Part shown: one piece after another, positions 1 to 64,000 of the stretch
Layout: each line of letters begins with the position of its first letter
Numbering within the stretch: the stretch's first letter is position 1
Assembly (NCBI GenBank): GCA_021234155.1
Contig: JAJEKV010000022.1
Coordinates: 3,573,370 to 3,637,369 of the forward strand
Source of the DNA: Isoetes taiwanensis
Lineage: Eukaryota; Streptophyta; Lycopodiopsida; Isoetales; Isoetaceae
DNA: 64,000 nt
Reading direction: 5' to 3'
The notes under the pieces: generated by a model
Databases searched by the model: none
The model's input: the letters and a program-made list of their open reading frames with translations, nothing else
What the model was told of the DNA's origin: nothing
Made by a program: the position numbers and the translations under genes

Positions 1-116
1 TCCTAGATATCACAACCTTGCCATAGTTCCACAACTTTGCCATATTTTGCCATGCCCCCATAACCCTAGCACCATGGACCACTCCATGCTATGATACAGA
101 CTATGACTCCGTATCA
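1..116 (-). mobile_element. 3' LTR end of a minus-strand LTR element (cut by window edge)
   Basis: This block closely matches the right part of the LTR-like block in every ~3-kb array unit (for example 23048-23165). On the minus strand it begins TGATACGGAG, a normal LTR start. It is preceded on that strand by a purine-rich stretch (complement of 117-130) that looks like a polypurine tract. Orientation is therefore minus and the rest of the LTR lies outside the window. Confidence 0.6.
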
Positions 117-1167
117 GTCCATCCCTTCTTAAAAAGAAATCGTCCGCGATCGTCCAAGCTCGTTCTAATTTGGGCCATCCCTTCTCAAAGGGATTGTCCC
201 ATGTTCAACGTACACCTGGGAGTTCCTAGACCCTGCGAACTCAAGAATGGTTATATAAGTTATTGTACTTCCACAGTACCTTATATCCATTGGAACCTCC
301 GCGTTTCCATTATTTAGATCCCTGCAAAACTCTAAAAGCAGTTATGGATATCCGCGTACTTCCGCAGTACGATATATCCTTGCACCTCCGTGGTGCTTTA
401 GTATCTTTCGTACCTCCGCGGTACTACTGGATTGTATCTCTACGATACAATATCTCCATGATACCAAATCCACCATGTGTACACACAAGAAATAAAATTC
501 TTATTCTCTATTCCGCATAAAGAAAATCAACTTACGAGCTTTACCCATAAGCCTGTCCCATAGGAAATAATTTGAGATTCCGCATCCAATTTTTTGCATC
601 CATATCCTTGACAGCTTGTCCGTAAAGTTCCTTCCCAATGCTTATCACTAAGCAGACCTGCAATTAAGGTCAAATGTTAATATGACTTCCAAAGTCAAAT
701 ATTTATACCACGGCCAACCGGCCTCTCAGATCACCACGATCTGATTCCGCAATCCCAAGCAAGATGCTTTTATTTATTCCATAATCCCCAAAAGGATCAT
801 AGAAATTTCCCCCAATCATCCGAACTCATTCTCATACGCTTCGAGCATTCTCCACGAAAGCACCGAGCTTTTCTTTTCCCTGTTACTGATGCTACTGATG
901 CTCCAACTTCACTTGCAGCAGTAGTCGTCAACTCCTCCTTACTTGGACTCCACGTTCCAAGGATTCGCCAGTTCACTCACATACTTAACCCCAACACACT
1001 TTTTGACGAAGTTCAACCCAACTGTACTTGCAAGATTCTTGGTGTGTCACAGCCTTAGAGTATAATACCACCACCAGTTCCATCTTCTTTGATTCAAATC
1101 CAAAGGAAATATTCAAAGTCTCAGTGATGTTCCCACAGCCCATAGATTCCATAAGATCATAAACTTC
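117..1167 (-). mobile_element. Internal region of a small non-autonomous LTR element
   Basis: This stretch lies between the polypurine-like tract at 117-130 and the primer-binding site at 1168-1180. It holds no convincing gag or pol reading frame. About 1.05 kb is too short for an autonomous element, so a TRIM- or SMART-like derivative or an internally deleted copy is likely. Positions 264-420 contain short repeats built on CCTCCGNGGT and TTCCGCAGTACC, which give local dyad symmetry. The two ends may come from different families, because the sequence after 1183 does not obviously match the array LTR. Confidence 0.4.
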
Positions 1168-1180
1168 GGCTCTGATACCA
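1168..1180 (-). other. Primer-binding site complementary to initiator tRNA-Met
   Basis: The minus strand reads TGGTATCAGAGCC, the standard plant LTR-retrotransposon primer site for initiator tRNA-Met. It sits two bases from a sequence that reads tgatacgattc on the plus strand at 1183, the expected inner end of a minus-oriented 5' LTR. Confidence 0.7.
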
Positions 1181-1182
1181 CT

Positions 1183-1462
1183 TGATACGATTCATTGTTT
1201 ATGGGGAGCTAAACAACTGATCAACAGCATCTTAATTGAAGAACAAGATCCAATTATCATATATCTCAAACAAATACATTGAACATTAGGGATTTTTTGG
1301 GGTTAGAAAAGGCCCTTCTAACAAAAACTTCCACGTAAGCCAAGGGGGGGAAATTTCGGGCAGCCCGAACTTAGTTTCTTGTTGGATAGGGTCGTTAAAT
1401 GTTTGTCTTATTCCCGTGCCCTTTTTTGTCTTTTTCAAAGCACGTGGATTCGTTAATTTTCA
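1183..1462 (-). mobile_element. Probable 5' LTR of the minus-strand element, outer end unclear
   Basis: It starts TGATACG next to the primer site. I cannot place the outer terminus or a target duplication. No gene is visible in this stretch. Confidence 0.35.
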
Positions 1463-1920
1463 TTGGTTTGTTGTTGGTGTAGCCATAGCAAAAAAAAAAA
1501 AAACCAACGGAATTCAAAACCAAAGTTCTTCCTCCTCCTCGCGCCATTACCAACTAGTCGTTTAAATGTTGGTCGTTTTTTCCCTCAAATTTGTAGGCCG
1601 GAATTGCTCAATTCTTGGATGTCTCTTTTATTGGAGGCAGTTTCTTGTAGAAATTTTGCAAATCCGGATCATTTCCAGAGAGCTCTGCAAGCTTCTGGTA
1701 GGTCCAAGTATTTTCGGCAGGTCCTTCTTACATTCCTTTGGAGCTACAAAGCTACAAATCTCTAAGGAGCTCGAGGATGGATGATAAAAGTATGTTAATT
1801 TGCAAATCCATAAATTTGCAAATCCTATTCATATCTAAGAATGCCTACTGTTTATTTGTAGAAAACATAAATCCAAGGAGGAAGGTTTGCCAATTTCGGG
1901 TGGAGGTACCACAAAATTTC

Positions 1921-2636
1921 ATGCCTCTTAAAAGAAAGATAGGGCCTAAGATAAATTATGATGAAGATTCTTTAAGATCAGCAGGAGCATGCAATATTGA
2001 TTTATGGACACATGGAGATTTATATCCAAGAGATCCTTTAAATCAAATTCAATCTGTATTTGATTCTCCCACAGCCTTGTTCAAATTTATAGGCATGGGG
2101 CATCAAGGCTTACTTGGATATTGCCAAAACTTAGCAAGTGGATCTTCCGATGATGGTATTAGAGCTGCTATGCAGAAACTCCAAACATGTAACTTTCAGC
2201 TTCAAGCTAGCATCAGTAAACTTAGTTATGACATGCATAACATTGCCAATCATAATACTTCATTATATTATTCTTGTAACAGCTTGCAAAAGCAAGTGTT
2301 TGCAAGTTTAGAGTGCAAAAAAAGCAAAACTGGAAGGTTGTTTGGAAGAAGAAAAGGTGAGATATAAACGGACGATGGAGGAAAATGAGAAACTTAAACT
2401 AAAGATTAAGCGCTTAAAAGTCACTCCACTTGGTTTGAGAGAGAGGAAAAGAAATATAAAGCCAATCCATACATTGGCTCCTATAGGTGGTGGATCAAAG
2501 AGGAGAGTGGCTGCCATCAAGACATTGATAGATCCATCATTTGGCTACAAAAATGAACGAAAGGATGGTCATTTGGCTGAGTTGATCAAGAAAATTGCCA
2601 CAAAAGAAGATATTTTGAAGGTGCTCGATCTTCCAG
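1921..2636 (+). pseudogene. Transposase-like gene, copy A, exon 1
   Basis: N-terminal exon of an unrecognised multicopy protein; the first plausible ATG is at 1921 (MPLKRK). It encodes a soluble region, then a lysine- and glutamate-rich coiled-coil-like stretch at about 2342-2440, then a basic segment. Compared with copy B (34186-34803) it carries a net frame-shifting difference near 2312-2326, around an A-run, so the frame breaks here while B reads through. It ends at a GT donor at 2637. The short frames before 1921 show no family signal. It belongs with the exon starting at 2919. Confidence 0.6.
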
Positions 2637-2918
2637 GTATTGAAATCCATTTCATCTTATCGCTTTGTATTCTTTTTTGGTCATTTGTTGTTCCATAGCA
2701 GCATATATTTTGATTCTTTTAGTGGCTTGTCTCTGTTTTTAGATTTGTTTTATCTATTTGTCGAATGTCCAATCCATCTCAGCCCATAGTTAATGTGTTG
2801 TAATAACTTTGCATTGGTTTGCCTCTTGTGTCAAATTAGTTAATATGCAGCTCCAGTAATCGCAAGCATGATGAAGATCTATACCTCTTCACTCTAAATT
2901 ATATTCATGCTTATGCAG
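2637..2918 (+). other. Spliceosomal intron of copy A
   Basis: The intron is 282 bp with a GTATTG donor and a TTATGCAG acceptor. The same intron (280 bp) is in copy B at 34804-35083. Joining the exons keeps one frame (Leu-Pro-Gly-Thr-Lys across the junction), while the intron itself has stops. That supports real splicing. Confidence 0.75.
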
Positions 2919-4774
2919 GGACTAAGTTAATGAGGCAAGCACTATCCGAACACGTTATTGACGAAATAAGTAAAGAAGCAAGAGTTGATGACTTTCAGTC
3001 CCTTTGTGATGATGCCGGAGTGAGCAAAAGAGCTTATGTTCAGTTATTCAAGGCATTGAAGTCGTGCATGTCAAAGATGGGTGTGAAAAATATTTTGTTG
3101 CCTAAATTATCAAAGGTATGGTCATGTCGTTCTTATAGAAACTTTCAAGTAAGCAAGTACTTGGAAGAGATGACTCACATTGATGCATCTATCAAGCTAG
3201 ATGAGTTGGAACAAGCTGGAGATGGTACAAAAGGCAAGAAAGCATCACAGACCTGTAATGCTTTTACTTTAGACAAATCAAATAATCTTTGGGTTGATGT
3301 TGAGAGTGTTCTACGGTTGATGGTGAAATTCTATGACATGACGGTTGAAGAATGCGACAGCAAACTCGTAGTTGTTTTGAAATTAGATGAGATGGAAATG
3401 GTCAAAGGGGAGAAGTATGAAAGAGTATCTATTACTTTAATGAATAGAGCTCTTAACGGTTGTCAAGACAAGGAAAATTTCTCTGTGCAATCAGAAGATC
3501 ATATTTGGTGGATCGGTATTTTCCAAGTGACTAAGGAAAGTCATAGTACCTTAAGATTTGTGTTTGAACAAACAGCTATTCCTGATCTGATTACGAGGCA
3601 CAATAATGGTGAGAAGCTAAATGTAGTAGACTATGGAAATTATGAGATTGAATGGCATCTAGCTGCGGATTTGAAGACCATTAAATGTATGTACAACATG
3701 AAGCACGGTGCAGCGAAGACAACTCAATCTTGTCCATATTGTGATTATGTAGCACATAGAAAAGATTCAGCTGTTGGTTCCCAGCATATTCAAAAAAGAA
3801 GTACACTTGATTGTGATCAATGTTTGCCGCCTTCTCGTACATTATTGGATCCCATTGTGGCAATCGATTTACACCGTGTGCATATATGTACTTTGCACGC
3901 CTTCTTAAGGATCATTGATAAGATGGTCTATCTCAGCATATTGTTTGCATGGCGCAAGAAACCAAAACCTAATAGAGATGTTACTTTGGCAAGAATTGAA
4001 GCAGTGTTGTCTGATATGGGTCTCCATGGCAGAAATTACAAAGTTGTGGAAGATCCAAAAAGAAAAAGCATGCCATCTAAACCCTCGATGGGAGGTGTTA
4101 AAGCAAGAAGATTTCTTCCGAGTTTAAAACCTGGTGCAAATGGCAAATGGGAATGCTATAAAGATCTTCTACAAGCAGAAGATGATCGCACGGACAATGG
4201 AAGAGCATTTGAAAAGAAAACAATAGCATGGAAGGCCCTAATTCCTGTGTTCAAACTTATGACTGCGAAAACATTTACTGATCAAGATAAGGCTGATTTT
4301 AGGACTGCTATAACAGAGTTTACAAGAGCATTTATAGCAGCATGGGGTGAGGGAGAACTCACACATTATATGCATATCTTATATGCACATGGGCCATGGT
4401 TTTCAAAAGAATACGGAAGCTTGGGCATCTGGAACACTCAAGGCATGGAGAAGTCCCACAAACAAGCCAAGCATGCCTACTTTAGATTTACATCGCATGG
4501 TGGTGGGAAAACTATGTCTAGTTCTTTGCAACAAATGGCACAATGGTTTTATAGAAGAATTGCTACTAAGCTTGAGAAACGTTTGACATCTACTCCAGAG
4601 ATGTCATTAGCTTCAATATTGAGAGAGACACTAAAGAAGAAAAGACATAAGGATGCTTGGTATCGCTCTGGTGGAGTAGAGACAATGAGAAGATGGAGGT
4701 TGCAACGGATACGTGTTGGTAAAAAGTATATACAACACTCTACCGAGATAGTGCCAGTAAGTAATTCTTATTGA
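2919..4774 (+). CDS. Transposase-like protein, copy A, exon 2 (possible DDE type with zinc-knuckle insert)
   Basis: Uninterrupted for 614 codons from Met at 2930. I do not recognise a named family. Visible: KLDE (Asp153), AADLKT (Asp247), CPYC (Cys268, Cys271) with a second pair CDQC (Cys295, Cys298), a conserved-looking TLHAFL (His323), and GMEKSHK (Glu507). The order Asp, Asp, Cys-pair insert, Leu-His, Glu resembles DDE transposases with a zinc-binding insertion, such as KDZ- or Zisupton-like families; that assignment is inference. The reading frame ends shortly after CCAGTAAGTAA, a strong splice-donor match, so a further 3' exon is possible. A second, damaged copy lies at 35084-36931. Confidence 0.65.
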
Positions 4775-4877
4775 TACATGTAAACTTAAAGTGGCCCTCC
4801 AGGCTAGTCTAGTTACTCCACGTAGCCATACATCATAAAAGCAATTGCAGATCTGTGAAGTCGCTATGGCAGTAATT
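4775..4877 (+). other. 3' flank of transposase-like gene before the array
   Basis: Noncoding. Nearly identical to 36932-37034 after copy B. In both copies it joins directly to the LTR-like block that starts an array unit, so gene and unit travel together. Confidence 0.6.
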
Positions 4878-6404
4878 TGTGACCCCCTGTCACCTTTTTG
4901 GCCATTACTCTCTTCTCCGGATGAACTAGAGGATGTGCCACCCAATTCGGAAACTAGACTCCGAGCCGGTTCCAACGAATAAAGGTCGCTGCAATCCGAC
5001 CTCTGGTTGCCGAGATATGTCCAACTGAAGTTTCGGTTCTATTTATAGACCTATCTGTGACTTTAGCCTTTTTTTAGCATGCAGTTGCCATTTTCTCAAA
5101 ATATCTCCTTGCCTTTAATTAGATTATATGACTTATCATATGGATATTATCTATGGCCTTTTTGTGCAAAATAGTCTGCCGCTTTTGCTTGATCATTGAT
5201 TCCCTTGATGTCTCTCCAACCAATGGTTCTTGACCCCATCCTAGATATCACAACCTTGCCATAGTTCCACAACTTTGCCATATTTTGCCATGCCCCCATA
5301 ACCCTAGCGCCGTGGACCACTCCCCCGTGCTATGATACAGACTATGACTCCATATCAGTAACCCCACTTTTTACGTTTTTCGTTGAGATTAGGTCCCTTT
5401 ATGTTGTTTCAATAGTTTCAACTGTTTAAAGCTCTTAGGAGGTGCATTTTGTTATATGCTAGTAAGTTGAAGAGTTTTTGTTGATTGATGGATGCAAATG
5501 TTTCCGTCTCTAACATTGGATTTCCACAGCCATTGATATTCAAGGATCTGGAGCATTGGACCCAGATTCATAGTGGCCTTTTTCCAATGATTGCATGAGC
5601 GGGTTCTTCAACATTTCAAGTTTTGGATTTAGGCATCTACCATATTGATCTCACGCCCCGGAGGTTCACCTATATTGAACTCCTTTTTACATGGCTTATG
5701 CTCACTGCTTTGCAATTATTTTTAAGCGAGCCTTGAGTTTTTTCTTGTATGTTGCGAGGTCTTGGAGCCCACATTGATCACATCAATTCAAATTGCCAAT
5801 TCTATTCCGGGGATCATTAGTTGCCCCACATAAACTGTTATAGAAAGCAAGTCCATTTCATAAAATGCTTTTGTGTTGTGCATTTGCTCCATGAAATGTA
5901 TTGTGTTATTAGGCATTATTGTTTTGTGGCGGTTAAGGCATGGCGTCGAATGAATCATTTTCACGTAAGGCATCGATCCTTAGTTCCTATTTGCTCTGGG
6001 GAATAAATTACTAATCGTTCTTATTAGCGTAATGACTTTAGCTAAACTTGCTCGATATTAATCCCAAAACTTTCTGTGGTTTAGCTAAACTCTATACATT
6101 TTTCCTCTCATACTTTCTAGCGTTTAGCTAAACTAACCCAAACATCATCCCAAAAATTTCTATGGTGTGGCCAACAGAAAATATTAAACCAAATTACTAT
6201 ACTTTTTTTTCAATATATTCCACTTATTTTAGTCATTTTCTTTGTGAAAACATTCTAAAATAATGCTAACTAGTAAAGTCTAGGACTCAAATTAATTCAT
6301 AATGCTAGAAACTAAACCACCAGTCATATATTTCATATAAACTAGAATGATGTTAGCTAAACTAGCCCGAAATTCATTCTAAAAGTTTCTATGGTTTAGC
6401 TAAA
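4878..6404. repeat. Array unit 0, left half (interrupted)
   Basis: Matches the first ~1.52 kb of the 3-kb unit. Positions 4878-5365 are the LTR-like block (TG...CA, with a polypurine-like tract next to it on the minus strand). The rest is noncoding, with several GTTTAGCTAAAC palindromes. The unit stops inside one of them and resumes at 21172, so a 14.77-kb element inserted here. Adding both halves gives about 3.03 kb, the same as the intact units. Confidence 0.9.
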
Positions 6405-6435
6405 AACCATCATTCAATTAAATTGGGTTTATGTC
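6405..6435. repeat. Left terminal inverted repeat
   Basis: 31 bp, inverted copy of 21141-21171 with mismatches at positions 10 and 24. The flanking AAA at 6402-6404 is the target duplication. Confidence 0.92.
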
Positions 6436-6604
6436 TTAATTTTGGGACAAATTTCATATTGCATGTTTTTAGTAGCATATTCAAATTCACACATTTCACC
6501 TCAAAATTATGAAAACGTAATATCATGTTATTTACAAAATAGTCAATATTTCACAATATAGCACCATATCATAAAAACGTGATAACAAAAATTTACATAG
6601 TTAT

Positions 6605-7060
6605 TCAACTTTCTTCAAGCACCCCCAATGATATCATAGCCTTCTTCCTGACATCCTGAGGTATTGTAATTCTCGCATTTCTAGCTGGAATAGTGTTTGG
6701 AGTCCATGAGTACAAAACACTTTCATAGTCTAGCCAAAGATCAGGATCACTCGGATTTCTCCTCCATCTCTTTGTCCAACAATCTGAGTACCTTTCTTTA
6801 TCCGATACGTTGGTCAACTGATGCACTGGACACCACCATTCCACCCGCACATGGTTGAAGTTAATATTACCTTCTTCTTTGCAAATATCAGAGATAGTGA
6901 ACCCCAACCACACTGGATATGTATCTAAATCTGATGGCTTTACTACCACAAATTGGTGGCATTCCAAGTCAGTGGAAGGTTCATAAGCATCCATGCCTAG
7001 AAACTTTGGCCTATTGTTCTTAGGACCAACATAGTGTTTGTCAGAAGGAGGGAGGAGCAT
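6605..7060 (-). CDS. C-terminal module of the DUF7869-like protein
   Basis: A clean 151-codon frame starting about 170 bp inside the left TIR. Visible: FVVVKPSDLDTYPVWLG, then VRVEWWCPV and WLDYESVLYSW, which look like a small beta-rich domain seen downstream of DUF7869-type cores. That relation is from memory and unverified. It is probably the last part of the protein whose core lies at 7183-8330, separated by frame breaks. It ends with ordinary residues and shows no signal peptide or membrane segment. Confidence 0.55.
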   Translation of the reverse strand: MLLPPSDKHYVGPKNNRPKFLGMDAYEPSTDLECHQFVVVKPSDLDTYPVWLGFTISDICKEEGNINFNHVRVEWWCPVHQLTNVSDKERYSDCWTKRWRRNPSDPDLWLDYESVLYSWTPNTIPARNARITIPQDVRKKAMISLGVLEES

Positions 7061-7182
7061 ATTGCTTGAATGCTACTTAAAGTGTCATCAAAATCCTCGG
7101 CACTGCTAAGGTCTTCCACCTAGTCTTAGGCAACCACCCTTCTTTCAATTCATCCGAGGATGTGTCTATCTCCCCAAGCGGG

Positions 7183-8330
7183 TTAATCACCTTCTTCCAA
7201 AGAAGCCACCAAAGCACGGTTGGTGTCATCTGGATTGGTTTGCCAATGCTTTATATAGTCTTGGATTCCTTCCTTAGTCAATCCCAATTGCTTCACTTCT
7301 TCAGTAGGTTTTAAAGCTTTTGGTTGACCTAGAGGTATCATAGGCTTGCCATTCTCATCTCTACGCCATATTTCCTCCCCTCCTCTCCACTCATCCTCTG
7401 AAGGTCTCATCTTCCATTGGAAGATTGGAATCCCATCTCTCACCCAAAAAGTGAACTGCAGAGGCCTGGAATGACCTTCAAGATCCAATGTATAACCATC
7501 CACAAAGCTCTTCCAATCGGGCACTTCTTCTATGAGAGAAGCTATAGGGTTTGGAGTAGTGCATTCATGCAAGATTTCCATTAGCCTAGGAAAGTTGGTC
7601 ACTGTTTGCTGCTTCAGTATACAACTATATTTGCCAAATAATGCATCCACATCCTCATGGGTATGCCCGGGCATAAGAAACCCTAAATTAACTCTTTCAA
7701 ATATCCCCACAGCTGTTAAGTAGGATAGGAAAGAAAACATCCACCTGTTCTTATTTTGGCCAAAGACAATTATCAAGTTGCAAGAGAAACCTTTTGGGTA
7801 GATCTTGAGGTTTAGCACGTGAAGTTGAAGCTCCAACATGTTCATTAGACCCATGCTTCCTAAACCTTGCCTTGCTGAACTTTTCAATATTGTTAGGGTT
7901 TCCATCTAACAATGCTCTATGTAGTGCCTGGCTAGCTGTAAGGTCCTGGAGGTGACCATTGTATCCATTTTCATAGTTTCTCAAACACCTCATGATACTC
8001 CCAATATGAAAATCGGACCATCACTCCACAACTCCAAACTAAAATGGCCATAGTAGGTTTGATTACGCCCATGCAAGATTGCCCCGATCATTGAGATCTC
8101 AGTAAAGGGTATGATCTTCCACATGACTTTGGTATGTACTTGAATTGTGGAAGACAAGTCTTTTGTTGGTCCATCTTGTCATGTATAATACATAAATAGT
8201 TATTGGGTTCCAATGCGGATAAAGTCCTCCACATCCAATAACATGATCTACATGATAGTTGGTCAGTCATATGGTCCTTCATATGCTCCCTTATCCTAGC
8301 CCTTTGACTAGGTTGCACAGGTCTTATCAA
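7183..8330 (-). pseudogene. DUF7869-like core, possible DDE transposase of the element
   Basis: Read on the minus strand across three overlapping frames (8088-8330, 7751-7993, 7183-7905). Motifs in order: YLCIIHDKMDQQKTCLPQF at about 8150-8215, LLQLDN at about 7767-7790, GIFERVNLGFLMPGHTHEDVDALF at about 7640-7715. The Asp, LDN and GHTHED triad is characteristic of DUF7869 proteins, a multicopy family in mosses, oomycetes and some animals, and could supply metal-binding acids. Position next to the TIR makes it the best candidate for the mobility enzyme. At least two frame breaks separate the motifs; one lies right after the LDN motif. These may be decay or base-calling error. Confidence 0.65.
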
Positions 8331-8754
8331 GAGTCTCCTTCAACTTAGCACATAAATTGCACTTTGCAAAGTTGTTTGAAGTTGCTATGGTGACATGATT
8401 GAAATGCTTCTTCCATAACCTACTAAAGCTAGGTTGGGATATTGGAAGAATTCCCAATTCTCGAAGTAGGGAATTCACTTCTTCCAAAATACTCTTTTGA
8501 GTACAATGTGATGGCAACCTTTTCTCAACAACTGCTCTTCCCTTTTCATCCCTTTTGCTTTTGTGTGGCATAGACTCTGCATTGAAATCAATATATTTTT
8601 CAAATATCTCCCTGGCAGCCAGGGTCCTAGCTGTTGGTCTCAACAAACCATTATTTCCATGTAAAGCAATCCTGTTCCCCTCTGCCTGTTTTTTTTGCCA
8701 ATTATGCCATGAAGAAGTTGAAATTGCATGGATACTCACGCCATGCTTTTGCAC
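8308..8754 (-). pseudogene. Middle part of DUF7869-like protein, helical and CxxC
   Basis: A 148-codon frame continuous in sense with the core. It has a tryptophan-rich start (SSWHNWQKK), a basic central part and a FAKCNLCAKL CxxC motif near the end, a probable metal-binding pair just before the first acidic motif. It overlaps the downstream frame by about 20 bp, consistent with a single frame shift in one original protein. Confidence 0.5.
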
Positions 8755-9562
8755 ATATCCATTTGCCTAGCAAAGGGTATCTTTTTTGTTTGGGTTTCTT
8801 TCATCTTGAAGTGCATGCTCAAGATTGTGTACATGTAGGTCCTCCTCTCATCAACAGTGTACTCTTGAAAAGTGGCTCTTGCTTCCACCAATTGTTCTAT
8901 TGTGAAGAATTGCATACAATCACTCCAACAACAATCTGAGCCCCTAACCTTCACCATTGTCTCACGTTTAGTGTCACTAATCAACTTGGCTCTTTTGCTA
9001 GGATAATGTCTGGCAACTGATACTTCTCCCCTTTTGCCTAGGTTTAGAGTTCCAACCGCCAATGGATCAATATCAAGACAATCATTGTCCCCAACAACCT
9101 CAGCTCTCGGAAAAATATAATCCTCCACAAATTGAACACTACTTATAGGCCATGCCATGATGCAAGGAACCTCCAATTGCTTGACACAACCAAAACATTC
9201 CTTGCCACCCAAACCTTTACCTTTCCAGTTGTCTTCCAACATCGAAATTGCAATACCAATATTGTCTTCCCTAGCCTTTCATCATTAATAAACTTTGACG
9301 GGATCTCGCTAGCACAATGACTCCTTGGCCTACTATTTCCTTGTTGCACTTGTGCATGATTCTCACCTTCTTTGTTCCTCCATTGCACCCTACTATAGAG
9401 GACTAATTGTTTTTCTTCAACATTCTTGCTAGGAGTTGGTTTTTCATTGATATTGCTCTTTTCACCATCTTGAGTTGAGGGGCACCATTGACCTAGGCAA
9501 ATTGCACCCTTTTTAGTCAATGAGTAAGAAAAATTATTACACCATAAGATAAAAAAGTACAT
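8736..9562 (-). pseudogene. N-terminal part of DUF7869-like protein
   Basis: Two overlapping minus frames (9143-9562 and 8736-9242). The upstream one is polar and unstructured-looking, with SRVQWRNKEGENHAQVQQG. The downstream one has GKECFGCVK and DCCWSDC cysteine pairs, possibly zinc-binding. No start codon can be chosen with confidence. The frames are joined by one shift near 9145-9240. Confidence 0.4.
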
Positions 9563-9840
9563 TACATTTATGGAATATGTAGAGGTAAATCAAATTTTTT
9601 AAAAGCAAGAAATTCCTTGGAAATAGGTTTAATATAATAATAACAATGGGTGTAAACGAAATCATTTAAAACAAGAATTTTCATGGCAACAACAAGGAAA
9701 TGACATTTATATAAATATATCCAAATTTTAATTATCGAAAAATTTGGATATATGATTCGAAAAAGACATATAACTAATAGGCGTGAGAATTTATTATCCA
9801 TAATAATATACCCTAGATAATATAGCAAGGGAATTTAAAT
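9563..9840. other. AT-rich intergenic stretch
   Basis: No coding signal. Very AT-rich; separates the minus-strand gene from the plus-strand promoter that follows. Confidence 0.5.
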
Positions 9841-9842
9841 GC

Positions 9843-9925
9843 GCTGGCGTGTTATTTGAGGCAATAAATTATTCACGCTAATTTCTAATTAACCCTATAT
9901 AAATCCGGTTCACGCTCTCAAGACC
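9843..9925 (+). promoter_or_regulatory. TATA promoter 1, upstream of acidic ORF
   Basis: Contains GGCGTG, then ATTCACG, then TATATAAA at 9896-9903 followed by CACGCTCTCAA. The same ordered elements with nearly the same spacing recur at 11050-11130, 1.2 kb downstream. The order conserved between paralogous promoters suggests upstream site, TATA box and initiator region. The TATA box lies about 60 bp before the ATG at 9958. Confidence 0.6.
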
Positions 9926-9957
9926 ATTCTGTCCCAATTTTTTTTTTTTCGCCCGCC

Positions 9958-10389
9958 ATGAAGCGTTCAGCCTCGGTATTTCGAACTTCATGAAGAACCC
10001 GAGGTCTCGTCAAAGAGACGTCGGGTTGAAGAACCCTCTCTTTCCCCCTCATAGATTTTCTTGCCCAATTCTCCTCGATTACGATTCGAGAGGATGATCT
10101 TGATTTTGACATGGAAGAGGAGGAGTTGAGCTCCTCTGATTCCTCTGATTCTGAAGAGGAGGAAGAGGAGGAAGAGGAGGAGTTGGAGGAAGAGGAGGAG
10201 ATGTCCTCCCAAGAGCATGAAACCGCTCTGCTTCAGGGTTGGCTTGACCCTGAAACAGAGAATGAAATCTCTGAAGAAGAGGAGGAGGAGGAAGAGGAGG
10301 AGGAGGGGGAGGAAGAGGATGAGGAGGAAGGTCGAGAATTCGACCAGTTTTTAGAATGGCTGAGAGATGAGCCAGGTTTGCATGTCTGA
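9958..10389 (+). CDS. Acidic low-complexity protein, frame broken near start
   Basis: The clear part is 92 codons from Met at 10111, mostly Glu and Asp with a few Ser runs, ending in FLEWLRDEPGLHV and a stop. Upstream, the first ATG after the TATA box (9958) opens MKRSASVF; removing one base near 9980 would continue into a stretch with SSKRRRVEEP, a plausible nuclear localisation signal, ending at a stop at 10051. The frame of the acidic part is open from about 10030. One protein with a basic nuclear signal and an acidic tail, such as a histone-binding or transcription factor-like protein, is plausible. An intron or frame breaks would be needed. Not recognised by family. Confidence 0.4.
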
Positions 10390-11040
10390 TTTTTTTTTTT
10401 CACCTTTCTTTCTTTTCTAACACCTTTCTTCCTTCTTTGTTGCAGACGTGGAAGATCAATGATGCAGATCCCGGGCGGCCCCTTTTTTTTTTTTTTTGGT
10501 TGCTTACAGAAGCTTTGGACACGCCACGGGCATTTTTTCCTGTAATTTTGTGAAAAGCCTTGGGCATCGTACATTCTCCTCTTATGAATGAAATCAAACA
10601 GTTTTCATCATAAAATTTTCTTCAAGCGGTGTTCTTGAACGACTTTTCTCGTACATAAAATTATTTGAATTAAATCCAACTGCTTTTTCCAATTATTTTG
10701 TCTCCAAGTCTGTTATCTCTAAAATTTTGTATCTGCAAATTTTGTCTCAACAAAGTCTCGGGAACACTATAAATCAAGCACATGAGAAATCTCTGATTCG
10801 TCACAGTAACCATAGGAAATTTTCCTATACGACCTAAAACAATTCCCCAACCTTACAAGTCATTTTTTAGCCTTCATAATTTTGCCTTTAAAATCATTTT
10901 TAATGTAGCCTATATAAAATTTCTAAATTCTATTTTTTTCAATGCAATAAATGGAATAAAATGTCGTGGAGAATTTATTGCATGAAATGCAATATTCTCC
11001 ATATATACCATATACATGTCATGTCTCAAGGAAGACCGTG
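10390..11040. other. Intergenic, AT-rich with T-runs
   Basis: No coding frame supported. It holds T-runs at 10389-10400 and 10482-10498, and the 3' region of the acidic ORF. Confidence 0.4.
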
Positions 11041-11049
11041 ACGCCAAAG

Positions 11050-11130
11050 CGTGTTAATTCAAGCAATCAATTATTCACGATAACTTTTTTCTAATTGTGC
11101 CTATATAAATCCATTTTACGCTCTCAAAGT
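11050..11130 (+). promoter_or_regulatory. TATA promoter 2, paralogue of promoter 1
   Basis: Carries AAAGCGTGTTA, CAATCAATTATTCACG, TATATAAA at 11102-11109 and ACGCTCTCAAAG, in the same order as promoter 1. It is followed at 11210 by a spliceosomal intron, so a transcript likely starts near 11130. Confidence 0.6.
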
Positions 11131-11209
11131 TCCTACATTTTCTTCCTTCCTTCATACGATTTGTCGGTTGCGCTTCTGCTGTGTTTGGATCCGCCGTCCC
11201 GAAATCTTG

Positions 11210-11291
11210 GTGAGTAGATTTATATTCATCAATGTTAGATGTTTGGTTTCGGCAATTCCTAACTTACTAAAAGACTCGCCTTTTGTTCCAG
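11210..11291 (+). other. Predicted 82-bp intron in a 5' leader
   Basis: GTGAGTAG donor after CTTG and TTTTGTTCCAG acceptor, both close to consensus. It lies about 100 bp after the TATA box, so it is probably a leader intron of the transcript driven by promoter 2. Confidence 0.45.
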
Positions 11292-11471
11292 AAAGCACCA
11301 GAAGTGCAGGAAATCGGAGACTTCGTAATTAAAACCAAAAGCAGAGAGGACTAAGGTCTCATGAATCGAAAAAGCCTCGGAATTAAAACCACAAGCATAG
11401 TCCTCCGTTCTTCGAATCCTTCCAGCCTCAGAACTCAAGGTTAGTTTTCATTTAGTTTAAGTTGCATCTCA

Positions 11472-11597
11472 ATGGCAGGTTTAATCCAAGAAGACAAGCT
11501 TTTGCATTTGCTCGAGGCAGAGGAAGCAGATGATGTTTATGAAAACCGAATAGTTTTTATAAACTTCATCCGCTTTTTGTTTCGAGTAAATTCTTGA
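11472..11597 (+). CDS. Small ORF, 41 residues, downstream of promoter 2
   Basis: ATG within AATGGCAGG. The product begins MAGLIQEDKLLHLLEAEEAD, an acidic amphipathic-looking helix. It could be the start of a longer spliced or broken protein. Not recognised. Confidence 0.3.
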   Translation: MAGLIQEDKLLHLLEAEEADDVYENRIVFINFIRFLFRVNS

Positions 11598-11757
11598 GTT
11601 TCTCTTCCTGAATTAATCATGCTATTGCATGCAAGTTTCTATTATGAATAAGTGTAGTAGAAAGCATTAGAAAAATCTGAAAGATAATATTTGAAACACG
11701 CTAAGCGTGTTTTATGGTAACCTTTAGCCTTCAACATGAATACTGATGCTGGCGTGC

Positions 11758-11876
11758 CGAGGGAGGGAAAAAAACTGTCAGATAGATAAGTAAAATAGAT
11801 AAAGGCCGTGCAATTATTTACAGTGGCCTTTATCTATTTACTTATCTATCCTATGTGTTTTTTTTCTCCTCCCTCG
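11758..11876. repeat. Long imperfect hairpin
   Basis: Left arm 11758-11807, loop 11808-11824, right arm 11825-11876. Both arms carry CGAGGGAGG, an A/T run, and GATAGATAAGTA..ATAGATAAAGGCC, with few mismatches. It is long enough for a stable stem in RNA or a cruciform in DNA. Confidence 0.8.
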
Positions 11877-12064
11877 AATGAATGCACGGCGGTATAGTTT
11901 TTTTCCTATATAGCGGTTTTACACCGGCGTGCAAACAATTGTATCCCTACTTTCAACTTTTTACGCTTAAACACGGGCGTGTCTCTTAGTTTCTAAGTTT
12001 ATAAATAAAGAAATATAACACGCCAGGCGTGAATACCGATACTCGGGCCACTTCCTATTGATAG

Positions 12065-12642
12065 ATGCCAGGTTACATTAATCACCCGGTTGGTGGACGA
12101 AGATGGATTGGAATTACATTTGGGCCAGCAATCACACGCCCAGCTCAGTTCCGGCTCCAATCTCGGTCCGTTGAACCGCAAATGAGCACCAGTTCGGGCT
12201 GGAGCACCGGCCTTGCAACCCCCGGAGTACTTGGATCAAGTAATGATGATGGCGCAGAGCGCAGTGGCAATGATAGATCCGGGCTCGGGGCCCTTTGCAA
12301 TCGCATCGGAGGGTGGCCCTCTTATCTAATCACCGAGAATGCAAGATATGCATTGATCGAGAGTGAATCTCGTGATCCGTCATTTCGAGATTCAAAATGA
12401 GGAGCTGCGTTTCTTAGTGGTTAGCCTCTATGCCGGATGCCCCAACACGAACCACTACCACAAAGCGGTATAATGATGCAATGGAGATGGCTCAACCAAT
12501 GGAACCACTACCGCAGCGCTATAATCGATGCATTGGAGGTTCAACAGAGCGGCGGAGCGGGAGCAGGAGCGAGGAGGTGGAGGTGGAGCAAGTGGGGGTA
12601 GTGGAGCTAGAGCCCCGGTGTTTTGCCGGGTTTTACCGTTAA
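12065..12642 (+). CDS. Unrecognised ORFs, glycine-rich/basic
   Basis: A 111-codon frame (12065-12400, starting MPGYINHPVGGRRW) is followed by a 70-codon frame (12430-12642). Base composition is more GC-rich and codon-like than the flanks. Between them another frame reads HFEIQNEELRFLV, helix-like. Probably parts of one protein with frame breaks. No family recognised. A CACGCCAGGCGTG palindrome lies just upstream at 12019-12031. Confidence 0.3.
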
Positions 12643-13370
12643 GAATTCACTATGCCCCCGCAATGGAAATGGGAGATCGATAGCCCGCCTACTCAAAGAC
12701 CGGGCTTGAAACAAAGAGTCCGGGATTTTGTCCGGTTTATCCAGTTTATCCAGATTATATACAATTGTAATCTTTTTCCAATGAATACAACAAATTTTGT
12801 CTACTTCTATATTTCTACAATGTAATACATGTTACATACCTTTTTAAGCGGTTTCTTGGCCATGCAACAAATGTTCCAACACTTTCTCCAACCGTATCCC
12901 CACCGGGGTGTCTGCGAGGTAAAGCTTCATCCATAGCAATAGCGATTAATCATCAGAAACTCGGACATACTTATCCCCGAAAGGAATTCCATGACGGTTT
13001 CATACCGGATCGATGGAGTCGATCTTGCATAATCCTACTTTCCTTTTCTCGATTTGTAGTTAACATGAAACATTCATCTTCTATTAATCGCAGAAAATTG
13101 CTATTCAGACACCTACTATTGGAAATTAATGTTCAAGCTATTGGAATGAGATGAGTACCGTAATTCAGAGCCATTCTTGAGAAGCTGATTTGAGTCTCCG
13201 GTTGATTTGAGAAGTCTGAAGGCGCTTATGGAAACTCTGGCGGTCGGGAAAAATTCAATTAGAAGAAAGATTAGGTTAACTACGTTTTTAGGGATAAATT
13301 TGGCGGGATACTTTTGGGTAGATTGGTTTTAAAAACTTAATGAAAGAAAGTCATGGACGGGTCTTCGCCA
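12643..13370. other. Noncoding stretch in the large element
   Basis: I see no supported gene. Base composition is ordinary. Confidence 0.4.
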
Positions 13371-13377
13371 TTATTAT

Positions 13378-13602
13378 TTGTATGTGTCAAGAATATTTGA
13401 AACTGCATTTTGTGTTTTCTTGAAATTCAAATTTCTATTTCTCGTGCATGTAGAAAAAGCTATTTCTTCGAAAGCAGCTCGAAAGGCCAGATCCGCGTTT
13501 AACCGACTCGCATTACTAGGCTTACTCGAGAGATGTCTTCTAAAGCTTAATCGAGGTCGAAGGACGGGGCAGCAGAGGAAGCGGTGGAAGAGGAATCTCT
13601 AA
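13378..13602 (+). CDS. Short unrecognised ORF, probably a fragment
   Basis: A 74-codon frame starting MYVSRIFETAF; a hydrophobic start (FCVFLKFKFLFLVHV) could be a membrane or signal segment, followed by a basic tail. An alternative frame at 13550-13635 reads acidic (DGAAEEAVEEESLNPLF). Weak. Confidence 0.2.
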   Translation: MYVSRIFETAFCVFLKFKFLFLVHVEKAISSKAARKARSAFNRLALLGLLERCLLKLNRGRRTGQQRKRWKRNL

Positions 13603-14269
13603 ACCCGCTCTTCTCAAGTTTCAGAGGACGTTGATCAGAATACACTGTAATACACGTAACCCTATTCAAGGTATTTAATTTGCCCACGTAATACACACTT
13701 TGTGGGAGAGTATTATGCTTGCATGAATTTGAGATATTTCCTTGCCTCTCGATAATATGCTTTGCATGAGTTTGAGTTATTATGCTTTGCATGAATTTTA
13801 AGTATTAACATCAGTTAATGCTCGATTGTCCGCTCAGAGAACATAATTTTGCTCGTTTTTATATATAGAATATAGCGGTGTTAGACAGCTTGGAGATAGC
13901 AATGTTCAATGAGGTTAAATAGTGTGAAATATGGATTCATGAAGGGTATGTAGCTTAAAATGTGGATGCAAAATAATTTAGTTTCAAATTAACGCATAGC
14001 ATGGTCAATAATAGAGATACCAACACGCCAAGCGTGATTTGTACTAATTTAGGTTTAAAATGCACGCCAAGCGTGATCTCTTGTTCTCAAAAAGTACTCT
14101 AAAAAGTGCTCATCTTCATTTGCAAGGCTCAAGAGGAAAAACCCCTACTAATTCGGGTTCTAATCCCGCCAAGAAAGCAAGGGCGACGACCCGTGATGCG
14201 CATTACCATATGATCTCACCTTAGATGATGAAGGGCCGATTCTTATAGCAACCAATCGACCCCCGCCTC

Positions 14270-14830
14270 GAAGAGGAAATGGACGAGGGTGCCGAGTGGT
14301 ACGCTGACCTTGCCAAGACAAATGGCAAGCTCGACTTAACTCTCTTCTCGAGGAAAAAGGAAGCGCATAAGATGGCCAAACAAGGGATCCTAATCTCTTG
14401 TGAGGAAGAGGATGACACCAACCGCAAATTGCTCTTGGAGATTACATGAAGCGTAAGAAAGATCCGCCGGACTTACTACTTTGTAGAGCTACCGCGATAC
14501 AAGGATACGCTCATGAAGACAGATGTGAAGCGGTGAGACATGTTTTAAGTATGGTTGGCCAACCAATGTAGCAGTTACGCCAATATCTATTTGCCAAGGG
14601 GTTACAGCTATGCGTAGAGGCATGTTCACTAAACCGACACCAAGTCACTATTTGCAGCAAGCTAGGGAATTAGTGACTTGAAAGCTTCTAAAAGGGTCCT
14701 AGATCTAGGGAAGAATGTTCAACCGCAGTTTGTCGAAGGCATGGAGGCTTCGCTTTTTGAGAATGAACAGACAGTGGCGCAGCCTAGAGGCCATGAACAA
14801 GCTGAATAAGTACGCTGACCATTATCCATT
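14270..14830 (+). pseudogene. Unrecognised protein, frame-broken segment 1
   Basis: Several coding-like plus-strand frames follow each other. 14268-14449 includes EEEMDEGAEWYADLAKTNG and FSRKKEAHKMAKQG. 14451-14540 includes RRTYYFVELPRYKDTLMK. 14691-14808 includes VLDLGKNVQPQFVEGMEASL. Switching frame at each junction gives continuous polar, charged sequence, which suggests one protein interrupted by small indels. Not recognised. Confidence 0.4.
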
Positions 14831-15270
14831 GGGTCTTAAGGAAACTTTTGCGATCCATGTGAAGTCCCTCATCCGTTCACCAAGCTCCATTTATGTTAGC
14901 AGGAGATATGATCCAGCACATGCCATGGAGATTGTTCAGAGCATGATTAGTAATCCAGGTCAAATGCCTATGCCCGGCCGGATGTGCTACCTTGGGATAT
15001 GATCTCAACAAGCTCGGCCGGTGGGATCTAACGCCCGTGAGCTATTATCAAGTGATGATATTAAATATGTCATCATCGACGGCAAAGATTCCGCTGAGGC
15101 ACAAAAGGCCATCATCAGCAGTGTGCGTAACAAACAGCCAAAAAGTGTTCTACAATCACTATGCGTATAGGAGGTGTCAGATCTTGGATGCCAATACTTC
15201 ACCCGCAGATTTGGTCGAGATTAGTGCAACTTTGAATGAAATGGGGAAGACATTTCTATACAAAAGGTAA
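14715..15270 (+). pseudogene. Unrecognised protein, frame-broken segment 2
   Basis: Overlapping frames 14715-15002 and 14992-15270. The first includes LNKYADHYPLGLKETFAIHV and the second ILDANTSPADLVEISATLNE. Helical, soluble, no membrane segment. It ends just before the palindrome cluster at 15296. Probably the same gene as segment 1. No family recognised. Confidence 0.35.
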
Positions 15271-15295
15271 TCAACCTGGTTTCATAAATTGTATT

Positions 15296-15513
15296 CACGC
15301 CAGCGTGCTTTTCAAATCAAACCAATTCACGCCCAGCGTTTTTGAAATCATCGATTCACGCCAGCGGTTTTCAAGTCAACCAATTGATTTGAAAACACGC
15401 CGGGCGCGGAATTCATTGATTTGAAAACACGCCGGCGCGGAATTGGTTTGATTTGAAAGCACGCCCGGGCGCGGAATTGCATTAGTAACTTTTATTCATT
15501 TCACGCCAGCGTG
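15296..15513. repeat. Phased cluster of CACGCC palindromic sites
   Basis: Seven sites at 15296, 15328, 15357, 15396, 15428, 15460 and 15502, at spacings of 32, 29, 39, 32, 32 and 42 bp. Each has CACGCC followed by AGCG, GGCGCGG or similar. Between them AAACCAATT and AATTGGTTT blocks are arranged in opposite orientation around about 15381, giving overall dyad symmetry. The layout looks like a multimer protein-binding array such as a replication-initiator, silencer or transposase subterminal array. Confidence 0.7.
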
Positions 15514-15562
15514 ATTTTTCTCTTCATCAATTCTATTCAAATCGCGCCCGTGTTTCTATTCT

Positions 15563-16217
15563 ATGATATCGATTCAATGTCCGTACTATTGCAGTCCATA
15601 CGTTGAACAACCGCGCCGCCTGGCCAACAATGGGTGGAATATGGCTGCCCATTGCCCACCGCATTGCATGGTCAAAGTCCGAGGCATTCTGCCGCTGGAG
15701 CGGACTCGCCGCAGCATAATTATACGTGAGAAGAAGAAGACCGCAAGAAAATCAAAGAAAAAAGGTGGTGATGACATTGCAGCATCCTTTCAAAAGCTCA
15801 TCCAAAGAAAGTCGGGACCAACAGACTTCAGATAAGATTGTGTTTTGTAAGGAGGCAAGATGGCTCAAGTGGAATGAATTCGGGACGCTTTATGCACAAG
15901 GGAAGCTGCCGATACTATGGGTAGGGTGCCTCCCCGTTGATGTAAGCATCTTTGACTTGAATGTGACAGAGATGAGAAAGACTCGTGGGCTGGGACGATG
16001 CTTTGAGACCATTTGGGTTTTAGACCGCTGCTTAAAGAAGGAAGTCTTATACAAGAAGGGTGCTTTCACCAAGGATAGGATGTCCTTCGTTGAGTGTCGC
16101 AATCATGTAAAGGATGTATACGACAATGAAGTCACTGTAGGAGCCGAGTTACAAAGGCTATCGGGGGATGTGGCATTATCCGAAATTGGATTGTCGGACA
16201 AATACAACGCCGAATGA
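15563..16217 (+). pseudogene. Unrecognised protein, frame-broken segment 3
   Basis: 15563-15835 ends in a basic stretch (KKKTARKSKKKGG) and is followed, one frame over, by 15726-16217, whose longest clean part includes EARWLKWNEFGTLYAQGKL, WVGCLPVDVSIFDLNVTEM and FVECRNHVKDVYDNEV. Soluble, with a lysine-rich N-terminus that could be nuclear. Not recognised. The frame continues after a shift into 16168 onward. Confidence 0.45.
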
Positions 16218-16896
16218 TGACATCAAGAAGTTTGTATTCTGGTCAAAGGACTTCCTAAAGAATTGGAAGGCTAAAAATACAAAACATAAGGAGACTCTAC
16301 CCCTAAGGTACCGGGCTGAGTTGAGAAGAAAAGTGGCCCTTGTGAAGAAGATTCTTTGGAGAAGACGACATCGTCCAAGATTCAGTCTCCATTGGGTACA
16401 AAGGTCTCTTGCCGATTCAACTTCCGGCCTTAAAAATATATCACTCTTTGTGTTGGACAGCCAGGGTGGGAGAGGAGATATGGGCATGAACCGTAGGACT
16501 ACAAGAGCTTCTTTACCAAATGATAGGATTGACAACCGAGAGGTCCTTCACTATTGTCATCGTTTGTCCTTCGTGAGTCACATCTGCAAGATGCACCATC
16601 CGGCCGCTCATGATCCGAGTGCCTCAAAGTTATTAGGGAGGGATGCCTAATATATGATGTTAAGGATAATGAGTCTGCTAACGCGGGCGGAAGATGGCAC
16701 ATGTGATCTTTATTATGATATCCATGCCGCCGACGAGGAATATGATATTGCTAAGGCCAAGGGTGACAATAGCGGTGCATGGGAATGTTTTCTTCTAGAT
16801 GATCCGGACTTAAGAACTATATTCTTTCATACGGATCAGGATCAGTCGAATCGTGATGAGTCGAGGAAGAGGATGAGGATCGGGACCCCCTCCTAA
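16168..16896 (+). pseudogene. Unrecognised protein, frame-broken segment 4
   Basis: 16200-16370 reads DDIKKFVFWSKDFLKNWK and LRRKVALVKKILW. The alternative frame from about 16360 reads GYKGLLPIQLPALKIYHSL then WTARVGEEIW, which looks more protein-like than the longer frame at the same place. 16654-16896 includes CDLYYDIHAADEEYDIAKAK and LLDDPDLRTIFFHTDQDQ, ending in a basic KRMRIG. Consistent with one gene carrying several frame breaks. Not recognised. Confidence 0.4.
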
Positions 16897-16951
16897 GTGG
16901 GGAAATCAAGCACGAAGCTACAAACTAAGGAGAAGGCCCCCTTAAATAAAA

Positions 16952-17334
16952 ATGGATTTCCCCGCCTATATGGCTGCTTACCTCGCCGAGGCATTTGCTC
17001 CAATTGATACAACCCGCTTGGAGCTTCATGTTGAGGTTATATTGCCCGAGAGGCTCTTATGGGTGCAAGAAGATGTCACCGCTTTGTGAGTGATGAGCAG
17101 GCCAAAGACTTTCTTGAACCATTCCTCATGCATGTGCTTGCCAAGTCTCCTAAAGGCCCTTATGGCAACCTGAAATCATCAGCAATCAAAAGTCTCGTAG
17201 ACTTGTCCAATTCGAAGTGGACGTTGTTCCCGGAGAGGGAACTAGTAATCAGAGTACCGATAAGGAAAGCAAAGAATGAACAAATAGTCGCTAAACCTGG
17301 TTGCTCAAAGCAATCGCGGATGGGCTTAACTTAG
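16952..17334 (+). pseudogene. Unrecognised protein, frame-broken segment 5
   Basis: Met at 16952 opens MDFPAYMAAYLAEAFAPIDT, which stops at 17087. One frame over, 17059-17334 includes DEQAKDFLEPFLMHVLAK and SSAIKSLVDLSNSKWTLFPE. It reads like a small helical domain. Not recognised. It precedes the FCP1-like ORF on the same strand. Confidence 0.4.
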
Positions 17335-17820
17335 GGAATATCCTTGCCCACATTGCGGGTGATGCAAGCAACAATAGAGTAGATTCACGGGTTAACAATG
17401 AAATAATTGACAGGAAACCAAAAATGAAGGCAACGAAGGCGGCTCTAGTGATTCACATGTGTTTGCCAAATCAATAGTAAAATAATGTCGGGCCAGAAGG
17501 ACGCAATGAACTAATAGAAAATAACAATTCTAACAAATTTAAGTAGACTAAGATTAAGGGTGTATGAGGGGAGAATGACGATGATGACGGCAAAATAAAC
17601 GAAGATGATGGGTATGGCCTTGCCCACGAAATAGCGCCACGCTGCGTGATTTAATTTGTATTACCTTTGAATTAAATCGCCAAGCCGCGTTTTGATTATT
17701 TTTCGTTGTCAACTAAATCGCCGAGCCGATTTGGTTATGACTATTTCAAATCACGCTTTGGCGCGCGTTTGTATTGTTTGTGTTATCGTGATCTTGCTGA
17801 CCGGATACATGTTTGATGTT
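17335..17820. other. Intergenic with degenerate GCGTG/CACGC sites
   Basis: No gene. CACGCTGCGTG at 17638 and degenerate relatives at about 17680, 17715 and 17755 flank the start of the next gene. The layout resembles the cluster at 15.3 kb but with fewer sites. Confidence 0.45.
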
Positions 17821-17849
17821 TTGCCTTCCATTGCGTTTCTAAGAAGGTT

Positions 17850-18464
17850 GTGGTGTTCGACCTAAACGGAGTCCTTTGCAAGACTTTTCCAAAAAAAATA
17901 AAGTGGCTAGAGAACAGATTTCATCAGACACCTAAAGAGAATCAAACACCAAGTGGATCTATCCAAGGGCAAGACTTGAAGGAGATGCTAGACGAGTCAT
18001 TCAGGTTATTTCGAGTTGGTATTTGGTCATCCATGGAACTAAGGAACATCAAGAATACTTTGGAGGCACTGGGGGGAATGCATAGAAATCGGTTGACCCT
18101 TTGGGATCAGAACAAATGTGTGAAGTTCACTAATCCCAAGGATCCAACAGGCAAGCCTATCTTCATCAAACACTTGAGTAACATGATGGACGAACTTGGT
18201 ATCGAGAATAAGGATGATATAATCATAGTGGATGATGATGCTCTCAAATGCTTCTACAATCAAACACAGGCCCTGAATCCGCCATCTTACGATCCAAAAA
18301 ACTTTGGGACAGATGATTTTCTGGTGAAGTTTGTGTCTATTATGCATAATTTGGCTATGGGGATGACGGTGGGTGAAGTGTTAGATTCGTACCCAGAACT
18401 GGATAGAACGGCTGACATGGAACCACACCTTGTTAAATACGTGGAAAAACATGGATTGATCTGA
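17850..18464 (+). CDS. FCP1/NIF-like HAD phosphatase domain protein
   Basis: Open from about 17817. The first ATGs upstream are out of frame, so the start is unresolved and this may be a 3' exon. Visible HAD signatures: VVFDLNGVLC (the catalytic Asp is present; the usual second Asp is Asn, as in a DLNG subfamily of plant FCP1-like proteins), FRVGIWSSMELRNIKNTLEA (motif II region), LWDQNKCV, then IIIVDDDALKCFYN (motif III acids). FCP1 proteins dephosphorylate Ser of the RNA polymerase II C-terminal domain; whether this one is active with Asn is unknown. The stop TGA comes from the terminal TGA of the LTR element inserted at 18462. Across that element the original frame would have ended two codons later. 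Confidence 0.7.
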   Translation: MVFDLNGVLCKTFPKKIKWLENRFHQTPKENQTPSGSIQGQDLKEMLDESFRLFRVGIWSSMELRNIKNTLEALGGMHRNRLTLWDQNKCVKFTNPKDPTGKPIFIKHLSNMMDELGIENKDDIIIVDDDALKCFYNQTQALNPPSYDPKNFGTDDFLVKFVSIMHNLAMGMTVGEVLDSYPELDRTADMEPHLVKYVEKHGLI

Positions 18465-19290
18465 TACGTTTGAAGAAATCGCAGTGAGACAAGATCTCAG
18501 TTTATGGTCAATAGAAGCCGAAAATTGAGCAAAGAAGAACAGGATTCTATTACTTGAAGAATACAACCGGCTTTAAGCCTGGACAACTGATAGGAGCACA
18601 CCTCAAACCACCCAACCGGGCTCAGACACAAGAATTCGTTATCTTGCACAAGAATTCGTTATCTTGCTTGCAACAGAGATTCAGTAACCAAAGGCACGAG
18701 AAATCGTTATCTCGTCTTCTACAAAGATTCCTTGGCCTCAATATGCTTGCGCTGGCATCACTAAGGCTGAGTATCGCAGTATCTTAGGGCAAGAATAAGA
18801 GCTACGGTAAGGCTAGAGCCAAACAGTTCGAACAGAAGCGGAGGTATTTGGGACAGAGCTGGATTGTGTAAGAGGATCCGGTTATCATCCTTTATTTATA
18901 CAGATAGAAAGGCTGTCTTGAATCGGCCTTTTAGTTTCAGAAATAGATTACTGGAAATAGGCAAGAAGAATCAGATAAATCAATCATGGATATCTTTGGC
19001 AGGCCTTTTCTTAACTGTAAATAGATAGGAGCGGATAGCTATGAATGATTCGGCCATGATTAGCTTGGATTCGACCTTTTTTTCTAAGGCCCAAAGGATT
19101 CTGTGCTATTCCGGGTTCAGTTCCGGAAAGTCTGAGTGCCATTCAACGTACAAGCTCGGCCCCCGTTATCAGCCTCATACAACATTTAGGAAAATGTTAA
19201 GTTTGTTCCCTTTTAAATATTCCATATGTCCTTGCCCCTTGCCACGGAATCTCTGTTGCCTGAGCCACTCCCCCGAGCCGCTCCGTATCA
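18462..19290 (-). repeat. 3' LTR of the nested element
   Basis: About 829 bp, TG...CA, next to the polypurine-like tract at 19291-19306. It contains a short tandem repeat (ACAAGAATTCGTTATCTTGC at about 18628-18667, two copies). Confidence 0.55.
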
Positions 19291-19734
19291 GGTCCTTCCC
19301 TTCTTTCAGTCGATCGACCTCGATCGATCTAAAACCCTGAAAGAAATTCCATCAAAAACTCTTGTCATGAAAAGAGGTGTGTTTGGTCCTTCCCTTCTTA
19401 AGGCCAATCTCTTTTCCCTGGGAATGTTCTTTTTCTGATCCTCCAAGGCAGGGTCCGCACTTGGACAGAAAAATCTCCATGCTGATCCATCAAGTAGGCG
19501 TCCCTCACTTGAACAGTCATGGCATTCCCAGCCCTTTCTGATATTCCGAGTAGGTTCCCACCCCTACTCGGACAGAAAGTAAATTCCTTTCCAACAAGAA
19601 AGATAATTCCCTTCCGTTAGGAAGCAATAAAAATTTCACTTTATTCAAAAGAAAACACATACATTCGAATATTTATGCATATCCTACAAAAACTCAAACC
19701 AAACTAAGATAAATGACCGATATTATGACCGATA
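19291..19734 (-). other. Noncoding internal region of the nested element
   Basis: Lies between the gag stop and the 3' LTR. No coding frame. It contains the polypurine tract at its left end. Confidence 0.45.
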
Positions 19735-20215
19735 GTTAGTCGGCTTCTTTCAAACTCCCTGGCTGCAGCTTTTTCAGCAGCTTTGTCAGCTTTGTCAGCT
19801 TTGTCCGATGTTTCTGCAATAGTATGCATTAACGCTTTTCCTTTGTCCCCCTTGCTTTTGGGAATTTCAATTTCGGTTTGAGGCTTGTCTGTAGGTGTCT
19901 GTCTTTTTGGGCAAGAAGCTTTAAAGTGAGGTCCACCACATATGTAACAACCCCTTTCTGGTGCATTCGCCCGTTCCTGATTTGTACGTTGTTCCGTACT
20001 CCTGTTTCGGTTTCTTGAGTCTCTGCGATCATCATTGAATCGAACTCTTTTTGCTCCATTGCTGCTCGCCTTATCTGTGTCGCGCTTGCCATTATTCTCC
20101 TTGGGATACCCTTCCCATATATCATACTTTGCCCCCTTGGGATTAAATTTTCTTTCTGCAGCTTCGGCTTTTCGTACCGCTTCAATTGTTACGAATGCTC
20201 TAATCTTCCTGCAAA
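19735..20215 (-). pseudogene. Gag fragment with CCHC zinc knuckle (Ty3-type)
   Basis: Minus strand. The clean frame carries GCYICGGPHFKASCPKR, a CX2CX4HX4C knuckle in the style of plant Ty3/gypsy gag, followed by a lysine/threonine-rich tail and an alanine/lysine repeat (ADKADKAAEKAA). A one-base shift separates this from the upstream 118-codon frame. Capsid sequence is mostly missing. Confidence 0.65.
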
Positions 20216-20821
20216 TTCATCAACTAATTAGAAAGCAAAATACCACAGGGTACTCGTTTTACCACCCAACCGGACCAACTAGAAGAGATGTCACCAAGTC
20301 TAGCTACTCCGCAAGACAAGATCTCTCTAGCCACCAACCACTGGTGTTACATGAACTCCTTCTAATGATATGATCAAGCAAGGAACAAGAGAAGATACTA
20401 GAAGGTAAGGCTAGGCTCATCATCAACATAGGAAGAAGCAGATCTAGCTGTGCAGTCAACTCAGACCCCTATGCACCTTTCTGGGCATAACTTTCAAACC
20501 GTAAGGAATCTATGGACAACCAAGCCCAATCTGGAAACTAGACGTCAAGAGCTTTCCAACAAGGTAAGGATCGCCGATTTCTGAGTTGTGGTTGCGGAGA
20601 TATCACGTCTCAAAGTTGTCCTTTTATTTATAGGTAATAATACCTTTTTTGCCTTTTTGCTTCTAAATAAAGGTCAAGGTTTATTTTTAGCTCTCTCTTT
20701 GATAATAGCAAGGCTTAGACATACTGGATGACTTTCTTACTTGATCATATCAATAAATATTGTTCCATGCAAGGCCACTCCCCCGAGCACCATTATTAGT
20801 TATTAACCTTAAACCATATCA
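20216..20821 (-). repeat. Right LTR-like part of the nested element
   Basis: Contains CTTTCCAAC..GGTAAGG, TTGCGGAGATAT and TATTTATAGG in the same order as the LTR-like block of the array units (for example 22700-22860), so the two LTR families are related. It ends CCATATCA at the target duplication. No primer-binding site is visible between it and the gag frame. Confidence 0.45.
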
Positions 20822-20826
20822 TGATC

Positions 20827-21140
20827 CCTTAATGTTTTATTGGAATATATGATATTTTTGTATGATATATTTGTGCCATGTATCGATAATTTCGAGTCTA
20901 GAATTGCCTCGCAAATAATGCAATTTGTTATTATCAAACCTAATATTATCATCTATCGAGCAAGCAATATTTGTCTCATCTATGTTAGCAACTTGCTCTT
21001 CATTTCTGCATATTTCAATTCGCATATGAAAAGTCACACGTGAATCGCAACCTTATGTTATTTTTGAAGTCCAAAAAAAAAGATTAAAAAAAACAAAAAC
21101 CCCCTAGAAGACAATAGCAGGTTGGCGTGATTTTGGAGTT
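20827..21140. other. AT-rich subterminal region of the large element
   Basis: No coding frame supported. A GGCGTGATTTT half-palindrome lies at 21124, 17 bp inside the right TIR. Confidence 0.5.
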
Positions 21141-21171
21141 GACATAATCCCAATTTAATTGGATGATGGTT
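21141..21171. repeat. Right terminal inverted repeat
   Basis: 31 bp, inverted copy of 6405-6435 (29/31), followed by the AAA target duplication at 21172-21174. Confidence 0.92.
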
Positions 21172-22685
21172 AAACACTACAAAATTTCACACTCTTACTT
21201 TCTAGCATTTGGCTAAAGAGCTCCAGGGTTGGTGCAGTCCCGAAAAAAGTTAAGCTAAAACTATTATTTTTTCCCCAATTTTTTCCATTTACTTTAGCCA
21301 AATTTTTTTGAAAATGTGCTAAAAAATTGCCAAATAGCTAAGTTTAGCCCTTAAATTATTCCATGATTTGCTAGAGGTAAGTGCATTAGCTTTTTGACTG
21401 GGATAAGCTTGACATAAAAAGATCGTGCAGTTCACCTGACCAGAATGAATGGATCATTCCGAGTTTCAAGGATGGAACCTCCCAGTTGCAAATATTTGAG
21501 TTTCTTACATGTGAATTTTCTCGTTCTAACATAACATTCATATTATAAGGTTTCGGAGCATTGGGTAGATCCAAGCGGTGCTTTCTTTGCAATGGTTGCA
21601 TGAGCCACCATCATATGTCTTTTAAGGAGAGTGGCAAGATGATGAGTTCACATGTCGTAATCAATGCAGTCTAAGGCACCGCACCTTGCGTGCATTTCGC
21701 GTGAAAAGTTTGAGGGTATAAGATCAGCAAGTTGATCATAAGCTTCTCTCAAACTATCTCTTTGAAGCCTTCACTTGCTTCTTACAAATCTTTACATTGT
21801 CATATACTTGCACGAGTAGCCTCAATGTGGATGTATATTTGCCTAGACCAAGTCTGCAAATATGATCGTGGACTCCTTTTTATCCGTCCAACAGAGCTCG
21901 AAGATTGTCTAGGCCCCTCTCAAGGTACCCGTTCACAATTCCTTTTTGTGCAATCATTCGCCACTCTCAAGGGTCGTAGATCCGTAGTAGCTAGCTCATT
22001 TATATATATGTATCTTTACTACAAATCATCCAACAATATCCAGAAATGCAATAAAATAGCATTGATATACATTTGGCAATAAATGTAGCTTGTCACCCCG
22101 ATGCCCTAAACACTAGTGACAAATCATTGATTGGAAAAAAACAACAGTTTAGCCATGATTCAAAAGGTGTTCTTTTTTCTTATGTGAGCGTAATTCGACA
22201 TATAGAGCTTTATCACTTTTTACTGGGATGCGGGATTGTTCTTATTGTCCGCTCATGAGAGTCACTATATCAACGCATGATTCCACCGGCCGAACATAAT
22301 TTACTCGAAAAGCCTTGCAAGTTTATGACTTCGAAGCTAGTGTATCCGCTTTGAAAATGGACATTGCATGTTTATAGACAATTGAATGTTCAAACCGGAG
22401 AATTGTGCATACAGCACAAAAGCAGCCACTTGTTCACGCTTTACCTGCATTTTGTTTTATGCCAATTGTTTCATGCTGCTACATCAGAGTAAGAAAGCAT
22501 GGCACTTGAAGAGCAGAGAGAGGACATGCAGACACACGCCACAAAGCATTTGATTATGGCACATGAATCAGATTTTTGATTGAAGTGTTTCATCTAGCCA
22601 ACATCTTTACAGTCTTGATGGGAACGACTTCACATCTTCAATTCCAACCACATTCAATGCCAAACCTCCTTTTATAGCTTTGAGG
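21172..22685. repeat. Array unit 0, right half
   Basis: Resumes the interrupted unit; matches the second half of units 1 to 3. No gene. It contains a second copy-like block (about 21560-21600) resembling CTGGAGCATTGG...TTGCATGA from the first half, so the unit has internal duplication. Confidence 0.85.
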
Positions 22686-25600
22686 TGTGACCCCCTGTCA
22701 CCTTTTTGGCCATTACTCTCTTCTCCGGATGAACTAGAGGATGTGCCACCCCAATTCGGAAACTAGACTCCGGGCCGGTTCCAACGAATAAAGGTCGCTG
22801 CAATCCGACCTCTGGTTGCCGAGATATGTCCAACTGAAGTTTCGGTTCTATTTATAGACCTATCTGTGACTTTAGCCTTTTTTTAGCATGCAGTTGCCTT
22901 TTTCTCAAAATATCTCCTTGCCTTTAATTAGATTATATGACTTATCATATGGATATTATCTATGGCCTTTTTGTGCAAAATAGTCTGCCGCTTTTGCTTG
23001 ATCATTGATTCCCTTGATGTCTCTCCAACCAATGGTTCTTGACCCCATCCTAGATATCACAACCTTGCCATAGTTCCACAACTTTGCCATATTTTGCCAT
23101 GCCCCCATAACCCTAGCGCCGTGGACCACTCCCGTGCTATGATACGCACTATGACTCCATATCAAGAACCCCACCTTTTTCGTTTTTCGTTGAGATTCGG
23201 CCCTTTATGTTGTTTCAATAGTTTCAACTGCTTAAAGCTCTTAGGAGGTGCATTTTGTTATATGCTAGTAAGTTGAAGAGTTTTTGTTGATTGATGGATG
23301 CAAATGTTTCCGCCTCTAACATTGGATTTCCCACGACCATTGATATTCAAGGATCCGGAGCATTGGACCCGATTCATAGTGGCCTTTTTTCCAATGATTG
23401 CATGAACGGGTTCTTCAACATTTCAAGTTTTGGATTTAGGCATCTACCATATTGATCTACGCTCTGGAGGTTCACCTATATTGAACTCCTTTTTACATGG
23501 CTTATGCTCACCTGGCCGCAATTATTTTTAAGCGAGCCTTGAGTTTTTTATCAGATGTTATGAGGTCTTGGAGCCCACATTGATCACAGGGGATCATTAG
23601 TTGCCCCACATAAACTGTTATAGAAAGCAAGTCCATTTCATAAAATGCTTTTGTGTTGTGCATTTGCTCCATGAAATGTATTGTGTTATTAGGCATTATT
23701 GTTGTGGCGGTTAAAGCCGTAGCGCCGAATGAATCATTTTCTATGTAAGGCATCGATCCTTAGTTCCTATTTGCTACTGGGGAATAAATTACTAATCGTT
23801 CTTATTAGCCGTAATGACTTTAGCTAAACTTGCTCGATATTAATCCCAAAACTTTCTGTGGTTTAGCTAAACTCTATACATTTTTCCTCTCATACTTTCT
23901 AGCGTTTAGCTAAACTAACGCAAACATCATCCCAAAAATTTCTATGGTGTGGCCAACAGAAAATATTAAACCAAATTACTATACTTTTTTTTCAATATAT
24001 TCCACTTATTTTAGTCATTTTCTTTGTGAAAACATTCTAAAATAATGCTAACTAGTAAAGTCTAGGACTCAAATTAATTCATAATGCTAGAAACTAAACC
24101 ACCGGTCCATATATTTCATATAAACTAGAATGATGTTAGCTAAACTAGCCCGAAATTCATTCTAAAAGTTTCTATGGTTTAGCTAAACACTACAAAATTT
24201 CACACTCTTACTTTCTAGCATTTGGCTAAAGAGCTCCTGTGGTTGGTGCAGTCCAAAAAAAGTTAAGCTAAAACTATTATTTTTTCCCCAATTTTTTCCA
24301 TTTACTTTAGCCAAATTTTTTTGAAAATGTGCTAAAAAATTGCCAAATAGCTAAGTTTAGCCCTTAAATTATTCCATGATTTGCTAGAGGTAAGTGCATT
24401 AGCTTTTTGACTGGGATAAGCTTGACATAAAAACATCGTGCAGTTCACCTGACCAGAATGAATGGATCATTCCGAGTTTCAAGGATGGAACCTCCCAGTT
24501 GCAAATATTTGAGTTTCTTACATGTGAATTTTCTCGTTCTAACATAACATTCATATTATAAGGTTCTGGAGCATTGGGCGTAGATCCAAGCAGGCTTTCT
24601 TTGCAATGGTTGCATGAGCCAATCATCATATGTCTTTTAAGGAGAGTGGCAGTAGATGATGAGTTCACATGCTGTAATCAATGCAGTCTAAGGCACTGCA
24701 CCTTGCCAGGCATTTCGTGAAAAAGTTTGAGGGTATAAGATCAGCAAGTTGATCATAAGCTTCTCTCAAACTATCTCTTTGAAGCCTTCACTTGCTTCTT
24801 ACAAATCTTTACATTGTCATATACTTGCACGAGTAGCCTCAATGTGGATGTATATTTGCCTAGACCAAGTCTGCAAATATGATCGTGGACCTGTTTTTGC
24901 CAGATCCAACAGAGCTCGAAGATTGTCTAGGCCCCTCTCAAGGTACCCGTTCACAATTCCTTTTTGTGCAATCATTCGCCACTCTCAAGGTCTGTATCTG
25001 TAGTAGCTAGCTCATTTATATATATGTATCTTTACTACAAATCATCCAACAATATCCAGAAATGCAATAAAATAGCATTGATATACATTTGGCAATAAAT
25101 GTAGCTTGTCACCCCGATGCCCTAAACACTAGTGACAAATCATTGATTGAATAAAAACAACAGTTTAGCCATGATTCAAAAGGTGTTCTTTTTTCTTATG
25201 TGAGCAGAATTCGACATATAGAGCTTTATCACTTTTACGGATGCAGGATTGTTCTTATTGTTCGCTCATGAGAGTCACTATATCCACGATGATTCCATGG
25301 CGAACATAATTTACTCGAAAAAGCCTTGCAAGTTTATGACTTCGAAGCTAGTGTATATCGCTTGAAAATGGACATTGCATGTTTATAGACGATTGAATGT
25401 TCAAACCGGAGAATTGTGCATACAAAGACAAAAGCGACCACTTGTTCACGCTTTACCCCGCATTTTGTTTTATGCCAATTGTTTCATGCCGCTACATCGA
25501 GTAAGAAAGCATGGCACTTGAAGAGCGAGAGAGAGGACATGCGCACACGCCACAAAGCATTTGATTATGGCACATGAATCAGATTTTTGATTGAAGTGTT

Positions 25601-25697
25601 TCATCTAGCCAACATCTTTACAGATCTTGATGGGAACGACTTCACATCTTCAATTCCAACCACATTCAATGCCAAACCTCCTTTTATAGCTTTGAGG
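22686..25697. repeat. Array unit 1 (3012 bp)
   Basis: Head-to-tail with units 0 and 2. Begins TGTGACC with a ~485-bp LTR-like block ending CATATCA at about 23165, followed by 2.5 kb of noncoding sequence. It has an intact target for the 14.77-kb element at about 24170-24195. Short reading frames inside repeat from unit to unit but show no protein family. Confidence 0.92.
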
Positions 25698-28600
25698 TGT
25701 GACCCCCAATCACCTTTTTGGCCATTACTCTCTTCTCCGGATGAACTAGAGGATGTGCCACCCCAACCGGAAACTAGACTCCGAGCGGGTTCCAACGAAT
25801 AAAGGTCGCCGCAATCCGACCTCACGGTTGCCGAGATATGTCCAACTGAAGTTTCGGTTCTATTTATAGACCTATCTGTGACTTTTAGCCTTTTTTAGCA
25901 TGCAGTTGCCTTTTTCTCAAAATATCTCCTTGCCTTTAATTAGATTATATGACTTATCATATGGATATTATCTATGGCCTTTTTGTGCAAAATAGTCTGC
26001 CGCTTTTGCTTGATCATTGATTCCCTTGATGTCTCTCCAACCAATGGTTCTTGACCCCATCCTAGATATCACAACCTTGCCATAGTTCCACAACTTTGCC
26101 ATATTTTGCCATGCCCCCATAACCCTAGCGCCGTGGACCACTCCCCCGTGCTATGATACAGACTATGACTCCATATCAGTAACCCCACCTTTTCTGTTTC
26201 TGTTGAGATTCGTCCTTTATGTTGTTTCAATAGTTTCAACTGTTTAAAGCTCTTAGGAGGTGCATTTTGTTATATGCTAGTAAGTTGAAGAGTTTTTGTT
26301 GATTGATGGATGCAAATGTTTCCGTCTCTAACATTGGATTTCCACAGCCATTGATATTCAAGGATCTGGAGCATTGGACCCAGATTCATAGTGGCCTTTT
26401 TTCCAATGATTGCATGAACGGGTTCTTCAACATTTCAAGTTTTGGATTTAGGCATCTACCATATTGATCTACGCTCTGGAGGTTCACCTATATTGAACTC
26501 CTTTTTACATGGCTTATGCTCAGCCTGCTGCAATTATTTTTAAGCGAGCCTTGAGTTTTTTTATCAGATGTTGCGAGGTCTTGGAGCCCACATTGATCAC
26601 GAGGGGGATCATTAGTTGCCCCACATAAATCAAGTTATAGAAAGCAAGTCCATTTCATAAAATGCTTTTGTGTTGTGCATTTGCTCCATGAAATGTATTG
26701 TGTTATTAGGCATTATTGTTGTGGCCAGTTAAGCTGTAAGCGTCGAATGAATCATTTTCTATGTAAGGCATCGATCCTTAGTTCCTATTTGCTACAGGGA
26801 ATAAATTACTAATCGTTCTTATTAGCCAGAATGACTTTAGCTAAACTTGCTCGATATTAATCCCAAAACTTTCTGTGGTTTAGCTAAACTCTATACATTT
26901 TTCCTCTCATACTTTCTAGCGTTTAGCTAAACTAACGCAAACATCATCCCAAAAATTTCTATGGTGTGGCCAACAGAAAATATTAAACCAAATTACTATA
27001 CTTTTTTTTCAATATATTCCACTTATTTTAGTCATTTTCTTTGTGAAAACATTCTAAAATAATGCTAACTAGTAAAGTCTAGGACTCAAATTAATTCATA
27101 ATGCTAGAAACTAAACCACCAGTCATATATTTCATATAAACTAGAATGATGTTAGCTAAACTAGCCCGAAATTCATTCTAAAAGTTTCTATGGTTTAGCT
27201 AAACACTACAAAATTTCACACTCTTACTTTCTAGCATTTGGCTAAAGAGCTCCAGGGTTGGTGCAGTCCCGAAAAAAGTTAAGCTAAAACTATTATTTTT
27301 TCCCCAATTTTTTCCATTTACTTTAGCCAAATTTTTTTGAAAATGTGCTAAAAAATTGCCAAATAGCTAAGTTTAGCCCTTAAATTATTCCATGATTTGC
27401 TAGAGGTAAGTGCATTAGCTTTTTGACTGGGATAAGCTTGACATAAAAACATCGTGCAGTTCACCTGACCAGAATGAATGGATCATTCCGAGTTTCAAGG
27501 ATGGAACCTCCCAGTTGCAAATATTTGAGTTTCTTACATGTGAATTTTCTCGTTCTAACATAACATTCATATTATAAGGTTCTGGAGCATTGGGCGTAGA
27601 TCCAAGCAGGCTTTCTTTGCAATGGTTGCATGAGCCAATCATCATATGTCTTTTAAGGAGAGTGGCAGTAGATGATGAGTTCACATGCTGTAATCAATGC
27701 AGTCTAAGGCACTGCACCTTGCCAGGCATTTCGTGAAAAAGTTTGAGGGTATAAGATCAGCAAGTTGATCATAAGCTTCTCTCAAACTATCTCTTTGAAG
27801 CCTTCACTTGCTTCTTACAAATCTTTACATTGTCATATACTTGCACGAGTAGCCTCAATGTGGATGTATATTTGCCTAGACCAAGTCTGCAAATATGATC
27901 GTGGACCTGTTTACCGTCCAACAGAGCTCGAAGATTGTCTAGGCCCCTCTCAAGGTACCCGTTCACAATTCCTTTTTGTGCAATCATTCGCCACTCTCAA
28001 GGTCTGTATCTGTAGTAGCTAGCTCATTTATATATATGTATCTTTACTACAAATCATCCAACAATATCCAGAAATGCAATAAAATAGCATTGATATACAT
28101 TTGGCAATAAATGTAGCTTGTCACCCCGATGCCCTAAACACTAGTGACAAATCATTGATTGAATAAAAACAACAGTTTAGCCATGATTCAAAAGGTGTTC
28201 TTTTTTCTTATGTGAGCAGAATTCGACATATAGAGCTTTATCACTTTTACGGATGCAGGATTGTTCTTATTGTTCGCTCATGAGAGTCACTATATCACGA
28301 TGATTCCACTGCTGAACATAATTTACTCGAAAAGCCTTGCAAGTTTATGACTTCGAGCTAGTGTATCTGCTTGAAAATGGACATTGCATGTTTATAGACA
28401 GTGAATGTTCAAACTGGAGAATTGTGCATACAGCACAAAAGCAGCCACTTGTTCACGCTTTACCTGCATTTTGTTTTATGCCAATTGTTTCATGCTGCTA
28501 CATCAGAGTAAGAAAGCATGGCACTTGAAGAGCAGAGAGAGGACATGCAGACACACGCCACAAAGCATTTGATTATGGCACATGAATCAGATTTTTGATT

Positions 28601-28704
28601 GAAGTGTTTCATCTAGCCAACATCTTTACAGTCTTGATGGGAACGACTTCACATCTTCAATTCCAACCACATTCAATGCCAAACCTCCTTTTATAGCTTT
28701 GAGG
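25698..28704. repeat. Array unit 2 (3007 bp)
   Basis: Same structure as unit 1. Differences from its neighbours are mostly at CAG/CTG positions. Confidence 0.92.
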
Positions 28705-31700
28705 TGTGACCCCCTGTCACCTTTTTGGCCATTACTCTCTTCTCCGGATGAACTAGAGGATGTGCCACCCCAATTCGGAAACTAGACTCCGAGCCGGTTC
28801 CAACGAATAAAGGTCGCTGCAATCCGACCTCTGGTTGCCGAGATATGTCCAACTGAAGTTTCGGTTCTATTTATAGACCTATCTGTGACTTTAGCCTTTT
28901 TTTAGCATGCAGTTGCCTTTTTCTCAAAATATCTCCTTGCCTTTAATTAGATTATATGACTTATCATATGGATATTATCTATGGCCTTTTTGTGCAAAAT
29001 AGTCTGCCGCTTTTGCTTGATCATTGATTCCCTTGATGTCTCTCCAACCAATGGTTCTTGACCCCATCCTAGATATCACAACCTTGCCATAGTTCCACAA
29101 CTTTGCCATATTTTGCCATGCCCCCATAACCCTAGCGCCGTGGACCACTCCCCCGTGCTATGATACAGACTATGACTCCATATCAGTAACCCCACCTTTT
29201 CTGTTTCTGTTGAGATTCGTCCTTTATGTTGTTTCAATAGTTTCAACTGTTTAAAGCTCTTAGGAGGTGCATTTTGTTATATGCTAGTAAGTTGAAGAGT
29301 TTTTGTTGATTGATGGATGCAAATGTTTCCGTCTCTAACATTGGATTTCCACAGCCATTGATATTCAAGGATCTGGAGCATTGGACCCAGATTCATAGTG
29401 GCCTTTTTTCCAATGATTGCATGAACGGGTTCTTCAACATTTCAAGTTTTGGATTTAGGCATCTACCATATTGATCTACGCTCTGGAGGTTCACCTATAT
29501 TGAACTCCTTTTTACATGGCTTATGCTCAGCCTGCTGCAATTATTTTTAAGCGAGCCTTGAGTTTTTTACTGTATGTTGCGAGGTCTTGGAGCCCACATT
29601 GATCACAGGGGATCATTAGTTGCCCCACATAAACTGTTATAGAAAGCAAGTCCATTTCATAAAATGCTTTTGTGTTGTGCATTTGCTCCATGAAATGTAT
29701 TGTGTTATTAGGCATTATTGTTGTGGCCAGTTAAGCTGTAAGCGTCGAATGAATCATTTTCTATGTAAGGCATCGATCCTTAGTTCCTATTTGCTACAGG
29801 GAATAAATTACTAATCGTTCTTATTAGCCAGAATGACTTTAGCTAAACTTGCTCGATATTAATCCCAAAACTTTCTGTGGTTTAGCTAAACTCTATACAT
29901 TTTTCCTCTCATACTTTCTAGCGTTTAGCTAAACTAACGCAAACATCATCCCAAAAATTTCTATGGTGTGGCCAACAGAAAATATTAAACCAAATTACTA
30001 TACTTTTTTTTCAATATATTCCACTTATTTTAGTCATTTTCTTTGTGAAAACATTCTAAAATAATGCTAACTAGTAAAGTCTAGGACTCAAATTAATTCA
30101 TAATGCTAGAAACTAAACCACCAGTCATATATTTCATATAAACTAGAATGATGTTAGCTAAACTAGCCCGAAATTCATTCTAAAAGTTTCTATGGTTTAG
30201 CTAAACACTACAAAATTTCACACTCTTACTTTCTAGCATTTGGCTAAAGAGCTCTGGGTTGGTGCAGTCCCGAAAAGTTAAGCTAAAACTATTATTTTTT
30301 TCCCCAATTTTTTCCATTTACTTTAGCCAAATTTTTTGAAAATGTGCTAAAAATTGCCAAATAACTAAGTTTAGCCCTTAAATTATTCCATGATTTGCTA
30401 GAGGTAAGTGCATTAGCTTTTTGGTGGGATAAGCTTGACATAAAAACATCGTGCGATTCACGACGACAGAATGAATGGATCATTCCGAAGTTTCAAGGAT
30501 GGAACCTCCCAGGTTGCAAATATTTGAGTTTCTTACATGTGAATTTTCTCGCGTTCTAACATAACATTCATATTATAAGGTTCTCGAGCATTGGGCGTAG
30601 ATCCAAGCGGGCTTTTCTTTGCAATGGTTGCATGAGCCAATCATCATATGTCTTTTAAGGAGAGTGGGTAGATGATGAGTTCACATGCTGTAATCAATGC
30701 AGTCTAAGGCACTGCACCTTGCCAGGCATTTCGTGAAAAAGTTTGAGGGTATAAGATCAGCAAGTTGATCATAAGCTTCTCTCAAACTATCTCTTTGAAG
30801 CCTTCACTTGCTTCTTACAAATCTTTACATTGTCATATACTTGCACGAGTAGCCTCAATGTGGATGTATATTTGCCTAGACCAAGTCACGCAAATATGAT
30901 CGTGGACCTGTTTTACCGGATCCAACGAGAGCTCGAAGATTGTCTAGGCCCCTCTCAAGGTACCCGTTCACAATTCCTTTTTGTGCAATCATTCGCCACT
31001 CTCAAGGTCTGTATCTGTAGTAGCTAGCTCATTTATATATATGTATCTTTACTACAAATCATCCAACAATATCCAGAAATGCAATAAAATAGCATTGATA
31101 TACATTTGGCAATAAATGTAGCTTGTCACCCCGATGCCCTAAACACTAGTGACAAATCATTGATTGAATAAAAACAACAGTTTAGCCATGATTCAAAAGG
31201 TGTTCTTTTTTCTTATGTGAGCAGAATTAGACATATAGAGCTTTATCACTTTTACGGATGCAGGACTGTTCTTATTGTCCGCTCATGAGAGTCACTATAT
31301 CACGATGATTCCACTGCTGAACATAATTTACTCGAAAAGCCTTGCAAGTTTATGACTTCGAGCTAGTGTATCTGCTTGAAAATGGACATTGCATGTTTAT
31401 AGACAGTGAATGTTCAAACTGGAGAATTGTGCATACAGCACAAAAGCAGCCACTTGTTCACGCTTTACCTGCATTTTGTTTTATGCCAATTGTTTCATGC
31501 TGCTACATCAGAGTAAGAAAGCATGGCACTTGAAGAGCAGAGAGAGGACATGCAGACACACGCCACAAAGCATTTGATTATGGCACATGAATCAGATTTT
31601 TGATTGAAGTGTTTCATCTAGCCAACATCTTTACAGTCTTGATGGGAACGACTTCACATCTTCAATTCCAACCACATTCAATGCCAAACCTCCTTTTATA

Positions 31701-31709
31701 GCTTTGAGG
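28705..31709. repeat. Array unit 3 (3005 bp)
   Basis: Last unit of the first array. It ends TTTGAGG and passes into TGAGACTTC flank instead of another LTR-like block, which marks the true unit border. Confidence 0.92.
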
Positions 31710-33143
31710 TGAGACTTCAAGTTCTTATTAGTCCCCAAAATCCATCGGTGACCATGAAAATTTAAGTGAGTTGTTCATTGTGGTGAGCCTCAAAGGCACC
31801 TTTTGCTTTGCTGTGAAGGAAAATCACTTATAGCCTTGTTGCAGCCAACAGATTTGTTTTCCTGCTGGAAGAACAAACTTGGACCATTTTATCTATGTTT
31901 TGTGCATGAAAAAATTGTCGATTCATTTGCAAAGATCATTAAAGTTGTCTATAAACATTAAAACTATGGTTTTTGTTGAGGGTGATCCTTATTATTTTCT
32001 CTTCTATCCCTAAGGCATTCAGAAGAAAATAGTTGTGCTTATAAAAGACGCCATTGACACACCACACACTTGTTTTAAAAGGTAATTATAGCTACTACTC
32101 CGCCGGCGCCTTATGCATCCCTAGGATTAGTAACAAAACATTTATCATTTAAAACACTGTCTATCTCAACTAAACAGAAAATTATCAATATCTGCATTTT
32201 CAAGGTTAGAAACGGCTAACATCTAGGGATCAACAAAAAAAAGGTAATATTACATTAATATGCTGTTGGCTTTAGCATGATTGTTATTGGAATTTAATGT
32301 GCTCTTTTAATTTCTTAACAGTTGTGTTTGTACTGTTGTGGTTTCAATACGGGCAAAAGCCAGGTCAGGTGAAGCAGCATGAGGTGCAGTCCTCAGGAAA
32401 AAGCAGTGGAAATAAAAGAGAGCTTAACAAAAAAAGGCTGTGAGCCATTTACTAGGCATGTAGAAAGGTACATCGTTTCAGATTATTAGATTATAATACA
32501 CGGATCACTTGAAGGTGGTTAACTTGTCTAGAACAATCTAAGACAATGAACGACGAGTATACATCACAATGTCATGACATTTAGTTATATAAGGCTTTGA
32601 AATGCTAGTTTCATTCTCATCTACCCCCTTCCCTTCTACAAACTCAATAACAATGTGTCCTGCCATCTTTCTTCACAAATACTACCTTTTAGCATTCAAC
32701 ACCCCTTTTGCCAAAATTCCAAGCTTGCCACACTTGTTTTGAACTTTCTGATGTGTTCTGATCACGAGATGCTTTTGCAACCTCACATTTAGCGATTTAA
32801 AAGAGGAAGCTATAGAATAACAACTTCTTCCAAATGACATGGTACGTTAAGCCAAACTTACATGGTACCATAGTCTGGCTGTTGTGAATATGTAGAAGGA
32901 TGTTAAAAATTAGGCATTTCTTATCCATGGCGAAAGCTATTGCAATACAATTTAATCAAAAAGTAGATTATACTTACGTCCAATGCGTTATCCTTTATCC
33001 TTTCTGTCAATTATAAGCATCATGAATATATTCCATGTCACTTGACATGAGTTTCTTGTTACAAAATCAACACTTCATGAATATATTCCATGTCACTTGA
33101 CATGAGTTTCTTGTTACAAAATCTTCACTTCATGTATTCTTCC
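31710..33143. repeat. Flank of the array, copied at 40053-40565 and 42732-43629
   Basis: No intact gene. 31710-32243 matches 40053-40565, and 32244-33143 matches 42732-43629. The 2.17 kb at 40566-42731 is absent here. It includes the partial host exon described at 42800 and a ~55-bp tandem duplication at about 33018-33125 (CATGAATATATTCCATGTCA twice). Confidence 0.8.
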
Positions 33144-34179
33144 TGAAAGCTTTGTGTAGATTGAGCCATGTCAGCAGCAGGTGATGTGTCATGGTCAGCA
33201 CATGCAAAGAACTAAAAATGGTAATGAGCGTAACTATGGCTTATAGTTGAGCCATGTCAAAGAACAGTGATGTGTCACCACATGCCTTGCCAGCAAGTGG
33301 TTTTGTAAACCCATCCGCTGCCTGATCTTGTGTTGGACAGTACAGTAGAATAAGGTAGCCATTGTATATCTGATCTCTGATAAAGCACATCTTGATGCCC
33401 ATGTGCTTGATTTTGAGATGCATTTTGAAGTCTTTAACATTCTGAATTGCTCCACTATTCTCACAGTAAAGTAGTCCAGGTTTGGCATGAACTCCAAGGT
33501 CTTCATAGAGATTAAGAAGCCATTTCATTTCTTGAATTGTAAGTGCGAGAGCCTTGAGTTCTGCTTCTGTCGTACTTATCCTGTTAGTGCTCTATTTCTT
33601 TGAACTCCAGCTGACAAATTTCCACCATAAAAGGAAAGGAAACATAGCCAGTGAGTCTTTTCCTATAACCTACATCTGTAGATGCCATATCTGTGTCAGA
33701 GTATAGGGTCAGTTTGGGGTCTGCCACATTTCTGTAAAAAATGCCTTCGTCAAGTGTTGCTTTCAGGTAATTCAAGACCCGTTTTGCTGCTTTCCAGTGG
33801 GGGGTCATAAAGCGAGTAACAACTCCTACGGCATAGGCAATGTCTGGTCGCGTGATGATGAGGTAGAGCAAAGCGCCAATTAGTTGTCTGTAGAGTGTAA
33901 GGTCTGTGTCCTTATGATCAGACTCAAGAGTGTGTGTGATGCCTATTTCCCATGGAGTAGATAATGGCCTGAGTCTGTCATGTGGAATTTGAAAAGAATT
34001 TCACAGATATAGTTGATTGTGTAATGTGGATGGCCGTTGATTTCTGCCAAACCTCACGATTCTAAGATCAGTAACTTCAAAGTTGGTGGTAAGAGTTACC
34101 TTTGTTTGAGAGATGAGAGCTTCTGCACTATTGTGTCATCCACATAGAGTAAGAGAATGGAGATAGCTGGTCCGTCAAA
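33144..34179 (-). mobile_element. Truncated Ty1-copia 3' end (copy of 43630-45232)
   Basis: Minus strand RNase H region, including YLIITRPDIAYAVGVVTRF, MHLKIKHMGIKM and DGFTKPLAGKACGDTSLFF. It is preceded at 33139 by the same CTTCC flank as the full element. It stops abruptly in reverse-transcriptase sequence at about 34179, where transposase-like copy B begins. It lacks the MITE found in the other copy, giving an empty site at 34049-34056. Confidence 0.85.
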
Positions 34180-34803
34180 CTTATTATGATAAATTATGAT
34201 GAAGATTCTTTAAGATCAGCAGGAGCATGCAATATTGATTTATGGACACATGGAGATTTATATCCAAGAGATCCTTTAAATCAAATTCAATCTGTATTTG
34301 ATTCTCCCACAGCCTTGTTCAAATTTTTAGGCATGGGGCATCAAGGCTTACTTGGATATTGCCAAAATTAGCAAGTGGATCTTCCGATGATGGTATTAGA
34401 GCTGCTATGCAGAAACTCCAAACATGTAACTTTCAGCTTCAAGCTAGCATCAGTAAACTTAGTTATGACATGCATAACATTGCCAATCATAATACTTCAT
34501 TATATTATTCTTGTAACAGCTTGCAAAAGCAAGTGTTTGCAAGCGAGAGTGCAAAAGCAAAACTGGAAGGTTGTTTGGAAGAAGAAAAGGTGAGATATAA
34601 ACGGAGAGAGAGGAAAAGAAACATAAAGCCAATCCATACATTGGCTCCTAGAGGTGGTGGATCAAAGAGGAGAGTGGCTGCCATCAAGACATTGATAGAT
34701 CCATCATTTGGCTACAAAAATGAACGAAAGGATGGTCATTTGGCTGAGTTGATCAAGAAAATTGCCACAAAAGAAGATATTTTGAAGGTGCTCGATCTTC
34801 CAG
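34180..34803 (+). pseudogene. Transposase-like gene, copy B, exon 1 (5' truncated)
   Basis: Begins at NYDEDSLRSAG, cut by the junction with copia sequence, so it lacks the first residues of copy A. One shift near 34365 splits it. Relative to copy A it lacks 66 bp (A 2372-2437), an in-frame loss of 22 codons from the coiled-coil-like stretch, and it reads through the point where A is shifted. Confidence 0.6.
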
Positions 34804-35083
34804 GTATTGAAATCCATTTCACCTTACTGCTTTGTATTCTTTTGGTCTGTTGTTGTTCCATAGCAGCATATATTTTGATTCTTTTAGTGGCTTGTCTCTG
34901 TTTTTAGATTTGTTTTATCTATTTGTCGAATATCCAATCCATCTCAACCCATAGTTAATGTGTTGTAATAACTTTGCATTGGTTTGCCTCTTGTGTCAAA
35001 TTAGTTAATATGCAGCTCCAATAATAGCAAGCATGATGAAGATCTATACCTCTTCACTCTAAATTATATTCATGCTTATGCAG
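34804..35083 (+). other. Intron of copy B
   Basis: 280 bp, same GTATTG and GCAG borders as in copy A. A conserved intron shows the two copies are DNA-level duplicates and not retrocopies. Confidence 0.7.
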
Positions 35084-36931
35084 GGACTAAGTTAATGAGG
35101 CAAGCACTATCCGAACATGTTATTGACGAAATAAGTAAAGAAGCAAGAGTTGATGACTTTCAGTCCCTTTGTGATGATGCCGGAGTGAGCAAAAGAGCTT
35201 ATGTTCAGTTATTCAAGGCATTGAAGTCGTGCATGTCAAAGATGGGTGTGAAAAATGTTTTGTTGCCTAAATTATCAAAGGTATGGTCATGTCGTTCTTA
35301 TAGAAACTTTCAAGTAAGCAAGTACTTGGGAGAGATGACTCACATTGATGCATCTATCAAGCTAGATGAGTTGGAACAAGCTGGAGGTGGTAAAAGGCAA
35401 GAAAGCATCACGGACTGTAATGCTTTTTACTTTAGACAAATCAAATAATCTTTGGGTTGATGTTGAGAGTGTTCTACGGTTGATGGTGAAATTCTATGAC
35501 ATGACGGTTGAAGAATGCGACAGCAAACTCGTAGTTGTTTTGAAATTAGATGAGATGGAAATGGTCAAAGGGGAGAAGTATGAAAGAGTATCTATTACTT
35601 TAATGAATAGAGCTCTTAACGGTTGTCAAGACAAGGAAAATTTCTCTCGCGGCAATCGAGAAGATCATATTTGGTGGATCGGTATTTTCCAAGTGACTAA
35701 GGAAAGTCATAGTACCTTAAGATTTGTGTTTGAACAAACAAACTATTCCTCGATCCGATTACGAGGCACAATAATGGTGAGAAGCTAAATGTAGTAGACT
35801 ATGGAAATTATGAGATTGAATGGCATCTAGTCATGGATTTGAAGACCATTAAATGTATGTACAACATGAAGCACAGTAAAATAAGACAACTCAATCTTGT
35901 CCATATTGTGATTATGTAGCACATAGAAAAGATTCAGCTGTTGGTTCCCAAAGAAGTACACTTGATTGTGATCAATGTTTGCCGCCTTCTCGTACATTAT
36001 TGGATCCCATTGTGGCAATCGATTTTACACCGGTGTGCATATATGTACTTTGCACGCCTTCTTAAGGATCATTGATAAGATGGTCTATCTCAAAGATATT
36101 GTTTGCATGGCGCAAGAAACCAAAACCTAATAGAGATGTTACTTTGGCAAGAATTGAAGCAGTGTTGTCTGATATGGGTCTCCATGGCAGAAATTACAAA
36201 GTTGTGGAAGATCCAAAAAGAAAAAGCATGCCATCTAAACCCTCGATGGGAGGTGTTAAAGCAAGAAGATTCCTTCCGAGTTTAAAACCTGGTGCAAATG
36301 GCAAATGGGAATGCTATAAAGATCTTCTACAAGCGTAAGATGATCGCATACGGACAATGGAAGAGCATTTGAAAAGAAAACAATAGCATGGAAGGCCCTA
36401 ATTCCTGTGTTCAAACTTATGACTGCGAAAACGTTTACTGATCAAGATAAGGCTGATTTTAGGACTGCTATAACAGAGTTTACAAGAGCATTTATAGCAG
36501 CATGGGGTGAGGGAGAACTCACACATTATATGCATATCTTATATGCACATGGGCCATGGTTTTCAAAAGAATACGGAAGCTTGGGCATCGGGAACACTCA
36601 AGGCATGGAGAAGTCCCACAAACAAGCCAAGCATGCCTACTTTAGATTTACATCGCATGGTGGTGGGAAAACTATGTCTAGTTCTTTGCAACAAATGGCA
36701 CAATGGTTTTATAGAAGAATTGCTACTAAGCTTGAGAAACGTTTGACATCTACTCCAGAGATGTCATTAGCTTCAATATTGAGAGAGACACTAAAGAAAA
36801 GACATAAGGATGCTTGGTATCGCTCTGGTGGAGTAGAGACAATGAGAAGATGGAGGTTGCAACGGATACGTGTTGGTAAAAAGTATATACAACACTCTAC
36901 CGAGATAGTGCCAGTAAGTAATTCTTATTGA
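35084..36931 (+). pseudogene. Transposase-like gene, copy B, exon 2, broken
   Basis: Homologous throughout to copy A exon 2, but with shifts near 35393 and 35745, lost bases near 35875 and 35950, and a stop at about 36337 (GCGTAAG where A has GCAGAAG). Nearly every break is at a CAG or CTG in copy A. The acidic GMEKSHK motif is intact near 36605. Either a pseudogene or a gene with base-calling artefacts. Confidence 0.65.
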
Positions 36932-37034
36932 TACATGTAAACTTAAAGTGGCCCTCCAGGCTAGTCTAGTTACTCCACGTAGCCATACATCATAAAAGCA
37001 ATTGCGATCCGCGGAAGTCGCTATGGCAGTAATT

Positions 37035-40000
37035 TGTGACCCCCTGTCACCTTTTTGGCCATTACTCTCTTCTCCGGATGAACTAGAGGATGTGCCACCC
37101 CAATTCGGAAACTAGACTCCGAGCCGGTTCCAACGAATAAAGGTCGCTGCAATCCGACCTCTGGTTGCCGAGATATGTCCAACTGAAGTTTCGGTTCTAT
37201 TTATAGACCTATCTGTGACTTTAGCCTTTTTTTAGCATGCAGTTGCCATTTTCTCAAAATATCTCCTTGCCTTTAATTAGATTATATGACTTATCATATG
37301 GATATTATCTATGGCCTTTTTGTGCAAAATAGTCTGCCGCTTTTGCTTGATCATTGATTCCCTTGATATCTCTCCAACCAATGGTTCTCGACCCCATCCT
37401 AGATATCACAACCTTGCCATAGTTCCACAACTTTGCCATATTTTGCCATGCCCCCATAACCCTAGCGCCGTGGACCACTCCCCCGTGCTATGATACAGAC
37501 TATGACTCCATATCAGTAACCCCACCTTTTCTGTTTCTGTTGAGATTCGTCCTTTATGTTGTTTCAATAGTTTCAACTGTTTAAAGCTCTTAGAAGGTGC
37601 ATTTTGTTATATGCTAGTAAGTTGAAGAGTTTTTGTTGATTGATGGATGCAAATGTTTCCGTCTCTAACATTGGATTTCCACAGCCATTGATATTCAAGG
37701 ATCTGGAGCATTGGACCCAGATTCATAGTGGCCTTTTTTCCAATGATTGCATGAACAGGTTCTTCAACATTTCAAGTTTTGGATTTAGGCATCTACCATA
37801 TTGATCTACGCTCTGGAGGTTCACCTATATTGAACTCCCTTTTACATGGCTTATGCTCACCGGGCTTTGCAATTATTTTTAAGCGAGCCTTGAGTTTTTT
37901 CATTGTATGTTTGTAGGTCTTGGAGCCCACATTGATCATGGGGATCATTAGTTGCCCCACATAAACTGTTATAGAAAGCAAGTCCATTTCATAAAATGCT
38001 TTTGTGTTGTGCATTTGCTCCATGAAATGTATTGTGTTATTAGGCATTATTGTTGTGGCCAGTTAAGCTGTAAGCGTCGAATGAATCATTTTCTACGTAA
38101 GGCATCGATCCTTAGTTCCTATTTGCTACAGGGAATAAATTACTAATCGTTCTTATTAGCCAGAATGACTTTAGCTAAACTTGCTCGATATTAATCCCAA
38201 AACTTTCTATGGTTTAGCTAAACTCTATACATTTTTCCTCTCATACTTTCTAGCGTTTAGCTAAACTAACCCAAACATCATCCCAAAAATTTCTATGGTG
38301 TGGCCAATAGAAAATATTAAACCAAATTACTATACTTTTTTTTCAATATATTCCACTTATTTTAGTCATTTTCTTTGTGAAAACATTCTAAAATAATGCT
38401 AACTAGTAAAGTCTAGGACTCAAATTAATTCATAATGCTAGAAACTAAACCACAAAGTCCATATATTTCATATAAACTAGAATGATGTTAGCTAAACTAG
38501 CCCGAAATTCATTCTAAAAGTTTCTATGGTTTAGCTAAACACTACAAAATTTCACACTCTTACTTTCTAGCATTTGGCTAAAGAGCTCCAGGGTTGGTGC
38601 AGTCCCGAAAAAAGTTAAGCTAAAACTATTATTTTTTCCCCAATTTTTTCCATTTACTTTAGCCAAATTTTTTTGAAAATGTGCTAAAAAATTGCCAAAT
38701 AGCTAAGTTTAGCCCTTAAATTATTCCATGATTTGCTAGAGGTAAGTGCATTAGCTTTTTGACTGGGATAAGCTTGACATAAAAACATCGTGCAGTTCAC
38801 CTAACCAGAATGAATGGATCATTCCGAGTTTCAAGGATGGAACCTATAAGCAGTGTAGCCCAGTTGCAAATATTTGAGTTTCTTACATGTGAATTTTCTC
38901 GTTCTAACATAACATTCATATTATAAGGTTCTGGAGCATTGGGCGTAGATCCAAGCAGGCTTTCTTTGCAATGGTTGCATGAGCCAGTCATCATATGTCT
39001 TTTAAGGAGAGTGGCAGTAGATGATGAGTTCACATGCTGTAATCAATGCAGTCTAAGGCACTGCACCTTGCCAGGCATTTCGTGAAAAAGTTTAAGGGTA
39101 TAAGATCAGCAAGTTGATCATAAGCTTCTCTCAAACTATCTCTTTGAAGCCTTCACTTGCTTCTTACAAATCTTTACATTGTCATATACTTGCACGAGTA
39201 GCCTCAATGTGGATGTATATTTGCCTAGACCAAGTCTGCAAATATGATCGTGGACCTGTTTACCGTCCAACAGAGCTCGAAGATTGTCTAGGCCCCTCTC
39301 AAGGTACCCGTACAATTCCTTTTTGTGCAATCATTCGCCACTCTCAAGGTCTGTATCTGTAGTAGCTAGCTCATTTATATATATGTATCTTTACTACAAA
39401 TCATCCAACAATATCCAGAAATGCAATAAAATAGCATTGATATACATTTGGCAATAAATGTAGCTTGTCACCCCGATGCCCTAAACACTAGTGACAAATC
39501 ATTGATTGGAAAAAAACAACAGTTTAGCCATGATTCAAAAGGTGTTCTTTTTTCTTATGTGAGCAGAATTAGACATATAGAGCTTTATCACTTTTACGGA
39601 TGCAGGACTGTTCTTATTGTCCGCTCATGAGAGTCACATATATCACGATGATTCCACTGCTGAACATAATTTACTCGAAAAGCCTTGCAAGTTTATGACT
39701 TCGAGCTAGTGTATCTGCTTGAAAATGGACATTGCATGTTTATAGACAGTGAATGTTCAAACTGGAGAATTGTGCATACAGCACAAAAGCAGCCACTTGT
39801 TCACGCTTTACCTGCATTTTGTTTTATGCCAATTGTTTCATGCTGCTACATCAGAGTAAGAAAGCATGGCACTTGAAGAGCAGAGAGAGGACATGCAGAC
39901 ACACGCCACAAAGCATTTGATTATGGCACATGAATCAGATTTTTGATTGAAGTGTTTCATCTAGCCAACATCTTTACAGTCTTGATGGGAACGACTTCAC

Positions 40001-40052
40001 ATCTTCAATTCCAACCACATTCAATGCCAACCCTCCTTTTATAGCTTTGAGG
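37035..40052. repeat. Array unit 4, isolated copy after copy B
   Basis: Same LTR-like block plus 2.5 kb as units 1 to 3, again directly behind a transposase-like gene. It is uninterrupted at the element's target (about 38530). It has small private changes, such as an inserted TATAAGCAGTG near 38846. Confidence 0.9.
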
Positions 40053-40565
40053 TGAGACTTCAAGTTCTTATTAGTCCCCAAAATCCATCGGTGACCATGA
40101 AAATTTAAGTGAGTTGTTCATTGCGGTGAGCCTCAAAGGCACCTTTTGCTTTGCTGTGAAGGAGCCAACAGATTTGTTTTCCTGCTGGAAGAACAAACTT
40201 GGACCATTTTATCTATGTTTTGTGCATGAAAAAATTGTCGATTCATTTGCAAAGATCATTAAAGTTGTCTATGAACACTAAAACTATGGTTTTTGTTGGG
40301 GGTGATCCTTATTATTTTCACTTCTATCCCTAAGGCATTCAGAAGAAAATAGTTGTGCTTATAAAAGACGCCATTGACACACCACACACTTGTTTTAAAA
40401 GGTAATTATAGCTACTACTCCGCCGGCGCCTTATGCATCCCTAGGATTAGTAACAAAACATTTATCATTTAAAACACTGTCTATCTCAACTAAACAGAAA
40501 ATTATCAATATCTGCATTTTCAAGGTTAGAAACGGCTAACATCTAGGGATCAACAAAAAAAAGGT
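40053..40565. repeat. Second copy of the array flank
   Basis: Matches 31710-32243 with a ~23-bp deletion near 40161. Confidence 0.8.
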
Positions 40566-42731
40566 AGGCTTATAGTTGAGGCAACATGGGGATTAAGAGG
40601 CACTTAAGGTTTGAACTAACTTTCCATAGGCCATTTGGTATTGACTTCCATCAGCCATAGATGTTTTACCAATATCAATTGTAGCATTCACATGCATGGA
40701 GGTAGCAAAATATTGCTACAATACCAAGTCTTTGTGGAAAAGTAAGTGGACTTTTTGCAATTTAACTTATGTAGTTATGAGCCGATTTTGGACATGACGC
40801 TTGGCATATATTTTCCAGCAAAATATCCTTTATCTTTGTGCCTAAAAGCTTTGCTAATGATCTACTCGAAAAATATCTAATATGCAGGCCTCCTTGAAGC
40901 ACATTAATGCAAAGGATACATGATTGTTCCGCAAGCATGCATTGAAGCTGAGCAAGTTTTGACTCCAAACTACAGGGATTTGAACATCTGCTTCCAACTC
41001 CATGTCACGGGCAACTATTTTTTTGTGGGTTCTTTTCTTCGCTTAATCAGTTGTCTACTGCTTCGCTTATTAGGAGATTGTGTTGCATACTTATTTCATA
41101 CCACAAAAAATGGCAGAGATTATGTAGCATGCATCAACAATGATACCCTGCTGTTCTGTTACGCTATTTGTAAAATAAGTCTTATCTGGTTTGCGGGGCC
41201 TTCTGTCCCGCTGGTGTAATAAGAATATTATGCCTCTACTATTCCAAAAGTTCAACCCTAGACCATTGGTCTTACAAAGGAAAATTCTAATGTAAAAGGA
41301 AAATACATCTCAAGTAGAAGGAAAATTATCGATGTCTACATTTTAGAAAAAGCCAATATCTAGGGATCAACAAAAATCCTCCTTTTGAGGTCATTTTAGT
41401 TAGAAGAAATGGGGATTTAAATATTAATAATCAAACATTTATCAGCTTAGTAACAAAACATTTATCGTTTAAAACACTATCTATCATTTATTACACATTT
41501 TATGAAATACGTAAGGCAAAGGAATGAATATCAACAGGGTTCGAAAAAAGTGAGGTTAACCTTACGTTTTGTCCTGCAAAATTTGCCAATGTCCAGTTCC
41601 TGTTGAGATGAGCAGGACATGATGTCCTACAAAAAACATTAACGAATTGGATTTTGTCCTACTAATGCAACGGGATAAAGTCTATGGAAGCCCAAGGTAA
41701 AACTATCCTCAACCGCTGCGAATACTAAAAAGAAGCAGATGTCTACAGCTTTAACATTCTCTACATAGAAATCTATGTGTATAGCTTTGACACCTGTAAT
41801 GTTCTGTTCAAGAGATACACCACTTCCTTATCTCTTCTTAAAGCAAAACACAATTTCAGAATGATAAAACACAATCTCAGAATTATTTAGAGGAAACAAA
41901 AGGAAGCACATAGCGAAACCTCTAGTATGGAGAAGCAAGATTAAAAGGAAAGACACAAAGCTTATGGAAAAGATCAGATTTGGAGGAAAAAATTGCCTTT
42001 CCTTAATCCCATGGAATGCAAAGTGGTCCCCTGTTTTGCCAAAACTGCAGAGCCAAAGTAGAGGGGTCATTTTTTGCCTTGCTCCAAAGCCCTTTTCCTT
42101 GCTTTTCATCTCTGCATTCTGAATCTTGGTGGCTATGGCATTTGATTTTGTTGATCAGATTCGATGGAACGCGTGGAACTACTATGCAGGGGAGCTCTCA
42201 ATCTGCGGCCTCTCCATCTGCAACCTCAGCCGGATCAAAGGACCCAAAGTAAAGCCACCAGTCTGCTCGAGAATAATTCTCTCAGTTAAAACCCTAAACC
42301 CTACATATCACAATGATATTGAGATTTTATTTGCTATTAAATTCTTAGCAACCTTTTTCAATTCAAAATATTGAGATCATACCTTGAACAAAATTGGCAT
42401 GCAAAACAATTCACAGTTCCTAAGTTCTTTTGCACCCCCCGCCACCTCCCCCACTTTCTAATTTCTCTATTTGGATTCTTCATACATTGTTTCGTATGTT
42501 ATCAAGTATCAAGTATTCTATTGTCTTGAAGTAATAATTGGAATTGATTGTCAAAACAAAACTTTGAACTATGATTTCAGCCACGTCACCCTCCGGCCAT
42601 GGAGGGCAACCCTGCGTGCGCAGCATCTTGTTTTCTCTGTGTAGGATGTGAGGAGTTGATACATCATATATGTCTACTATAAGCAACTTTGTGGTTTGTA
42701 CTGCTGAAGCAAATCCTCACGGTTTTAAATG
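40566..42731 (+). other. 2.17-kb segment absent from the first block
   Basis: Single copy here except its last ~90 bp, which are also in the inverted copy at 51.8-51.9 kb. That shows the first block lost this segment. Two coding-like islands: 40920-41219, and 42126-42250 (AMAFDFVDQIRWNAWNYYAG) followed by AAAGTAAAG. Neither is recognised. Possibly part of a decayed host gene. Confidence 0.4.
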
Positions 42732-43110
42732 GATATTACATTAATATGCTGTTGGCTTTAGCATGATTGTTATTGGAATTTAATGTGCTCTTTTAATTTC
42801 TTAACAGTTGTGTTTGTACTGTTGTGGTTTCAATACGGGCAAAAGCCAGGTCAGGTGAAGCAGCATGAGGTGCAGTCCTCAGGAAAAAGCAGTGGAAATA
42901 AAAGAGAGCTTAACAAAAAAAGGCTGTGAGCCATTTACTAGGCATGTAGAAAGGTACATCGTTTCAGATTATTAGATTATAATACACGGATCACTTGAAG
43001 GTGGTTAACTTGTCTAGAACAATCTAAGACAATGAACGACGAGTATACATCACAATGTCATGACATTTAGTTATATAAGGCTTTGAAATGCTAGTTTCAT
43101 TCTCATCTAC
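42640..43110 (+). pseudogene. 3'-terminal host-exon fragment, plus orientation
   Basis: Inverted copy of 51440-51905. After a polypyrimidine and TTAACAG acceptor-like site it reads TGTTTGTACTGTTGTGGTTTC, as in the other copy, but a stop-creating change (ATACGGGC for ATACAGGC) and a shorter tail differ from it. Part of the duplicated flank. Confidence 0.5.
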
Positions 43111-43629
43111 CCCCTTCCCTTCTACAAACTCAATAACAATGTGTCCTGCCATCTTTCTTCACAAATACTACCTTTTAGCATTCAACACCCCTTTTGCCAA
43201 AATTCCAAGCTTGCCACACTTGTTTTGAACTTCTGTATGTGTTCTGATCACGAGATGCTTTTGCAACCTCACATTTAGCGATTTAAAAGAGGAAGCTATA
43301 GAATAACAACTTCTTCCAAATGACATGGTACGTTAAGCCAAACTTACATGGTACCATAGTCTGGCTGTTGTGAATATGTAGAAGGATGTTAAAAATTAGG
43401 CATTTCTTATCCATGGCGAAAGCTATTGCAATACAATTTAATCAAAAAGTAGATTATACTTACGTCCAATGCGTTATCCTTTATCCTTTCTGTCAATTAT
43501 AAGCATCATGAATATATTCCATGTCACTTGACATGAGTTTCTTGTTACAAAATCAACACTTCATGAATATATTCCATGTCACTTGACATGAGTTTCTTGT
43601 TACAAAATCTTCACTTCATGTATTCTTCC

Positions 43630-43780
43630 TGAAAGCTTTGTGTAGATTGAGCCATGTCAGCAGCAGGTGATGTGTCATGGTCAGCACATGCAAAGAACTA
43701 AAAATGGTAATGAGCGTAACTATGGCTTATAGTTGAGCCATGTCAGCAACAGGTGATGTGTCACCACATGCCTTGCCAGC
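43630..43780 (-). repeat. 3' LTR remnant of the copia element
   Basis: Shares the terminal TGAAAGCTTTGTGTAGATTG and the CTTATAGTTGAGCCATGTCA block with the 5' LTR. It lacks the LTR start TGTTAGGATA, and the RNase H frame runs directly into it. A recombined or partly deleted LTR. Confidence 0.55.
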
Positions 43781-44540
43781 AAGTGGTTTTGTAAACCCAT
43801 CCGCTGCCTAATCTTGTGTTGGACAGTACAGTAGAATAAGGTAGCCATTGTATATCTAATCTCTGATAAAGCACATCTTGATGCCCATGTGCTTGATTTT
43901 GAGATGCATTTTGAAGTCTTTAACATTCTGAATTGCTCCACTATTCTCACAGTAAAGTAGTCCAGGTTTGGCATGAACTCCAAGGTCTTCATAGAGATTA
44001 AGAAGCCATTTCATTTCTTGAATTGTAAGTGCGAGAGCCTTGAATTCTGCTTCTGTCGTACTTATCCTGTTAGTGCTCTATTTCTTCGAACTCCAGCTGA
44101 CAAATTTCCACCATAAAAGGAAAGGAAACGTAGCCAGTGAGTCTTTTCCTATAACCTACATCTGTAGATGCCATATCTGTGTCAGAGTATAGGGTCAGTT
44201 TGGGGTCTGCCACATTTCTGTAAAAAATGCCTTCGTCAAGTGTTGCTTTCAGGTAATTCAAGGCCCGTTTTGCTGCTTTCCAGTGGGGGGTCATAAAGCG
44301 AGTAACAACTCCTACGGCATAGGCAATGTCTGGTCGCGTGATGATGAGGTAGAGCAAAGCGCCAATTAGTTGTCTGTAGAGTGTAAGGTCTGTGTCCTTA
44401 TGATCAGACTCAAGAGTGTGTGTGATGCCTATTTCCCATGGAGTAGATAATGGCCTGAGTCTGTCATGTGGAATTTGAAAAGAATTTCACAGATATAGTT
44501 GATTGTGTAATGTGGATGCCCGTTGATTTCTGCCAAACCT
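43733..44540 (-). pseudogene. Copia RNase H and end of pol
   Basis: Frames 44070-44357 (YLIITRPDIAYAVGVVTRF, LYSDTDMASTDVGYRKR) and 43720-43992 (KHMGIKMCF-equivalent, DGFTKPLAGK in the alternate frame). RNase H-type motifs are recognisable. Frame breaks separate them. Confidence 0.75.
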
Positions 44541-44545
44541 CACGA

Positions 44546-45101
44546 CATTAGAGGAAATTTGAGATCTCATTTCATCCTCATAAGAATCCTCCAATGGAAT
44601 GGCTTACTCTCTATTAACTGCAATTAATGCAGCACCAATAACTTCATTGCTGTTGTTTTTTCCCCATAACTTTTGATCCACTTATCAAAATGTTGCGGCG
44701 TTTGTTGCATTAGATGCAGAATGACAAGATCTTTCCAATGATATATGGTTATGATGTATTTCAATATGGTCATATGCGTTAACCTTAAAAAAATATGATT
44801 TTTTGCTTATTTCTTATATATTTATATCGTAAAAGATGTATGAATGGGTTATCACTAGATAGATCTTGTGAAGACGAACCCATTGCTACAAAAAGTTTTT
44901 GAATCGGAGTTCTGGATCAAAAGTTATAATGAAAAAATGATACTACAGAAGTTAGTTGCAGCTGCATTAATTACAGGCTGCCACATAATACTGGAATGAG
45001 ATATACTGGAGCTCTTCTCTTATTGGACAGTTTAAAAAGCTGACATGGCATTTTAAGCATCCCTTAATGGGACAAAATGTGATCTCATTTTTCCTCTAAT
45101 G
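44546..45101. mobile_element. MITE-like insertion, 556 bp
   Basis: Ends CATTAGAGGAAA...TTTCCTCTAATG, with similarity continuing imperfectly for about 40 bp and again near the middle (AATTAATGCAGC). Noncoding. The paralogous copy at 34049-34056 reads CACGATTCTAAG with nothing inserted, so the exact borders are visible. No clear target duplication is left, so the family is uncertain. Confidence 0.85.
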
Positions 45102-45104
45102 TTC

Positions 45105-45876
45105 TAAGATCAGTAACTTCAAAGTTGGTGGTAAGAGTTACCTTTGTTTGAGAGATGAGAGCTTCTGCACTACCAATAACTATTGTGTCATCCACATAGA
45201 GTAAGAGAATGGAGATAGCTGGTCCGTCAAACTTGTAGTAAAGATTTGGATCTGCTCGATATCTGTTATATCCCATTTGGCATAAGAAGTTGTTAATCTT
45301 TTGATGCCAGCAGCATGGAGCTTGCTTCAGTCCATATATGCTCTTTTTTAGCTTACAAACATATTCTGGACGTTGCTCGTCCACAAAACCAGGAGGTTGC
45401 TGCATATAGAGCTCCTCATTGAGGAATGCAGACTTAATATCAAGTTGGTAGATGACCTAACCTTGCTGAGGTGCAAAGCCTGACTACTGGTGCAAAGACA
45501 TCATTGTAGTCAAATCCTTCTGCTCTTGTGTATACCCTTTGGTCACTAGTCTAGCTTTGTGGCGATAGAGTGTACCATCAGCATTGTACTTGGTGCGATA
45601 TAGCCACTTGGCATCAATGACATTCTTTGCTGGTGATGCCGTGACTAACTCCCATGTGCCTTGCTTATAGAGCATAGCCAATTCATCATGCACTGCCTGG
45701 ACCCAATGATCATGTTTGGATGCTTGAGTATATGAAATGGGATCACTGTTTTGAATTACCTTGGCCAGGAGAGCATAGTTACATTGGTCTGGAATGGGTA
45801 AGACTTCAGATATATGAGCAGGAGAATAGTCAATGGGAGGCAGGTCAGCAACGGCATTTGTTGACCATGTGGACAT
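45105..45876 (-). pseudogene. Copia reverse transcriptase
   Basis: N-terminal frame 45484-45876 with NVIDAKWLYRTKYNADGTL and HKARLVTKGYTQ. C-terminal frame 45085-45405 with QQPPGFVDEQRPEYVCKLKK, SIYGLKQAPCCWHQKI and the catalytic LLLYVDDTIV. A gap or shift at about 45406-45483 breaks it. Confidence 0.85.
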
Positions 45877-45916
45877 GGTTCCTGATATTGCAACATATTA
45901 AAATCTTTGTATGGAC

Positions 45917-46600
45917 TTACTTGTTCTGGTTCTTCATGGTCTGCTGCATGATGGTCCAAATGAGGGAGATCTGTGACAATACTTGTGCTGGAGTAGGAAG
46001 CACTGGATTGAGCGGTTCTGTGAGAGTGGTTCCACGTTCCTTGTCGAAAAGGTTATAAACATCATCTGTATTGTAATTTGTTTTATCTGCTTGGTAGAAG
46101 TCACGAGAGTATACTGCATCTTCCACAAACTCCATGCTCCGAGAATGAAAGACTTTTTGTGTGAGAGGGTCATAACAGCGCCAAGCTTTCTTGTCGGTAG
46201 CATAACCTATGAAAATTACCTTTAGTGATATGTCAGACAACTTCCCTTTCTGCTGCAGTATTTCTCGAGAATAGGCTACATATCCAACACATCGAAATAC
46301 CTTAAAATGCGAGACATCTGGTATCAGGCCATAGAGTGCTTCATATGGTGTTTTCAAGGTCGAGGCTGTTGTTGGGGCCCTGTTTGAGATGTATGCTTCT
46401 GTAAGTACTGCCTCTGCCCAAAATTTAGGTTGTTATGTTTCAGCATAGAGCGTGCTAAATCCATGAGGGTGTGATTCTTCCGTTCTGCTACCCCATTTTG
46501 GGTATGTGCATAAGGAATTATGAGCTCTCAATGTATACCTTTCTCTTTTATGCATGCTTCAAACTCGTGAGACAAGTATTCGTTGGCGTTGTCAGTTCTC
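45917..46600 (-). pseudogene. Copia integrase, core remnant and C-terminal part
   Basis: 46440-46600 reads LRTDNANEYLSHEFEACIKE, then IIPYAHTQNGVAERKNHT and LMDLARSML, the Asp and Glu of the DDE core. 45917-46357 continues with MKTPYEALYGLIPDVSHFKV and FIGYATDKKAWRCYDP, the GKGY/C-terminal region. The first catalytic Asp and zinc domain are deleted. Confidence 0.8.
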
Positions 46601-46728
46601 AAGGCAGTGGGATAAGCACTGAATTACCAATGTTTTGCAGCTATATTGAGAAATTCTAATTCTATGTCTTCCATATTGATATGAGACATATGAGCACTGG
46701 TTCCTGCTTTTGGAGCTGCATGATTGGG

Positions 46729-47112
46729 TTAAGCTTTCACATATTGAGCAAACTCTCTCTTAAGCTTGTTACAATCACGTTTGATATGGCCTTGTTTACC
46801 ACAGTACCAGCATGAGAATGGTTCTTTGGATTTGGACTTGGCTGCTGCAGAATTAGAAGAATAGGCTGATAATGGATGTGTTTCAGATTTAGATGAGTCC
46901 CTATTAGCAATAGAAGTGGATCTCACCTTAGAGTAGTGCGCAGATTCCTGATTCTCCTTTTTCCTTAGATCCATTTCTGCTTCCATGAGTAGTTGTTGAA
47001 GATGGTGGAAGCTGATTTTGATCCTGTGCTTGAGCTTATAATGGTTGACAATATGATGGTACTCAGATGATAATCCGTTCAAGGCATAGCGAATAAGCTT
47101 TACCTCATCCAT
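46729..47112 (-). CDS. Copia gag fragment with zinc knuckle
   Basis: 127-codon frame from MDEVKLIRYALNGLSSEYHH, a UBN2-type gag region, to SCWYCGKQGHIKRDCNKLKR, a CX2CX4HX4C nucleocapsid knuckle. The N-terminal half of gag is missing or shifted. Confidence 0.8.
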   Translation of the reverse strand: MDEVKLIRYALNGLSSEYHHIVNHYKLKHRIKISFHHLQQLLMEAEMDLRKKENQESAHYSKVRSTSIANRDSSKSETHPLSAYSSNSAAAKSKSKEPFSCWYCGKQGHIKRDCNKLKREFAQYVKA

Positions 47113-47245
47113 GTCTCCCCTTCCCTATTATTTGACTGATCCAGATTGCACCTTGCTTTTCTGCAAGCTTGTGCCTATCTGATCCCCTTTGAAGCAGCTT
47201 ATGACTCTCTGTTTTACCTTGCACTCTCTCCCCTTTTCAGTTTGG

Positions 47246-47257
47246 GCTCTGATACCA
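47246..47257 (-). other. Copia primer-binding site (initiator tRNA-Met)
   Basis: Minus strand TGGTATCAGAGC directly next to the LTR end TTTCA. Confidence 0.9.
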
Positions 47258-47455
47258 TGAAAGCTTTGTGTAGATTGATGAAAGGATGAAGAGAGATGCA
47301 CAAAGACAGGAAAGCATGAGCGCCTGAGCTCTGCTAGAAAGAACTACCCTAGAGGTGAGCGTAACTATGGCTTATAGTTGAGCCATGTCAGCAGCAGGTG
47401 ATGTGTCACCACATGCCTAGCCATCTAGTGACAGCTAGGATATCTTATCCTAACA
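47258..47455 (-). repeat. Copia 5' LTR, 198 bp
   Basis: Minus strand TGTTAGGATAAGATATCC ... AAAGCTTTCA, TG...CA termini, next to the primer site, with CTTCC outside. Confidence 0.88.
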
Positions 47456-47460
47456 CTTCC

Positions 47461-49312
47461 ATTGGTGAGTCACTTATTTTTTCAGGTTCTGCTAAATTTG
47501 AGATCTGCATATACCATTTACCAATCGAAGCAGCATATACACACAAAGTTCTACTTCAAGCTTCAAGAGAAGTACTGCATCAATAATCTTGTTCCTAAAG
47601 AAGATATCTATATCCTTTACCCAGGGAATGATGTTTTTCATACCTTGATGCCTTCTTTCAATCCCTTCAAGAATATTAATTTGTAGACAACACATTTATG
47701 CGCCAACTTGGATACTGTATGGCATAGGATATTGAAGTGCGTCATCTTTGTATGCTTCTACGTGTCTGTTTCATACTATACAAGCATACATGGCAATACA
47801 ATAATGTCAGGTATTTAATGGCAGATCAAGACCTGTATTTAGAAGTTTGGAGTGCATTAGTTTCTTGACTACAACATGCACATTATATTGTTTTAACAGG
47901 ATTAGACTATCTTTTACTGTCATGATAAGAAAGTGTGGAGCACATGGCAGTATCTGGCAACGTATATCACTAGCTGCAGAACTTGACAACATTTGGGAGA
48001 AAGTAGGGGGTTCTGAGTTTTTTTTTGGTTGAGATACAAGGTAGTTCAATCAGTTCCATTTGAGGTAATCTTCATTCAGATTTCCATGCTCGTATCCAAG
48101 CCTCAGCTCAAACTCTGGGGATCAAACAACTGGATGACAATATTTTGACCATTAATAGTAGATAACCGAGTAGTGGATCATCTGTCATCTCAAAAGGATG
48201 TTGGATGAACTCAAAAATTGGATCAAATAGTTATATTTAAGTGGCCTGTTTTGTACCCTTCATAATTCAGTTGGACAAATGTTAGTGTTCGGTGTTGGAA
48301 AATGTTGGAGGTTAACCAAGCAAATGCTGAAAGCTCAAGTGAGGGTGAAGTTTTTCTGCGTTCCTTTGTATGCAATGGATGGGTGTTTTTTATCTTGAGC
48401 AAAGCCAGACTTCCTCCGTAATTTCAAGCAGATGGGTCAGACTAATCTTAGTGCAGGATTTGCAGAAGCAAGTAATTCTAGAACTGACAGCTAGATGTTA
48501 CCAATTATGGTCTGGTCAATTTTGCACTGTGCACCAACTTCAACATCGTAGATATAAAATGAGCCGTGCAGCAGGGGGAGGTTATTAGTGCATTTCATAT
48601 TTAGCGAGTTATAAAGACTGCAATATCGAAAAGGAAGTTTCTGAAATAACCTTTGCTTCCAAATTGTACCTTGTAGTGCTCCATCTTCCCTGATAATTGC
48701 AGGATTATATACGGCAAAACCTAATCCAACTTCAGCAAAAAGACAAAGGCAAAAGATAAAAGACAACTTTTCTTTCGTTCCTCGTATAAAAAAGCGCAAA
48801 TTGCCCACATCGTTCAGTCCAAATAACAAACGCAAATTGCCCACCTTCAATTCCACAATTAACGTACCATGTTAGATGGCCATCTTAAATGGAGTTGTTT
48901 TCACAACAATACTTGCTAACCCACTTTTAACAACACAGAAATATACACTTCATGTGTACGGGTTTTCAGCCGACTACATTTGGGCTGAAATTTGCAACGT
49001 GTATTTCGGTGTACTTGAATGGCTTATTTGCCAAAAACTAATCTCATGGTTGTCCACGAGAATGCATTTGGAACGACAATTACATGATTTGTCATTCCAC
49101 ACTTGCCATATATTCTTGCAAACGCAGTTCCAACGACAATATTTGACTCACCTTCTAAGATGCAACCAGTAATATGCATCCCACAGCATGCCAAATTGCA
49201 GCATGAAGTCACAATAGTGCTGAACGTAAACATGTCTACCAGAATTTACCAACTCCCTAAGGAAACGAAAAGCTATCTTCGTGTTGGATATATCCCCTAA
49301 GGACATGAAAAG
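47461..49312. other. Low-information region with exon-like islands
   Basis: No confident gene. Coding-like plus-strand islands: 47480-47586 (SAKFEICIYHLPIEAAYTHK) and 47895-48030 (after TTTTAACAG; AHGSIWQRISLAAELDNIWE). Both could be exons of a decayed host gene. 48725-48842 is a ~115-bp segment repeated at 53345-53462. Confidence 0.35.
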
Positions 49313-49449
49313 GTTTTTTTTTTTAAAGTTCATTACAACTAAAAGAAATTCAATAGAATAGAATAGAATAAGTTTTTTAGCGTCCACGGAGACCAATTGG
49401 CCTATGGGACCCAAACAAAAAGAGAGCAGCAAGCATATTACTGACAGGA

Positions 49450-50272
49450 TTAAAAAACCCCCGCCCCGAAGGGTTTTCGAGGGAAAAACCTTAGCAGTAA
49501 TAAGCATGCTGGCACACTGTACAATTGCATAGGACAGTTCAATACCGTCCCGTAGGACACAAACGAGTCCGTGCATCCATAACCTCCTGGAGGTATGATC
49601 CCAACAATCCCACTGATGCTGTAGTCAATAACTGCGGCAACGGCTGGCCAGGCACTAGCAATCGAACATATCGCTCTCGGATGTGGGCAAATGCTGGGCA
49701 GATCTGGAGGGTATGACATTCATCCTCAATCGCGCCCTGGTGGCAACACTGGCAAAGCCGTTGTTCTCGTGGTTCCCCAGCCCAACGCCTTTCAATGCGG
49801 AGGCGATGTGCACCCGCGGCGAATGGAAGCTATAAGTCCGCGCTTCTTCATGGATACCGGGTGTACAAGTACCGGTGTGGGCCTCTTTGTGAGCCTAGGA
49901 TTGACTTTTGCTTTGGTAGTGTGCCGCTTAACACGCGCGCCGAGCCTCGCATCCCGTGAGCTTGCGAGGGGAAAGTAGCATCTAGGTACGGTTTAAGTGC
50001 CTCGCGATCTTTCTTTGTCCCCGACGGACGCATCGCTTTGCCTCGCACACCCCGGCCGTGAGAACCACCGAACTTGCTTGTCTTTCCAAAGAGATTTCAG
50101 GCGTTGGGGACCCATCGCCGGGCCAAAGCAAGGTGGCGTGTATCAGCCATAGCGACCACCTTTTGGAAGTAAAACGACATGGCGTTCCAATGCAGCCCGT
50201 TGAAGGGATAGAAAGCCTCGTCTCTCGGAGTAGGATCTGCACGGAATCGTGGACTTCACCCCGGGGCCCGTG
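49450..50272 (-). pseudogene. LINE C-terminal region with CCHC-like zinc motif
   Basis: Frame-broken. Near 49640-49760 the minus strand reads LCQCCHQGAIEDECHTLQIC, then HIRERY, the usual C-terminal zinc motif and basic helix of plant LINEs. Confidence 0.6.
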
Positions 50273-50959
50273 CTAAGAAGGCCTCTCGCACTGCTCGAGG
50301 TCATTCCGTGTGTTGAGGGATATCACCGGACCCCACACTTCTGCCCCATACAAAAGGACCGGCTCAACCAAGGCCCGAAACAAATGTGACTGGTGGCCCC
50401 AGGCATACGACTCTGCTTTGTGGCTGTTGTTCTGCATGGCATACAATGCTTTCCAACCCGGCGTGACCCGCAGAACCCCGATAGGCGCATCCCAATGAGT
50501 GGTAGTTGAGAACTCAATCCCCAAGTACTTGTAGGTCGGAGCCACCTCTACCTCCTGCCCCTGGTAAGTGAATGTGGGAAGCCTTGGCTGACGGGACGAT
50601 GCAACTAGCAGCACCCTAGTTTTGGCCAAGTTAACTCGCATGCCAGTGAATTGGCAAAAAGTGTCAAGAGCATCCAGGTGACGTTGCATGTCCTCTGGAG
50701 TATAGGCCATGAGGTTGACATCGTCAACATATATGAGCTGCCGGATTGTGTGATGCATGAGATGTGCGCCCGCACCTCCATGTTCAGAGAGCCAATCTTC
50801 CAACTGATCAATGTATAGGCCAAAGAGTGTGGGGGAGAGGGGGCAACCCTGATGCACTCCAATGCTACTGATCACTGGTTGTGCTGCCGATGTGATACGG
50901 CCTGAGCATGCCTCATACAGCCGATATACTGCATTCTGCAAGTCCAGGGAAACCTGCAC
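50273..50959 (-). CDS. LINE reverse transcriptase fragment
   Basis: 228-codon clean frame. SIGVHQGCPLSPTLFGLYID, then catalytic QLIYVDDVNLMAY, FCQFTGMRVNLAKTRVL and YKYLGIEF in non-LTR order, followed by EPVLLYGAEVWGP. The fingers part is missing because of 5' truncation. Confidence 0.88.
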   Translation of the reverse strand: MQVSLDLQNAVYRLYEACSGRITSAAQPVISSIGVHQGCPLSPTLFGLYIDQLEDWLSEHGGAGAHLMHHTIRQLIYVDDVNLMAYTPEDMQRHLDALDTFCQFTGMRVNLAKTRVLLVASSRQPRLPTFTYQGQEVEVAPTYKYLGIEFSTTTHWDAPIGVLRVTPGWKALYAMQNNSHKAESYAWGHQSHLFRALVEPVLLYGAEVWGPVISLNTRNDLEQCERPS

Positions 50960-51439
50960 AACTCAAGATTGACAGAAAAAACAAACTATAGCATTTTTGG
51001 AAGCAGGAATAAGGAACAAAACATGCCAAGTCATTTCAAAGGCAATAAAACCCGTTCGTACCAGCGCACATGCAGGATAGGGCTACACATGCTGAAAAAA
51101 GCATGCGGTGTTTGGACTATTGTATATACTCAGCTTATAAATGGGTTCAAAAGAAACTTTAGTTGTGCACGCACATCTTGAAGAAGGAAGAAGAAAAATA
51201 CATTTTTGTTGGGCATGAAAAACTATTGGAGGAAGACATGGAACATATTGCTATTGGATTTTAGAAAGTAGCATTTGATGTGTGAGCAAAGTCATTCCAG
51301 GCATATAAAGTGCAATGCGAACGTGATGTACATTATAGATGGAACAACGTGGGCATCGTCATCCTGTTTTCTTTTTTGTTTCTACCTATAATATTAAGTC
51401 CACCTACAAAAGAAACTTTAGTTGTGCACAAATGAAAGT
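50960..51439. other. Intergenic; short direct repeat
   Basis: No gene. AAGAAACTTTAGTTGTGCAC occurs at about 51153 and again at 51411, about 257 bp apart, and may flank a deleted or unrecognised insertion. Confidence 0.35.
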
Positions 51440-51905
51440 AGCATTTCAAAGCCTTATATAACTAAATGTCATGACATTGTGATGTATACTCGTCGTTCAT
51501 TGTCTTAGATTGTTCTAGACAAGTTAACCACCTTCAAGTGATCCGTGTATTATAATCTAATAATCTGAAACGATGTACCTTTCTACATGCCTAGTAAATG
51601 GCTCACAGCCTTTTTTTGTTAAGCTCTCTTTTATTTTCTGCTTAAGCCACTGCTTTTTCCTGAGGACCGCATCTCATGCTGCTTCACCTGAGCTGGCTTT
51701 TGCCTGTATTGAAACCACAACAGTACAAACACAGCTGTTAAGAAATTAAAAGAGCACATTAAATTCCAATAACAATCATGCTAAAGCCAACAGCATATTA
51801 ACGTAATATCCATTTAAAACCGTGATGATTTGCTTCAGCAGTGCAAACCACAAAGTTGCTTATAGTAGACATATATGATTGTATCAACTCCTCGCATCCT
51901 ACACA
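51440..51905 (-). pseudogene. Host gene 3'-terminal exon region (inverted copy of 42640-43110)
   Basis: Minus strand, TTTCTTAACAG acceptor then an exon reading FVLLWFQYRQKPAQVKQHEM, SSGKSSGLSRK and a stop. The ORF is clean here, so this is probably the more original copy. Function unknown. Confidence 0.5.
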
Positions 51906-53172
51906 GAGAAAAAAAGCAATGCATCTATGCAAATAGTGATGCTCTCACTTTTCAATGTGACGACAAAAAAACCAAACATGGCGGAAAACAAAAACAGCAG
52001 GAAGTAAACAAAATAAATACTTTCTGAATGGCAGGTTTTAAAATTTCTGTCTGCAGAAGTTTCTCCCTTTGACCAGATGCTTTATTTGCACTTAGGCTTG
52101 GAAACTCAAAGCCCTCAAGGTCAGGTCTGTGAAGCACACGTATAAATATTTAGAAGCAGGTTTTTGCCCCTGTTCAAAGCCAAGAGCATAAAGGGCCTGA
52201 GCCAGCAGAGAACCACCACAGAAATATAAAGCCAAAAGATGCCATTTTCGTTTAATGTGTCCTTTTGCATACTTGAAACTATCCTAACCTTAGTACCAAG
52301 ATAAACCTGACCTTTGTACTGGCCTATAGCTTTTATAACTTTGCACGTTAAGGCATAATTCATCGGGGCAAACCTAAGGACTATTTGGTGCGAGCTGCTA
52401 GCTGTTGGGTGCAAGGTTGTCCATTCTTCCAAGGGAAATTGTAAAAAAGCTTGTAAGAAGTACGAATTTAACATAAATGCATACTTGCTTTGCGTCCACC
52501 TACTAAGAAATCCCTCTCTTGAACTTGGTTCTACTTCTGCAAATGGAGAGTTCTTCTGCAAAGCAGCATTATATCACGGATAAATTATAGTAGAACATTA
52601 CATAAAAGAGGTATGGCACTCACCTAGTGAATCCCTTGCTTGACGGTGGCCAGAATACCTATTCAATTATAAAACATGTATTAGACGTTCATAGGAAGCC
52701 TTGGAAGGACCACATGCAAGATATGACCGATAGGTCTCTGTTCTTCCTGGTATAATGCCATCCTCTGTAGAACATTACATAAATGCATGAAATTCCTTTG
52801 AAGCTAAATGAAGAGGGAAGAAACACAGAATTACTCTTGTACCTATCTCAGGGCCAAGTACTGTATCTCCATCAGCATCTAGCATCTGCATCAGTCTTTG
52901 GGGTTTCAGATGGTATAGGTGCACCACTGATTACTTGATGTAACAAAGATTCCCATCCCAACTCCAAAAGTCTGGCCACTTCTTCTGCTCAGGTTACCCG
53001 CAGTACAGAATTGTAAACATGTACCTCAAAACCTGGAATTATAATTAGTTCAATGCCACAACCCTCCATCTCATGTAGCATATAAACAGACACTTTGCTC
53101 CCCAGTTTTAGACTCCCTAAAAGCAGAGCGACCATACCCTCAGCCAGGGATCTAGCTATATTGTCAGGATCA
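51640..53172 (-). pseudogene. Fragmented multi-exon host gene
   Basis: Minus-strand coding islands with splice-like borders, in order: about 53170-52985 (DPDNIARSLAEGMVALLLGS, VSVYMLHEMEGCGIELIIIP), 52984-52860 (EEVARLLELGWESLLHQVIS, SETPKTDADA), 52760-52670 (PGRTETYRSYLACGPSKAS), 52561-52230 (EVEPSSREGFLSRWTQ, TLHPTASSSHQIVLRFAP, CKVIKAIGQYKGQVYLGT), 52125-52020 (DLEGFEFPSLSANKASGQRE), then the 51640 terminal exon. They read as one soluble eukaryotic protein, not a transposon. I cannot name it. Stops in some islands suggest decay. Confidence 0.5.
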
Positions 53173-53337
53173 ACACTTCTTTTTTATTGTGCTTGCAACA
53201 GCATGATTCCAATTTGCGAGCCATTAACTCATTCTCTATATTTCATTAACTCATTCATCTTATTACAGAAGGCAAAAAGAGGGCGGCCCCAAACTTTGGC
53301 CTCTTTCCCTTTCACTCGCCTTTTAGTTTCCAAAACG

Positions 53338-53462
53338 CAAAAAGACAAAGGCAAAAGATAAAAGACAACTCAAAAAGACAAAGGTAAAAGATAAAAGACA
53401 ACTTTTCTTTCCTTCCTCGTATAAAAAAGCGCAAAAACCCCACATCGTTCAGTCTAAATAAC
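53338..53462. repeat. Repeat shared with 48725-48842
   Basis: Direct copy containing AGATAAAAGACAACTTTTCT, CGTATAAAAAAGCGCAAA and CATCGTTCAGTC. Its start is itself tandemly duplicated (AAAAGACAAAGGCAAAAGAT, AAAGACAAAGGTAAAAGATA). The polypurine tract begins immediately after it. Confidence 0.75.
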
Positions 53463-53511
53463 GAGGGAAGGAGGAAGAGATAAAGTGGAAAAGGTAAATG
53501 GAAAGGGCATG

Positions 53512-53549
<38 letters not shown>

Positions 53550-54975
53550 AAAGGTTGAAAAAAGGAGAAAATGCAGGAGAAAAAAAGCATGGAAAAGGGG
53601 AGGAGGAAAAAAGCATGGGAAAAGAAAGGAGCATGGGAAAAGGGGGAAAAAGAGAAGCGTTGAGGAAAGAGGAAAAAGGAAGGGACAAATGGCATAGGAA
53701 AAGGGAAAAAAAAAGAGAGGGAAAGGGAAGGGAAAAACGCATCAAGAAAAGGGGAAGAGTGAAAGGTTGGAAAGATGAGGAAAAGGGAAGGGACAAGGGG
53801 GAACAAGAAAAGGATGGAGAGAGGGGAAAAGAAAAGGGGCATAGAAAAAAGGAAAGTGAGAAGAAAGAAAAAAGGAAAGAAAAAAAAGGGGAAAGGGAAC
53901 CTAGGTAAAGGTCACAAGGAAAAAAAGAAAGAGGGAAACGAGAAAAGGGAAGGGGGAAGGCATGAGAGAAAAGGGAAGAGGAAAATGGTGAAGAAAGGGA
54001 AAAAAAGAAAAAGGGAAAAGAAAAGGGGCAAAGAGAGAAAGGGTGGGGAAAAAGAGGAAAATGGGTATAGGAAATAAGAGAATAAAACAAATGTGCAAAA
54101 GGCATGGAAAAAAGGAAAAAGAAAAGGAAAGGAAGGGAAAAAGTGCACAGGAAAAGGATCGGCAAAGGAGGAAAATGGAAAGAAAAAAATCCATCAAGAA
54201 AAGGAAACGGGAAAAACGGGAAAGGGAAAGGGAAGCAGGGGAGTGATGGAGGGGAGGGAAAGGGAAAAAGGACACGAGGAAAGGAAAAGAGAAAAGAAAA
54301 AGGAAGGGTTGAAAGAAGGGAAAATTGCACGGGAAGAGAGAAAGGGTGGGAAAAGGAGGAAAAGGAAGCACGGAAAAATAGAAAGAAGAAAAGGGTAGGA
54401 AAAAGGGCATGGGAAAAGGGAAATAGAAAAGAAAAAAGAATGGAAAAGAGGGGAAGAGAGAGAGGCACGGGAAAAAGGAAATGAGGAAAATGGAAAAGGG
54501 GAAGAGAAAAAGGGAACATGGAAAAGGGAAAGAGGGAAAGGGTGAGGAGATTTAAAAAGGGAAGGTAAAAAGGGCATGAAAAACGGGAGGGAGAAAAGAA
54601 AAATGGAAGGGAAAAGGGCACACAAAAAAAGGAGGAAAAGAGTGGGAAAAGGAGGAAAAGAGAAGGGAAAATAGGCATGGAAAAGAGCGAAAGAGTAAAA
54701 GGTTGAGAAAAAGGGAAGACATGGAAAAAGGGTGGGGAAAAGAGAAGGCATAAAAAAGGAGAAAGGGGAAGGGAAAAGGGCAAAGAAAAAAGAGAAGAGG
54801 GAAAAGGTGGAGAAAGGAGCAAAAGGGAAGGGAAAAAGGTTATCGGGAACAAGGAAGGGGGAAGGAAAGGGATGGGAAAACAAGGAAACATGTGAGAAAG
54901 ACGAGAAAAAAAAGGAAAAGAAAAAAAAGAGAGAGAAAATAAGAAAAAATGAAATGTGGGATAGAGCAACTTGAA
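53463..54975. repeat. 1.5-kb polypurine tract
   Basis: Almost only A and G on the plus strand, interrupted mainly by CAT within GCATGG and single T or C. Built of loose GGGAAAAGG repeats. The long minus-strand reading frames here (Phe, Ser, Pro, Leu only) are composition artefacts. A 35-base A-run sits at about 53511-53544. Confidence 0.9.
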
Positions 54976-55144
54976 AAGGGAAAGGGATAGGGCTTTTCTC
55001 ACTGCATCCCAAAGCATTTACAGGCTCTCAACTTATGCCCAGCAACGCTGGGCACCATTACTAGAAACCCTCCCCTCCCTTCCATTAAAAGAAACATTCA
55101 TTATTATTAAAAGAAAACGTCATGAGATTAAACAAGACAATTTG

Positions 55145-55534
55145 ATTTGATAAAAGCAAAAGGGAAAAGGGTGGGGATAAGAGAAGAGAAAAAGGCATGG
55201 AAAACGAAAAGGGAAAGGGAACCTGGGAAAAGGGCACGAGGGAAGGAGGAAGAGATAAAGTGGAAAAGGTAAATGGAAAGGGCATGAAAAAAAAAAAAGG
55301 AGGAAAAGGTTGAAAAAAGGAGAAAATGCAGGAGAAAAAAAGCATGGAAAAGGGGAGGAGGAAAAAAGCATGGGAAAAGGAAGGAGCATGGGAAAAGGGG
55401 GAAAAAGAGAAGCGTTGAGGAAAGAGGAAAAAGAAAGGGACAAATGGCATAGGAAAAGGGGAAAAAAAAAAAGAGAGGGAAAGGGAAGGGAAAAACGCAT
55501 CAAGAAAAGGGGAAGAGTGAAAGGTTGGAAAGAT
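55145..55534. repeat. Second polypurine block, partial duplicate
   Basis: 55236-55534 repeats 53461-53774 nearly base for base. The A-run is shorter here (about 12 bases against about 35). It stops exactly where the CACTA-like terminus starts. Confidence 0.85.
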
Positions 55535-55728
55535 CACAACAAGAAAATGGTCATTTAGCGACGTCTATAGCGACGTCTGAGCGACGCCGCCGGCGTTGTA
55601 ATTGTCGCATCAAGCAGGCATATCGCCGCGATGCGACGCGGCGCCGCATGTATTTGGTGCATCGCGTCCAGACGCAGACGCGATACGTACGTGATAAGAC
55701 GTCGGCAGACGCCGCAGATGCGACGTGA

Positions 55729-55989
55729 CACGTGAAATATACACGTGGAATAAACACGTGGAATATACACGTGGAACATCAACAAAATCCACGTGTAAAA
55801 GTTACGCGGTATCGCCGCATGCGACGTGACACGTGGAAACGTATTAATTTCGGAATATACACGCGGAATATACACGCAGCGCACGTATATACCGCCGTAT
55901 ACGCGACGCGGACACGGGAATATACACGTGGAAAATTCAAAATCCGGCAGATAGAAAAAGCCACGTGGCAAAAAAAAAAAGGCCACGTG
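55729..55989. promoter_or_regulatory. Cluster of nine CACGTG (G-box) palindromes
   Basis: Sites at 55729, 55742, 55755, 55768, 55790, 55830, 55925, 55962 and 55984. The first four are spaced exactly 13 bp, separated by GAATATA or similar. G-boxes bind plant bHLH and bZIP proteins. Subterminal arrays are also transposase-binding sites in CACTA elements. Confidence 0.75.
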
Positions 55990-56043
55990 GATACGTCGCA
56001 TCGATGTGTAGGGGAAAAAAATAAAAAAAAAATAAAAAATATA

Positions 56044-56205
56044 TTTATATAAAAAATATAAATATAAAAATATGTTTAAATAATCACAAAAGTGTTTTTA
56101 TATTTATATTTTTAAATAGTCACAAAATTATTTTTATATTTATATTTTTAAATAATCACAAAAGTGAATTGTATTTATATTTTTAAATAATCACAAAAGA
56201 CTCGT
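56044..56205. repeat. AT-rich tandem repeat, ~45-50 bp unit
   Basis: Four degenerate copies of TATTTATATTTTTAAATAAT followed by CACAAAAGT. Confidence 0.8.
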
Positions 56206-56689
56206 TAAGAGGAGTATCCACCCTTTTAGCCTAGAGCTAATCTCCGCCGATTCAAGTGGAGTAGTCATCCGAAGCACGAAGTTTGAGGACGCTCGAACCG
56301 TCGGGCCAGCGGTTGCGATTGGATGGCTCTCCAGCAATGTTTGCAGATCCCTCGCCGACCCCGCGCCCCATGTCATGCTCTAGATCTTCATTCATATCCG
56401 CCACTGCTTCCTATAAAAACCAAAAGAATATGGCGTTAATGTAGTTCATAGAATTATAATAATTTTCTACAACGCACCCCCACATTCCCGCGAAGTGAGA
56501 CAGTTCCCTCGTCGTATAACTGTTGATACAGATAAACGACTCCACGCCCGTGGCTACTTAATGCGTCTTTGCTTGTTAGGGGAAACCCAGTATAGATGTT
56601 CATATGACAATATAACGAGTATTAGCTAGTGACATTTAAAGTTCTTATTAAAATTAATGTGAACTAATATAGCTCTTTACGAATCTATG

Positions 56690-57520
56690 GAAAAACCCTT
56701 CGACCACGGAGCCCAAATGAGACGGCTTTCGCTCACTTTTAGTTGCTTTGTCGGTCCGAGCTCTATGTTTGTTTTCTGGATCCTTTGCACGTTCGAATGC
56801 AATCTGATTGCAAGGCACACAACATTATCACAAGTTAAAGTGAACGAATGACAAAAAAAATAAGAAATACCTTGATATCTTCCTTGTGGAGATTAAGTGG
56901 TTTAGGGACTTTTGACCAATCGCCTCCTTCTTTTTCGCAAGTCTGCTTCAGTTCCTTGACCACATGGTGCCTTTGACATAAATCGATAGATCAACGCAAT
57001 ATCAAAATAATAAAAACAAGACTATGACTAGGTCATGTACCTCCTTTTTTTTTCGTGATAAGCTCGCCCATCATCAAGTGAGCTTCTTCGATTAAACGCC
57101 TTTGCTTTTTCTATCTCGGGAAACTCTGTTTCATTTTATTTTTGACGCTCTCTATTTCGCGTTGGTCATAAGCGAGCCACTCCCCCTATACCGGGGGAGG
57201 CCATAAGCGAGAGATATTATTTGTGACCGGCCCTGGGTGTAGTATAAAAGACACTTCCCTCATCATCCTTCTTAGGAAGAGCGTCCCTGAAGCATAAATG
57301 GTGGGTATATAAAAGCGTGTTTATGTCTACCGTCAATATACATATCCCGTGCCAACCATGAATGATATTGGTTGCAATAATAGAATGATACTTACAAACC
57401 ATACAGATGAAAAATAGTATTTTCATGGTTCGAAATGTGCCACCAATGAGCCCCGGCAGACTTATCTTTGCAGTCTTGATCATCTTGACCCGGGAGGAGG
57501 GAGAGACGCATAATGCCATG
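56690..57520 (-). pseudogene. Exon debris of an element-encoded or captured gene
   Basis: Minus-strand coding islands with splice-like borders. 57520-57405 reads SLLPGQDDQDCKDKSAGAHW, ending at GTTTGGTAAGTATC, a donor match. 57290-57220 follows TTTATGCTTCAG and reads DALPKKDDEGSVFYTTPRAG. 56970-56880 reads CEKEGGDWSKVPKPLNLHKE. 56815-56705 reads AFERAKDPENKHRARTDKAT, KSERKPSHLGS. Charged and TNPA-like in character; the family link is a guess. Confidence 0.4.
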
Positions 57521-57735
57521 AATATTGCATCAGCAGAAAGAGGGCCACAATGAGGACGACTGCTAAGAATTGAGCCTCCGCCATGACTATATATATTAAT
57601 TTGAACATAACGAGAATTAGCGAGAGAAAAGCTTTGAACAAGTGTCTTTGAATAAATACCTAAATTTATATTCTTATCTTCTTATTTATATTAGAAAAGT
57701 ATCTCAGATATATGTATGGGGTGCATATCGAACTC
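57521..57735. other. Intergenic, AT-rich
   Basis: No gene supported. Confidence 0.3.
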
Positions 57736-58020
57736 TAGGTTGCCATATTATCGGGGCCATGTATCATGTCATACAATCGAACCCTAAATTATCCCACGTG
57801 GCATTTTTAGTGCCACATCATGAAACCCTACGTTGCGTGTGGCACATCATCAAACCCTAGGTTGTGTCACGTCACGACTTCCTATTGCCACATCATAGTA
57901 AGTGCCATGTCATCAAACCCTAGCTTGCGTGTGCCACATCATCAAACCCTAGATTGTGCCACATGGCATTTACAATCTAGGGTTTGATGATGTAGCACAC
58001 AAAACCTAGGGTTTGACGTC
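57736..58020. repeat. Direct and inverted repeats containing AAACCCTA
   Basis: CATCAAACCCTAG with TTGTGCCACAT recurs at least five times, and the last copy (57970-58015) is inverted (CTAGGGTTTGATGATGT). The hexamer resembles the plant telomere repeat but is embedded in a longer, non-telomeric unit. Confidence 0.7.
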
Positions 58021-58220
58021 AGAGTTTTGACACTTTATCTACAAGTTATGATTAATAATTTATTTACCATTAATAATAATTTTTTTGATTAATAAATTAC
58101 TTTTTTCATTAGTAATTTTGAATAAAAAACATTTATTGGTTGCAACAAGCCTCAAATAGGAAGACAAAATTATATTAATCACTTCTTTGCGAGCATTTAA
58201 CAAAAGTTGGCTTAGCCATC
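58021..58220. other. AT-rich spacer
   Basis: AT-rich with TAATAAT runs. No gene. Confidence 0.4.
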
Positions 58221-58229
58221 TCAAGTGGA

Positions 58230-58778
58230 TCACCACACTTCATATGTCGTCTCTCTCACAACTATATCGGAAGAAAGCCCTGATGTTTTGAACACATCAA
58301 CGACGCGAGCAATAGATGGGCGATCCATGTGCACCAGCTCTCTATCCATCATCATTTGGACCTTCATATGTTGGATGATGTCCAATGTGCTAGAGTATCG
58401 GTCGGTTGGGTTTATCTCAACACACAACCCCATAAGCCGCATTGCACCGGACAAAATCAAGGAGCATCTCGTAAATGTAGCCCTGGGGAATATATGTCGA
58501 TATCTCATGCCCCCATGATGCTTGGTCATCCGATGATGATGTAAAAACTCTCTTCTCCCACCAAGGATATCGACGACCGTTCCATCTTGTAGTGTATAAC
58601 GGCTCTTCAATTTGGGCATTCGCTCCTTGCAAAAAAAAAGCAGGGGGCCGTGGTCCCAATCATCAATAGCCACCCACACATTTGTAAGGGAGTCGTCAAA
58701 ATGGAGTTTGACCCTTTTGCAATTGAGCTTTTGTGTGTGTCCAACCTGGAGCGTGGATGGCATAGACTCCTTCTGCAA
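58230..58778 (-). CDS. Unrecognised 182-residue ORF, possible element gene
   Basis: A clean minus frame, more protein-like than the flanks, with VKLHFDDSLTNVWVAIDDWD, SRYTLQDGTVVDILGG, HHGGMRYRHIFPRATF and LVHMDRPSIARVVDVFKTSG. Soluble, histidine-rich centre. No family recognised. It probably continues upstream across shifts into 58805-59131 and 58989-59198. Confidence 0.45.
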   Translation of the reverse strand: MQKESMPSTLQVGHTQKLNCKRVKLHFDDSLTNVWVAIDDWDHGPLLFFCKERMPKLKSRYTLQDGTVVDILGGRREFLHHHRMTKHHGGMRYRHIFPRATFTRCSLILSGAMRLMGLCVEINPTDRYSSTLDIIQHMKVQMMMDRELVHMDRPSIARVVDVFKTSGLSSDIVVRETTYEVW

Positions 58779-58804
58779 GAGCGAGAGCTATTTCTGGGAT
58801 GTAC

Positions 58805-59198
58805 TTATACACAAGTCTCATTTTGGCTTTCCACTGCACTTATCTTCATATCAGCCCTTCTTGGAGCACTATGCATTGCATTTGACCATCTCCTATAAGA
58901 AGAGAATTGGCTCGGGAAGATGGTCAAGTAATTCTGCAAAAAGGTTCCTCCATTCATGAATGGCAAGACTACCATTGGTCCCTGTGGCTCATCTCCACAA
59001 AAGACCTCGGGGGCAAGTCCAAGGGTGTGGCCAATTTGGACTTGGGCTCTTGAAACGGATATACTTGTCATCCAACAACCATGATGCAGCTCTATCTTGG
59101 CCTCTCCACACAATGCCAGTATAATAATCATCTTGATTAAAGTACAGGGTTCCCAAGATCTGGATTTGGTATATCCGGCGGGTCTTGTTTACTACCAA
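58805..59198 (-). pseudogene. Upstream part of the same unrecognised protein
   Basis: Two overlapping minus frames. The 59198 frame includes TLYFNQDDYYTGIVWRGQDR, AASWLLDDKYIRFKSPSP; the 59131 frame includes GHTLGLAPEVFCGDEPQGPM. One shift joins them. Unrecognised. Confidence 0.35.
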
Positions 59199-59830
59199 TG
59201 CACTTTACAACTCCAACAAAGATCCACGGGAATGTCAATAAATGCAACACATTTATCATGAGCATGTAATGATAATCTAGCCCCTGCACCAATAGAGCTC
59301 CCACCATGGATAAGACTATCTAACTCCTTCACTTGTTCAGAATTGAGACTGCTACTGGCCACCTTGTGATCTTTGCGTCGGACCTTTGCACCGCCATTTA
59401 ATTAGCCCATCCCCACGTATGCCTCAAAGATAGGGGCTCATAAGTGGCACTTTATACTTAAGTAGCATCCTCAACCTCGGCTCTGGATTGCAAACCTAAG
59501 ACTTTAAGTTCTTTCTCATCATATCTTCCAACTCAAACTCATGCTCTGGCCACCTCCCACATAATTCAGACCGACATTCTTTCTCAACTGATGCTACAAA
59601 ACGGTTAATTCGATCATCAATTTGCATATGTCGTTCCGGTCGGTCTCAGGCGCATATTTGATTGATGAGGATCGCCTAATTTCACTAAGCATCTCTGGGT
59701 CCCACCGAGGCCATTTTATGCCTACAAACAAAACAAAATAATGAATACAAAAGCCAAGCATGCACAAAGTAAATGCAACATAGTACGACAATATCAAACA
59801 TGTATGCAGACCATATAATCATTACTTATA
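59199..59830 (-). other. Probable further remnants of the same gene
   Basis: Only short minus frames (for example 59594-59797, PRWDPEMLSEIRRSSSIKYA). No family. Confidence 0.25.
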
Positions 59831-59899
59831 ACACGCCCTATGGCGACTAATACCTTATTCGATCCCCCCCAAAAAGCAAGAAAAAAAAGAAGAAGAAAC

Positions 59900-60330
59900 A
59901 AGAAAAACTAAATAGGTTAGATTAGGGTATTGGACCCACGGTCAATTTACATTCAGATTACTAGTTAATTAGTTAGCGAGATAGTCCCGAAATTTAGTTA
60001 ACTTTTTAACCAAAAACACTACCTAAACTTATCTTCGCACCTTGTTCGGATTAGTTAGCAAAATTAACTAAAAATTAACTAAATTAGAAATTAGCACTAT
60101 AGAGGTCACTTTAAGTTTAGTTAATTGTACTTATAATTTTTTATGCCTTTGGCTAACTTAACTAGACATGTTCAAATAATTTAGTTAATTAGTTAAGTTA
60201 TTTTTTACCAAAGCTTTTAGTGCTTAAATAGTACTACATTAAGTTAGCCTAACCTATTTTTTTTAACTAGCACTTGGTGTGAAGGGAATCATCCGATTCA
60301 TTGTTAACTTAACCTAGCCCTAGCTACCTC
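59900..60330. repeat. AT-rich region with repeated TTAGTTAA/TTAACTAA
   Basis: Many short palindromic TTAGTTAATTAG and ATTAACTAAATT motifs; no coding frame. Confidence 0.5.
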
Positions 60331-60360
60331 TAGCTAAAACTCGACAATAAACGTGGAACT

Positions 60361-60742
60361 AAGGGCCCAACACCTGGTCCTCCCACTCTGGTGGAGCCGA
60401 CCATGTCCTTGTCGTGAGCCACATCTACCTAAGAATGAGAAGAAAAGTGGACTTGGACCCGGACACCTAGTCCTCTCCACGCAAGGTGGAGCCGACCGTG
60501 CCCTTGAACAAGCCACTACAATTTTATTTTTAAACCTAAAAATAACAAGTGGAACTGAAGTGGACTTGAACTCGGTAAGTGGTCCTCTCCACTCTAGGTG
60601 GAGCCGCCACCTGTGCCCTTGAACAAGCCACTCATTAACCTAGGAAACATTTATGATTGTAGTGAAAGTGGACTTGAACCCTGGTACATGGTCCTCCCCA
60701 CTCTAGGTGGAGCCAGGCCGTGCCCTTGAACAAGCCACTCCA
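60361..60742. repeat. Four tandem copies of a ~105-bp unit
   Basis: Each has GTCCTCYCCACTCTAGGTGG, then AGCC and GTGCCCTTGAACAAGCCACT, starting at about 60361, 60446, 60558 and 60666 with diverged spacers. Confidence 0.8.
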
Positions 60743-60887
60743 TCAATTTTTTTAACCTACTTAAAACTATAAAAATAAAATGCAAGTGCGATCAACTACT
60801 TACCAAAAGAAGGACGCGTGTACAGAGATCTGTCGGGTCCAAATCGTAATAGAAAGCCGTAAATGTATAATAAAGCATTAGAAGAAT

Positions 60888-61725
60888 AAGAACAAAGAAG
60901 AAAAGATCGAGAAGAAGAAAAGAAAGGAAAAAAAGGGGGGGGATAGAAAACAAGAGAGAGAAATAAAACAAGAGAAAGAAATAAGAGAATAGAAGGGAAG
61001 GAATAAGGATAGAATAGAGAAGAAATAAGAGAAGAAACAAGAAAGAATGAAGAAAAATAAGAGGAAATAAGAGAAGGGAAGGGAATAGAATGGAAGGAAG
61101 AAATAAGGGAAGGGAAAGAAAAGGATCGAATGGAAAGTGAGGAAGAAATGTGAAGAATAAGAAACAAATGAAGAATGAAGAAATGAAATTAAAAAGAATG
61201 AAGAATAAGAAATGAAAAAAAATGAAGAATAAGGAAGGGAAGAGAAGAAAGAAATGAGGGAAGGGAGGGGAAAGAATGAGGAATGAGAAAGCATGAGAAA
61301 GAATGGAAATGAGAAACAAATGAGAAAGCATGAGAAAGAATGGAAATGAGAAACAAATGAGAAAGCATGAGAAAGAAATGAGAAAGAAATGAGAAAGCAT
61401 GAGAAAGAAATGAGAAAGCAAGAGAAAGAATGAGGAAGAATGAGAAAGAGTGAGGAATAAAGAATGAGAAAGCATGAGGAAGAAAGAAATGAGAAAGAAT
61501 GAGGAAGAAAGAATGAGAAAGAAATGAGGAAAGAAGAAATATGGGAAGAATGAAGCATGGAAGAAGGAGGAAGAAATGAAGCATGAGGAAGAATGAGGAA
61601 GAAATGAAGCATGAGGAAGAAAGAAGGAGGAAGAATGAATGAGGCATGGAAAAATGGGAAGAAAAAAAATCAAGAACAAAGAAGAAGAGGAAGGAAAGGA
61701 AACCAAAAAAAGAGGAAGGTTGGGC
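60888..61725. repeat. Third polypurine tract, GAGAAAGAATGA-type
   Basis: A/G-rich plus strand with repeats of AATGAGAAAGAATGAGG and GCATGAGAAAG. The long minus reading frames (Phe, Leu, Ser) are composition artefacts. Different unit from the 53.5-kb tract. Confidence 0.85.
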
Positions 61726-61909
61726 ATGCACCATTCAATCCAAAAAACCTATTCAATCTAAAAAACATGATATACTAACCTTAGAATAGTTGGTTGCGTG
61801 TAGATCGTGTACTAGCTATTATGCATGGATCGCCCAAGAACCTCAAGAAGTAGGGCAAAAGAAGTTCCTGAAAAGCCGCCCGCCTTCTGGGTTCAAAAAT
61901 TATAGAAGG

Positions 61910-62066
61910 CGTCAAGATGCGGCGTTACGGCCGCATGCGCGGCGTTATTTCAAACCAGATAAATATCGTGATATAACACGGTCTTACGCCGCATGCGACG
62001 CCCCCGCCGACGTATTTTATTTTATAGTTCAAGCGACGTTATTTTTTTGCATCTTTTTTTAATGTG
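61910..62066. repeat. GC-rich subterminal repeats of the CACTA-like element
   Basis: GGCGTTACGGCCGCATGCGC, CGCCGCATGCGACGCC and similar, mirroring the left subterminal CGACGCGGCGCCGCATG. Confidence 0.5.
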
Positions 62067-62214
62067 ATGCTCATTAAAGTTTGTCCCTAGGCTTATTTGA
62101 TTTGACAGTCCTGAGGCATGCATGCAGTCAATCACATTCCGGATTCTATTACTACCAAATAAAATTGTATGAGCGAAGTCGAATCGCTGTTCGGGGGGTC
62201 GGCTCTAGGACGCT

Positions 62215-62395
62215 TCAGCGGTTTGACAAAGTGTTCTCCGGACCGATCTTGATTTTTTTTGGTCCTCGCCGGAGCTCGGATCCTTGAACGGAGGATTCAG
62301 CGGTCGGATATATAGGGGGGCCCGAGCCGGAGGGTGTTCATTAGCATACAGCCCCCCTGTGGGCGGTGCGGGACAGTTTGCCTCGAGAACGTTGG
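62215..62395. repeat. Direct repeat, copy 1
   Basis: Contains TTCTCCGGACCGATCT, GGAGGATTCAGCGGTCGGAT and TTTGCCTCGAGAAC. Copy 2 is at 63845-64000, 1.63 kb away. Possibly LTRs, or copies of a larger repeat; the right copy runs off the window. Confidence 0.6.
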
Positions 62396-63844
62396 GTCCG
62401 TCTCCGGGACGGGACTCTCCCCCATTGAGGTGGCCATTCAAAGTCCTCGCCTTGTTTGACTTGGGGAAGGGTGCGGTCATGTTTGCCCAACAACGGGCCA
62501 GGTTTTGCCGGACCGTTCTAACCCCAACGCTTGGGTCTGGACCTTATCCGAAAATTTTGGAAATTTTTCGTAGGCCGGGTGATGACCATGGAAGCCACCT
62601 GACCAAAACCATAATTTAATTCCATGCCATGCATTAACTACGAATTTATGAACCATAAATGCAATAAAATGCATAATTAAAAAGTGTGCATCGAAAAAGG
62701 CGAAGTCTTTGACCGAGGGGCAACAAGGCGGTCTTGGACACATTAAAAAATTTTCAACAAGGCGGTGCGGGCATTCTCTCTCCATATGCCTTGATCTTTC
62801 GAAACACAACCATCATCACAAGCAACCAAATCTAACCCCAACCGCACTAGTCTTTTTGCTTTTCGACAAATCATTTATCTTCATTCTAGTAGTTATGATG
62901 CTTTTTCTGTAATCATTTATCTTCATTCTAATAGTTATGATGTATATTCTGGGATGCAATCTTAGACCAAGATAGCGTCCGTGAGCCAAGGTCAACCCAA
63001 GTACAACGATCCCACAAACTTTCCATTCCTTTGACCTTAGCTAACCCTTTGACCTAGACCTTCTCCGAAAATTTCGAAAATTGGGCTATTGTCTTTGGAG
63101 ATGGATTAGGAATCAGGCAGCAAAAATCGAATTTATTTTTCGTACAAATGCATTAATTAAATTTATGAATGTCTTGCCAACTGCAAAAGCGCCCCGACTT
63201 CTACTTGCCACATCGGGAGGAGGACAGGCCCAAACTCCATCCGTCGGTTCCTTGCTCCGTATTCTCGGCTGCGGCTTCGGCCGGGGTCCCAAGTGCAGCA
63301 TTGAAGTCTCACCCCCAAAGCGCAAACCCTTCTAGAACACGGCAGCCTGGGGTTTGCGTTTTTGGAGGCCCTCTCCTTGTCAGTCGGGGACCTTTAGCGT
63401 GGCGACGTTGAGTGGGGTTAAGTGTTGGCCGGCGAACATGGACCCAAAATCATTGCCCGATTTCCTCTCCAGGCCCTGAGGGACGGACGGGCGACCCTTT
63501 CCCTCTCCGGAATCGCGATTTGGCTCGCCAATGGACTCGGGCGTCGACATTGCCACAGGCACCAAGTTCCCGAAGTGGCAGACCACCGACCTCCAGAAGC
63601 GTAAAGTAGCTCCGCCTCCATCACACTGGTAGTTAATTGGCCTAGGATGTGGATCTGCGGGATCTTTGTAAGTGGGCGTGAGTGTTCTCTTTCTTTGCAA
63701 AGCAAACCTTGCAACTTTGCTCCTAGGGTAATTTAAGCCATTAGGACGATTTGGCGGGGTCAATTTGCCATTAAAGACCTTCGATGCCGGAAACGACAAG
63801 ACAACTGCTTGGTTTCTGGTAAACCTCCCGGGGCCGTAGCCAGT
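62396..63844. other. GC-richer region between direct repeats
   Basis: No recognised protein. ACCTTATCCGAAAATTTTGG at about 62540 and ACCTTCTCCGAAAATTTCG at about 63058 are a second repeat pair. A 42-bp tandem duplication lies at 62871-62952 (TCATTTATCTTCATTCTAGT unit). Confidence 0.45.
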
Positions 63845-64000
63845 TTGACAAGTTCTCCGGACCGATCTGGGTCTTTTGGGCCTTCGAAGAGGGCCTGAAT
63901 GGAGGATCAGCGGTCGGATGAAATGGGAGCTTCGGGAGAAATTGGTCGTAGCGTCTTGACCCGGGGGCCGTTGCCGAGGGAAGAAATTTGCCTCGGGAAC
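63845..64000. repeat. Direct repeat, copy 2 (cut by window edge)
   Basis: Shares GTTCTCCGGACCGATCT, GGAGGATCAGCGGTCGGAT and TTTGCCTCGGGAAC with 62215-62395. Confidence 0.6.

Follow-up and report, generated by a model that had tools for sequence, protein, structure and literature searches.

The first of five closely similar, ~3-kb repeat units in a 64,000-nt stretch of the Isoetes taiwanensis genome (contig JAJEKV010000022.1; hereafter the window) is interrupted by a real and clean insertion of 14,767 bp, at window positions 6405–21171. We consider it probable that a large DNA transposon of the cut-and-paste kind inserted here once, with a DUF7869 protein encoded beside its left end as the putative transposase. 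On the best reading, this transposon has terminal inverted repeats (TIRs) and may represent a superfamily not yet described; with one copy seen, such a superfamily is a possibility that is still unproven. The features that enter the argument are the following, in window coordinates:

6402–6404, no strand: AAA, left copy of the target duplication, from comparison with four empty sites (TAAA possible, 6401–6404)
6405–6435, + strand: left TIR, 31 bp, 29/31 to the right end
6605–7072, − strand: BAH-like domain, C-terminal part of the DUF7869 protein (BAH-like profile of relatives, E 4.3e-42; fold of P0004)
7183–7905, − strand: RNase H-like catalytic region, second half (DUF7869 core), with GHTHEDVD (PF25273, E 1.3e-27; profile E 2.4e-32)
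8091–8339, − strand: RNase H-like catalytic region, first half, with IIHDKMDQ (profile E 6.7e-19; tblastn of relatives)
8308–9278, − strand: N-terminal half of the DUF7869 protein (frame-tolerant alignment to P0003)
9847–9921, + strand: promoter-like module 1 with TATATAA, preceding the acidic ORF (blocks in common with 11049–11127)
10030–10389, + strand: acidic, Glu/Asp-rich ORF (from the ORF list; not distinguishable from shuffles)
11049–11127, + strand: promoter-like module 2 with TATATAA (blocks in common with 9847–9921)
11697–17648, no strand: seven strict palindromes CACGC-N1-5-GCGTG, at 11697, 12019, 14024, 14063, 15296, 15502 and 17638
12770–13600, + strand: possible frame-broken coding tract, unrecognised (3 frame changes against 7.9 in shuffles, P 0.005)
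15560–17480, + strand: frame-broken coding tract of an unrecognised protein (8 frame changes against 18.6 in shuffles, 0/400 as low)
17817–18464, + strand: FCP1/NIF-like phosphatase-type ORF, 215 aa, unbroken (Pfam NIF, E 7.9e-10)
19704–20216, − strand: ORF encoding a CCHC knuckle, seen by eye (26.6 bits for Pfam eIF3g, cut-off 24.4, E 7.8e-6)
21141–21171, − strand: right TIR, 31 bp, 29/31 to the left end
21172–21174, no strand: AAA, right copy of the target duplication, from comparison with four empty sites

A preliminary description of the window had proposed a TIR element with cargo whose empty sites are visible nearby, and this is supported. The insertion divides the first repeat unit after 6404, and the unit resumes at 21172; its four sisters are continuous at this place, and the empty site TTTAGCTAAACACTAC runs uninterrupted in all of them (near 24184, 27200, 30202 and 38536), as had been stated. 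The element-bearing flanks are ~95–96% identical to the sister units and abut on the empty-site sequence with no gap. The element starts at its 5′ side with AACCATCATTCAATTAAATTGGGTTTATGTC and ends at its 3′ side with the inverted copy, so that the 31-bp ends reported earlier are borne out. No further copy of either TIR occurs elsewhere in the window at ≤3 mismatches, and two such matches were found in none of 100 dinucleotide shuffles. The AAA duplication, which had also been claimed, does flank the element, but the empty site also allows TAAA. Its sequence can be followed from the left flank through the AAA ending at 6404, and from the right flank back to the T at 21171, an overlap of at most four bases (TAAA). 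Hence, either AAA was duplicated and the ends are symmetrical (AACC..GGTT), or TAAA was duplicated and the ends are offset by one base. The earlier range of 6402–21174 was right in placing an insertion there but took in both copies of AAA. Inverted ends, duplication and empty sites are together the signature of a single transposition into an existing repeat unit.

The DUF7869 gene adjoins the left end on the − strand (6.6–9.3 kb). Its Pfam match scores 97.1 bits against a cut-off of 26, which confirms the DUF7869-like protein that had been placed beside one TIR. The N-terminal half (8308–9278) gives a weak profile match (E 1.1e-4) to a helical, helix-turn-helix-like region of the relatives, and three acidic motifs are kept in the relatives. 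In the predicted model of a full-length relative, P0004, a core of RNase H/DDE type is accompanied by a BAH-like domain, a type of chromatin reader. The nearest solved folds to this model are those of the Mos1 transposase and retroviral integrases, Mos1 being the best solved match (over residues 299–741 of the model). Mos1 has an N-terminal helix-turn-helix part, which the matched residues would take in. Because of the RNase H/DDE-type fold of the relative, the acidic motifs and the location beside a TIR, the protein is likely to be the DDE transposase of the element, for which it is the candidate.

PDB sequence searches gave nothing useful. Retroviral integrases, IstA and TnsB, whose ends and element structures differ from those of this element, were not among the matches, and weak matches to ACC deaminase (E 0.71) and ORC6 (E 0.084) were ignored. 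A BFVD fold match to a Xylella phage protein (E 2.7e-4) was rejected as too poor (TM 0.07/0.16). The single-sequence fold of P0001 had a pLDDT of 34. Two contigs filed as bacterial MAGs encode DUF7869 relatives (L001 and L002; 42% and 37% in best segments). They have split ORFs, and one neighbouring ORF is gag-like by eye; on this basis we tentatively take them for eukaryotic contamination.

Transposition can be envisaged as follows. The helical, helix-turn-helix-like region of the DUF7869 protein would bind the 31-bp ends, and the RNase H-like core would cleave these and link them to target strands offset by 3–4 bases. Gap repair after joining would leave AAA or TAAA. The C-terminal BAH-like domain may hold the complex on chromatin. 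The element appears to carry several passenger or accessory genes on the strand opposite to DUF7869, and the repeated promoter and palindrome sites suggest that the accessory genes could be under common control. The present copy is perhaps unable to make its own enzyme, in which case it would be moved by the enzyme from another copy.

The cargo was studied by counting the frame changes needed to read through each of ten regions and through 400 shuffles of each. More open than 400/400 shuffles were DUF7869 (− strand), 15560–17480, the NIF ORF and the 19704–20216 ORF, among regions that were picked by eye after the ORFs had been seen, a choice that favours openness. Openness was weaker in 12770–13600 (P 0.005), 18500–19700 (P 0.02) and 14100–15270 (P 0.043). 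Not distinguishable from shuffles by this test were 11440–11700, 12060–12640 and the acidic ORF; the ORF for the acidic protein noted previously is present at its place in the list above. The tract at 15560–17480 found no family above cut-off in Pfam, NCBIfam (two pieces) or PHROGs (three pieces), one piece of it gave nothing useful against the PDB, and that at 12770–13600 had no Pfam match in six-frame scans. Weak matches below cut-off in Pfam or NCBIfam (DUF433, NT5C, CDC45, HAD_IIID1, PQQ_CXXCW and others) were ignored. Scans of the window for tRNA and Rfam families were empty.

The paired promoters and the dispersed palindromes of the preliminary description were both recovered. The two promoter-like modules have two blocks in common, 38 and 40 nt long and 84% and 85% identical, respectively. 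All seven strict palindromes lie inside the element, mostly between the outlined coding tracts, and the remaining 49 kb of the window has none. The palindrome was absent from 100 simulated sequences (first-order Markov) as long as the element, and its N3 form alone gave four matches against a mean of 0.01 in 100 shuffles. It is predicted to serve a single DNA-binding protein as a control site throughout the element.

The FCP1-like phosphatase proposed earlier is upheld by the Pfam NIF match. The protein is 52% identical to P0034 over 142 aa, the sole protein returned by a search that reaches close relatives only; with this one match, there is no indication that a conserved host gene was recently copied. 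The first motif of catalytic FCP1-type enzymes is DxDx. Since DLNGV stands in its place here, phosphatase activity of the NIF protein is uncertain. The 19704–20216 ORF is as likely to be a retrotransposon gag piece as an eIF3g relative, and no reverse transcriptase was found in the six-frame Pfam scans.

As assembled, the DUF7869 gene has at least five frameshifts; no stop interrupts the frame over the part that could best be compared. The preliminary description did not remark on the frame changes in DUF7869 and several other tracts; the NIF and 19704–20216 ORFs are unbroken. Its suggestion of a self-contained system is not supported, the transposase reading frame being broken as assembled. 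It is quite possible, though we lean slightly away from it, that this copy is dead and non-autonomous, a passenger whose genes have decayed or were captured in pieces and which an intact relative moved in trans. The broken frames of DUF7869 and the other tracts favour this, as do the isolated CCHC ORF near the right end and the high identity of the flanks to the sister units despite the broken genes. The stops do not: frame-tolerant alignment to P0001 has five frameshifts and no stop in 457 residues, and that to P0003, at 36% identity, has 12 frameshifts and no stop in 898 aligned residues, inserted codons uncounted. Decay normally adds stops as well as indels, so that frameshifts without stops lean, weakly, towards assembly error as the source of the DUF7869 breaks. 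The surroundings also indicate that assembly error could explain the breaks. The five repeat units, used as a control, have 51 singleton indel events, 38 of them one base long, against 112 singleton substitutions (of the 38, no more than 10 fall within runs of ≥3 equal bases); to align the neighbouring 644-codon ORF (2840–4774) with its second copy, several frames are likewise needed. From the assembled sequence alone, decay and assembly error are indistinguishable.

Assembly could be at fault more radically if an unrelated contig had been joined into the repeat array. Misassembly is common in tandem arrays, the locus lies within one, and residual errors in the window are possible, but a chimera would not give 29/31 inverted ends exactly at both joints, flanked by short direct repeats and matched by an exact empty site; we regard it as extremely improbable. 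Only a little less so is a virus-like element or integrated viral genome with a transposase-type integrase. Such a genome would suit the several tracts on one strand, the two copies of the promoter module and the dispersed palindromes. However, no relatives of DUF7869, the NIF protein or the 15.7–16.2-kb ORF were confirmed in viral contigs, the element end sequences were absent there, PHROGs gave no family for 10/10 pieces, and six-frame Pfam scans (E up to 0.1) had no capsid, DNA polymerase or packaging domain. The virus-like label given earlier is thus not supported. Polinton/Maverick elements have DNA polymerase and capsid genes, unlike the present element in its six-frame scans. They differ also in target duplication, put at 6 bp in passages of one source (PMC10045372) and at most 4 bp here.

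With the insertion read as a cut-and-paste transposon, the question is whether it belongs to a superfamily already named. The six-frame Pfam scans, made on frame-broken sequence with E up to 0.1, yielded no transposase family besides DUF7869, and so place the candidate with neither CACTA nor Mutator, as the preliminary description held. CACTA/EnSpm elements are defined by CACTA ends; the ends here read AACCATCAT, and the scans had no CACTA-group transposase. Plant Mutator (MULE) elements make a ~9-bp target duplication, longer than that of the element, and the scans had no MULE domain. Mariners are ~1–2 kb and lack a BAH-like domain. Tc1/mariner (Mos1) and other DDE/D cut-and-paste transposons are like the element in having inverted ends and a short target duplication, but for Tc1/mariner part of one source gives 2-bp TA duplications (PMC10045372), as opposed to 3–4 bp. 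Pack-MULEs likewise hold foreign-looking gene pieces between inverted ends, but here a transposase-type gene is inside; in the passages seen, they are mostly 1–2 kb and move in trans (PMC6431247).

We think it unlikely that DUF7869 is simply the Pfam label for the transposase of a named superfamily with 3–4-bp duplications (Academ, Zator, PIF/Harbinger or CACTA/Plavaka), although duplications of this length fit several named groups. Academ duplications are 3–4 bp, as in the element, and Academ is the main alternative to a new superfamily. Passages of the sources consulted give, for curated Academ elements of bivalves, a mean length of 5,565 bp (PMC10294476), a 3-bp duplication for Zator (PMC10045372), 3 bp for canonical Harbinger, and 2–3 bp with ends CATCA..TGATG for PlavakaB (PMC12730594). 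CACTA/EnSpm and Plavaka elements come near in that some families have 3-bp duplications, and a PlavakaB-like CATCA lies three bases within the element ends; against them, the interval from the second to the third acidic motif of DUF7869 showed no C(2)C. C(2)C and H(3–4)H motifs after the second D are given as common to EnSpm, Mirage, Chapaev and Transib in part of the last source (PMC12730594). Kinship with these four is disfavoured, as no C(2)C was seen in A1 and, in P0004, LQLD is separated from the E of HED by only 38 residues. The same passages count 24 eukaryotic superfamilies in Repbase (PMC12730594). For land plants, passages of a review list six TIR superfamilies, among them hAT, Sola, MULE, PIF-Harbinger and CACTA, and do not name DUF7869 (PMC9033089). 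In the literature collection searched, no paper named DUF7869 or DUF8039, and the papers listed, judged by titles and abstract openings, gave no description of such an element.

With empty sites within the same window, this copy is a good type locus. We tentatively propose, while leaning against rather than for it, that DUF7869 proteins act as transposases for a so far undescribed superfamily of large transposons in eukaryotes. Its marks would be a chromatin-reader domain on the transposase (BAH-like, with a Tudor-like one in some relatives), 3–4-bp duplications and accessory genes, including one for an FCP1/NIF-type phosphatase-like protein, under an element-wide palindromic control site. If this is true, the DUF7869 family, to which no function has been assigned, would gain one, that of a DDE transposase fused to chromatin-reader domains, and DUF7869 genes would become recognisable as mobile-element genes. 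The family would also be a natural example of a transposase that perhaps chooses its targets via histone marks.

The 3-kb unit interrupted by the TIR element is present in five copies within the window:

4878-6404 and 21172-22690, copy split by the element
22686-25702, copy
25698-28709, copy
28705-31714, copy
37035-40057, copy

Short indels cluster in some of these copies, which suggests that assembly quality is patchy here; in the fourth unit, all singleton indel events (11/11) fall inside about 700 alignment columns. An ORF of 644 codons lies at 2840-4774, and a frame-broken second copy of it at about 35005-36928. A Pfam search with the 644-codon ORF returned no family above the cut-off; by eye, it looks like a further transposon gene linked with the repeat array.

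Other features of the window are:

32247-34059 and 42733-44545, 1.8-kb direct duplication (99.3% identity)
51431-51916, inverted pieces of this duplication, near the direct copies
53000-56000 and 60880-61700, long stretches purine-rich on one strand
11762-11869, 33-nt inverted repeat within the element (arms 76% complementary, 42 nt apart)

The duplicates differ by 9 mismatches and 4 one-base gaps in BLAST, and by 17 substitutions and no gaps in global alignment. The purine-rich stretches, with GC skew up to 0.55 and AT skew up to 0.64, carry degenerate short tandem repeats. The inverted repeat is possibly a small foldback element nested in the larger one.

Split relatives of DUF7869, the candidate transposase gene, are encoded by two contigs filed as Bacteroidetes MAGs:

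L002, 1927-3684
L001, 1700-3213

Both contigs are probably eukaryotic contamination of these MAGs.
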